DNA from: Fimbriimonadaceae bacterium
GTDB lineage: Bacteria > Armatimonadota > Fimbriimonadia > Fimbriimonadales > Fimbriimonadaceae
Assembly (NCBI GenBank): GCA_019638835.1
Contig: JAHBTC010000011.1
Location: forward strand, 1-42,792
Reading direction: 5' to 3'
Length of the DNA stretch: 42,792 bases
Shown here piece after piece: positions 1 to 42,792 of the stretch (the first letter of the stretch is position 1; each line of letters starts with the position of its first letter). The notes under the pieces were generated by a model. That model saw nothing but the letters and a program-made list of their open reading frames with translations, made no database searches and was not told where the DNA came from. The position numbers and the translations under genes are program-made.

Positions 1-1309
1 GCGTTTCGGCAATGATAGGGCCGTCCACGAACAGCGGCACATTTCCAACCGCGGCCCCTCCCGCTTCGTCGAAGACGTAAGCAAAGATGCGATATCCATC
101 GCCCGACGCGGGCATCCGAATCGTGGCTTCCGTGTTTGTGGACGACACGATTGCCTGCGGATAACCTTCGGGCACCGCTTCATCCCTCCCCGCCGTCAAT
201 CGCTCTCGCCCTTCCGCCGTAAGCACCCAGCGTACTTTGAGAGGTTTACCTTCGGGGTCCATGCACTTCAGCGTTGCTTTCACGACTTGCCCCGGCCGGA
301 GGTGGTCTACTTGGCTCACGGACAGGTTTTCCATTCGTGGAACAAGATTTGCACGGGGCCGACCCGTCCAGTTCTGGGACATGACATCAACGGCCGCGAG
401 GGGCGCACCGTTGGGCAATAGCATCCCAAACCATGTCGCTGTCGCTTCTTGCTTATGCCCCCATAAAAACGCATAGGAACCCAGACATACGCCCGGATTC
501 CCTTTGACCGCCGCATCGTATGCACTTTGATAGAAGTCAGCCTTCTCGGTGCTCGTTGCCTCGATTGGAGCGTCCCAACGAGTTTTCGGCACTTCCCATG
601 AACCAAGCGGCCCAAACTCCGTGATGATATACGGCTTAGTGCCTCCCGCCGCCCGATAACGCTCCTTCAATGACCGCGCACCACCGTAGCTGTTGATTCC
701 AATGATGTCGATGCTCTTACAGATCGCGTGAATATTCTTCACCTTTTCGCCGCCAATTTCGGCCACCACCGTCATCGTAGGGTGATTCGGATCGATCGCC
801 TTGCTCATGGCGGCGATCTCTTCGACCGCTTTCCAAACTGCGATGTCGTCGGGGTTTGCTTCCATTTCATTCCCAAACGCCCACATCAGGAGCGCAGGAT
901 GATCTTTGTGCTCTTGCACGACCGCTTTGCACATCTCAAACTGCTTCTTGACGGCCGACGCATCGTGATAATCAAATCCAGTGGCGTGTTGGAGCCAGAT
1001 CCCCACGGTGACCGTCAATCCATCTTCGTGGGCTTCGTCCAAGATATCGCCGATGTTCTCGGCTCCCCATGTGCGGAAAGAATTCGCACCACATTCAATC
1101 AGGAGTTCACGATTCCCGTTACCTCCAACCCCGTGGATGACATAGGGTTCACCATTCCGCATCAGTTGGTAGCGGCCGTACTCTCCCACCACCTCGACAG
1201 TGGGCTTCTGAGTTACTGAAGTTTCGCCCCCCAAGCATCCGGGAGACGATGCCACGGACGCAAACACAGCAGCCCGAGCAACACTCTGCGAAACGATTCT
1301 CAAATCCAT
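1..1309 (-). CDS. Clan GH-A glycoside hydrolase (GH2-type TIM barrel), 3' end cut by window edge
   Basis: The reading frame on the minus strand is open from an ATG at 1309 to the window edge, giving 436 residues without a stop. The N-terminus is a hydrophobic export signal followed by SSPGC, a weak lipobox, so the protein is probably secreted or a lipoprotein. A TIM-barrel segment follows. MWAFGNEME supplies the likely acid/base Glu148, and YIITEFGPLG the likely nucleophile Glu231; this NE...E pair is typical of clan GH-A and of the GH2 catalytic domain. From about residue 320 the sequence becomes beta-sandwich-like. The usual N-terminal GH2 sugar-binding domains are missing. The gene diverges from the LacI regulator, and an operator-like site overlaps codons 3-8, so it is probably part of the same sugar regulon. 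The substrate cannot be read from the sequence. The fold is fairly certain, the exact GH family less so. Confidence 0.8.
   Translation of the reverse strand, partial: MDLRIVSQSVARAAVFASVASSPGCLGGETSVTQKPTVEVVGEYGRYQLMRNGEPYVIHGVGGNGNRELLIECGANSFRTWGAENIGDILDEAHEDGLTVTVGIWLQHATGFDYHDASAVKKQFEMCKAVVQEHKDHPALLMWAFGNEMEANPDDIAVWKAVEEIAAMSKAIDPNHPTMTVVAEIGGEKVKNIHAICKSIDIIGINSYGGARSLKERYRAAGGTKPYIITEFGPLGSWEVPKTRWDAPIEATSTEKADFYQSAYDAAVKGNPGVCLGSYAFLWGHKQEATATWFGMLLPNGAPLAAVDVMSQNWTGRPRANLVPRMENLSVSQVDHLRPGQVVKATLKCMDPEGKPLKVRWVLTAEGRERLTAGRDEAVPEGYPQAIVSSTNTEATIRMPASGDGYRIFAYVFDEAGGAAVGNVPLFVDGPIIAET
1288..1301 (-). promoter_or_regulatory. LacI-type operator, site A (inside 5' end of the glycoside hydrolase gene)
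   Basis: Read on the minus strand this is GAGAATCGTTTCGC. It matches site C1 before the PEP-CTERM gene at 13 of 14 positions. It lies at codons 3-8 of the divergent hydrolase gene, where a bound repressor would block early elongation. The core has the central CG dyad expected of LacI-family sites. Confidence 0.6.
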
Positions 1310-1448
1310 GGTGCAACCGTACCACTCCGCTACTTTTGAAAACCGGTAGTCGGTCCCTACAAGTATTCTGCAAACACCGATTCTAGGTTCAACACAGAGA
1401 ATTTTCTTGAATTTTGTGCAGAATCGCGCATTCTGACTGACGGATGTG

Positions 1449-1454
1449 TATAAT
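1449..1454 (+). promoter_or_regulatory. Probable -10 box of the lacI/transport operon
   Basis: A perfect TATAAT lies 42 bases before the ATG of the regulator gene, with operator B starting 18 bases downstream of it. No convincing -35 hexamer is seen at 16-18 bases upstream; a TG step lies just before the box. Confidence 0.5.
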
Positions 1455-1472
1455 CCCTCCAAACGTCGATTT

Positions 1473-1486
1473 ACGAAACGTTTCTC
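1473..1486 (+). promoter_or_regulatory. LacI-type operator, site B (autoregulatory)
   Basis: The plus strand reads ACGAAACGTTTCTC, the reverse complement of GAGAAACGTTTCGT, with a perfect GAAACGTTTC palindrome at 1475-1484. It lies just downstream of the TATAAT box, within the expected leader of the regulator mRNA. That fits roadblock-type autorepression of the operon. Confidence 0.7.
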
Positions 1487-1496
1487 ACGCAACGAA

Positions 1497-2519
1497 ATGG
1501 CAGCTACGATCAAGGATATCGCGAAGAGACTGAACATCTCTGTCAGCACGGTGAGTTACGCTCTCAATGGAGGGCCCCGCACCGTACCTGAAGAGATTCG
1601 CGATCGTGTTCTTGCTGTCGCCAAGGAACTCAACTACCGACCCAATCGAGTTGCCCGGTCGATGGTGACCGGGCGAAGCGATACGATCGGCATCGTCCCT
1701 CCTGAAGTTAGTGAGAACCTGTTTCTCAGCCCTTACCTCCACCTTGCCTTGAACGGAATCATCAACGAGGCTGGGCGACTTCATCAAGACGTCCTCTTGT
1801 TTACTCGTTGCGGCGAGACGGATCGTGATGAACTTGCATCCCTTCTCGTAGACGGAAGGGTAGACGGTGTGATCTTCATTGCCCCCCATTTCAGCGAGAA
1901 ATCTGTAGAACTCGCATCGTCCATGCACTCGCCTTGCGTGACCGTTGCGGGAGTTCCGCTTGAAGGTGTGCTCTCCTTTAGCGTAGACAACGAAGCCGGC
2001 GTTGCCCAGGCGATGCAACACTTCTATGATCTTGGGCATCGGAAGATCGCTCACATTGCTGGGAGACTCGATATGCAAGACGCCATCCTCCGGCTCCAGG
2101 CATACCAGTCGTTCCTCCGATCGCATCATCTACCGTACCGAGAGGAGTGGGTTGGTATGGGCCAGTTCACAATCGAGGGAGGACGGAAGGCGATGGCGAA
2201 TCTCCTTTCTTTGCCTGAACCTCCCACCGCAGTGTTCTGTGCGAACGATGAAATGGCGATTGGTGCGCTCTTTGAAGCCCACAGCCGAAACATCAAAGTC
2301 CCTCTGGAGATCAGTATCGCCGGGTTTGACATGACCCCCGAAAGTGCGAACGTATTCCCTGGCCTCACAACGGTTCGCCAACCAATTGGTGAGATGAGCG
2401 CGGCCGCTGTTCGTGCCCTGCGCGACATCATTGAGTGTCGCGAACCATCCGAGAACACCGTTTTTCAAACCGACCTCATCGTCCGAGAGTCAACATCTCG
2501 TCCAATGGAGAACAGATAA
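1497..2519 (+). CDS. LacI-family transcriptional regulator
   Basis: The protein has 340 residues, the normal length for the family. An N-terminal LacI helix-turn-helix (ATIKDIAKRLNISVSTVSYA, about residues 3-22) is followed by a hinge region with NYRPNRVARSM. A periplasmic-binding-protein-like effector domain carries motifs such as DGVIFIAP and TAVFCANDEMAIGAL. The ATG at 1497 was chosen over an in-frame GTG at 1446, because the longer form would translate across the TATAAT box and operator B and add residues foreign to the family. The stop codon TAA directly abuts the ATG of the pseudopilin gene, so translation is probably coupled. The gene heads the sugar-transport operon, and sites A, B, C1 and C2 are its likely targets. 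The effector is unknown, presumably a sugar released from a beta-glycoside. Confidence 0.93.
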   Translation: MAATIKDIAKRLNISVSTVSYALNGGPRTVPEEIRDRVLAVAKELNYRPNRVARSMVTGRSDTIGIVPPEVSENLFLSPYLHLALNGIINEAGRLHQDVLLFTRCGETDRDELASLLVDGRVDGVIFIAPHFSEKSVELASSMHSPCVTVAGVPLEGVLSFSVDNEAGVAQAMQHFYDLGHRKIAHIAGRLDMQDAILRLQAYQSFLRSHHLPYREEWVGMGQFTIEGGRKAMANLLSLPEPPTAVFCANDEMAIGALFEAHSRNIKVPLEISIAGFDMTPESANVFPGLTTVRQPIGEMSAAAVRALRDIIECREPSENTVFQTDLIVRESTSRPMENR

Positions 2520-3377
2520 ATGAAACAAAGAACCGCAGCATTCACTTTAATTGAACTGCTTGTCGTCATCGCAATCATCGCAATCCTTGCCGCGATCCTC
2601 TTCCCTGTGTTCGCTCAGGCTAAGACGGCTGCCAAGAAGGCCGCTACGATCTCAAACATGAAGCAAGTGCTCACCGCATTCCAAATCTATGTGAGTGACT
2701 ACGATGATACGTTCCCGTACCGGGGCACCATGAACGGCAATGGCCAGTCATGGGCGACGGGCACCTGTAACGTCGAAGCGTGGGGTTGTCCAACCTGGGA
2801 CAAAGTCCTCTACCCGTATCAGAAGAACTACCAGTTGTTCGACTCAGCTTTGGATCGTTCCCCAAAGAAGCCGTCTAACCTCGGCGAAATCAAGCGTTCC
2901 TTCCGCGTTGCGAACAACGTGATTCGAGGAGTAGGCGGCGTCAATACATGGGGTGGATCTACCCTAAACCCCGTTTCTGTCAACTCCGCGACGGCGATCC
3001 CCTCGCCCGCGAGTTCCATCATGCTCACAGAGCAACGAAACGAGGCTCAGTTCTATTCCAATGACTACTGGATCTGGTCTACGTTCTGGGAAGAGTGGGT
3101 TTGGGGTGCGGGTTCCGCTAATACGCTGTCCTACAAGGATGTCAATCCAAATCAGCTCGCTTCCGGCATCGACTTCGATTCTGCAAATGGAACGGCAAAC
3201 TTCGGATATACCGATACGCACGTCAAGTCGGCTCCCCGAGGCTACATCTTCCCTGGCTACCGGCGCTCACGTGGAGTAGGTCAGCCCGAGGATCCGAGCC
3301 TTCGAGGCGTCTGCCTTGACGCGGATGATTGGGGTGGCAATCCCGCTTCAAACGACTGCCCGCTACCGCAGCAGTAA
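2520..3377 (+). CDS. Prepilin-type N-terminal cleavage/methylation protein (pseudopilin-like)
   Basis: The protein has 285 residues and begins with a class III signal: a short charged leader MKQRTAA, then FTLIELLVVIAIIAILAAIL with the conserved Glu at position 5 of the mature form. Processing would be by prepilin peptidase between Ala7 and Phe8, where most pilins have Gly at -1. The large C-terminal part has aromatic, Asp- and Asn-rich stretches and an FGYTDTHVKS segment near the end. This resembles the H-X9-DG / DUF1559 type of protein common in Armatimonadota and Planctomycetota. It lies directly between the regulator and transporter genes, suggesting a role at the cell surface linked to glycan capture or a type II-like assembly. 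That role is inference. The pilin-like class is certain, the function unknown. Confidence 0.9.
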   Translation: MKQRTAAFTLIELLVVIAIIAILAAILFPVFAQAKTAAKKAATISNMKQVLTAFQIYVSDYDDTFPYRGTMNGNGQSWATGTCNVEAWGCPTWDKVLYPYQKNYQLFDSALDRSPKKPSNLGEIKRSFRVANNVIRGVGGVNTWGGSTLNPVSVNSATAIPSPASSIMLTEQRNEAQFYSNDYWIWSTFWEEWVWGAGSANTLSYKDVNPNQLASGIDFDSANGTANFGYTDTHVKSAPRGYIFPGYRRSRGVGQPEDPSLRGVCLDADDWGGNPASNDCPLPQQ

Positions 3378-3399
3378 GACCCGTTAGACCGAGGACAAG

Positions 3400-3669
3400 A
3401 TGAAGAAAGAGATTCCGAAGTGGGCCGTAGTGACGGCAATCGTGGTTGCCGTGGCAATTGGGGGGTTCTTCCTCAATCGAGCCATCTCCGGCCCACCGGA
3501 ACTCCCGGCGCCGAAAATCAAGGTCCAGCAAGAGATCCCCGATCACTTGAAGGGACGTCTCGACCCGGAGACAGAAGCCCAAATCAGGGAGCAAACGCAG
3601 AAGTATGGGGAGATTGATCCTAATGCGGCACCTGCACCAAGCCCTTCGAACGGACCTCCTGGTGGATAA
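3400..3669 (+). CDS. Small single-pass membrane protein of unknown function
   Basis: The protein has 89 residues: a basic start (MKKEIPK), one membrane helix at about residues 8-28 (WAVVTAIVVAVAIGGFFLN), then a Pro-, Glu- and Gln-rich extracytoplasmic tail ending in Pro/Gly/Ser repeats. The start follows a purine-rich stretch (GAGGACAAG, 3390-3398). It lies 22 bases after the pseudopilin gene and 15 bases before the transporter fusion, so it is surely co-transcribed. It may be an accessory anchor for the pseudopilin or the transporter. I recognise no family. Confidence 0.75.
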   Translation: MKKEIPKWAVVTAIVVAVAIGGFFLNRAISGPPELPAPKIKVQQEIPDHLKGRLDPETEAQIREQTQKYGEIDPNAAPAPSPSNGPPGG

Positions 3670-3684
3670 GTTGAGTTCGTAGAC

Positions 3685-6090
3685 GTGAGGTCGACGTTGA
3701 AGCGACTGGTGACTTGCGCGTGCCTTCTCCTAGCGGCGGTGGCATCACGCGGGACCACGACTCCCATCGAATTGAGAATCGTGGTGTGGGACGGCGACGA
3801 GAGTCTTCGTGTCCTACGTCGGGTCGCGAATGACTTTGAGCAAGCCCACCCAGGAATCAAGGTCAAGTTAGAAAACGTCGACTACCGCTACTTCTTCCAA
3901 AGGCTTTTGTCGCAGGTTGCAGGCAACACTGCGCCGGACATTGCGATGCTCGATCCGCAGAACATGCAAATGTTTGCAAAGCGGGGAGCGCTCATGCCCC
4001 TGAACCCGCTCATCAACCAAACGGATGGGTTTCGATTGGCGGAGTACTACGAACCGATTGTTGATGTGTTTCGCTATCAATCTGATCTATATGTACTCCC
4101 CAGAGATATCGCCCCGATCGGCTTGATTTATTACAACAAACGCATGTTTACCGAAGCGGGCTTGGACCAACCAGACGGTAACTGGACCTGGGATTATGAG
4201 CCTCGCCCTGAACTCGGTAGTCAGTGCTTCACCTACTGCATGCAGCAGTTGACTAGAAAGGGCGACAGCAGTCGCTCGACCGTGTGGGGATTTGCGCCTT
4301 CTTGGACTGGCGCATTCACCGATACCGTCGCATTTTCGTCCGGGGCTCGATATGTGAACGATCCTCAGGCATTTGAATCTCTCAACTTCACCGATCCAAG
4401 GATCATACGGGCGTTTGACTTCGTGGCAAGCCTCGCGAATGAGAAAAAATGGATGCCAAGCCAGACGGAGTTGAGTTCAGTCGCTCAGACGACTGCCGTG
4501 GATCTCTTTATCTCCCAACGGGTCGCGATGTACCAATGCGGCATCTGGGACGTTCCCCACATACGCCAAGCCCTGAAACCTGGAAGCGATAGGTTTTTTG
4601 AATGGGATATCACTCTGGCACCCGGTCACATTGATCCGACGACGGGAGAAGTCGTGCGGGAGGCACCCTCCGGAGGTTCAGGCTACGCGATACTAAACTC
4701 AACTCCTCATCCCGATGCGGCCTGGAAACTTGTGCAATGGATGGCAGGAGAGCCAGGAATGAAGGCGATGGCCAAAGCGGGCATTGCCCAACCCGCAATC
4801 AAACGCCTTGCTCAAGGACCGGACTGGATCCCTGGTGAAAGTACTTCCCTTGAGCAACGCTATCCCGCGAACCGCATCGCGACTGACCAAGCAGTGCCCT
4901 TTGCAGTATTCCCTCCAACGGCTGAATATTGGGGTGAAGTTAGCGGCCTCGTGTTTTCGAAGACTGAACCGATCTATCTCGGCACTTCTACGGCTGAAAT
5001 GGCCCTGACCGAGGGGAATCGCATTGCTTCCACGCGCCTTAGCAAGATTCTTGAAGAAGAGCGACTTCCCCAGTTTGATTGGCGTTGGGGAGGAGCCGTC
5101 GGTTTCCTCCTCCTGTTTGCCGCAATCGCTTGGGTTTATTATCCTGAGCGGGGCAAAAAACGAACTCAATCTGAGCGGGCCGAGACTCGAGCGAGTCTCT
5201 GGTTTCTGTCTCCTTGGATCATCGGAACGTTAGCATTCACGGTCGGCCCGATGATCTTCTCTCTCTTGATGAGTTTCACGAACTGGGACATCATTCAGGC
5301 CGCTGAATGGCGCTCGCTGGGCAACTATCAAGAGGCATTCGTCCAGGACTCGCGGTTCTGGAACACGGTCAAGGTAACGGCTGTGTATACGATTTTCAGC
5401 GTTCCTCTCGGATTGATCGCATCCTTGGCGTTGGCTTTGCTCCTCAATGTTCGAGTCAAGGGAATGCCGATCTACCGCACCTTCTTCTATCTTCCCGTTT
5501 TAGCAAGCGCAGTGGCTTCGTCTCTCATTTGGCGCAAAGTATTTCAACCAGAAGGTGGACTCCTGAACGTGATGCTCTTTGGTCGTGACGGTCAACGAGA
5601 TCCGTTCGGGCTAACGGGCTGGCTCGGACTCAATGGTCAACTTCCGAATTGGCTCGGGGACGAAAAGTTGGCTCTGCCATCCTTGATCATCATGAGCCTG
5701 TGGGCAGTCGGTGGCGGGATGGTCATCCTCCTCGCCGGACTCCAAGCGATTCCCGACTTCTACTACGAAGCGGCGACTTTGGACGGTGCCGGGCTATGGC
5801 AGAAGTTCCGGGTGGTCACTTTGCCGATGGTTTCGCCGGCTCTCTTCTTCACCCTCATCACTGGCGTAATCGGGAGCCTTCAAGTTTTTACTCAAGCATT
5901 TGTGATGACTCAAGGCGGCCCAAATGATGCAACCCGGTTCTACATGCTCCATTTATATGAGAACTCCTTTGGCAACCTACGGATGGGCTATGCATCCGCA
6001 CTCGGGTGGCTCCTTTTCCTTGTTGTATTTGTGATCACGAAGATTCAGTGGCGGCTGAACAAATACGTTTACTACGAGGGGGCCGCATGA
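3685..6090 (+). CDS. Sugar ABC transporter: solute-binding protein fused to MalF-type permease
   Basis: The protein has 801 residues in one uninterrupted frame starting at GTG. Residues 1-25 are a signal sequence or anchor. About 26-455 form a family 1 carbohydrate-binding protein (ELRIVVWDGDESLRVLRRVA, APDIAMLDPQNMQMFAKRG, and AAWKLVQWMAG near its end). A membrane helix at about 466-483 leads to a basic cytoplasmic stretch (PERGKKRTQ). From about 500 to the end it is a CUT1 permease, with the EAA loop YYEAATLDGAGLWQKFRVV at about residue 692, which contacts the ATPase. Separate MalE and MalF proteins are the rule, so this one-chain version is unusual. It overlaps the MalG-type gene by ATGA, which also argues for a real fusion and not a frameshift artefact. 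The substrate is probably an oligosaccharide or beta-glycoside, judged from the GH1 gene downstream. Confidence 0.92.
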   Translation: MRSTLKRLVTCACLLLAAVASRGTTTPIELRIVVWDGDESLRVLRRVANDFEQAHPGIKVKLENVDYRYFFQRLLSQVAGNTAPDIAMLDPQNMQMFAKRGALMPLNPLINQTDGFRLAEYYEPIVDVFRYQSDLYVLPRDIAPIGLIYYNKRMFTEAGLDQPDGNWTWDYEPRPELGSQCFTYCMQQLTRKGDSSRSTVWGFAPSWTGAFTDTVAFSSGARYVNDPQAFESLNFTDPRIIRAFDFVASLANEKKWMPSQTELSSVAQTTAVDLFISQRVAMYQCGIWDVPHIRQALKPGSDRFFEWDITLAPGHIDPTTGEVVREAPSGGSGYAILNSTPHPDAAWKLVQWMAGEPGMKAMAKAGIAQPAIKRLAQGPDWIPGESTSLEQRYPANRIATDQAVPFAVFPPTAEYWGEVSGLVFSKTEPIYLGTSTAEMALTEGNRIASTRLSKILEEERLPQFDWRWGGAVGFLLLFAAIAWVYYPERGKKRTQSERAETRASLWFLSPWIIGTLAFTVGPMIFSLLMSFTNWDIIQAAEWRSLGNYQEAFVQDSRFWNTVKVTAVYTIFSVPLGLIASLALALLLNVRVKGMPIYRTFFYLPVLASAVASSLIWRKVFQPEGGLLNVMLFGRDGQRDPFGLTGWLGLNGQLPNWLGDEKLALPSLIIMSLWAVGGGMVILLAGLQAIPDFYYEAATLDGAGLWQKFRVVTLPMVSPALFFTLITGVIGSLQVFTQAFVMTQGGPNDATRFYMLHLYENSFGNLRMGYASALGWLLFLVVFVITKIQWRLNKYVYYEGAA

Positions 6091-6929
6091 AGAAAGGAGT
6101 CGGCACGAGGGTTGGCAAAATCGTAGTGGCAGTCTTACTTGCAGTAGGTTGTCTCGTCTTCCTCTTACCTTTCTACACCTCGCTCGCAATGTCTCTGAAG
6201 ACACCTGAAGAACTAGCGACTACGGCGGCGTGGAGTTGGCCGCGGAACAGTACGTTCAATAACTATCGAGAAGTGCTCACCAACCCAAACGTCAACTTCC
6301 TTCGACTGTTTTGGAATACGGTGGTCATCGCGTCATTGGCTACCGCAGGCGTGATTCTCAGTTCTAGCCTCGTTGCCTATGCCTTCGCAAAAATGAGATT
6401 CTTGGGGAGAGACCGACTGTTTGTCGTTCTTCTCAGCACGATGATGTTGCCCGCCATCGTGACGATGATTCCCACCTACTACCTGTTCAAGGAACTTCGG
6501 TGGATCAATACCATCCTGCCTCTCACGGTACCGGCGTTCTTTGGCGGAGGGGCATTCAACATCTTTCTGCTTCGCCAGTTTTTCATGGGGATTCCGAAGG
6601 AACTCGATGAAGCCGCGAAGATTGAAGGCGCGGGCCATTGGACGATTTACTCACGCATCCTTATGCCCCTTTCAGGTTCCGCGCTAGCGACCGTTGGGAT
6701 CTTCTGCTTCATCTACAACTGGCGAGACTTTATGGGGCCGCTGATTTACTTGAACGAGCCTGAGAAACAGACGCTCGAACTAGGGTTGGCGACCTACAAC
6801 TCCTTACGTGCCGAGCAATGGCACCTTCTGATGGCGGGCAGCGTCCTCGTAACCCTGCCACTCATCGTGATTTTCCTCTTTGGACAACGCTACTTCGTCA
6901 AGGGAATGGCCTTGACCGGATTGAAATGA
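6087..6929 (+). CDS. Sugar ABC transporter permease, MalG type
   Basis: The protein has 280 residues, normal for CUT1 inner-membrane permeases, with about six membrane helices. The EAA loop DEAAKIEGAGHWTIYSRILM contacts the ATPase. The C-terminal FGQRYFVKGMALTGLK is the classic MalG/LacG ending. The ATG at 6087 overlaps the stop of the fusion gene (ATGA) and avoids the longer in-frame extension from 6006. It partners the permease half of the upstream fusion. No ATP-binding subunit is encoded in the operon. Confidence 0.95.
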   Translation: MKKGVGTRVGKIVVAVLLAVGCLVFLLPFYTSLAMSLKTPEELATTAAWSWPRNSTFNNYREVLTNPNVNFLRLFWNTVVIASLATAGVILSSSLVAYAFAKMRFLGRDRLFVVLLSTMMLPAIVTMIPTYYLFKELRWINTILPLTVPAFFGGGAFNIFLLRQFFMGIPKELDEAAKIEGAGHWTIYSRILMPLSGSALATVGIFCFIYNWRDFMGPLIYLNEPEKQTLELGLATYNSLRAEQWHLLMAGSVLVTLPLIVIFLFGQRYFVKGMALTGLK

Positions 6930-6943
6930 ATACGGAGAACAAC

Positions 6944-8359
6944 ATGAAATTCAAGAACGACTTCGTTTGGGGTGCGGCGACCGCCGCGTACCAAATTGAA
7001 GGTGCCGCAAGAACTGGCGGGCGTGGACCGTCTGTGTGGGACGCCTTCTGCCAGCGACCGGGTGCTGTTGTCAATGGCGACACAGGGGACATAGCGTGCG
7101 ATCATTACCACCGGTATCAGGAAGACATTGAATTGATGAGGTCGCTAAACATCGCGGCTTATCGATTCTCGGTTTCATGGTCTCGCGTGCTTCCCGAAGG
7201 TGTGGGCCGCCCGAACCTCGCGGGTCTCGACTTTTATGATCGGCTGATTGACGGACTATTGGAGGCAGGTATTGAACCGTATGCAACTCTGTTCCACTGG
7301 GATTTCCCTCAGGAACTCTATCTGCGAGGAGGCTGGCTCAATCGTGATTCCGTGGAGTGGTTTGGCGAGTACGCGTCTCTGCTCGGTGAACGATACGGAG
7401 ACCGCGTCAAGAACTGGTGGACTCTGAACGAGCCTCCGTGCTTCCTCGGATTAGGTCATGTAACGGGTACACACGCGCCTGGACTGAAGCTTGACTACCG
7501 AGATTTCCTCGTCGCGGCAAAGCACGCCATGATGGCCCACGGTCGCTCGGTACAAGCGCTCAGGACGACGGTTGAGGGCCCCTGCGCGATCGGATACGTC
7601 CCCATCAGCCACGTCGGAATTCCGGTGGACGAATCACGAGAGAACATTGAAGCGGCGCGTCAGTTTACATTCGGCACCCCATCACCCGATCGAAGCTTCT
7701 GGTTCGCTCGTCTGTATCTGGACCCGGTGGTTCTCGGCGAATGGCCCGAGGAGTGCATAAGGGTTCTGACGCCTAACGGTCCAAAGGTTTCCGCCGAAGA
7801 TCTCGCTTTGATGAACCAACCGATTGATCGCCTGGGTTTGAACTTCTACACGGCACCCTACATTCGAATGGCCGAGAACGGTGAACCGGAAATCGTGCAA
7901 CTTCCTCAAGGGCATCCTCACAGCGCCTTTGATTGGCCCATGACCCCCGAAGGACTGTACTGGTCCGTTCGTTTCCACGAGGAGCGCTATGGATTGCCAA
8001 TGATGATCACCGAGAACGGGCTTTCTTGCCGAGATTGGGTGTCGGAGGACGGACTGGTCCACGACCCCCAACGAATAGACTATCTATCACGCCACCTAAA
8101 GCAACTTCAACGCGCCGACGCCGAGGGATATCAGATTGATGGATTCTTCCACTGGTCTCTGCTTGACAACTTTGAGTGGGCGGAAGGCTACCGCCATCGC
8201 TTTGGGATGGTTCACGTTGATTACGAGACCCAGGTGCGAACCCCCAAAGACTCGGCATTCTGGTACCGCGATCTCATCGCAAAAAACGGGTTCTCCAGAA
8301 GCGAAGAATCTGGTTCGCGAGCCGTTGTCCATAGTTACCATCAGGCAAACGTGACTTAA
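6944..8359 (+). CDS. GH1 beta-glucosidase / beta-glycosidase
   Basis: The protein has 471 residues, the usual GH1 size. It starts in the canonical way (FKNDFVWGAATAAYQIEGA). The acid/base Glu163 is in WWTLNEP, the nucleophile Glu357 in MMITENGLS, and the C-terminal WSLLDNFEWAEGYRHRFGMV is the aglycone-site signature. There is no signal peptide, so it acts in the cytoplasm on imported beta-linked disaccharides or oligosaccharides. The ATG at 6944 has a GGAG six bases upstream; an alternative ATG at 6926 would overlap the permease stop by ATGA and add six residues. It is the last gene of the LacI-headed operon. The final 20 residues or so are Ser- and His-rich and not conserved in the family. 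Confidence 0.95.
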   Translation: MKFKNDFVWGAATAAYQIEGAARTGGRGPSVWDAFCQRPGAVVNGDTGDIACDHYHRYQEDIELMRSLNIAAYRFSVSWSRVLPEGVGRPNLAGLDFYDRLIDGLLEAGIEPYATLFHWDFPQELYLRGGWLNRDSVEWFGEYASLLGERYGDRVKNWWTLNEPPCFLGLGHVTGTHAPGLKLDYRDFLVAAKHAMMAHGRSVQALRTTVEGPCAIGYVPISHVGIPVDESRENIEAARQFTFGTPSPDRSFWFARLYLDPVVLGEWPEECIRVLTPNGPKVSAEDLALMNQPIDRLGLNFYTAPYIRMAENGEPEIVQLPQGHPHSAFDWPMTPEGLYWSVRFHEERYGLPMMITENGLSCRDWVSEDGLVHDPQRIDYLSRHLKQLQRADAEGYQIDGFFHWSLLDNFEWAEGYRHRFGMVHVDYETQVRTPKDSAFWYRDLIAKNGFSRSEESGSRAVVHSYHQANVT

Positions 8360-8422
8360 GACTCATTCAGAAGCTAGTTCCAAGTGATTTTTGGTGAATT
8401 GCTGTACACTGTTGGCAGGTTT

Positions 8423-8448
8423 GAGAAACGTTTCGCGAATCGTTTCTC
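8423..8448 (+). promoter_or_regulatory. Double LacI-type operator, sites C1 and C2
   Basis: Two copies of the 14-bp site in inverted orientation overlap by two bases: C1 GAGAAACGTTTCGC (8423-8436) and C2 GCGAATCGTTTCTC (8435-8448). The whole 26 bp is a near-perfect palindrome (24 of 26 positions) with outer arms GAGAAACG and CGTTTCTC. It lies 31 bases before the PEP-CTERM start codon. A tetrameric or paired-dimer LacI repressor could bind here, so the PEP-CTERM gene would have its own sugar-controlled promoter. Confidence 0.75.
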
Positions 8449-8479
8449 ATTCAACAACCTCACTGGAGAGATTCAATCA

Positions 8480-9229
8480 ATGAAGAAAGCATTTGCCCGA
8501 ATCGCCGTGCTTGCACTGGGAGCCACAATGGCTTCGTTCGCAACGGCGAGCCTCTCACCCTATAGCCAGAACTTCGAAGGTCTCAACGCTGCAGACGGTG
8601 CCGCCCTCACCAACGACGGCTGGCTCGTGTTTGCAAACGTCTTCGATTCAAGCAACAACTACCTGTACGGCTACGGCCCCTTCGGCGCACCGAACGGCGG
8701 TCCCGGCTTTTCCTCCATCGCCACCGGCGAAGGTGGACCAAACCAAGCCCAGCAATACCTGAACGCCTACAGTGACTACAACAACGGCGACCATGGGCTC
8801 GGCCGCATCATCGAAGCGAACGTATTCCAAGAACAGGTGATTGGCGCGGGTGATCTTGGCATGACTTACAACTTCACCTTCGATTACAAGGCTTCCTTCC
8901 AGAGTGGTCCGGCTGGCTCAACGACCACCTTTGCCTTCATCAAGGTACTCAATCCGAACAACGGATACAGCCTAGAGGCTTTCCCGACTTTGGAGACGAC
9001 GGCGGCTTCAACCACGGTCTGGTCGGAAGGTAATACGATCAGCATTACGATCGACAACGCGTGGACCGACCATTTGCTTCAGTTCGGCTTCCTCAGCAAC
9101 GCGACAAACTTCGAACCGTCAGGTGTTTACTACGACAACATCAACTTCGCCGCTGTGCCGGAGCCGTTCTCAATGATCGCGTTCGGTGCTGGACTCGTTG
9201 CTCTTGCCCGTAAGCGCAAGCGAAACTAA
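8480..9229 (+). CDS. PEP-CTERM sorted extracellular protein, sugar regulon
   Basis: The protein has 249 residues. A signal peptide (MKKAFARIAVLALGATMASFATA) comes first, then a beta-rich, Asn/Gly/Tyr-rich body reminiscent of a jelly-roll binding domain (YSQNFEGLNAADGAALTNDG ... GVYYDNINF). It ends with a PEP-CTERM tail: VPEP, a hydrophobic helix and the basic end ARKRKRN. Such proteins are cleaved and sorted by exosortase and usually end up in exopolysaccharide. The start has GGAGAG nine bases upstream. The double operator in front ties it to the glycoside operon, so it may bind the same glycan; that is inference. A strong terminator follows at 9256. Confidence 0.9.
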   Translation: MKKAFARIAVLALGATMASFATASLSPYSQNFEGLNAADGAALTNDGWLVFANVFDSSNNYLYGYGPFGAPNGGPGFSSIATGEGGPNQAQQYLNAYSDYNNGDHGLGRIIEANVFQEQVIGAGDLGMTYNFTFDYKASFQSGPAGSTTTFAFIKVLNPNNGYSLEAFPTLETTAASTTVWSEGNTISITIDNAWTDHLLQFGFLSNATNFEPSGVYYDNINFAAVPEPFSMIAFGAGLVALARKRKRN

Positions 9230-9233
9230 TCTC

Positions 9234-9286
9234 GTCGCTGGTTTCCTCTCGATCGCCGGGCCGCTTCCTTTGGGAAGCGGCCCGGT
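9234..9286 (+). repeat. 53-bp dispersed repeat, copy 1
   Basis: This block is identical base for base to 14655-14707. It starts with GTCGCTGGTTTCCTCTCGAT and contains the terminator hairpin. Both copies lie just behind PEP-CTERM genes, but sequence outside the block is not shared. Confidence 0.9.
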
Positions 9287-9289
9287 TTT
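9256..9289 (+). terminator. Rho-independent terminator of the PEP-CTERM gene
   Basis: A 13-bp perfect stem (CCGGGCCGCTTCC / GGAAGCGGCCCGG) with a TTTG loop is followed by TTTT. It is the strongest terminator in the window and closes the sugar regulon. Confidence 0.92.
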
Positions 9290-9429
9290 GATTCTTGCAA
9301 CCAGATATGTTGGTGTTCGAGTTACGATTATCTTCGTCTAAGCCTCCAATACGGTCTGCGGCAAACAGAATCCAGTCAGCAATAGGTGCCTCATAAGCAT
9401 GGTGAAAATCAAGCGTCAACGCCCCTCAC

Positions 9430-10521
9430 TTACGGTAGAACGTACACCATTTTTCTTGGCAATCCCGGCACAGGAACCGTGTCCGCAAGTGCGCCAATGC
9501 TACCGTTTGCGTTGATGTGATACACCTGGATTTCCTGAGGAGTAGCGACGAGAACGAACAACCATTTTCCAAGGTTATCCGTACCTAAGGCTTCTACAGG
9601 CCCTCCAACTCCGACTAGTGGTCCTGATGAGCCGAACATACCTGACGAACTCGTAGAAACTGAGACCACGCCGTCGATGGCGTCACCGCCACAAAACACA
9701 GATCTTCCTAAAGGATCAGAAATGATAACCGAGAAGTCATTCGTAGTTAGATTTGTAGTCAACTGGTCAACAAGCGATGGCGGATTAGCGTTACTGATGG
9801 AGTATACGTTCTGGTCTGCAACCATAAATGTGAACAGTCCGGAAGAAGAAGGCGCAACATTGTCCGCTGAAACCGATGCAACGTACTCATCGCCGCTTGA
9901 GAGGACACCAGACGCATCAGGATGGCGAAACTGCACCCGACTCGTGAGGCCAAATCCAAATGAAACCAGATCTGATCCAGCGACTTGCAGTTGGGAAATT
10001 CCAACCGGATCTAAGGTGGGGATGTTGGCGATCGGAGGAACGAGAGGTGAGACCGTTTGATTCGGGTTGATCTGATACTGGTGAATAGGAGAACCGTTGA
10101 TGCCATTCAACTCACTCACGTATAGTTTGTCGGAGACATGGGCAACGCGGAACGGCGTGGTACTGCCCATGTTGAATTGTGTCATCACGGGCGATCCAAG
10201 TTGACCACCAAAGATTCGATTAAATCCAACAATCTGACGACCTTGATTGTCTACGGCAAACAAGCGAGCGTTGGCTTGATCCCACGTGATATCCGAGAAC
10301 TGAATATTGGAAGCATATGGACTGTTCGGCATCGCTAGCAGTGCTCCCGTCGTTGGATCGAAGGTATATCCTGCGATTCCACCGTTGCTCCCGAGAGACA
10401 CGTATATGCCCGTGATCTGGGAAGTGGGGAGTGTAATCGGCCCTCCTGAGCCCCCACACCCAAGAATCACCGCCGCAAAGGAACCGAAGAGACAGAATCG
10501 GAAGTTCGCAAACTTTCGCAT
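9430..10521 (-). CDS. Secreted lipoprotein with lactonase-like beta-propeller repeats
   Basis: The protein has 363 residues. The signal peptide ends in AAVILGCGG, a good lipobox. Repeating blades follow, of the type GIYVSLGSNGGIAGYTFDPT, NARLFAVDNQGRQIVGFNRI and KWLFVLVATPQEIQVYHINA. These resemble seven-bladed lactonase (YbhE/PF10282-like) propellers, although no enzymatic residues can be assigned. The gene diverges from the BTAD regulator. Its upstream region has the 11-bp-period GTCAC repeat, so it is a likely target of that regulator. The mRNA leader would be very short. Confidence 0.85.
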   Translation of the reverse strand: MRKFANFRFCLFGSFAAVILGCGGSGGPITLPTSQITGIYVSLGSNGGIAGYTFDPTTGALLAMPNSPYASNIQFSDITWDQANARLFAVDNQGRQIVGFNRIFGGQLGSPVMTQFNMGSTTPFRVAHVSDKLYVSELNGINGSPIHQYQINPNQTVSPLVPPIANIPTLDPVGISQLQVAGSDLVSFGFGLTSRVQFRHPDASGVLSSGDEYVASVSADNVAPSSSGLFTFMVADQNVYSISNANPPSLVDQLTTNLTTNDFSVIISDPLGRSVFCGGDAIDGVVSVSTSSSGMFGSSGPLVGVGGPVEALGTDNLGKWLFVLVATPQEIQVYHINANGSIGALADTVPVPGLPRKMVYVLP

Positions 10522-10544
10522 TGCCGTAGTGTCTCATGTGCCCT

Positions 10545-10560
10545 GTGACCAAAGTGTGAC
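10545..10560 (-). promoter_or_regulatory. GTCAC direct repeat, 11-bp period (SARP-type site 2)
   Basis: Read on the minus strand: GTCACACTTTGGTCAC, with repeats starting exactly 11 bases apart. It is 23 bases before the lipoprotein start codon. The same pattern is found before 13795 and before the gene ending at 30672. Confidence 0.65.
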
Positions 10561-10707
10561 GGGCAAGACAGCCTCCCATCTCGTCCACTTCTCAATTTCG
10601 AGCCTTAACCCAATACCTGTTGAGGAAAGTAGTACTACGAGCACATTCTTGAGTTTGACTCCGAGCCAACAGTTGCCAGATCTAGTCTCGCGAGGCTAAA
10701 ATGAGGT

Positions 10708-13700
10708 ATGGCGCAGCCTCAACTTCGCACCGCAACGACAGTTTGGCGCGCTAAGTTGTTCGGAAAGTTCGAGTTTTCACGAGATGGCGTACCCCTGCCA
10801 CCACTTCGCTCGGCAAAGACCGCCGATCTTCTTGCTGTTCTAACGCTACAACTGGGTCACAATTTAAGCAAATTGACTCTAGCGGAGGAGTTCTGGCCTG
10901 ACACAGAAGAACATAAGCAATCACAAAACCTTCGACAGTGCCTTGCATCTATCACAGCCGCTCTGGAGGAACCTGGAGTCTTGATCAGTGGACGTGGATT
11001 CATTGAGCTATCGCACGATCATGTTGCCACCGATCTCCAGGACTTCGATTACTTTGCTTCGCACTATGGTGACCTCAAAGGAGAGTTTCGACAAAGGGCA
11101 CTAGAGAGTGCGTTCGCGCTTGTCACGGGACCGTTACTTAAAGACCATGATCACCCAATCATCATTCCAGAGAGATTGCGTGTAGAAGAGTCCTACGCGA
11201 CGGTTACTCTCGACTTCATAAAGCATCTTATCGGCGAAGGCGATCCACGCAAAGCCGCGCAGGTGGGACGGCGAGCTCTGACAATATCCCCTGAGCGTGA
11301 GGATATTCATATCGGCTTGATCGAAGCATATGGTGCCGCGGAGCTCACGAGTGAGGCGCTGAAGCAGTTTGAATTTCTAGAGCAAATGCTCGATGAGCAT
11401 TGGGGAGAGTCGCCAAGTGACGCCGCTCGGCAGGCCCTCGAACGTCTACCGACCCCATCACATGCAAGGCGGGATCCATCAAATCACATTCCTAAACCAG
11501 TTCAAAGGATTTACATACGCGGGCGAAGAGAAGAGTTAGACTTTCTTACCAACTATTGTCAGCAACGTAACAATGGCTTTCTTCTTACACTTTGCGGGGC
11601 AGGCGGTTCTGGAAAGACAACAATCGCGCATGCACTCAAAGAACGACTAGGATTTCCGAAAGACTTCTACTTTGTTGAGCTAGCCGATCTACGTGACTCG
11701 CAACTGATCGCAAGCAGAACATTGGCGGCCATTGGGCTGGCCGCTTCAGATGGACCCGCGGCCATGAGTTCACTCGCCAATGCGATAAGTAATAGCGGAG
11801 TACTTGTATTAGATAATGCCGAGCATCTCTCCGAAGGTGTCGCGGCATTCGTTCAGGAGCTACTTGCTTTGAACTCAGAAGTCAGGATCATTGTAACTTC
11901 AAGAGTTGCACTGGAACTGCCAGCTGAGATCCTTGTTCCTATTGGAGCACTGCCCATGCCCGATGTTGAGCAAAGTCTTGCCCAGCTACAATCTAATCCT
12001 TGCATTGAACTCTTCGTCAGGCAATCTCAACTCCTTCGCTCAACATTTCGGTTAAGGCCGGAAAACGCTCGAGCCACTATTCAAATCTGTCAAAGACTCG
12101 AAGGAATGCCTCTGGCCATAGAACTGGCTGCGGCGCAAACGACGGTCTACTCTCCTGCTCAGATTGCCAGCCGTTTGGAGAAAGGCATTCTCTCATTAGA
12201 ATCGACACAAAGGGCAAGACTTGAACGTCACCGTTCAGTTGAGAGATCAGTTTCTTGGAGCTTTGACCTCCTTTCTGACGAGCAGAAAGAAGCTCTATGT
12301 CGTCTATCAGTCTTTCGTGGCACATTCTCCGTTGATGCCGCAGAAGCAATCTTGACCGATCTAGAAGCCGCACCCCTGCTCTCTGCCTTATCTCGATCTT
12401 CACTTCTTGAGCGTCGCGACTCTGCCAAAGAAGTGCGGTTTGCGCTTTTGGTTCCAATCCGGCTATTTGCGCTAGCTAAGCTTCAAGAATTCGGCTTGGA
12501 GAGACAGACCAGAGACGCTCTACATGATTTTGCTTGCTATCTTTCTGACCGTCTCAAATGGGAGTTCAATGGATCTAATCCAAGGGAAGCAATCGATCAG
12601 ACTGAGGCTGATTTCGAGATATTTCGTACCGCATTCGAAGATCGGTCATCAGATCCGAATAAAGAAGCCGAAAAGATTAGAATGGTGGGCGACTTAGCTG
12701 CGTTCTTCGGAGCACGCGGGCTCCCTAGTGCAGCGTTCAAAAATCTTTACGACCGATTCTCTGCAATCCGGGACAACCTAGAGCCTCCCAATTTTGTTCG
12801 AGCCTCTTATGGGGCGGCAATTGCTACCTTGTTTCAACAAAACTTTGTTCGTGCTACAGAGATTTTGGACAAGTCTATAGAAGACTTGCGCGCGAACGAT
12901 ACTGTTGACCGTGCTGGCTTGATCAACCTGCGACTTTTGGCAAATATTATGTCTCCGACCCACTTGACATGTGAGTCGGACAATCTTAGGATGATTGGCC
13001 TTGGCAGAGAAGCACTTTCCAACATTGTCGGCATAACCAACGTTTCGTATTGGTCACCCGAGCTATTGCGAGTAACGTTGTTGAGTAATATCGCATCCAC
13101 TTATAGAAGGATGGATCGTCCTGAAGAGGCGTTGGATGCTGTGCAAAACGCAATAGCTCTAGGTCAAGGAGTTATCCCCAAGCGTACTTATTGTTTTTTG
13201 ACTCTTAGCGTTGCCGATATTAACATGGACCTTGGCCGTCTCGATGAGGCATGGATCGCGTGCATGGAGGCGATTAGAGCATTTGAGGATGCCGGATTCG
13301 ATGAGCCAGCAAGGCAAGCTCGGGGCACGGCCATGACGATCGCAGTTCGCCAAGGCAGAATCGAAGATGCTTGGAACTCGCTTCAAGCCGTGTTTGAGTC
13401 AGGCTACTTTTTTGACCGGGATCGAGTTTTCCGGGATCACTTGGTCGGTCTCGCAATCGTCGTAGCTGCCGCAGGAAATGAAGAGCTAAGTCTTGAACTG
13501 GTTAGGCTTGCTACACGTGCGGGATTCGTACGACAGGATTGGCACCGAGTCAATCAGCCCGAGATCGGAGTCCTCTTGCCCGTACTAAAGGAAATCACGG
13601 TGCCTGGAGAAGTAACCGCCGAGGAAGTCCGTAGACTTTATGAACAGGTTTGCCATTACATGGAGCGACGGTTCCGGAAAGAAAGTGATCCCGAAACGGC

Positions 13701-13710
13701 CAGCCAATAA
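10708..13710 (+). CDS. BTAD/SARP-type transcriptional regulator with STAND-like NTPase and repeat-rich C-terminus (AfsR-like)
   Basis: The protein has 1000 residues. About 12-110 form a short winged-helix DNA-binding domain (AKLFGKFEFSRDGVPLPPLR ... LAEEFWPD ... LRQCLASI). About 111-250 are the bacterial transcriptional activator domain with TPR-like helices (SPEREDIHIGLIEAYGA). An ATPase domain follows, with Walker A GAGGSGKTT (297-305), Walker B GVLVLDNAEHL (364-374) and EGMPLAIELAAA further on. The remainder is helical and TPR-like (EEALDAVQNAIALGQ). This is the layout of AfsR-like regulators, which bind direct repeats and switch with nucleotide state. No sensor or receiver domain is present. 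The two flanking genes and the lipoprotein operon at 28818-30672 carry the putative binding motif. Confidence 0.92.
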   Translation: MAQPQLRTATTVWRAKLFGKFEFSRDGVPLPPLRSAKTADLLAVLTLQLGHNLSKLTLAEEFWPDTEEHKQSQNLRQCLASITAALEEPGVLISGRGFIELSHDHVATDLQDFDYFASHYGDLKGEFRQRALESAFALVTGPLLKDHDHPIIIPERLRVEESYATVTLDFIKHLIGEGDPRKAAQVGRRALTISPEREDIHIGLIEAYGAAELTSEALKQFEFLEQMLDEHWGESPSDAARQALERLPTPSHARRDPSNHIPKPVQRIYIRGRREELDFLTNYCQQRNNGFLLTLCGAGGSGKTTIAHALKERLGFPKDFYFVELADLRDSQLIASRTLAAIGLAASDGPAAMSSLANAISNSGVLVLDNAEHLSEGVAAFVQELLALNSEVRIIVTSRVALELPAEILVPIGALPMPDVEQSLAQLQSNPCIELFVRQSQLLRSTFRLRPENARATIQICQRLEGMPLAIELAAAQTTVYSPAQIASRLEKGILSLESTQRARLERHRSVERSVSWSFDLLSDEQKEALCRLSVFRGTFSVDAAEAILTDLEAAPLLSALSRSSLLERRDSAKEVRFALLVPIRLFALAKLQEFGLERQTRDALHDFACYLSDRLKWEFNGSNPREAIDQTEADFEIFRTAFEDRSSDPNKEAEKIRMVGDLAAFFGARGLPSAAFKNLYDRFSAIRDNLEPPNFVRASYGAAIATLFQQNFVRATEILDKSIEDLRANDTVDRAGLINLRLLANIMSPTHLTCESDNLRMIGLGREALSNIVGITNVSYWSPELLRVTLLSNIASTYRRMDRPEEALDAVQNAIALGQGVIPKRTYCFLTLSVADINMDLGRLDEAWIACMEAIRAFEDAGFDEPARQARGTAMTIAVRQGRIEDAWNSLQAVFESGYFFDRDRVFRDHLVGLAIVVAAAGNEELSLELVRLATRAGFVRQDWHRVNQPEIGVLLPVLKEITVPGEVTAEEVRRLYEQVCHYMERRFRKESDPETASQ

Positions 13711-13733
13711 GCGAACTGGATCTTGACTTGTTC

Positions 13734-13749
13734 GTCACACTTTCGTCAC
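13734..13749 (+). promoter_or_regulatory. GTCAC direct repeat, 11-bp period (SARP-type site 1)
   Basis: The sequence is GTCACACTTTCGTCAC, with the repeats at 13734 and 13745. It is 45 bases before the PEP-CTERM start, in the short gap after the regulator gene, so that gene probably has its own activated promoter. Confidence 0.65.
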
Positions 13750-13794
13750 GCAGAGTGCGAGATCATCTCACCAGCCACATGGCTTGAGAGAAAA

Positions 13795-14628
13795 ATGATG
13801 AGACTCAACATCCGCCTCGTTTTAGTTGCCCTAACCGTAACCACGGTTTCCGCTATTGCAACTCCAGCAACTGGGGACAAATGGACCGTAGCCGGGTGGC
13901 CCCAGTTTGACGGCACTTGGCTGTTTGACCATACCGAAGGCACGTCGGGCCTCACGAACCCGAGGTCGCTCAAGATCGGAGGGAATGTTGCAAGTCTAAT
14001 GCTTTCCGGAATGGATTATGATAGTCAGGGCCGGTTACTCGCCATTACTTCCTCTGGATTCTATGAGGTCGCTCCAACAACCGGAGAACTGACCCTGCGC
14101 GGTGCATTTGGAGTTGGAATTGAAGGAGCTGCCAGTTACGATCCGGTGGGAAACCGCTTCCTTATAGCGGCGGGATTTGGGGGCATCGAAGAAGTAGATC
14201 TGGTGAACTTCAATCGTAATCTGATCAGCCCACTTACCGGAATCGACGACGTTTCCGGGATTGCCGTTGGATCAAACGGTCAAATTTGGATACTGGCGTC
14301 CAACACAAACTCAAGCAGTATCGCGGAGCTCTATGAACTTCAGGGAAATACACCTGTTAGTTACGGCTTACTTGGAATTCCTGTATCGGGGGCAATCGCT
14401 GGTTTCGACGTAGACTCTAACGGTGAGTTAACACTAACCAGTGGCAACTCGCTATATCGTGTAAATCCAGTCTTTGGTACTCCAACGGTTTCGATGGTCA
14501 GTTCTCTCGCTGGACCGTCCGACTACAGTGGCCTTACGTTCAATGCTGTTCCAGAACCGTCATTTGGATTACTGGCTGCGCTGGTCCTCATGCCATTGAT
14601 TCGCCGTCGCCACAAATTGGCCATTTGA
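13795..14628 (+). CDS. PEP-CTERM sorted, beta-propeller-like extracellular protein
   Basis: The protein has 277 residues. A signal peptide (MMRLNIRLVLVALTVTTVSA) is followed by propeller-like repeats (MDYDSQGRLLAITSSGFYEV, GIAVGSNGQIWILASNTN, GFDVDSNGELTLTSGNSLYR). It ends in a PEP-CTERM tail (VPEP, hydrophobic helix, RRRHK). A GAGAG lies four bases before the first ATG and seven before the second at 13798, so either start is possible. The longer form from 13723 is unlikely because its added residues would precede the signal peptide and run over the SARP-type site. Likely activated by the BTAD regulator next door. Function unknown beyond the surface location. Confidence 0.88.
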   Translation: MMRLNIRLVLVALTVTTVSAIATPATGDKWTVAGWPQFDGTWLFDHTEGTSGLTNPRSLKIGGNVASLMLSGMDYDSQGRLLAITSSGFYEVAPTTGELTLRGAFGVGIEGAASYDPVGNRFLIAAGFGGIEEVDLVNFNRNLISPLTGIDDVSGIAVGSNGQIWILASNTNSSSIAELYELQGNTPVSYGLLGIPVSGAIAGFDVDSNGELTLTSGNSLYRVNPVFGTPTVSMVSSLAGPSDYSGLTFNAVPEPSFGLLAALVLMPLIRRRHKLAI

Positions 14629-15645
14629 TTACTTGCTTGGAACTGTCAGCGCGAGTCGCTGGTTTCCTCTCGATCGCCGGGCCGCTTCCTTTGGGAAGCG
14701 GCCCGGTATTGAGTTTTGGCGGCGAAGCATTTTCACTAAGAATCGTTCAACTGCACATGTGAATTCCGCCGAAACGCGTTCAAGAATCTCTGCAGGCGAT
14801 TCCGAAGACGCCCCACCTCGCCGATTCGAGCCCGCATTCCATCGTCCGCCGTATGCGGGATCAACTGCCGCCATATCGATAAGTCGGAGCGTAAACCCGG
14901 CCGGGGCCGCCTTTGTCAGGCGCATCTTTAGTTCCGTTCGCCCTGGCAACTCGCGGCAGGGAAAGGCCATCGCTACCGCCCAGGAATCACTCACCAAAGC
15001 CCCCAAGAGTTCGCTCTCGATTTTCGATTCAAGTTCAAGACAGCACAACTCTCCGATTTTCACAGCACTCGGCAAAACAGCGACTGCCGCCTCACGATTA
15101 CGCTTGCGGATATCCATCCATTCGATGGCTTTTCTGTCCAAGGGTTTGCCCCTCTCCAACCTCTCTAAGCAATCAAATGAGAATCTGAGGCTACGCTCAT
15201 CTTGGATCGACTGCAGTAGATCGGCAATATGGTTTTCTTCTCCCGTGTGATCCGCTGCGATGACCGCCTCTTCATACATCGCCTTGGGCTCTAGTTTCCC
15301 CGTAACGATCCCAGCAGAGAGAATGCTATCGCAGTCCGTATGGTTCACAACTGCCAGTGGCGCAATACCCTTCTCTTGCACGAAGAGACAAGCAAGGTTC
15401 CCGCTACTTACGAACCTTTCCCAGACTGAATCCGGCCCGTGATGGTCGACATTTTGAATCCGTTCAAACTCATAACCATAAGGTCGAAGTTCGGCCCTCG
15501 CAATATCCCTGAAAGAGAAATCACAGGCAACGATCGGTTCATCGGGGAACAAGTCGGCTACTGAAGCAAGGCAGGGTCCCGTAGTCTCTTTGATCAGTGC
15601 GACTCGATCGATGTAACACTCTAAGTGCTCTTGATTCGCTCTCAC
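14629..15645 (-). CDS. DHH-like phosphoesterase-related protein with unusual motif order
   Basis: The protein has 338 residues and starts at GTG with GGAG seven bases upstream. It has NVDHHGPDS at 66-73 and NHTDCDSILSAG at 101-112, with AADHTGEENH at 130-139. H-x-D-x-D-S/G and DHH are the metal-binding motifs of the DHH phosphoesterase superfamily, but there the HxDxD motif comes first. The C-terminal GGRWNAGSNRRGG recalls the glycine-rich DHHA1 end. The last 26 residues or so are encoded by the antisense strand of the 53-bp terminator repeat, and the stop codon abuts that of the PEP-CTERM gene. The native C-terminus was probably altered. No signal peptide is seen, so it is cytoplasmic. The activity is unknown; the DHH link is inferred from motifs alone. 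Confidence 0.7.
   Translation of the reverse strand: MRANQEHLECYIDRVALIKETTGPCLASVADLFPDEPIVACDFSFRDIARAELRPYGYEFERIQNVDHHGPDSVWERFVSSGNLACLFVQEKGIAPLAVVNHTDCDSILSAGIVTGKLEPKAMYEEAVIAADHTGEENHIADLLQSIQDERSLRFSFDCLERLERGKPLDRKAIEWMDIRKRNREAAVAVLPSAVKIGELCCLELESKIESELLGALVSDSWAVAMAFPCRELPGRTELKMRLTKAAPAGFTLRLIDMAAVDPAYGGRWNAGSNRRGGASSESPAEILERVSAEFTCAVERFLVKMLRRQNSIPGRFPKEAARRSRGNQRLALTVPSK
14655..14707 (+). repeat. 53-bp dispersed repeat, copy 2
   Basis: Identical to 9234-9286. Here it lies inside the 3' end of the convergent DHH-like gene and behind the second PEP-CTERM gene. Confidence 0.9.
14677..14706 (+). terminator. Terminator hairpin of the second PEP-CTERM gene
   Basis: It has the same 13-bp stem and TTTG loop as the hairpin at 9256. 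It is followed by TATTGAGTTTT, so the U-tract is weaker than in copy 1. Confidence 0.75.
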
Positions 15646-15677
15646 GTTGAGTCTCCAGGCTCCGCAATCTTATGGAA

Positions 15678-15700
15678 GCTGGGAGTGCACCCCAGCACTC
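15678..15700 (-). promoter_or_regulatory. Overlapping alternative hairpins between two minus-strand genes
   Basis: Two mutually exclusive stems share bases: GCTGGG/CCCAGC (15678-15683 with 15691-15696) and GAGTGC/GCACTC (15683-15688 with 15695-15700). They lie downstream of the lipoprotein gene at 15760 and 33-55 bases upstream of the DHH-like start. They could be a weak terminator or attenuator. No U-run follows. Confidence 0.35.
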
Positions 15701-15759
15701 TACATTGAACCATAGCCTAATTTGTTTGCAACGCCGGGGAGTCCACTGGCTAACGCGAT

Positions 15760-16830
15760 CTAGAACGAGCCTGATTCGTAGAAGAAGTGCCTGCCATCGC
15801 TGGCTTGCACCAACGCGGATCCGTTACCGAACAGTTTGACAATTGAAGTCAGTGAAACTCCCATTGGTATCTCGGCGATATCATCGAAGACGACAGCACC
15901 ACTATTCCGATAGAGTACGATCTTGCCACCGCTGAATCCTGTAACGCCGCCCATCCATCCTGATGCATTTCTGACACGTGCCTCAACTTTCGACTCGCCA
16001 ACCGGATTAGCGACTACTGTGCATGCGCCTGTACTTGGGTGAATTGTAACAGGGTTGGCTTTCGTAGCAATAGTTAAGTAAGCACCATCAATGGCCGTAC
16101 CCACAAGGGTTCCGTCATCTCCTTCAAAAACGTTGTTAACCTCCGAATATGTAGGTGGAATCTGCACCTCAATACTCGTTGCGTTAGGGCCACTAGCAAA
16201 ATAGTATCGGTCTGGGGATCCAGCAACCCTGAAGATAAGGCGACCACTCTTGGTAATCTGCACAAGGTTCGTGTTCGCCGGGACCGTCAATATCATCGGG
16301 GTCGCGGTGACAGAGGTCCAATAGAAAAACCGAGAAGGTCCACTACCCCCTGCCTCACCACCAACCACCGCCCCCGCATCACTTATGCCACCGGTTCCAC
16401 ACATCGGTACGCCTGCCGGCTTGATCATTGCAATCGGTGAGTCCTCAGGAGAGGGCCAGTAGTAAGGCTCAAGGAGCGTTATCTGAGACGCCGAGTTAAA
16501 TTTGTGACGGGATCCACACACCACTCGTGAGCTATTCATTCCTGCAACGGCAAAATTTGCACCCGCTGGAGGGGACTTCATCAACTCGGATGCCCCCGTT
16601 GGCCCTAACACCCGCAAGGCAAACTCTCCTCCTAGCGTCGTCATACCTGCAGTTGCCACACCAACTGAGCCCGAATCGTCGAAGAACCACCGACCAGTGT
16701 CGGCTCTGGAAGGTGAAGATATCGGTGTTCGACTAACGGCTCCAGCGGTTCTTCCTGCACATCCCGATGTAAATACCGACGAGAGGACAAGAATTGAACA
16801 ATAAAAACCTAGTAATGACGTGAGTTTCAC
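15760..16830 (-). CDS. Secreted lipoprotein of unknown function
   Basis: The protein has 356 residues counted from a GTG at 16830, whose product opens with a good signal peptide (KLTSLLGFYCSILVLSSVFT) and lipobox SGC. The frame is open up to 16887, but that longer start adds a polar stretch before the signal. The body is Gly/Ser/Val-rich and has loose repeats of the kind GVATAGMTTLGG, GISDAGAVVGG and FEGDDGTLVGTAIDG. These are reminiscent of extracellular HAF-type or propeller repeats. No catalytic motif is seen. A TTCACG repeat with 10-base period lies 35-50 bases upstream of the chosen start. Confidence 0.75.
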   Translation of the reverse strand: MKLTSLLGFYCSILVLSSVFTSGCAGRTAGAVSRTPISSPSRADTGRWFFDDSGSVGVATAGMTTLGGEFALRVLGPTGASELMKSPPAGANFAVAGMNSSRVVCGSRHKFNSASQITLLEPYYWPSPEDSPIAMIKPAGVPMCGTGGISDAGAVVGGEAGGSGPSRFFYWTSVTATPMILTVPANTNLVQITKSGRLIFRVAGSPDRYYFASGPNATSIEVQIPPTYSEVNNVFEGDDGTLVGTAIDGAYLTIATKANPVTIHPSTGACTVVANPVGESKVEARVRNASGWMGGVTGFSGGKIVLYRNSGAVVFDDIAEIPMGVSLTSIVKLFGNGSALVQASDGRHFFYESGSF

Positions 16831-16944
16831 GGACCGAGTATGGGATGAACAAACGAGGTGTATTCGTGAAAAAACGTGAAATACCAAGGGGAGTTCAAAA
16901 AACTACCTGCTCCTCGGAGTATAGCGAAACGCGAAATGAATTCA

Positions 16945-16964
16945 CCGTTTCACTATGGAAACGG
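16945..16964 (+). promoter_or_regulatory. Perfect inverted repeat upstream of ytfQ (putative operator)
   Basis: CCGTTTC and GAAACGG are separated by six bases (ACTATG). It is 70 bases before the ytfQ start, in the only sizeable gap ahead of the importer operon. It differs from the GAGAAWCGWTTCGY operators, so another regulator is expected. Confidence 0.5.
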
Positions 16965-17034
16965 GCAAGGAGCAGACGACTTGAGGCAAAATGGAGCCGA
17001 ATCCAGCGCGATCACACGCCGGGTATGAGATCGA

Positions 17035-18042
17035 ATGACACGACGCTGCTTTGCCGCTATCGCCGCCACTCTCACGACGGCACTGCTCTTTGTCGGATGC
17101 ACCCCGACCAACGAAGCTCCCACTGCATCCCTCGAACCAACTTCGAACACCGCAACTCCTGCCGAACCGACAAAGAAACTGGTAATCGGTTTCAGCCAGA
17201 TCGGTGCCGAAAGCGGGTGGCGCACGGCGAACACGAAGTCCATCCAGGACGAAGCCAAGAAAAGGGGCCACGACCTCAAGTTCAGCGACGCTCAAGGCGA
17301 CCAGGAGAACCAAATTAAGGCGATCCGCTCCTTCATCGCGCAGGGTGTGGATGTGATCGCCTTTGCCCCGGTAGTTGAAACTGGATGGGGGCCCGTATTG
17401 AAAGAAGCTAAGGCCGCTGGGATCCCGGTGATCTGTTCCGATCGGTCGCCAACCTTCGCCGACGATCTCTTCGTCACGTTCATCGGTTCCGATTTCGTGA
17501 AGGAAGGAGAGATGGCCGCCGAGTGGATGCTCAAGAACGTAAAAGGTCCGGTGAAGATTGCCGAACTCACCGGTACTCCCGGTTCCGCACCGGCCAACGA
17601 CCGTGCGGCAGGATTCCGTGCGATCATCAAAGACAACCCCGACTACAGCATCGTCTTTAGCCAAACGGGTGAGTTTGAGCGTGCAAAAGGCAAAGCCGTC
17701 GCCGAAGCCCTTCTAAAAGGGGAATTCAAAGACGTCAACGTAATCTTTGCGCACAACGACGACATGGCACTCGGAGCAATCCAGGCAATCGAAGAAGCCG
17801 GCAAGGTGCCAGGAAAGGACATCATCATCATCTCAATTGATGGTGTCCACGATGCATTCGTAGCCATGTCAGAAGGCAAACTGAACTGCAGCGTCGAATG
17901 TAATCCACTTCTTGGTCCACTCATCATGGACGCATGCGAGAAAGCAGTGGCCGGCATTGAACAACCGCGACGTATCCTGATGGAAGACCAGGTCTACGAC
18001 ACGACGAACGCGGCCGCTGCTCTTCCCGACCGCAAGTACTGA
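17035..18042 (+). CDS. ytfQ: Galactofuranose-type ABC transporter substrate-binding lipoprotein YtfQ
   Basis: The protein has 335 residues. The signal ends in lipobox LFVGC (Cys22), followed by a Thr/Pro/Ala-rich linker. The mature part closely follows E. coli YtfQ: VIGFSQIGAESGWRTANT, QENQIKAIRSFIAQGVDVIA, FAPVVETGWGPVLKEAKAAG and AHNDDMALGAIQAIEEAG. E. coli YtfQ binds galactofuranose. The enterobacterial protein is a soluble periplasmic form, whereas this one is lipid-anchored. The order ytfQ-ytfR-ytfT-yjfF is the same as in E. coli. The Shine-Dalgarno sequence is weak. A 20-bp palindrome upstream is a candidate operator. Confidence 0.93.
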   Translation: MTRRCFAAIAATLTTALLFVGCTPTNEAPTASLEPTSNTATPAEPTKKLVIGFSQIGAESGWRTANTKSIQDEAKKRGHDLKFSDAQGDQENQIKAIRSFIAQGVDVIAFAPVVETGWGPVLKEAKAAGIPVICSDRSPTFADDLFVTFIGSDFVKEGEMAAEWMLKNVKGPVKIAELTGTPGSAPANDRAAGFRAIIKDNPDYSIVFSQTGEFERAKGKAVAEALLKGEFKDVNVIFAHNDDMALGAIQAIEEAGKVPGKDIIIISIDGVHDAFVAMSEGKLNCSVECNPLLGPLIMDACEKAVAGIEQPRRILMEDQVYDTTNAAAALPDRKY

Positions 18043-18048
18043 TCTTCC

Positions 18049-19551
18049 TTGAGCGAATCGACTCCGCTCCTTCATCTCCAGGGAATCGACAAACGATTCC
18101 CTGGAGTTCATGCGCTCAAGGGTATCGATTTTGAACTTGAGACCGAGGAAATTCATGCCCTACTCGGTGAAAATGGGGCCGGCAAAAGCACTTTGATCAA
18201 AGTTCTCACTGGGGTCCACGCCGCCGATGGAGGCTCGATTTGCATTGAGGGCAGACAGATCGCCCCCCGAAATCCGAACGAAGCCGTCACCTTCGGCATC
18301 AGCACGGTCTACCAAGAAGTGAACCTTGCACCCAATCTGTCGGTCGCCGAGAACATCTGTCTTGGCCGAGAACCGCGAAACGTCTTTGGCATCGACTGGC
18401 GGGCGGTCGGAGAACGAACCAAAAGTGCGCTGAATCGCGTTGGGCTCCGAGTTGACCCTCAGCGCTTGGTCGGCGACATCTCCATTGCCGAACAGCAGTT
18501 AGTGGCGATTGCCCGCGCGCTCGATGTGGAAGCAAAAGTTCTGATCTTGGATGAGCCCACTTCGAGCCTTGATCAAGATGAGGTCGCTCAACTTTTCGCG
18601 ACCCTGCGTCGACTGCGTGAGGAAGGAATGGGAATCATCTTTGTCACACACTTTCTTGACCAAGTGTACGAAATCTCGGATCGGATCACGGTGTTGAGGA
18701 ACGGAGAGCGAATCGGAACATTCCAAACAGATGAGTTACCTCGAATCGAACTCGTTTCGCACATGATCGGTCGCTCTGCGGAGTCGCTGGAACATGGAGC
18801 GATGGCCTCACACGAAGTCTCGGGGCATGAGCCGTTTCTAACGGTGACGAACTTTGGAAAGCGTGGCTCCGTTCAGGACCTGAATTTTGAGATTCGATCG
18901 GGCGAGGTCATCGGACTTGCCGGACTCCTTGGTTCGGGGCGGACCGAAACGGCGCGACTTCTTTTCGGCATCGACCACGGAACGGAAGGCGGATACCAAC
19001 TCGACAATCGTTCTGCGCACCTCACACCGCGATCCGCGATCTCGAGAGGAGTCGGCCTCAACGTCGAAGACCGCAAAGCCGAAGGAATCTTTCCTGGCCT
19101 CTCCATTCGCGAAAACATGGTGGTCGTAGCGCAAGTAAAGCGACGGTGGTGGCAGAGGATCTCAACTGCTGAGCAAAAGCAAGTCGCCGATGAATACGTG
19201 TCCGCGCTCCAGTTGCAACCCCCCAATACCGACCGCAATATTGAAAATCTTAGCGGTGGAAATCAACAAAAGGCCCTTCTCGGTAGATGGCTTGCCGTTG
19301 AGCCTCGCCTCCTTTTACTTGATGAGCCAACGCGCGGCATAGACATAGGAGCTAAGTTCGAAATCATGGCTTTGGTCGAACGATTGCGCCTCGAAGGCAA
19401 ATCGTTCGTTTTCATCTCTTCGGAACTCAGTGAAGTTATCCGAGTAAGTAGCCGAATCGTGGTGTTGCGAGATCGCCGGGCGGTCACCACCATTTCGCGA
19501 GCCGAAGCCAATGAGGAGGCAGTCGTCGCGGCGATTGCAAAGCACGAATGA
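18049..19551 (+). CDS. ytfR: Galactofuranose-type ABC transporter ATPase YtfR (two nucleotide-binding domains)
   Basis: The protein has 500 residues, the same length as E. coli YtfR, and starts at TTG six bases after the ytfQ stop. The first domain has Walker A GENGAGKST, a relaxed signature (ISIAEQQLV) and Walker B VLILDEPTSSLD. The second has a degenerate Walker A (GLLGSGRTE), the signature LSGGNQQK and LLLLDEPTRGID. This tandem arrangement is typical of CUT2 sugar importers. It would energise YtfT and YjfF at the cytoplasmic face. Its stop overlaps the ytfT start (ATGA). Confidence 0.95.
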   Translation: MSESTPLLHLQGIDKRFPGVHALKGIDFELETEEIHALLGENGAGKSTLIKVLTGVHAADGGSICIEGRQIAPRNPNEAVTFGISTVYQEVNLAPNLSVAENICLGREPRNVFGIDWRAVGERTKSALNRVGLRVDPQRLVGDISIAEQQLVAIARALDVEAKVLILDEPTSSLDQDEVAQLFATLRRLREEGMGIIFVTHFLDQVYEISDRITVLRNGERIGTFQTDELPRIELVSHMIGRSAESLEHGAMASHEVSGHEPFLTVTNFGKRGSVQDLNFEIRSGEVIGLAGLLGSGRTETARLLFGIDHGTEGGYQLDNRSAHLTPRSAISRGVGLNVEDRKAEGIFPGLSIRENMVVVAQVKRRWWQRISTAEQKQVADEYVSALQLQPPNTDRNIENLSGGNQQKALLGRWLAVEPRLLLLDEPTRGIDIGAKFEIMALVERLRLEGKSFVFISSELSEVIRVSSRIVVLRDRRAVTTISRAEANEEAVVAAIAKHE

Positions 19552-20558
19552 AGTCGATGCCCTCGTGGATCTACGCTTTGGGTGCACTCATTTTCGTGCT
19601 CCTTTTCAACGCCTTCGCGACACCAGGATTCTTTGAAATCAATGTTCTAGATGGTCGATTGTTCGGAAGCGTGATCGATATCCTAAACCGGGTCGCGCCG
19701 GTTGCATTACTCAGCTTAGGGATGACCCTCGTGATTGCCACCCGTGGGGTGGATCTGAGTGTCGGCGCAGTGATGGCCATGAGCGGAGCGGTGGCGGCGA
19801 GTCTCATCGCCCGCCCGGAAGGCAATATTCTCCTTGGCCTCAACTTTGGCGACTCCGTCTTTCTCATTGTGTTAGCCGGCCTCGTGACAGGGTTGCTTTG
19901 CGGACTATTCAATGGCCTGCTCGTAAGCCGAGCCCGCATCCAACCGATCGTTGCCACTCTGCTATTGATGGTTGCGGGAAGAGGGGTAGCCCAACTCATC
20001 TCGGACGGACAAATCATCACATTTTCGGCGCCGGCGTTTGCTTCCATCGCTCGGGGTGCCACGCTTGGGATGCCAAATCCGTTCTGGATTGTGGTGCTGT
20101 TTGCCGCGGTAATTCTCGTCCTCACGCGGTGGACTGCCCTTGGACTCTTCATCGAATCCCTTGGTTCAAATCCGATTGCCGCCCGCAACGTCGGCATCAA
20201 CACCGGTGCTCTCCTTCTGTTTGTTTACTCGGTAACCGGAGTCTGTGCGGGGATGGCTGGGATGATTGCCGCCGCTGATATTCAAGGCGCAGACGCCAAC
20301 AATGCGGGTCTCTATCTGGAACTGGATGCGATCCTCGCAGTCAGTGTGGGCGGAACTTTGCTTTCTGGCGGTCGATTCTCCCTCGTGGGAACGCTCATCG
20401 GAGCGATTCTGATGCAGACCCTGACAACAACCATCCTCACCCGAGGGGTAGCTCCCGAACTCACCCTAGTCGTGAAGGCTCTCGTTGTCCTCGCCGTGTG
20501 TCTCCTTCAGTCACCGACGTTCTTGCATATGCTCCGCCCGAAAAAGGTGGCGGCATGA
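19548..20558 (+). CDS. ytfT: Galactofuranose-type ABC transporter permease YtfT
   Basis: The protein has 336 residues with eight or more hydrophobic helices and the CUT2 permease signatures TLVIATRGVDLSVGAVMAMS and LDAILAVSVGGTLLSGGRFS. The ATG overlaps the ytfR stop. It pairs with YjfF, encoded next with another ATGA overlap, to form the membrane channel. Confidence 0.95.
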   Translation: MKSMPSWIYALGALIFVLLFNAFATPGFFEINVLDGRLFGSVIDILNRVAPVALLSLGMTLVIATRGVDLSVGAVMAMSGAVAASLIARPEGNILLGLNFGDSVFLIVLAGLVTGLLCGLFNGLLVSRARIQPIVATLLLMVAGRGVAQLISDGQIITFSAPAFASIARGATLGMPNPFWIVVLFAAVILVLTRWTALGLFIESLGSNPIAARNVGINTGALLLFVYSVTGVCAGMAGMIAAADIQGADANNAGLYLELDAILAVSVGGTLLSGGRFSLVGTLIGAILMQTLTTTILTRGVAPELTLVVKALVVLAVCLLQSPTFLHMLRPKKVAA

Positions 20559-21550
20559 ACCGTTTCCTTAGTCAGGAGCGTTTGCCAGTGCTGATCACCT
20601 CTGTCGTGGCCATTGCGATGTTCCTGATTGCTGGTTTCAAGTACGACAACTTCCTCACCCTTCGCGTCTTCTTCAATCTCTTTTCGGACAATGCGTTTCT
20701 TGGCATTGTCGCCGTCGGCCTTACCTTTGTAATCCTGACGGGCGGCATCGACCTTTCGGTTGGGTCAATGGTGGGTTGCAGTTCAATCATGCTGGCTACA
20801 TTGATACGCGACAGCCAGGTCGCACCGCCCCTTGCGGTCGGAATCGTGTTGGCTTTCGGCTGTCTAATCGGACTCACCCAAGGATTTCTCATCGCCCGCT
20901 TTGAACTGCAACCATTTCTTGTCACGCTTGCGGGGCTCTTCCTTTGCCGAGGAATTGCTCTCCGTATTAGCCAGCAGTCGGTCCAGATTGACCATCCGTT
21001 GTTTGATCAGTGGGCAAGCTTCTCTATCGCTCTCCCCCAAAAGTCTTCGCTTTCATTCGCAGCCCTTTTGCTCTTTCTGGTGGTGGGGATAGGATGGTAT
21101 CTTTCGCGCCTTAGACCCTTTGGTCGTGCGATCTACGCCATCGGCGGGAACCGTCAGTCCGCCGAACTGATGGGCGTTCCGGTGCGGAAGACGCTCATCG
21201 GTGCCTACGTCATCAGCGGAATCTGTGCCGCGCTCGGAGGAGTTGTCTTTACTCTGTACACGCAGAGCGGAAATGCCGTCTCTGGCACGGGGCTGGAGTT
21301 AGACGCGATTGCCGCAGTGGTGATTGGCGGCACGCTATTACGGGGAGGATATGGTTCGGTACCGGGTTCTCTTCTCGGGGTTTGCGTTTTGGGCATCGTT
21401 CAAACCGCGATTACATTTGACGGCACCCTCAGTTCGTGGTGGACAAAGATCGTGATCGGCGTCTTGCTCCTTGGCTTCCTCCTCCTGCAACGCTGGATTG
21501 AATCGGCAGCACTCTCTCGCCGCGCCTTGGCCCCCAGTGGGACCAACTAA
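20555..21550 (+). CDS. yjfF: Galactofuranose-type ABC transporter permease YjfF
   Basis: The protein has 331 residues from the ATG at 20555, which overlaps the ytfT stop; this equals the length of E. coli YjfF. CUT2 signatures are FVILTGGIDLSVGSMVGCSS and LDAIAAVVIGGTLLRGGYGS. An in-frame start at 20498 would lie inside ytfT and add a hydrophilic leader, so it is rejected. It is the last gene of the importer operon. Confidence 0.95.
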   Translation: MNRFLSQERLPVLITSVVAIAMFLIAGFKYDNFLTLRVFFNLFSDNAFLGIVAVGLTFVILTGGIDLSVGSMVGCSSIMLATLIRDSQVAPPLAVGIVLAFGCLIGLTQGFLIARFELQPFLVTLAGLFLCRGIALRISQQSVQIDHPLFDQWASFSIALPQKSSLSFAALLLFLVVGIGWYLSRLRPFGRAIYAIGGNRQSAELMGVPVRKTLIGAYVISGICAALGGVVFTLYTQSGNAVSGTGLELDAIAAVVIGGTLLRGGYGSVPGSLLGVCVLGIVQTAITFDGTLSSWWTKIVIGVLLLGFLLLQRWIESAALSRRALAPSGTN

Positions 21551-21593
21551 GCCAAGCATATTGGAAACGAACGGGACCGACAGAACGATTACT

Positions 21594-21743
21594 CAGGTTC
21601 AAAATTTGCGAATGTGAAGTAGGTCACCAAGAACCTGTTACCTGCGCGGATCAGTTCTCTCGGGCGTGTCTTACGATGAAGACAGACCTCGTGAGCGGGG
21701 AGTACCGCAGCGAAAGTCTAGGGATGGTTGGATCCGCAACCCA
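21594..21743 (+). ncRNA. Candidate structured RNA or structured 3' UTR behind yjfF
   Basis: Tandem hairpins can be seen: CAGGTTC (21594) pairs with GAACCTG (21631); TGTCTT/AAGACA closes a six-base loop (21667-21684); GCGG/CCGC closes GGAGTA (21695-21708); GGTTG/CAACC closes GATCCG (21726-21741). A strong terminator follows directly. No open reading frame of interest and no known RNA family signature was recognised. It could be an independent small RNA or the tail of the importer mRNA. Confidence 0.4.
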
Positions 21744-21784
21744 CGAGCCCCTCTCCTGGATTATGGAAGGGGCTCGCTCTTTTT
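21744..21784 (+). terminator. Rho-independent terminator of the importer operon or candidate RNA
   Basis: The stem CGAGCCCCT/AGGGGCTCG (9 bp) is followed by CTC and five T. It overlaps the stop codon region of the convergent menE gene. Confidence 0.88.
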
Positions 21785-22828
21785 CTGCTTCAACTTCAAT
21801 CGATTAATCTTTCCACCCTTGAGGCGAGGTATCTCCGTTACGATTCGTTGGCTCTTGGGAACAGATCGTGAATCACGCAACTCCACATTCGAAAAGTCCA
21901 GCAGTTCACCCACGACCACCAACTCCACCCTCTCCCCCCACTCCTCATCGGGCACCCCCACAACGGCAAAATCGCGGCCCGGAAAGAACTTCGCCAGTTC
22001 CGCCTCCAGTTCTTCCGGGGAAATCTTAAGTCCACCCGAATTGATCACAAAGTCGGCCCGACCTCGCCACTCAAACGATGTCGGCGAAATCAACCGCACT
22101 ACATCATTGGTCACGAGCGGATCGGTCAGGGCTTGCGGCGCATGAATGATTAATCGAGACTCGGTATCCACTGAGAACCGCACCTCACCTGTAGCCTCAT
22201 AGACTTGAGACCGAGAGTCGCCGTTCAGCCTCCGTAAAGCAACGTGGGAGAGGGTTTCCGTCATTCCAAATGTCTGCCAGATCGGAACGGGAATCGAGTG
22301 ACACTGCTGCTCGAGTTCTGGTGAAAGCGGCGCACCACCTACGAGAATTTTGCCCATCCGCGCAAGTCGTTCCGGCGCGTGCGTCAGGAGCATCGCCAAC
22401 TGCCGAGGCACCACGGAGACGAGATCAAACTCTTCGCCATCCTCGGGTCTCACTGGGAGCGAGGCCGCATCGCAGTAACTGAGTTCAAGGCCAAGCGCGA
22501 GAGCCCTGACGAGCACCATACGACCGCCAATCGGACCCGGATCAAGTGCAAGCAGAACCCGGTCGCCACATCGCAAGTCGAGTGCGGACGCGGTCGCCTC
22601 AGCTGAGATCCAAGCTTTTGGCTTCGGAACCGAGAACATTTTTGGCTCCCCTGTCGAGCCAGAAGATCGAACCTCCAAATGAGTCTGAACTGGGTCTGCT
22701 AGTTGAACCAAATGATCGAGAACGTCACGCCGCACAGCACTGCGCCGCAAGGATTCCAAATCGGGATACGATTCCCCCTCAACAACGATGGGCCACTTTA
22801 CGGCAAATTCAAGAGACTCAGATCCCAT
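21761..22828 (-). CDS. menE: o-Succinylbenzoate-CoA ligase MenE
   Basis: The protein has 355 residues of the adenylate-forming family, short for the family as is common for MenE. Motifs are RSSGSTGEPK (P-loop), WQTFGMTETLSHVALRR, EWRGRADFVINSGGLKI and the C-terminal Lys region LKGGKINRLKLKQK. It activates o-succinylbenzoate with ATP and CoA. It is last in the men operon; its ATG overlaps the end of menC by 31 bases. The stop lies in the loop of the convergent terminator. Confidence 0.92.
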   Translation of the reverse strand: MGSESLEFAVKWPIVVEGESYPDLESLRRSAVRRDVLDHLVQLADPVQTHLEVRSSGSTGEPKMFSVPKPKAWISAEATASALDLRCGDRVLLALDPGPIGGRMVLVRALALGLELSYCDAASLPVRPEDGEEFDLVSVVPRQLAMLLTHAPERLARMGKILVGGAPLSPELEQQCHSIPVPIWQTFGMTETLSHVALRRLNGDSRSQVYEATGEVRFSVDTESRLIIHAPQALTDPLVTNDVVRLISPTSFEWRGRADFVINSGGLKISPEELEAELAKFFPGRDFAVVGVPDEEWGERVELVVVGELLDFSNVELRDSRSVPKSQRIVTEIPRLKGGKINRLKLKQKKSEPLP

Positions 22829-23760
22829 GAGCCCTCCGGATCAAATGTGAGTTGTTCTCCTTGCAGACGCAGCGGACACTGAAAGTTTTGTTCAAACAGC
22901 GAGCCGGTACCCAGTCCTTGCGTCGTCGTCGGGCGCTTTGCAGCCACCCATTGGGCAGTTGCGTTGAGACCGATATTGCTCTCTAAAGCCGAGGTCACCC
23001 ACCAACCGATGCCTCTTTCTTCGGCGAGTTCGATCCACTCGTCGCAGGCCGCAAATCCACCCATAAGCGATGGTTTCAGAACAACCATCGCTGGCCGCAC
23101 TCGGTCGAGCAACGTGACCCGCGATGATCGAGATCGAATCGGAATCAACTCTTCATCTAGCGCTATTTTCATTGGCGCATCCGAGCACAACCGTGCCAAA
23201 GCATCGGGTTGCCCCGGCGCGATCGGTTGCTCGATACTGAAGACTCCGGCATCGGTCAATGCATTGAGTCTGGCGGGAGCATCCTCTACATCGAACGCTC
23301 CGTTAGCATCTACGCGAATCTCTACCTGCGGATCGGCGGCGGCGAGACGGCGAATCAGTGCCAACTCTTCCTGAAAGTCACCGGCACCCACCTTCATCTT
23401 GATGCACCGGAACCCTCGATTCAAGAGAGAGCGGATTTGCTCTTCTACAGAATCGGTCGTCCCCATCCACACCAAGCCGTTGATCCGCACGGACTCGGTG
23501 CCAAAGGTGAAGCCACTTGGCCAAAGCATGTGGTCGCCCCAATCCCGCGCAAGCATTTCGCTTGCCGTTTCGTATGATGCTGTACCAGGGCCAACTTCAT
23601 CAAGCGATTCGAGACTCAATCCAGGGAGTGGTGCCGCTTCTCCGATCGCCCAACCGGCCTCGCGTTCTTCGGCGTAAAAGACTGATGTCCGCGTCGTCAT
23701 CACGCCGCGCGAAGTCCTCGCTTCCTTCTTGAACTTAAGTTCGAGCCGACGCGTGATCAT
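22798..23760 (-). CDS. menC: o-Succinylbenzoate synthase MenC
   Basis: The protein has 320 residues of the enolase superfamily, muconate-lactonizing subgroup. The catalytic pattern is complete: Lys121/Lys123 in IKMKVGAG, metal ligands Asp151 (RVDANGAF), Glu177 (SIEQP) and Asp202 (ALDEEL), and Lys229 in VLKPSLMGG. It dehydrates SHCHC to o-succinylbenzoate. The ATG at 23760 overlaps the menA stop (ATGA). The frame is open up to 23922, but that extension lies within menA. Confidence 0.93.
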   Translation of the reverse strand: MITRRLELKFKKEARTSRGVMTTRTSVFYAEEREAGWAIGEAAPLPGLSLESLDEVGPGTASYETASEMLARDWGDHMLWPSGFTFGTESVRINGLVWMGTTDSVEEQIRSLLNRGFRCIKMKVGAGDFQEELALIRRLAAADPQVEIRVDANGAFDVEDAPARLNALTDAGVFSIEQPIAPGQPDALARLCSDAPMKIALDEELIPIRSRSSRVTLLDRVRPAMVVLKPSLMGGFAACDEWIELAEERGIGWWVTSALESNIGLNATAQWVAAKRPTTTQGLGTGSLFEQNFQCPLRLQGEQLTFDPEGSWDLSLLNLP

Positions 23761-24719
23761 GCCAGGGAAAATGCAACCCCCAACGAGATTCCCCATAGCG
23801 CAGTCAGCATGGATAACTTGCCGAGGTAGGGGTTGAGTGCGGGGCCAATCGGAGTCATAGTCACCTCCTTGGCCTGCTTGATCGCCGGAAGAAGCAGTAG
23901 TGATGGGATCCAAGTCCACCACACGGTTAGTGAGCCAAGAATAGCGGGCAAGCCTGCCAACAAGATTCCTGCAACTCCCACTAATACGATATGGTACCGT
24001 CGCGCTCTTGCGTCACCGAGTCGAACGACGAGGGTGCGCTTGCCGTGCAGGGCGTCGCCTTTTTGGTCTCGGAGATTATTGACGTTCAGGACCCCGGCCG
24101 CTAACATTCCGATCCCGGCTCCCGCCACGGTTGATTGCCACAAGAAGGCGCCGGAGACCAAAGTCGCCGCCCCCACAACGCCGACTAAGCCGAAGAACAG
24201 AAACACCACTAAATCGCCGAGCCCTGAATAGCCAAACGCCCGCTTACCCAGCGTGTACCCCAGAGCCGATGCCACCGCCGCCAGTCCTGCTACGCCGAAA
24301 CCTACCAAGAACCAAGTCTCCCGCACCACCGGAGCAATCATGAGCAACGCGACTCCCGAGACCACTGCCAAGACAGCCACTAATCCGACCGCAAATCGCA
24401 TCTGCCTAGCCGATATCCAACCCGATGCCACCGCTCGTTTCGGCCCCGTTCGCGCCGCGTCGTCGGTCCCTTTCAGAGCATCGCCCAAGTCATTCGCGAG
24501 GTTCGAGAGAATCTGTAGGAAGAGAGCCGTCACCAGACACAATGCAAAAACCTGCGTTGAGAAGCGATCTTGGTAAGCCGCCAACCCGCCGGCAAGCGCA
24601 ATGGGAGCGACCGCTAACGGCAATGTTCGCGGACGCAGAGCTTGGACCCAAGCCGAGATGCTTCTAGGGGAACTTGGGGAACTGCCGGAAATCGGGAGTT
24701 CGCTTTTCGAGGAATGCAT
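23757..24719 (-). CDS. menA: 1,4-Dihydroxy-2-naphthoate polyprenyltransferase MenA
   Basis: The protein has 320 residues of the UbiA superfamily with about nine membrane helices. The two Asp-rich prenyl-diphosphate motifs are [15 protein letters not shown] and [17 protein letters not shown]. The start is placed at the ATG at 24719, 56 bases inside menB; a longer in-frame start at 24812 adds 31 very basic, unlike-family residues. The early residues before [16 protein letters not shown] are not conserved, so the exact start is uncertain. Confidence 0.92.
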
Positions 24720-25506
24720 TCTTCCCCTCCTTCGCTTCTTCACTAAGGTAGTAGAGCAGGGTCGCGTCGCCCGCAAGTTCCTGTAAGCCGGCTTGGCCGT
24801 CAAGTTCGGCATTGAACGCCCGTTTGAGCATCCGAATCGCGAGTGGCGATTTTTCTTGAATCTTGCGGCACCATTCTAGAACCGCCGCTTCCAGATTATC
24901 CATCGTTACGACTTTGTTCACAAGTCCCATATCAAGGGCCTCCGCTGCGTCGTACTGGTCGCAGAGGAACCAGATTTCCCGTGCCTTCTTCTGCCCGACG
25001 ATGCGGGCCAAGTAACTCGCACCAAATCCGCCATCAAACGAACCCACCTTCGGTCCGGTCTGCCCAAACCGTGCGTTTTCCGCCGCGATCGTCAAGTCGC
25101 AAATGACATGGAGCACGTGACCACCACCGATCGCCCAACCCGCCACCGCCGCGATGACGGCCTTTGGCATCGAGCGAATCATCTTTTGCAAGTCGAGCAC
25201 ATTGAGGCGCGGGACCTCATCGTCTCCAACATAGCCCCCATGGCCCCGGACACTTTGGTCGCCACCGCTACAAAAAGCCCGGCCACCTTCCCCGGTCAAA
25301 ATGATCACCTCAATATCTGGCCTCTCGCGGCAGATATGCATCGCCTCCACCATCTCTTGAACTGTCAGAGGAGTAAAGGCGTTGTGCTTCTCCGGGCGGT
25401 TGATCGCAATCTTAGCAACCCCGTCAAGAAACTCAAAGGTGATTTCTTTGTATTCGCGAATGGACTGCCACGGGGCGTTCCACAGTTCGACGGTTTCGAT
25501 CGGCAT
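24664..25506 (-). CDS. menB: 1,4-Dihydroxy-2-naphthoyl-CoA synthase MenB
   Basis: The protein has 280 residues of the crotonase family. It contains [54 protein letters not shown] and [20 protein letters not shown], all diagnostic of MenB. The C-terminal [13 protein letters not shown] is the usual MenB ending. It closes the second ring of the naphthoquinone. The ATG at 25506 lies 25 bases after menD; the frame is open to 25884, but that part lies inside menD and is unlike the family. Confidence 0.96.
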
Positions 25507-25531
25507 TTTCGTTAGTTTAGGGGTTCGGAGT

Positions 25532-27148
25532 TCAATGCGGTTGGGCCAAGGTAGCGAGAAGGTCGCGGAACTCGCGGGCCGTCTGCTCCCGGTTAGTGAA
25601 GACTTCCAGAATTCCGGCGCCGTCCCAATCCCTTTGCACCCACTTGCGCACTTCGTCGGGGGTGCGGGCTTGTTCGTACTGCAGTCCGTGGTCGCGGGCG
25701 GTCGCCTCAGCGGTGCGGTGGTGGGGGGTTGTCCACCATTTGGTGTCGTCTCCCCACTTATCCGGTCCAGGAATCGCGTCAAAGATCGCACCGCCACTGT
25801 TGTTGATGACGATGATTCGTAGGTTTTGGGGGAAATCGTCTCGCCAGAGTGCGTTCCGGTCATAAAAGAAGGAGAGGTCGCCAAGGATTTCGAAATGCCT
25901 TCTGTATGGTTGCGCTACAGCATGTCCAACTGCCGTACTGAGGCATCCATCAATTCCACTGGTTCCGCGATTCGAATGATAACGAACTCCCGGCTTGCCT
26001 TCACCGACGAGACACGCAATACGAACAACCAAACTGTTTCCTAAGTGAAACTGATAATCCCAGTTTTCTCTTCCTTGGGGCACTGCCTCCAGTGCTGCCG
26101 AAATGCAAGCAACTTCACCGCCCGTGTGATCGGCAAGCCAGCTATCTCGCCGGGACCGACCAGTCTCAACTGCCTTCTGAAAGCTCTTGATATAGTCCGT
26201 AGCTTGTACTTGATCTAGGTATTTAGCATCCAGTCTCTTTACTTTTCTCTGAAACGGCTCGGCACCCCTGGGCTCACCAAGATGCCAGTGCTCTGCGCCC
26301 GTACTCCTAATCGCCTGCCGGACAAACTTGGAAACGAACGCCCCCCCGCTTGTCACAACAAGGTCAGGCATCATGTCGGGATTTGAAATCCAGAGTTCGG
26401 GGGCAAGGCTCCCATCAAGGTTGGCTAGTATCTCACCAGTTACAGGCATTCGGGATCCGATACTCAACTCAAACTTATCAGAAAACGTCTTCTGCCCACA
26501 GAGAAACATCGGCTTTATTGCTTTCTTGAACTGACCGTATTCCTCATCGTATGGCCCTCGAAACTCCGCTCCTATGGGACTGCTGCCGTCAACATTAAAA
26601 GGCTGCCCTGACTGGGCATCTGCCAAATACAATGGCTCCCGAAAGGGCATGTTGATATGCACGGGCCCCCACTGACAAGCCGCCCGGATTGCATCCCGCG
26701 CCACCCGCTCCATATGCCAGCGGGCATCAGGATGCGAGGTATCCACAGGCGTCTCGAACTCCGCCAAAACATGCTTATGGAACAGACCCCGCTGATAGAT
26801 TGCCTGATTGTCCTCTTGACCGATCCACTCGGCAGGCCGGTCTGCCGTAATCACCAGCAAAGGAACGCGCGCAAAGTACGCCTCGCAAACTGCCGGGAGC
26901 AGATTCGCCGCTGCCGTCCCACTCGTAGTCACCACTGCGACCGGAGCCCCCTTTGCCTGCGCCATCCCCAACGCTTGATATCCTGCCGAGCGCTCGTCCA
27001 CCACGGAGTGCATCCGACTGTTTCTTCGCGAAAGTAGCGCCTGAACAAGCGGTGACGACCTCGATCCTGGGCAAACCACGAACTCCACGCAGTTACGCAG
27101 AAGCTCATCCACGAACGATTGCACTGCCGCGAGATCGAGCCCGCTCAC
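25532..27148 (-). CDS. menD: SEPHCHC synthase MenD (thiamine-diphosphate enzyme)
   Basis: The protein has 538 residues, the usual length. The ThDP-activating Glu is in [14 protein letters not shown], with [16 protein letters not shown] following. The ThDP/Mg motif is [14 protein letters not shown] ... [12 protein letters not shown]. It joins 2-oxoglutarate to isochorismate. It starts at GTG, overlapping the menF stop (GTGA). Residues 180-350 or so diverge more than the two cofactor domains, as is normal for MenD. Confidence 0.95.
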
Positions 27149-28287
27149 TCTCCCTCCAGCACCTTCCGCAAAGTCCGCGTCTTGATTTCGGTCTCTGCTA
27201 ATTCCGCTTCTGGCTTTGAGGCTGCCGTGATTCCAGCCCCTACATAGAGCCGAACTGACTCCTCATCCCACCGCATGCACCGCAAGTTGACGTAAAGGTG
27301 CGATTCTCCTTCCACCAAGACCGGACCCCAATAGCCCGAATACAACTCACGATCGTGCGACTCATTCTCCCGAATGAAATCGTATGCCGTCGAAAATGGC
27401 TGACCGCAAACGGCACTTGTTGGGTGAAGCAGGTCGCGCATCGTGTCCGCAAGGTCGGGTCTCTCCGTAGCGATCGCGTCTACCGTGTAGTCGCTCCGCA
27501 GGTGCACCACTGGCCCCGCAGCGTAAGCGCGTGGTCCCTCTTCCGTGTACTCGCGAAGGCGAATACTCTTGAACTGCTCAATGATGTATCGCGTGACCAT
27601 CGCTTGCTCTTCAATCTCCTTGAACGACCAAGTGCTGTCGTTGGCGTCCCCCGATTCTGGTAACGGCCTTGTGCCCGCGAGCGCCATGGTTCGGAAAGTT
27701 CGACCTCCTTCCCAGCCGACCAACATTTCGGGGGATGCTCCGAGCCAAAGTCCGATGCCGGGGATGGAAGTAAGACAGACAAACGCGGCCGGATAAGCAA
27801 ACCGGAGGCGATTGAAGACCTCGATGGGTTCTTCCTTAGGGCTGGGTGCTGAGAGCACACGGCTGAGCACGACCTTTTGAAGTAATCCCTCCGACATCTG
27901 TCGCTGGGCAAGTTGCACGGCGCCGAGGAATGAATCTGAAGACTCCTTCACGGGTTCGCCGACAGCGTATTCAGCGCGTTGAACGGCAGAAACCTCTTCC
28001 GGCGAACCGCTTACCACCGTCCCATTCCGGGAGACGTCTAGGATCGGCCAACGCATCATCAAGTCGGCCGGAATGAACTGTTCTTTACCTCTTTCGAAGG
28101 GCGCTACGGCAAAACCGGACTGCCCTCGCACCAATGAGGTCTTGCCCGGGATCAATCGCGGGGAAGCAACTAACCATACGGTTGATTCGCCGGGTCGGCG
28201 AAAGACCGCTACCGACCATCCCGCTCTCTCCACGCGTTGCCACACTTCGGCGAGCGACACGGTTGCCGCTGGCGCATTAACCATCAT
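27145..28287 (-). CDS. menF: Isochorismate synthase MenF
   Basis: The protein has 380 residues of the chorismate-binding superfamily. QKVVLSRVL holds the general-base Lys, GASPEMLVGWEGG and ALAGTRPLP are present, and LHPTSAVCGQPFSTAYDFIR with YSGYWGPV and RLYVGAGITAASKPEAE forms the active site and Mg site. It converts chorismate to isochorismate, the first step of the pathway. The ATG at 28287 overlaps the thioesterase stop; an ATG at 28284 is equally possible. Confidence 0.95.
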   Translation of the reverse strand: MMVNAPAATVSLAEVWQRVERAGWSVAVFRRPGESTVWLVASPRLIPGKTSLVRGQSGFAVAPFERGKEQFIPADLMMRWPILDVSRNGTVVSGSPEEVSAVQRAEYAVGEPVKESSDSFLGAVQLAQRQMSEGLLQKVVLSRVLSAPSPKEEPIEVFNRLRFAYPAAFVCLTSIPGIGLWLGASPEMLVGWEGGRTFRTMALAGTRPLPESGDANDSTWSFKEIEEQAMVTRYIIEQFKSIRLREYTEEGPRAYAAGPVVHLRSDYTVDAIATERPDLADTMRDLLHPTSAVCGQPFSTAYDFIRENESHDRELYSGYWGPVLVEGESHLYVNLRCMRWDEESVRLYVGAGITAASKPEAELAETEIKTRTLRKVLEGE

Positions 28288-28730
28288 TTCGACACCACCG
28301 CGAGTGTGACCCGGGCTACGGCGACCACCGTTCCTGCCGTCGACATAGTCACGTCCCAAACTTGCGATCTTTCTCCCCGATGAATCGGTCGACCAACACC
28401 TCTTACCGTGCCGGTTCGGGCTGGCTTCAAAAAGTTGACGCTAAGTTGCTGGCCAACGACAACTTGACTAGGAAACTCGACGAACTGAAGCCCACCGACC
28501 GACGCAATCGTCTCGGCAAGGCTGGCCATTGCCCCGCCGTGCACTATGCCGTAAGGTTGCGTCGTTCGTTCGTCCACCGGCATCTCCGCACTGACGAGTT
28601 CGGTGGAAAACTCCTTGATCGTGATTCCGAGGGCACCCGTCATTCCGCCACTCAGACTCGCGAGCATCTTTTCAAGCGCTGCGCTTCGATCTCCGTCGCT
28701 GATTTTGAACTCCTCAGGCCGAACTTTCAA
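28284..28730 (-). CDS. Hotdog-fold acyl-CoA thioesterase, probable DHNA-CoA thioesterase
   Basis: The protein has 148 residues of the PaaI/YdiI-like hotdog family. QPYGIVHGGAMASLAETIAS carries the catalytic Glu73 and the CoA-binding glycines, and VNFLKPARTGTVRGVGRPIH follows. In the menaquinone pathway YdiI (MenI) hydrolyses DHNA-CoA. The position as first gene of the men operon makes that role likely. The start is TTG at 28730 with no clear Shine-Dalgarno sequence, so the first residues are uncertain. Confidence 0.85.
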   Translation of the reverse strand: MKVRPEEFKISDGDRSAALEKMLASLSGGMTGALGITIKEFSTELVSAEMPVDERTTQPYGIVHGGAMASLAETIASVGGLQFVEFPSQVVVGQQLSVNFLKPARTGTVRGVGRPIHRGERSQVWDVTMSTAGTVVAVARVTLAVVSK

Positions 28731-28770
28731 TGATTTCTGAAAGTTCAGTCTACTTGCTCTATTCTACGCA

Positions 28771-28798
28771 AAAGGCGGCAAACCGAAGTCTGCCGCCC
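28771..28798 (-). terminator. Rho-independent terminator of the lipoprotein pair
   Basis: On the minus strand the stem GGCGGCA/TGCCGCC has a ten-base loop and is followed by TTTT. It lies between the lipoprotein operon and the men operon. Confidence 0.85.
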
Positions 28799-28817
28799 GG
28801 GTCTACTAGGTCGGACG

Positions 28818-29729
28818 CTACGGCGAATAAGCAAAGATACTCCACGGCTCAAGAAACTCGCCCTGAGCCGAACCAATCGTTCCGTACGACTGATATCCCG
28901 CTCCGGTGTCTACACTCGAAACTTTGGAGACACCGGTCACAAACGTGAAGTACCACTGACCATCTGCTCCGAGGCACACATCAATGGGTTGAGAAATGGC
29001 CCATCCCCCATTAGTGTAAGTGTTTGTTGTAAGATCGAAGGTGTCTACGGTGTCGTGATCAGAATCACAAATGACTAGGCGGTTTCCACCTTGATCATAA
29101 TAGACGCCTTTCGGCGAACTCAAGTCTGCAGGAGAAGTTAAGGTAGTCGCATCTACGACGATACTCGGTGTCGCAGTCGGGTTTGTCATCTCATAGATTC
29201 GGTTGTTCTGTTGATCGCTCAAGAAGATGCGACCATTTGCTCCGACGCTGAGTTTGAGTAGCCAGGATCCTGGAATCGTTTGAGAGGGGGCAGATGGGAG
29301 GCTCGACCAATTGGGGAAGTACCAAAGTTCGCCGTTTACGGCACGCGTCACATACATCTCCCCGCTTGCTGTTACGTGCAAGTCGCCTTCTCCGTCAGGC
29401 ATGTCGATTGGGTGTACTGCGTATCCACCCCCTGACATGTTAGTGAACCTCACGATCTTCCCGGCACGCGTGAGCACATAGAAATATGGTGTCCGGCGTT
29501 CAACGGCCATGAGTTCGTCTTGAAGTTCCGGAAAGTTTGCTGACCCCGGTAATTCTGTCCAATTGGTTGCCGGAATACTCCCTATATTGACAATCCTTGC
29601 GTTTACTCGATCTGCAATCGCAATTCTTACTTGGTTGTTTGGGGGAGCGATTGATGCCCCCCCGCAACCTAGAACGAACGCCGCGAAGATAGCAAAGGAG
29701 CATGTTCGTAAGCGTAATCGACCTAACAC
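28818..29729 (-). CDS. Secreted lipoprotein with NHL/beta-propeller-like repeats
   Basis: The protein has 303 residues and starts at GTG with GTGGAGGA upstream. The signal ends in lipobox FVLGCGG. Repeats follow such as GRIFLSDQQNNRIYEMTNPT, GVYYDQGGNRLVICDSDHDT and DVCLGADGQWYFTFVTGV, as in NHL or SMP-30-like propellers. It is 40 bases behind the 29770-30672 gene and shares its promoter. It is probably an extracytoplasmic binding or scaffold protein; no enzymatic residues are visible. Confidence 0.85.
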   Translation of the reverse strand: MLGRLRLRTCSFAIFAAFVLGCGGASIAPPNNQVRIAIADRVNARIVNIGSIPATNWTELPGSANFPELQDELMAVERRTPYFYVLTRAGKIVRFTNMSGGGYAVHPIDMPDGEGDLHVTASGEMYVTRAVNGELWYFPNWSSLPSAPSQTIPGSWLLKLSVGANGRIFLSDQQNNRIYEMTNPTATPSIVVDATTLTSPADLSSPKGVYYDQGGNRLVICDSDHDTVDTFDLTTNTYTNGGWAISQPIDVCLGADGQWYFTFVTGVSKVSSVDTGAGYQSYGTIGSAQGEFLEPWSIFAYSP

Positions 29730-29769
29730 GCTTCAATCCTCCACATTTCACGAGCAATCAAAACAATGC

Positions 29770-30672
29770 TCATAGGTGGATGATCACTCCATTAACTGTT
29801 ACCGTACCGGTCGCTGGAGTCATGGGGTCTGGACTCATCAGGACGCCATTGATTGAGTACTGGCCGGACGGAAAGTTGGTAATTGTTGGAACAACACTGC
29901 CTCCCGATCCGATCCAGCGGTGAACAATGCCGCTGATCGTCTCCTCGAAGACAACCCTTCCTAATGGATTCACGTTTTGAGGAATGTATGGGTTCATCTG
30001 ATCAAGTACGAGGTACATGGTGCGTGTTCCTCCGCCGGTTTCCGTGTAGACAATTATCTCGGTTGCGTCGGGCAGCCTTTGGAATGTAGCAACACCTACC
30101 CAATCAGTGCCAGTCCCATTGAACCCTGATTCATTTTGCAATGAGATTGAACCGTTCTCGCCTACGGGTGTCACTTCAACGTTCCCGATTGGACTACCTG
30201 AGTTTGAGTTAGAAATGACCACGAAGTCGCCCGTACCGTTCAGGAACGTGTTATTGCTGTGCAAAAACACAGCACCTCCGGGGCCACGTTTGACAGTAAA
30301 GTTGCCGGCTCCCAACCACACATGGGATCCACCATGGCTACGCCCCAGGTCGGTGTCTTCAATGTATTCCATAGAAGCCCCACCCATGCCAGACCAAAAG
30401 GTTTGGCCATCAACGGTTGAAGAACCAGGAATCGTGTACCGCATCGCGCGACCGTCTGCCACAATCATTGCGACTTGGCTCGTCGCCGTACGGTTTACCT
30501 CAGCGATTCCTCCAGACATCGGTGTTGAATTCCCCGAGAATCCACTTGCGGGATTCATCGTCATTGTCATAGCGATGAAGTTGGTGACAAGACCGCTACC
30601 GCTTCCCCCGCATCCTACGATGACGAGTGTCAGCGCACCAAGCGCTAGACCGGCTTTCTGAGTTGCTTTCAT
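29770..30672 (-). CDS. Secreted lipoprotein of unknown function
   Basis: The protein has 300 residues. The signal peptide ends in VIVGCGG, a lipobox. The body is beta-rich with Gly/Ser/Thr/Asn and few charged residues (WLGAGNFTVKRGPGGAVFLH, ATGTVTVNGVIIHL). No family is recognised. An AGAGGAAAG ribosome-binding site precedes the ATG. The GTCAC repeat motif lies 53 bases upstream of the start codon. It is first of a two-gene operon with the propeller lipoprotein. Confidence 0.8.
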   Translation of the reverse strand: MKATQKAGLALGALTLVIVGCGGSGSGLVTNFIAMTMTMNPASGFSGNSTPMSGGIAEVNRTATSQVAMIVADGRAMRYTIPGSSTVDGQTFWSGMGGASMEYIEDTDLGRSHGGSHVWLGAGNFTVKRGPGGAVFLHSNNTFLNGTGDFVVISNSNSGSPIGNVEVTPVGENGSISLQNESGFNGTGTDWVGVATFQRLPDATEIIVYTETGGGTRTMYLVLDQMNPYIPQNVNPLGRVVFEETISGIVHRWIGSGGSVVPTITNFPSGQYSINGVLMSPDPMTPATGTVTVNGVIIHL

Positions 30673-30725
30673 GTGTCTTTCCTCTGCCGACTTACGCGGC
30701 GTGTTGGAAAGTTATCAAACATTAC

Positions 30726-30741
30726 GTGACAAATATGTGAC
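30726..30741 (-). promoter_or_regulatory. GTCAC direct repeat, 11-bp period (SARP-type site 3)
   Basis: Read on the minus strand: GTCACATATTTGTCAC, repeats exactly 11 bases apart. Nine bases further downstream comes GATAAC, a possible -10 box. It precedes the lipoprotein pair. Confidence 0.65.
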
Positions 30742-30768
30742 GACGATTTTGTCGCTTTTCTGCGAGAC

Positions 30769-32091
30769 TCAGCCTATTGTCTTGTCGAGCCAAGCCGTGA
30801 ATAAATCAACCACCGCAGGATTGAACTCACCGCCGCGACCCCAGTTCTCCAGACTGCTTCTGGGCGACGTCGTCCGGAAGAAACCATGGTCACTCCCCGG
30901 CACGACGACAAACTCCGCCGTACCGGGTCGGGCCGCATTGACGATCTCGGCAATAAACTCGTGATCCCAACGCCCGGTGATGAACTCGTTCTCACCGAAC
31001 ATCGAGAACACTCTTGTGTTTGACTTCACCATTGCGTCGGCGAGATTGATCTTTGCGAGGTGTTGAAAGAACGGAATACCGACCCCACTATAGGTCTTCA
31101 AGTCTGGAGTATTCGAACGCACGATTGCTTCTAACTCCGGGTGCTGGTCAATGATCTCTTGGGGCGAGAGTCCGTCATTGAACATGTAGTGAGCAAACGC
31201 CGTAAATGGTCTCATCATCGCGTCCACGTCAGCCGGTGAGCCGCCCCCCAGAAGAGCCTGCCGACGAGTGTTCTCAATGACGTATTCGACCCAAGTCTTG
31301 CTGAGAGTGCCGTACACCGCCATGCCCGCAACGGGTTCTTCCGAAGCCACCAGCGGTCCGAAGGTGCCACCCATGGAATGACCGAAAATCGCAATCCGAT
31401 TTGCATCCACGAACGGCAATGTCTTCGCCAATCGGAGAGCCTGAAGATATGCGTCTTGTTCGGCGGCGAAGCCCAGTTCGGTGTAGATTGGGCCCTCGCT
31501 ATCACCCATCCCCGGCTTGTCAATACGAACCGTCGCGTACTTCCCTTTCGCAATCGGTGCCATGACATTTCCGTAAGCGACTCCGCCAAAGTCACCGTCA
31601 ACGCTGTACGCCCCAATCCCGCCGATGAGGAACACCGTTGGGTGCGGCCCCGAAGTCTCGGGGTACGTGGCGATGACACGGATCCGATTTCCGTTGCTCA
31701 CCACTTGGTCGTAGTGGACGCGGAATCCGTCGGGCTTTTGCATTGGTCGTGCAATGGCAGAGCCTGTCACTGACTTGGTTTCCGTTCCTCGCCGGTACTG
31801 AAGAGTAACGCTCTCACCGCCGATTACTTGCCGGAAAGCCGTCACCACGTCGGCGGGAGCATTCACTTGAGATTCTCCGATCGCTAAGATGACGTCGTTG
31901 GCAAGCAATCCCATCGCTTCTATCGTCTGTCCGGGAATGACTTGCGCAATCGTCACGCCGCCTCCTTCGGCTGGGGTCAACCGCGCGCCGAGGACTGCTT
32001 TGCGAGGCAGAGGCTCGCCTCGTTCCGGTTGGGCAACCGCCAGAGTTGTAATGAAAGCGACAGGAAGAATCAGGGCGAGGCGAAGTCGCAT
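30769..32091 (-). CDS. Secreted PDZ / alpha-beta hydrolase fusion
   Basis: The protein has 440 residues. A signal peptide (MRLRLALILPVAFITTLAVA) is followed by a PDZ domain at about 30-110 (LLANDVILAIGESQVNAPAD) and then an alpha/beta hydrolase of the dienelactone hydrolase / peptidase S9 kind. The nucleophile Ser239 is in IFGHSMGG, and the His is in VVPGSDHGFF near the end. The substrate is unknown; peptide or ester hydrolysis outside the cytoplasm is likely. It may share transcripts with the next upstream gene (44 bases apart). Confidence 0.88.
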   Translation of the reverse strand: MRLRLALILPVAFITTLAVAQPERGEPLPRKAVLGARLTPAEGGGVTIAQVIPGQTIEAMGLLANDVILAIGESQVNAPADVVTAFRQVIGGESVTLQYRRGTETKSVTGSAIARPMQKPDGFRVHYDQVVSNGNRIRVIATYPETSGPHPTVFLIGGIGAYSVDGDFGGVAYGNVMAPIAKGKYATVRIDKPGMGDSEGPIYTELGFAAEQDAYLQALRLAKTLPFVDANRIAIFGHSMGGTFGPLVASEEPVAGMAVYGTLSKTWVEYVIENTRRQALLGGGSPADVDAMMRPFTAFAHYMFNDGLSPQEIIDQHPELEAIVRSNTPDLKTYSGVGIPFFQHLAKINLADAMVKSNTRVFSMFGENEFITGRWDHEFIAEIVNAARPGTAEFVVVPGSDHGFFRTTSPRSSLENWGRGGEFNPAVVDLFTAWLDKTIG

Positions 32092-32135
32092 GAGTGGAAT
32101 ACGAGCATCAGACTCCGAACGATGCCCGGACCTAT

Positions 32136-33884
32136 CTACTCGCCTTCGGCAAGCGTTGCCACATACTCCTTCGCGCGCATCCTCACATCAGATGGTAGTG
32201 AATCCCTCACATTCAGTGCGAAGAGTGCTGGAGTAGGAGCCGGATATCCCTCAATGATGTCAAGAATGGCTGTCGCTTCCTCTGCATTCTCCGTTGTTGT
32301 CAGCCGACCGGCGAGCCTGGCAACTCCATCACTTGCCACAAGATCTGCTCGATACTGTTCCGGGACTGCGTCCCGCGCAATCCATATCGCCGTCGCAAAC
32401 TCACTTGCCTTGCAAAGAGAAGCCAGAAGCGCACCAATGTGCGCCACACCGTCACGTTGGGAAATCACATGCTCGTACGCACCGCGATCCTTCTTGAGGA
32501 ACGCAATAAAATCGGCATCGACTCCAAGGCGATAGTCTGCAAGCCAAGTCACGGACTCCGCGTCAAGCACGCCTTCCAACAAGAACTCCCTTCTCATGAG
32601 TTTCATGACCTGTTCGTTCGACGGGTTGAGCGCTCCTTTCTGAACGCAATTCTTGAGTTCCCGAACGTATTCGCGCTGAGCCGGAGGCGGCAAAAGCACT
32701 TCCCTAATCTGGTCGTAGGTAGCGTAATCGGTGGCAATCCACATCCGAGTCTGATCCCATGGCCCTCGGAACCTAGAATCCCTTGCCATCTCGGCAAGAC
32801 CAAGGAAGCCGAGCGAACTGGGAGGCATGAGGCGGTACCTCATCCTCGGAGTGGGTTCTGGCTTCTTCATCTCTATGCAAAGCGTCCTTACCTTCGTTGG
32901 AGGAGGTGGGATCCGAGACTTGTTTTGGTCAAACGGGCACTGAAGTTCTGCGCGATCGGCAAGAATCGTGTCTTGACCGCCTCCCGACATGCAATCCAAT
33001 TCAAAGCCTGCTGGGATCAAAATGGATTCAAGGTTATCAGGCGCGGCCGTACAGACGATGTTCGCTGAGTTCATGTCGTTGTGCGTGATCGCAAACTCGC
33101 ACTCGCTTAGTTCTTCGCCAGTCAAGGGCCTGGTTTGACCATTCTCGGTTCCCATCGCCACTTCCGTCTTGTCTTCATTATCCGGCAACAATCCGCTGAC
33201 CTTATAAAACAACTGACACCGACAGGACGTGAACTCGCTTACTGTGATCAGGTCTCCGGTTGGCACTCCCATGAATGGCTCATAGGTGACACTTGGCCCA
33301 ATCGTCCGAACTGGTTCTCGACCCTCTATCGGCGTCAAGCGAACCATCGTCAACTTCATTTCGCAGAAGTAGATCGCCATTTCTGGCGCCTTCTTCGAAG
33401 TCGAGCAAGGCTTCGTGTTCCAACACGGCACTTGAATATTGACCTTGACCTTCGAAGGGTCATATCCCCCCAATGCGATTTCGGTTAACTGGAAAGGAAG
33501 TCCACGGGCATAGCCTTCTGCTTGAGGGACTCCAAACGTTTGAAGCATCCCTTTGATGGCCTGCTCCTCATCCCAAGACCCTCCCGTATAAAACCCTTCA
33601 GCATCGGTCTTGTGAAGGGTTCGACAAGGTGTGTCACAGGATTGGTCGCATTGAGCATGAGTCAAATGCTTCCCTCCATTACACATGTTTTTGCACTCGA
33701 CGTCTTTGAAGAACTCCCGCGAATTCCTTTCCCATCGACTCCACTTCCATTCAAATTCGATGTAGTCATTGCTGTTTGGAAAGTGCAGACTTGACTTCCC
33801 CGATCGAGGCGGATCAGGTACCGCACCGAAAGAGATCGTCAGGCAAGCAAGAAAAACACAAACAATCGCGGAATAGAATCGCAT
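32136..33884 (-). CDS. Large cysteine-rich secreted protein of unknown function
   Basis: The protein has 582 residues from an ATG at 33884 that opens with a signal peptide (MRFYSAIVCVFLACLTISFG). The frame is open to 33992, but the added part is polar. A cysteine cluster follows, with Cys64, 68, 79, 83 and 87 (CKNMC ... CDQSCDTPC), and CWNTKPC near 154-160. The middle carries VTYEPFMGVPTGDLITV. The C-terminal third is helical with little sequence character. No family recognised. Disulphide bonds or metal binding are possible. It diverges from deoC with a 77-base gap. Confidence 0.75.
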   Translation of the reverse strand: MRFYSAIVCVFLACLTISFGAVPDPPRSGKSSLHFPNSNDYIEFEWKWSRWERNSREFFKDVECKNMCNGGKHLTHAQCDQSCDTPCRTLHKTDAEGFYTGGSWDEEQAIKGMLQTFGVPQAEGYARGLPFQLTEIALGGYDPSKVKVNIQVPCWNTKPCSTSKKAPEMAIYFCEMKLTMVRLTPIEGREPVRTIGPSVTYEPFMGVPTGDLITVSEFTSCRCQLFYKVSGLLPDNEDKTEVAMGTENGQTRPLTGEELSECEFAITHNDMNSANIVCTAAPDNLESILIPAGFELDCMSGGGQDTILADRAELQCPFDQNKSRIPPPPTKVRTLCIEMKKPEPTPRMRYRLMPPSSLGFLGLAEMARDSRFRGPWDQTRMWIATDYATYDQIREVLLPPPAQREYVRELKNCVQKGALNPSNEQVMKLMRREFLLEGVLDAESVTWLADYRLGVDADFIAFLKKDRGAYEHVISQRDGVAHIGALLASLCKASEFATAIWIARDAVPEQYRADLVASDGVARLAGRLTTTENAEEATAILDIIEGYPAPTPALFALNVRDSLPSDVRMRAKEYVATLAEGE

Positions 33885-33961
33885 GGACAGGTTTCTACCC
33901 GAATCTTCACGCGTAGGCTCTCTTATCCTCGGTGGCAACCCGTTGACTTCATAATCAGATC

Positions 33962-34912
33962 GTGAATCAGGAGGTGCGAAATCTCGGCACACCCCTCGAC
34001 CTCGAGTGGGTGGAGAGTGCGGTCGTCAACCGAAGCGCTGTCGAACGCCGGGCCGCGACCTTACCGGGGCGACGCACCGTCAAAAAAGCCCACCAAGCCG
34101 CCTGGCTGCTGAGAGCGATCCAATGCATAGACCTCACGACTCTTAGCGGAGATGACAGCCCGAGCAACGTTCATCGCCTCTGCGTGAAGGCGATGAACCC
34201 TGTTCGTAAGGACCTTCTCGAATCGCTCGGTGTCGGTCATATTCAGACAGGGGCGGTTTGCGTCTACCACCAATACGTGGCCGATTGCGTACGGCACCTG
34301 TCGGGCTCAGGCATTCCTGTTGCTGCCGTGAGCACCGGGTTTCCTGCAGGGTTATCCCCGTTTGCTCAGCGCCTCGCAGAAATCAAAGCATCTGTCGAAG
34401 ATGGTGCCAACGAGATTGATATCGTCATCACCCGATCGCACGTGCTCCGGTCTGACTGGAAAGCCTTATTCGACGAAATGAAGGCGTTTCGGGAGGCGTG
34501 TGGCGAGGCGCACGTGAAGGCGATCCTCGCTACCGGCGAACTTGGCACACTGACAAACGTCGCTCGCGCAAGCCTTGTTTGCATGATGGCGGGTGCGGAC
34601 TTTATCAAGACCAGCACAGGCAAAGAACCGATCAACGCGACGCTTCCCTTCGCGTTGGTCATGACCCGCATGATTCGCGAGTACCACGCCCAGACCGGAC
34701 ATCAGATTGGGTTCAAGCCGGCCGGCGGAATCCGCACGGCCAAGCAGTCGCTTGATTATCTGATTTTGATGCGCGAAGAGTTGGGGCCAGACTGGCAGAA
34801 GCCGCATCTCTTCCGCATTGGGGCCAGCACCCTTCTCTCGGACATTGAGCGACAACTCGAACACTTTGTAACTGGGCGATACTCAGCCCTCAACCGCCAC
34901 GCAATAGGATAA
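33962..34912 (+). CDS. deoC: Deoxyribose-phosphate aldolase DeoC (long, eukaryote-like form)
   Basis: The protein has 316 residues, as in the long type found in animals and some bacteria, versus about 250 for E. coli DeoC. The Schiff-base Lys216 is in DFIKTSTGK, the second active-site Lys in GFKPAGGIRT, and HVKAILATGEL and VAAVSTGFPAG are conserved. It cleaves 2-deoxyribose 5-phosphate to glyceraldehyde 3-phosphate and acetaldehyde. The GTG at 33962 was chosen; a GTG at 33974, adjacent to AGGAG, is too close to it. The aldehyde dehydrogenase gene starts three bases downstream, so the acetaldehyde is probably oxidised by it. Confidence 0.93.
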   Translation: MNQEVRNLGTPLDLEWVESAVVNRSAVERRAATLPGRRTVKKAHQAAWLLRAIQCIDLTTLSGDDSPSNVHRLCVKAMNPVRKDLLESLGVGHIQTGAVCVYHQYVADCVRHLSGSGIPVAAVSTGFPAGLSPFAQRLAEIKASVEDGANEIDIVITRSHVLRSDWKALFDEMKAFREACGEAHVKAILATGELGTLTNVARASLVCMMAGADFIKTSTGKEPINATLPFALVMTRMIREYHAQTGHQIGFKPAGGIRTAKQSLDYLILMREELGPDWQKPHLFRIGASTLLSDIERQLEHFVTGRYSALNRHAIG

Positions 34913-34915
34913 GAC

Positions 34916-37252
34916 ATGAGCAACGTTTCCGATATCTTGAATGAACTCGACTACGGTACTGCCCCCGAGGCCGATAAGATTGCAATCGAGTGGCTCGAGT
35001 CCAAGTCCCGACGATTTGGTCACTTTATTGGCGGTACTTGGACAAGCCCAGAAGAAACATTTGCCACCTCAAATCCGGCGAATGGCGTCGAACTTGCCCA
35101 AATCGCGCAAGGCACCGAAAAAGACGTTAGCCAAGCGGTGGAGACCGCCCGCGCTGCCTATCCTCAGTGGTCGGCGATGCCGGGCTCACATCGCGCCCGT
35201 TACCTCTACGCTATTGCCCGCCAGATCCAAAAGCACTCAAGGTTGTTTGCCGTCCTCGAAACAATGGATAACGGCAAACCGATCCGCGAAACCCGAGACC
35301 TCGACATCCCGTTAGTCGTTCGCCACTTCTATCATCACGCCGGTTGGGCAAATCTTTCAGATTCAGAGTTCGATGGGTACGAATCTGTTGGCGTGTGCGG
35401 GCAAATTATTCCCTGGAACTTCCCAATGCTCATGCTCTGTTGGAAGATCGCTCCGGCGCTTGCGATGGGCAACACAGTAGTACTCAAGCCCGCGGAATTC
35501 ACGTCCCTCACAGCACTGCTCTTCGCCGAGATTTGCGAACGTATTGGTCTGCCCGCCGGAGTCGTCAACATCGTCACCGGTGACGGAGAAACTGGCAAAG
35601 CCCTCGTTGCCCACTCCGGCGTGGACAAAATTGCATTTACTGGAAGCACCGAAGTTGGTAAGCACATCCGGCGCGCGACAGCAAGCACGGCCAAGAAACT
35701 TAGCCTTGAACTGGGGGGCAAATCACCCTATATCGTCTTCGAAGACGCAGACTTGGACAGTGCCGTGGAGGGTTTGGTGGACGCGATCTGGTTCAACCAA
35801 GGCGAGGTTTGTTGCGCCGGTTCGCGCCTTCTGGTTCAAGAGTCGATCGCCGAGAAACTCTACGCCAAGATCCGCGCCCGAATGATTAATCTTCGGGTCG
35901 GCGATCCTTTAGATAAAGCCACCGATATCGGGGCTGTCGTGGATGAGACTCAGCTAACCCGAATCTCTGGACTCGTTGAACAAGGAGTACAAGAAGGGGC
36001 GGAAATCTTCCAACCGAAGTGCGAGTTTCCTGCTGGAGGATGCTTCTATCCTCCGACTCTCCTTACCAACGTCGAACCGGCCAGCACGGTCGCCCAAGTT
36101 GAAATCTTTGGACCGGTTCTGGTGGCCATGACATTCCGAACGCCAAGCGAAGCCGTAACCCTCGCCAACAACACAATTTACGGCTTGGCGAGTAGCGTGT
36201 GGACACAAAACCTTGACACCGCGCACGACATCGCCGCCCAAATCAAGGCAGGAACGGTTTGGGTGAACTCCACGAACCTGTTTGACGCATCCGTCGGGTT
36301 TGGTGGCTATCGCGAAAGCGGGTTTGGACGAGAAGGAGGACGTGAAGGTTTATTCGAGTATCTCAAGCCGAGTTTGCCATCGGTCGAGCCCGAACCGTTA
36401 CCTCAAGTAACCGAGTCTGCGGGAAGTGCGACCGGTCTCGATCGCACCCACAAACTCTATATCGGAGGGAAGCAAGCGCGCCCCGACAGTGGCTATTCCA
36501 CCGTCCTTCCCCTTGTCTCTGGTGGATCACTTGAGATCGCCAGGGGCAACCGAAAAGATGTTCGTAATGCGGTGGAAGCCGCCGACTCAGCGTGCGCATC
36601 TTGGGCCGCCACCACGGGATTCAACCGATCGCAGATTCTCTATTATCTGGCCGAGAATCTAGAGGCCGCCCGAGACGTCTTCATAAAGTCACTCGCCGAT
36701 CGAGCCGCGAAGAATCCTGAAAATGAATTCAACCTTTCGGTGGAGCGGATCCTTTGGTACGCTGCTTGGGCGGACAAGTACGAGGGCGGCGTGCATCATC
36801 CTCCCGTTCGCGCTCATGTCTATACGCGGCCCGAACCTCTTGGCGTAGCCGGTGTCGTCTCGCCCGCAGCGCCCGGTTTGCTCGGCTACCTCTCAGTCTG
36901 CTTGCCTTTAGTTGCGATGGGCAATGCAATTGTCTCTGTCCCGTCTGCTCACAATCCGTTGCCGGCACTCGAACTCGTTCGTATCCTCGAAGCCAGCGAC
37001 GTGCCCGCAGGGGTGTGGAATCTCGTAACGGGGAGTTTCGATGAGGTGACGGTTCCGCTAGCCTCCCACGATGGGGTCGCCGCGCTTTGGTACTTTGGCG
37101 AGGACGATGCGACGCCCCTGATTGATTCAAGTGCGGGCAACCTAAAACAGACTTGGTGTCCGGGCAACTTGGATTTTGCGGTCAAACCTTCGACCGAATT
37201 CCTTCGCCGCGCAACTCAGGTCAAGAACGTTTGGGTTCCTTACGGTGTGTAA
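34916..37252 (+). CDS. Two-domain aldehyde dehydrogenase, ALDH16 type
   Basis: The protein has 778 residues. About 1-480 form a full aldehyde dehydrogenase: GQIIPWNFPMLMLCWKIAPA, FTGSTEVGKHI, KKLSLELGGKSP, and the catalytic Cys299 in FNQGEVCCAGSR. About 505-778 are a second, shorter ALDH-like domain (LGVAGVVSPAAPGLLGYLSV) without a catalytic GQxC motif. This layout and length match bacterial members of the ALDH16 family. It is three bases behind deoC, so it is co-transcribed and likely consumes its acetaldehyde product. It ends convergently with the minus-strand dehydrogenase, three bases apart. Confidence 0.9.
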   Translation: MSNVSDILNELDYGTAPEADKIAIEWLESKSRRFGHFIGGTWTSPEETFATSNPANGVELAQIAQGTEKDVSQAVETARAAYPQWSAMPGSHRARYLYAIARQIQKHSRLFAVLETMDNGKPIRETRDLDIPLVVRHFYHHAGWANLSDSEFDGYESVGVCGQIIPWNFPMLMLCWKIAPALAMGNTVVLKPAEFTSLTALLFAEICERIGLPAGVVNIVTGDGETGKALVAHSGVDKIAFTGSTEVGKHIRRATASTAKKLSLELGGKSPYIVFEDADLDSAVEGLVDAIWFNQGEVCCAGSRLLVQESIAEKLYAKIRARMINLRVGDPLDKATDIGAVVDETQLTRISGLVEQGVQEGAEIFQPKCEFPAGGCFYPPTLLTNVEPASTVAQVEIFGPVLVAMTFRTPSEAVTLANNTIYGLASSVWTQNLDTAHDIAAQIKAGTVWVNSTNLFDASVGFGGYRESGFGREGGREGLFEYLKPSLPSVEPEPLPQVTESAGSATGLDRTHKLYIGGKQARPDSGYSTVLPLVSGGSLEIARGNRKDVRNAVEAADSACASWAATTGFNRSQILYYLAENLEAARDVFIKSLADRAAKNPENEFNLSVERILWYAAWADKYEGGVHHPPVRAHVYTRPEPLGVAGVVSPAAPGLLGYLSVCLPLVAMGNAIVSVPSAHNPLPALELVRILEASDVPAGVWNLVTGSFDEVTVPLASHDGVAALWYFGEDDATPLIDSSAGNLKQTWCPGNLDFAVKPSTEFLRRATQVKNVWVPYGV

Positions 37253-37255
37253 GGT

Positions 37256-38758
37256 TTAGTCTTGAACGAACTGTCCGTCCACCAGTCGCCAAATCTCTTT
37301 CGGGTTACCATCGCGTAACTCTTCGGGAAGCAACGATTGGGGAGCGTTCTGCCACGAAACGAATCGGCACCAGCGTTCAACCGCCCACGTCCCTACGCTC
37401 GTAGAGCCTCCATCCGTCGTCGCTGGGAAAGGACCACCATGCACCGTACTCGGACAAACCTCAAGGCCCGTCGGCCACTGATTGAACAACACTCGACCAA
37501 CACGTCGTTCCAATGCGCGAACCAAGTCGACCGCCAGAGCCAGGTCGCCATCTGTGCCCTGTAGAGTCGCAGTCAGTTGCCCCTCAAGGGCTTCCGCTAC
37601 ATCAACCGGGTGGTTACATCGAACAACCAGCGTTGCCGGTCCAAAAATCTCCGCTTGCAACTCCGGGTGACTACGGAACGTCTCCTCGTCCGTCACGTGC
37701 AGTGCAGGACGCAATCGACCGCTTGGATCCACTCGAGTCTCCACTCCCGGCACCAAGGACCGATCTTGTACCCCTGCGATGTAAGCCTTTGAAATTCCCT
37801 CGGTCAGCATGCATCCGTCATCGGCTCGCTCCATCCTCTCGGAAAGCGCACCCAAGAATTGGGTTGCCCCCTCGGTTCCACACAAGAAGACGAGACCAGG
37901 ATTGGTACAGAATTGACCCACTCCCATCGTAAGGGAACCATATAGTGCGTCGGCCAAAGAAATTGGGTCACTCGCCAGTCGTTCTGCGAGCAAGAAACAT
38001 GGGTTCACTGATCCCATCTCGGCAAACACCGGAATCGGAACTTCGCGGTTCTGGGCTCGCCTTGCCAACGCAAGGCCTCCTCGCTGTGATCCCGTGAACC
38101 CCACGGCTGCGACATCGGGGTGATCCACGAGCATCTCGCCGACCGAGTAACCCTCATCGTGGAGCAATGCGAAGACACCTTCAGGCAAATCAAGGGCTGC
38201 ACACGCGTCCAAAACCACCTTACTCACGAGCGTTGCGGTACCTGGGTGCGCGGGATGGCCCTTAACGATTACCGGGCAGCCTGCCGCTAGAGCCGATGCC
38301 GTATCACCTCCGACCGTCGAAAATGCTAAGGCAAAGTTGCTCGCTCCAAAGACAACCACGGGGCCCCGTGGCTGAAGCATGGCCCGTAGATCAGGTTTCG
38401 GGATCGGTTGGCGGTCCGAGTTCGCTTGTTCAATGCGCGCGCGCACCCAAGATCCTTCCTCCACCATCGCCGCAAACATTCGTAACTGTCCAACCGTACG
38501 CGCGAGTTCGCCCCGGGCACGCGCCTCGGGGAGGGCAGTTTCAGCTTGGTAGCGGGTGACGATCGGTTCGGCATGGGCTTCTAATCCATCTGCAATGCCA
38601 CGGATCAATGCGGCACGTTTTGGCCAAAGTGCACCGGAACGAAATACGGAAACGGCCTCGGCTACCGCTGAGTTCACGTCATCGCGGGTCGCAACCGGAA
38701 ATTCTCCAGGGAGTGCTTCTCCACTTCTTCGATCCTGAACCGAAAACGTCATCGCCAT
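37256..38758 (-). CDS. 2-Oxoglutarate semialdehyde dehydrogenase
   Basis: The protein has 500 residues. It has PRGPVVVFGASNFALAFSTV, GGDTASALAAGCPVIVKGHP, AVGFTGSQRGG and the catalytic Cys in MGVGQFCTNPG. The GASNFALAFS and GQFCTNPG signatures mark the alpha-ketoglutaric semialdehyde dehydrogenase group, distinct from ordinary ALDH. It makes 2-oxoglutarate, the last step of hydroxyproline catabolism. Its ATG overlaps the preceding stop (TAATG), so it is the last gene of the operon. Confidence 0.9.
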   Translation of the reverse strand: MAMTFSVQDRRSGEALPGEFPVATRDDVNSAVAEAVSVFRSGALWPKRAALIRGIADGLEAHAEPIVTRYQAETALPEARARGELARTVGQLRMFAAMVEEGSWVRARIEQANSDRQPIPKPDLRAMLQPRGPVVVFGASNFALAFSTVGGDTASALAAGCPVIVKGHPAHPGTATLVSKVVLDACAALDLPEGVFALLHDEGYSVGEMLVDHPDVAAVGFTGSQRGGLALARRAQNREVPIPVFAEMGSVNPCFLLAERLASDPISLADALYGSLTMGVGQFCTNPGLVFLCGTEGATQFLGALSERMERADDGCMLTEGISKAYIAGVQDRSLVPGVETRVDPSGRLRPALHVTDEETFRSHPELQAEIFGPATLVVRCNHPVDVAEALEGQLTATLQGTDGDLALAVDLVRALERRVGRVLFNQWPTGLEVCPSTVHGGPFPATTDGGSTSVGTWAVERWCRFVSWQNAPQSLLPEELRDGNPKEIWRLVDGQFVQD

Positions 38759-39657
38759 TAAACGCTTACCACCCGAGTCGCAAGTGCCGTCTCAATCACA
38801 GATAGGGCCGCCTTGCGTTCATCGCCGACCAACTCAAGGCGAGGCGCCCGCACTCGCTCGCTCCCCTTCCCTACGCACTGCTGAGTCAACTTGATCAGTT
38901 GTACAAACTTTGGCACTGTATCCAGTCGGAGAAGCGGAAGGAACCAATGATAGAGAGCATCGCAGTCTGCCGTCTTGGCGGGGTCGCCCGCCCACTTCCA
39001 GAGGGAGACCGTTTCGTGGGGAAAAGCATTCACGAGTCCGGCGATCCAACCTTTCGCACCATTCCGCGCGGCTTCGACGTAGATATCGTCCACTCCAACC
39101 ATAAGGTTGAGACGGTCACCGATCAAAGCCCGAATCCCCTGGATTCGCCGTGCATCGGCACTTGACTCTTTTACCGCCACCACATTTTCATAGGACGCCA
39201 GTTCGGCAATCTGTTCGGGGACGAAGTCGGTCTTGTACGCAACCGGATTGTTATACAAGAGGCAAGGTAAGGAAGTCGCCTCTATGATCGCCCGCATATG
39301 CGCTCCCATCTCCCGCCAGTCGGTGCTGTAAACGTACGGCGGCAAGACCATCAAGCCGGCACACCCAATCTGTTCGGCATCACGCGCCAAAGCCACCGCT
39401 TCATCCGTTCCGAGGGCAGAGATCCCCGGAACGATTGGTTGGTTTGGGAAAGCCCGCACAAGTTCACGCAGGATCTCGCGTTTCTCCTCGGGGGTCAGCG
39501 TTGCGCCCTCGCCTAAAGAACCTAAGGGGACGATCCCATGGCACCCCGCGTCCAGCATCCACTCGGCGTGCGATACCAAGAAGGAGTAGTCAACTCCGCC
39601 GCTCTCGGTAAAAGGCGTCGTGATCGCAGGCAAGATGCCATCCCATCGAATCGTCAT
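38758..39657 (-). CDS. Delta1-pyrroline-4-hydroxy-2-carboxylate deaminase, DHDPS family
   Basis: The protein has 299 residues with the DapA-type TIM barrel: WDGILPAITTPF, GIVPLGSLGEGATLTPEE, CLLYNNPVAYKTDF (Tyr135) and VVAVKESSADARR (Schiff-base Lys163). The family alone does not fix the substrate. Its place between the D-hydroxyproline oxidoreductase and ketoglutarate semialdehyde dehydrogenase genes points to the pyrroline deaminase (LhpC-like). Confidence 0.88.
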   Translation of the reverse strand: MTIRWDGILPAITTPFTESGGVDYSFLVSHAEWMLDAGCHGIVPLGSLGEGATLTPEEKREILRELVRAFPNQPIVPGISALGTDEAVALARDAEQIGCAGLMVLPPYVYSTDWREMGAHMRAIIEATSLPCLLYNNPVAYKTDFVPEQIAELASYENVVAVKESSADARRIQGIRALIGDRLNLMVGVDDIYVEAARNGAKGWIAGLVNAFPHETVSLWKWAGDPAKTADCDALYHWFLPLLRLDTVPKFVQLIKLTQQCVGKGSERVRAPRLELVGDERKAALSVIETALATRVVSV

Positions 39658-39667
39658 GCCCGAAAGA

Positions 39668-40903
39668 TTACAGCATCCGGCGCGGATGGAACGGCTTCGG
39701 GTCTACGCTCGGTTCGCGGCCCTCAATCATCGCCGCAATCATGGCTCCGGTCGCCGGGGCGAGACTCACACCCATCATTCCGTGTCCGGTCGCGACGTAA
39801 ACGTTTGAACCCGGCAGGGCTTCGCCAATGTAAGGAAGTCCATCGGGACTCAGTGGCCGCCAACCGCGCCAGACTCGTTCGCGATCCCAAGGCAACTCGG
39901 TGAGTTCGGGATAGTGCGCCGCTAGTCCGCGCCGCAACGATTCCAACCGGGCCTGGTCAATCGGTTCGTCCCACACACCGATCTCCATCCCGCCGGTGAC
40001 ACGTAGTCCATCAATCATCGGGGTCACCGAGACACGGTCATCAATCAGCAGGGCCGGGACGCGAGGCATTGCTGACGGGTCAGGATCAAGCGTTATGCCG
40101 TAGCCGCGCCCCGGGAGCAAGGTAAGTGGGCACCCTGCTTCGCGGAGGAGAGGAACCGACGAAGCCCCCATCGCAACAACGAATTTGTCCGCAGATACTT
40201 CTCCCTGATCCGTACGGAGGGCCGAAACCGAGCCGTGTGTTTTCACCCAACCCATCGCCTTTGCGAACGTGATATGTGGCCCTAACTCCATCCGAAGCGC
40301 GGCCAAAACTTGGGTCGGAGTGAGACAGGCGTCGTCGCGAAAATGCACGGCACCGACGACGTTCTCTCCGAGCGTGGGTTCGATCCCTCTCGCTGCATCC
40401 CCGTCCAGTACGGCAACGTCCAGACCCAACCGTTCACCCTCTCTTGCGACATCGGCTTCCTCCGAGTGGGATTGCTCTGTCCGTGAAACCATGAGGAGCC
40501 CTTGGTCGCCGAGGTCAATGTCACCGCGCTCCCGCGCCCATGATTCGTACCTTCGCTTGGCATCGAGGGACAATGCCAGCAATGGATCTGCGCTTGCCGC
40601 AACGTGCCGACGGTTCGCATGAGCAAGGTAGCCCAGAATCCACCGAGTCGAGTTACTGGAGCCATCCCATTTCAAGCGGAGCGGAGCCCCTTTCCGACCC
40701 ATCATCCGAAATCCTGCCCGAAGCATTCCCGGCGAGGCGAGGGGTACGAAGTGCGAAGGCACAATCATCCCGGCGTTCCCCGCACTGGTGCCAGAGTGTT
40801 GGTCGCCTTCGACAACCGTAACTTCCCAGCCATCGGCGAGCAATTCTCGGGCGACGAACAAGCCGACGATGCCCGCCCCTATCACAACCCCGTGGCGTCC
40901 CAT
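39668..40903 (-). CDS. FAD-dependent D-amino-acid (D-hydroxyproline) oxidoreductase
   Basis: The protein has 411 residues of the DadA/DAO family. An N-terminal Rossmann motif (VVIGAGIVGLFVARELL) is followed by GTSAGNAGMIVPSHFVPL, and the C-terminus has YVATGHGMMGVSLAPATG. It oxidises cis-4-hydroxy-D-proline to the pyrroline. The ATG at 40903 overlaps the epimerase stop (TGATG). A TTG four codons upstream is an alternative. No cytochrome or heterodimer partner subunit (as in LhpBEF) is seen, so it resembles the single-subunit type. Confidence 0.88.
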   Translation of the reverse strand: MGRHGVVIGAGIVGLFVARELLADGWEVTVVEGDQHSGTSAGNAGMIVPSHFVPLASPGMLRAGFRMMGRKGAPLRLKWDGSSNSTRWILGYLAHANRRHVAASADPLLALSLDAKRRYESWARERGDIDLGDQGLLMVSRTEQSHSEEADVAREGERLGLDVAVLDGDAARGIEPTLGENVVGAVHFRDDACLTPTQVLAALRMELGPHITFAKAMGWVKTHGSVSALRTDQGEVSADKFVVAMGASSVPLLREAGCPLTLLPGRGYGITLDPDPSAMPRVPALLIDDRVSVTPMIDGLRVTGGMEIGVWDEPIDQARLESLRRGLAAHYPELTELPWDRERVWRGWRPLSPDGLPYIGEALPGSNVYVATGHGMMGVSLAPATGAMIAAMIEGREPSVDPKPFHPRRML

Positions 40904-41826
40904 CAGAATCCCCAACCCAGCGGATCAGCCGGATCAATGAGTAACTTTGAGTCTGCAGTGACGAAAGCACGACCGCTAATGCGCGGCACAATCTTGCCTT
41001 CCACCCTTTGGTAACTTGCGTGGAAGATCCCGCCCGTGACGCTTTCCTGCACCCAGTTCTGGCCCTCGGGCAACTCGTCTCGCGCGGCAAGGCAGGCAAG
41101 ATGCGCACTGGTTCCGGTTCCGCAGGGCGATCGATCATAGGCAAACCCAGGGCAGAGCACGAAGTTGCGACTATCTGCATTCGGGGAGTCAGTAAGCAAC
41201 TCCACATGGTCAATCACCCCCTCGTTCGCCCCGGTGATTTGCTTCTCATCTAACACTCTTCGAATCGCGGAGGAGTACGCCATGAGGTCATCAACCGCGT
41301 TCATTGAGATTCCCATCGGTACATCGTGGGTCAGGAAAAACCAGTTCCCGCCCCATGCAATATCCCCGGTGACGACTCCGTAATCAGGCACCTCAACCTT
41401 CACGTCAAGGGCGTGTACGCTCGCCGGGATGTTCTCGAAAGCAATGCGCCCATCGTGATCCGGTTCGGCGGTCACGATGCCGACCGGAGTCGCAAGCCTC
41501 ACCTTTTGGTCAACCTGTACCCGCCCAAGGTAGCGAAGGGTCGCGATGACTCCGATGGTGCCGTGCCCGCACATCCCCAGAGCGCCCGCATTGTTGAAAA
41601 AGATTACTCCCGTATCCGCACCCTCGGCTTCGCAAAGCCATGCACCCACGATCACGTCGTTACCCCGGGGTTCCTCCACCACCGCCCGTCGCCAGCGGTC
41701 GTGCTGGCCGATAAACACGTCCCGCCGCGCCGCCAAGTCCCCGCTACCAAAGTCTGGACCACCCGCGATGATCGTACGAGTGGGTTCGCCTTCGGTGTGC
41801 GAGTCTATGGCTTGGAGTTCGATCAT
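40903..41826 (-). CDS. 4-Hydroxyproline 2-epimerase (proline racemase family)
   Basis: The protein has 307 residues. The two catalytic Cys are present: Cys86 in MCGHGTIGV and Cys235 in DRSPCGTGTSA. Paired Cys make it a racemase or epimerase, not a dehydratase (which has Thr in the second place). It converts trans-4-hydroxy-L-proline to cis-4-hydroxy-D-proline, the first step of the four-gene operon. The start is 61 bases from the divergent glycosylase gene. Confidence 0.92.
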   Translation of the reverse strand: MIELQAIDSHTEGEPTRTIIAGGPDFGSGDLAARRDVFIGQHDRWRRAVVEEPRGNDVIVGAWLCEAEGADTGVIFFNNAGALGMCGHGTIGVIATLRYLGRVQVDQKVRLATPVGIVTAEPDHDGRIAFENIPASVHALDVKVEVPDYGVVTGDIAWGGNWFFLTHDVPMGISMNAVDDLMAYSSAIRRVLDEKQITGANEGVIDHVELLTDSPNADSRNFVLCPGFAYDRSPCGTGTSAHLACLAARDELPEGQNWVQESVTGGIFHASYQRVEGKIVPRISGRAFVTADSKLLIDPADPLGWGF

Positions 41827-41887
41827 GAAGTCATGCGAGTCTACTTTCCTGCCGGGTAAGCAGGCAGTTCCGTCATCATGGATCAGG

Positions 41888-42490
41888 ATGGATGACTTGG
41901 CGGCATTTCATGCCTCGGTGCGTCAGGGGCTCACGAATTGGCCCGTAACCGAATCGGCGATGGCGCTCTTGGGCATGCGACTTCAAACTCCCGGAGGAGT
42001 GGTTTCGCTCGTCGAAGTCGAAGCCTACGGCGGGGCCGACGATCCCGGCAGTCACGCTTATCGCGGGGAGACCTCGCGAAACTCGGTCATGTTTGGTCCG
42101 CCCGGTCACGCCTATCTCTATCTCAGCTACGGGATTCATTGGTTGCTGAACATCACGGCTCGTCCTCCCGGTGAACCAGCGGCGATCCTGCTCCGCGCCG
42201 CCCGGCATTGCGGGGAAGATTTGCCGTCGACGGCCCTGGCTGGCCCCGGAAGACTAACCGCGAGGCTGGGGATTCTTCCTTCCTTCAATCGTTGTGATCT
42301 GCTGGATCCTGCTTCGGCGATTCACCTTTTGCCCGGAGAGAAATGCTCGGAAGTGCTGGTTTCTCCTCGCATTGGCCTTAGCGCGGGGAAAGGGGAGGAA
42401 ACACCCTGGAGGTATGTGTCGGCGACGGATTGTAAATTCGCGTCGAAACCGCATATGGGCGAATTACAACTGTGTCGCTGCGAATTCTAA
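41888..42490 (+). CDS. 3-Methyladenine DNA glycosylase (AAG/MPG type)
   Basis: The protein has 200 residues of the AAG fold: LVEVEAYGGADDPGSHAYRG holds the catalytic Glu, and RNSVMFGPPGHAYLYLSYGI and HWLLNI form the DNA-binding surface. It removes alkylated bases from DNA. An ATG at 41888 was chosen; an upstream in-frame extension from 41546 lies mostly antisense to the epimerase gene. The family usually has 185-210 residues. Confidence 0.92.
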   Translation: MDDLAAFHASVRQGLTNWPVTESAMALLGMRLQTPGGVVSLVEVEAYGGADDPGSHAYRGETSRNSVMFGPPGHAYLYLSYGIHWLLNITARPPGEPAAILLRAARHCGEDLPSTALAGPGRLTARLGILPSFNRCDLLDPASAIHLLPGEKCSEVLVSPRIGLSAGKGEETPWRYVSATDCKFASKPHMGELQLCRCEF

Positions 42491-42500
42491 GGATCGCTGC

Positions 42501-42792
42501 TCAAACGTGGGTCGTGATTTCTTCGGGTTGCTCTGCCGCGCGGATGGCCATCATTTCTCGAGCGTTGATCGGGTTTTCTACCTGCTCGTCCACCACTAAC
42601 TCGCCATCTCGGAAGCGCAGAATCCGCTTGCAGTGATTGGCAATGTCCTCTTCGTGCGTAACAATCACCACCGTCTTTCCGGCGGCGTTTAGATCCTGGA
42701 ACAATGCCATGATCTCCTCACTGGTTTTACTATCCAGGTTTCCGGTTGGCTCGTCGCCAAGGATCATCACCGGGTCCGTGACGATCGCCCGC
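42501..42792 (-). CDS. MacB/LolD-type ABC ATPase, C-terminal part, cut by window edge
   Basis: The visible 96 residues or so hold Walker B and D-loop MILGDEPTGNLDSKTSEEIM, the H-loop VVIVTHEEDIA, and a short tail ending in AAEQPEEITTHV. GDEPTGNLDSKTSEEIM is the signature of MacB/LolD-like ATPases of export or antimicrobial-peptide transport. The Walker A is beyond the window. It ends ten bases from the stop of the convergent glycosylase gene. Confidence 0.93.
   Translation of the reverse strand, partial: RAIVTDPVMILGDEPTGNLDSKTSEEIMALFQDLNAAGKTVVIVTHEEDIANHCKRILRFRDGELVVDEQVENPINAREMMAIRAAEQPEEITTHV

Follow-up and report, generated by a model that had tools for sequence, protein, structure and literature searches.

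The window, i.e. the whole stretch of 42,792 nucleotides analysed here, carries two PEP-CTERM genes (A and B) in its left half, and each is followed on the forward strand by a copy of the same 53-bp sequence. Three genes, gene B among them, occupy the block between the two copies, and a convergent open reading frame adjoins gene B from the other side. The features are listed below in order of their first position.

8480-9229, forward strand: PEP-CTERM gene A, 249 aa, kept together with its upstream neighbours in the genus mates G001 and G002
9234-9286, forward strand: repeat copy A, a 21-base leader plus terminator hairpin, 3' of gene A; probably ancestral
9287-9297, forward strand: tail after copy A, 8 of 11 bases as in the tail after copy B (14708-14718); an ambiguous extension
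9287-14654, no strand: block between the copies, three genes; a 5421-bp unit counting one copy
9430-10521, reverse strand: lipoprotein-like gene, 363 aa, lipobox recognized by eye, unmatched in the stretches of ten relatives compared
10708-13710, forward strand: SARP-type regulator, 1000 aa, with BTAD, AAA and TPR regions
13795-14628, forward strand: PEP-CTERM gene B, 277 aa, with matches at E<=1e-12 in 4 of 291 genomes of the phylum, its own included, and none in G001 or G002
14629-15645, reverse strand: convergent open reading frame, 338 aa, DHH-like by eye, no Pfam match
14655-14707, forward strand: repeat copy B, the same 53 bp, 3' of gene B; probably derived

The two PEP-CTERM genes had initially been described as not closely similar, which agrees with our searches: protein A finds 14 matches in its own genome, protein B not among them, and protein B finds itself alone (E<=1e-4); hence the two are not detectable homologs. 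The PEP-CTERM tail of protein B is weak and was assigned by eye (VPEP, a hydrophobic stretch, RRR); the protein does not appear in the TIGR02595 list of its own genome, even at E<=10. In the 20 kb around its closest homolog (56-59%, genome G104), no other gene of the window is matched, and the sequence downstream differs. The SARP-type regulator has a single match (33%, genome G017) in the stretches of ten relatives compared, and no recombinase was detected in the three block genes with Pfam and NCBIfam.

With respect to composition, the three block genes have GC3 values of 0.46-0.50; the seven genes to the left have 0.58-0.69, gene A itself 0.69. Since low values persist beyond copy B (0.55 and 0.48 in the next two genes) and return in two genes near 29-30 kb (0.51 and 0.54), copy B is no composition boundary, and the composition of the block is not unique. 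The frame of the convergent gene overruns the ends of its homologs by about 38 codons, straight through copy B: stand-alone homologs end near residue 300, and residues ~313-331 are encoded antisense to the repeat. The tail of this frame also matches the antisense strand of copy A.

The repeat pair and its predicted fold

The initial annotation reported two identical stretches, and both the identity (53 of 53 positions) and the coordinates are confirmed. A third site with up to three mismatches is absent from the window, and 100 dinucleotide shuffles yielded no match at all. In the whole genome (2.74 Mb, a draft of 207 contigs), two full copies are present; the other ten matches of the repeat comprise at most 19 bases or represent the reverse strand of the hairpin itself. 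The ungapped alignment of both copies can be extended to 64 bp at 95%. Of the 11 bases 3' of the repeat, the copies share eight, a value equalled by 1.5% of T-rich 11-mers, and as an extension of the repeat this tail is ambiguous. Otherwise the flanking sequences differ, as noted before: local alignments of 30 or 100 bases on each side score no better than shuffles.

Each copy consists of a 21-base leader, corresponding to the roughly 20 non-terminator bases described earlier, and a 14-pair stem with a 4-base loop. The stem of copy A spans 9255-9286 and is followed by the tail TTTGATTCTT; that of copy B spans 14676-14707 and is followed by ATTGAGTTTT, a T tract poorer than that of copy A. When stretches of 87 bases are folded, they are about 5 sd more stable than their shuffles. 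Both copies combine a GC-rich stem with a T-rich tract just behind a gene, and are most likely ordinary intrinsic terminators on the forward strand, as far as sequence-based prediction goes. Overall, the terminator scan returned 11 sites compared with 8.4 (sd 3.5) in shuffles, so that only the two 14-pair stems are distinctive. A search of the repeat against Rfam gave a single match (16.8 bits against a gathering score of 44, E 0.77), which was disregarded.

Comparison with two genus mates

Positions 2-9223 of the window are collinear with G001 and G002 up to the last codons of gene A, just before copy A. Collinearity returns only at 37.3 kb, and the interval in between measures 28 kb here, about 9.2 kb in G001 and 16.5 kb in G002. 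The 5.4-kb block was not found at the corresponding place in these two genomes. At E<=1e-4, neither G001 nor G002 contains a match to gene B or the convergent gene, and the lipoprotein-like gene and the SARP-type regulator are unmatched in the compared 40 kb of each. A homology-anchored insertion should break synteny at its anchor and be followed by genes that the relatives lack, and this pattern is observed at copy A.

Both genus mates possess a terminator behind gene A, to which the repeat aligns weakly (39 and 7 of 1000 shuffles score at least as high). Because of this weakly similar terminator, copy A is probably the ancestral copy and copy B the derived one. The DNA to the right of copy B is absent from G001 and G002, whose terminator has a different downstream sequence, and neither genome was found to contain an empty site with the same right flank. 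Taking the block out does not restore their arrangement; hence, more than one event is needed.

In G002, compared with a G001 that is ~95% identical in the flanks, duplicated host segments enclose a SARP-type regulator and a PEP-CTERM gene in the interval behind gene A, about 1 kb past its terminator; added genes with duplicated edges are therefore seen in a relative near the same place. However, because the SARP proteins here and in G002 have no detectable similarity, and because the layout in G002 goes beyond a simple target duplication, we treat this case as an analogy and not as the same cassette.

Origin of the second copy

With a confidence just above even, we read the repeat as a single intrinsic terminator that was doubled as the scar of the recombination event that added the block. 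According to this model, copy A would originally have ended transcription of gene A; a block with the SARP-type regulator and gene B would have been added behind it, and a second copy of the terminator sequence would have formed at the distal end of this block. The resulting copy B would now terminate transcription of gene B and overlap the 3' end of the convergent gene. We infer that copy B dates from the insertion and that homology mediated the joining, e.g. through donor DNA with the same terminator anchored at one or both ends. A trace of recombination had already been suggested in the initial annotation; it is supported, not proven, by the location of the repeat at the end of synteny and by its bracketing of a gene B that both genus mates lack and of two genes unmatched in the compared 40 kb of each. 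The presence of just two copies, the fall of GC3 from gene A into the block, the overrun of the convergent frame at copy B and the comparable case in G002 also speak for it. Several observations count against the scar: copy A is only weakly similar to the terminators of the relatives, no donor with the repeat was found in the genome contig collection, the relatives or viral contigs, GC3 stays low past copy B, and removal of the block does not yield the G001/G002 arrangement.

Additive gene acquisition by homology-facilitated illegitimate recombination has been proposed for the effector-immunity arrays of V. cholerae (PMC5361080). Genes are likewise added behind a conserved anchor, a stretch common to donor and host; there, however, the incoming module is anchored by its own conserved upstream region and the ancestral genes stay downstream, whereas here the anchor is different: it would be the 53-bp terminator, with no known donor. 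The implications of a scar are modest: it would locate one gene-acquisition event and suggest how a new gene can bring a ready-made terminator.

What is possible, if doubtful, is that the block was already present and that only a terminator patch of 53-64 bp was copied from A to B over 5.4 kb, by template switching or gene conversion. Such ectopic copying agrees with the lack of any residual similarity beyond the terminator and with the low-GC3 genes on either side of copy B; moreover, a stable hairpin would be a plausible obstacle to a replication fork. Yet an insertion explains together why copy A lies at the end of synteny and copy B at the overrun of the convergent frame. Furthermore, none of the other local exact pairs of at least 28 bp seen in the sampled 45.3% of the genome is a terminator-like hairpin.

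Some integrative elements are bordered by direct repeats, attL and attR, at tRNA or gene 3' ends. It is unlikely, in our estimation, that the 5.4-kb block was integrated site-specifically in this manner, with the 53-bp terminator as attL/attR and an integrase that was lost or acts in trans. The likeness is that a lower-GC block has a 3'-end feature repeated directly on either side, and there is a second case in the same genome: the last 49 bp of a tRNA-Ala gene are repeated and bracket a lower-GC segment of 2.2 kb that contains a PEP-CTERM gene. Apart from these two pairs, the sampled 45.3% shows no isolated local exact repeat of at least 28 bp; the neighboring gene of the tRNA segment is present in 15 of 61 genomes, the own genome included, and absent from G001 and G002. 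However, no recombinase was found among the three block genes or the three scanned open reading frames of the tRNA segment, no empty site sharing the right flank was found, and the target here would be a terminator. Neither the two repeats nor their two segments are related to each other.

More speculative still, and quite improbable, is the idea that small integrase-less PEP-CTERM cassettes, some of which also carry a SARP-type regulator, spread in this lineage by inserting downstream of the 3' ends of transcription units in the host, the 53-bp pair being a target duplication. The targets would be the terminator here, tRNA-Ala elsewhere in the genome and perhaps the 3' end of a protein gene in G002, with a recombinase acting in trans. 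If true, this would help explain the ~50 PEP-CTERM genes in one genome, many of them with their own terminator. The titles and abstract openings listed in searches of open-licence literature revealed nothing that bears on such a spread. Since the surveyed stretches were mostly selected for lying on contigs with PEP-CTERM genes (18.1% of the sampled bases are within 3 kb of such a tail), the proximity of two repeats to PEP-CTERM genes carries little weight. The survey counted two exact pairs of at least 28 bp over 439,939 bases of the draft assembly studied here, in which repeats may have been lost. G001, a genome in a single contig, gave 28 such pairs (longest 212 bp) over 400,000 bases, many of them fragments of a handful of local duplications.

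Very little speaks for a tandem duplication of gene A and its terminator, with later replacement of the second gene by the block: genomes G006 and G024 each have two neighboring homologs of PEP-CTERM gene A, but the repeat search of the window reveals no trace of gene A next to copy B, and the upstream flanks are unrelated. The initial annotation had expected a lack of further copies, together with a shared gene tail from simple duplication, to speak against its proposal; further copies are indeed lacking, but so is a shared gene tail, and simple duplication is therefore not shown either. Even less credible is an artefact of the 207-contig assembly: the repeat length is close to a common assembly word size of about this value, and coverage is not visible, but a false join at a shared word should create one junction and not two full copies with four different flanks.

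Occurrence of the repeat elsewhere

The characteristics of REP sequences include an extragenic position, a palindromic stem-loop and multiple genomic copies with a common motif (PMC12306157). As in the dispersed palindromic repeats described in that source and in PMC2267715, the present sequence is short, palindromic (the 14-pair stem in both copies) and located behind genes; copy A is intergenic, and copy B overlaps the 3' end of the convergent frame. It differs in that there are two copies only and in that a terminator with a non-palindromic leader lies within the repeat. The dispersed or mobile REP-like terminator initially proposed is the least probable of all readings: two identical palindromic copies behind genes would suit it, but the genome holds only these two, none of 60 relatives has a copy, and no exact sub-match was obtained in two scans of the genome contig collection, which may omit records of the own or very near genomes. 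A different hairpin family was seen at 10 places in the same assembly; hence, the low copy number is not due to a blind search, and a dispersed family would be visible.

Viral contigs contain no exact match to hairpin or leader. Among 291 genomes of the phylum, the leader (up to three mismatches) occurs at 15 places in genomes other than its own, all with exactly three, so that the 290 other genomes provide no match with fewer. This exceeds the five places of a reversed-pattern control, whose dinucleotides differ. When the 40 bases that follow were folded at 11 inspected leader-like places, none gave a value better than -17.2 kcal/mol; the value for the 53-bp repeat is -32.6.

The repeat does not always follow PEP-CTERM genes, a pattern whose examination the initial annotation had suggested. 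The own genome has 55 listed TIGR02595 places, 52 of them over the cut-off of this short profile, which is also passed in 2 of 14 control genomes; behind the 30 other places examined, no copy was found. Inspected by eye, most of these 30 downstream regions have an unrelated hairpin of their own, and a few run into the next gene; for one (L089), just 61 bases are available downstream. A single place (L088) scores above its shuffles (12 versus a maximum of 11), which we read as a chance GC-rich similarity.

The predicted terminator behind two PEP-CTERM genes

The initial annotation described an identical 53-bp terminator-bearing repeat behind both PEP-CTERM genes of the window, and our analysis bears this out for the following features:

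8480–9229 (+): PEP-CTERM gene A
9234–9286: copy A of the repeat
9287–14654: bracketed block, i.e. a lipoprotein-like gene, a SARP/BTAD regulator (10708–13710, +) and PEP-CTERM gene B (13795–14628, +)
14655–14707: copy B of the repeat
14629–15645 (−): convergent ORF, 338 aa, DHH-like by eye

The copies agree over 53 bp with zero mismatches and start 4 bases (A) and 26 bases (B) behind the stop codon of the respective gene. A 21-base leader is followed by a GC-rich stem of 14 pairs with a 4-base loop and, 3' of each copy, by a T-containing tail (TTTGATTCTT and ATTGAGTTTT); the RNA folds of both copies are about 5 standard deviations better than those of shuffles. The ungapped match can be extended to 64 bp at 95%, the added part being ambiguous, and alignments of the surrounding flanks do not rise above the scores of shuffles. 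The 53 bp represent a predicted intrinsic terminator, duplicated once, most probably as the block of SARP regulator and PEP-CTERM gene B joined behind PEP-CTERM gene A. Such a joining may have produced the second terminator copy, by one of several kinds of recombination, and block and copy B may have arrived together. A close printed analogy is additive acquisition via homology-facilitated illegitimate recombination, as proposed in PMC5361080.

Synteny, composition and relative age of the copies

The window was compared with 40-kb stretches around PEP-CTERM A in two genus mates, G001 and G002. Collinearity with both extends over window positions 2–9223 and resumes at 37.3–41.6 kb; these anchors are 28 kb apart in the window, and the corresponding distances are about 9.2 kb (G001) and 16.5 kb (G002). 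Among the compared interval genes, only four sugar-transport genes (17.0–21.6 kb) have matches in these stretches at E ≤ 1e-8, which are distant (27–33%) and at other positions there, and menD (window 25.5–27.1 kb) is located in G001 at 2.57 Mb, far from PEP-CTERM A at 0.66 Mb. Synteny breaks and genes are displaced behind PEP-CTERM A, which marks this site as a point of rearrangement and changed gene content. GC3 is 0.69 in gene A and lower, 0.46–0.50, in the three genes of the block; it is 0.48–0.55 in the next two genes past copy B and 0.51–0.54 in two genes near 29–30 kb. The earlier suggestion of a recombination trace is supported by the position of copy A at the end of synteny and by the lower GC3 of the bracketed genes.

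G001 and G002, whose flanks are about 95% identical to each other, also carry a terminator behind the PEP-CTERM A homologue, and GGCCGCTTC is common to its stem and copy A. Shuffles reach the local-alignment scores of copy A against the two terminators in 39 and 7 cases out of 1000, which is suggestive, not strong, evidence of kinship. At E ≤ 1e-12, PEP-CTERM B has matches in 4 of 291 genomes (own and three from other genera), to which a search of 61 genomes at E ≤ 1e-4 adds a weak match in the relative G024; the convergent gene is present in 4 of 113 genomes, again own and three from other genera. Since the terminator stands at the same gene in both genus mates, and PEP-CTERM B and the convergent gene are rare and occur in other genera, copy A is the likelier ancestor. 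The convergent ORF runs antisense through copy B. Its stand-alone homologues in two relatives (G108, G103) end near residue 300 of the ORF, and a homologue in a third, G017, extends into other sequence; the ORF's own stop has apparently been lost near the edge of copy B, which would fit a junction there.

Some side observations concern these genes. The G017 homologue (L057, contig C8) runs into a long region, HD/RelA-like by eye, a possible domain fusion. Two adjacent PEP-CTERM A homologues each are present in G006 (C4:431028–432485) and G024 (C287:19676–21185), the second of each pair within a longer open frame. Near-complementary 21-base sequences with GAAACGTTTC occur at window 1467–1487 and 8422–8442, one shortly before the probable start of a LacI-like gene (by eye), the other ahead of PEP-CTERM A; similar sequences precede the PEP-CTERM A homologues of G006 and G024 (by eye). 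These sites are possibly candidate LacI-family operators tying PEP-CTERM A to the sugar operon.

Parallels in a genus mate and at a tRNA gene

Relative to G001, whose corresponding place is without them, G002 has, in the interval behind PEP-CTERM A, a SARP-type regulator and a PEP-CTERM gene enclosed by duplicated stretches of host sequence (Trans_reg_C and BTAD slightly below cut-offs, GTG start picked by hand, PEP-CTERM tail by eye). In the fetched stretches L061 and L062, the features are:

17613–17745 and 20630–20762 (L061+L062 coordinates): duplicated segment 1, 90%
20284–20637 and 21375–21728 (L061+L062 coordinates): duplicated segment 2, 86%
L061:17613–20000 and L062:1–1728: SARP and PEP-CTERM region

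This region lies about 1 kb past the PEP-CTERM A terminator, not at it, and the arrangement is more complex than a single target duplication. Between the window and G002, the SARP proteins have no detectable relation, so the G002 genes are not the same cassette as the window block. Of the four SARP-type matches listed in the examined stretches, three have a PEP-CTERM tail no more than about 2.5 kb away (window 10708–14628, L061:17800–20000 and L061:4521–6178), possibly a recurring pair.

A survey of 1,241,498 own-genome bases (45.3%, with contigs carrying PEP-CTERM genes over-represented) revealed seven exact pairs of at least 28 bp: two in an apparent tandem PEP-CTERM gene pair (L162), three in a dispersed hairpin family, the terminator pair and a tRNA-Ala pair. 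Isolated local repeats are rare in this draft; exact pairs of any kind occur more often in one-contig G001 (28 in 400,000 bases), so the count in a draft may be too low. The tRNA-Ala pair is a 49-bp direct repeat of the tRNA 3' end on own contig C24 (L108:1032–1080 and 3202–3250), and the 2.2-kb segment between, which includes a gene with a PTPS domain and a PEP-CTERM gene, has a GC of 0.52 against 0.57–0.58 around. A tRNA 3' end directly repeated on both sides of a segment is a classical integration signature. Its presence in the same genome keeps alive an att-type reading, in which the terminator pair would likewise be integration repeats, although no recombinase was recognised in the terminator-bracketed block or in the tRNA-Ala segment (three ORFs scanned there).

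Copy number and dispersal

In the own genome (2,742,185 bases, 207 contigs, 97.84% complete), a 62-base query gave 12 matches, of which two are full copies and the other ten are of at most 19 bases or represent the reverse strand of the hairpin itself. Among 60 relatives, the best match has an E-value of 0.0156 over 18 bases; exact scans of genome_contigs, where records of own or very near genomes are possibly left out, gave zero matches for a 22-mer and a 20-mer. With these two full copies and no good match in relatives, the proposal of a dispersed, perhaps mobile, terminator element loses its ground. Allowing up to 3 mismatches, the leader occurs at 15 places beyond the own genome in 291 genomes of the phylum, all with 3 mismatches (control: 5), and a comparable hairpin follows at none of 11 inspected.

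The idea that copies always follow PEP-CTERM genes fares no better. TIGR02595 marks 55 own-genome places (52 over cut-off); the repeat is absent downstream of all 30 fetched, most of which have their own, different hairpin (by eye), and the others have no further copy either, since the genome-wide search found only two. A role as PEP-CTERM accessory is therefore rejected. Nothing among the listed titles and abstract starts of open-licence papers treats PEP-CTERM terminators as repeats, or duplicated terminators as scars of an insertion, which is weak evidence of absence.

As a positive control for repeats in the draft, a different 30-base hairpin sequence was recovered in 10 places. Rfam gave no match at the GGGTAGCCTCAACCCTGAGAGGGCTGAGGC hairpin, the sole gathering-score match in three scanned stretches being a tRNA elsewhere. 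This dispersed family, with the sequence GGGTAGCCTCAACCCTGAGAGGGCTGAGGC and ATAAA or ATGAA behind it, occupies 10 own-genome places with at most 1 mismatch (L228:25–54, L229:1501–1530 and eight more); the flanks differ in part, certain copies are 93 or 274 bp apart, and certain ones have common upstream sequence.
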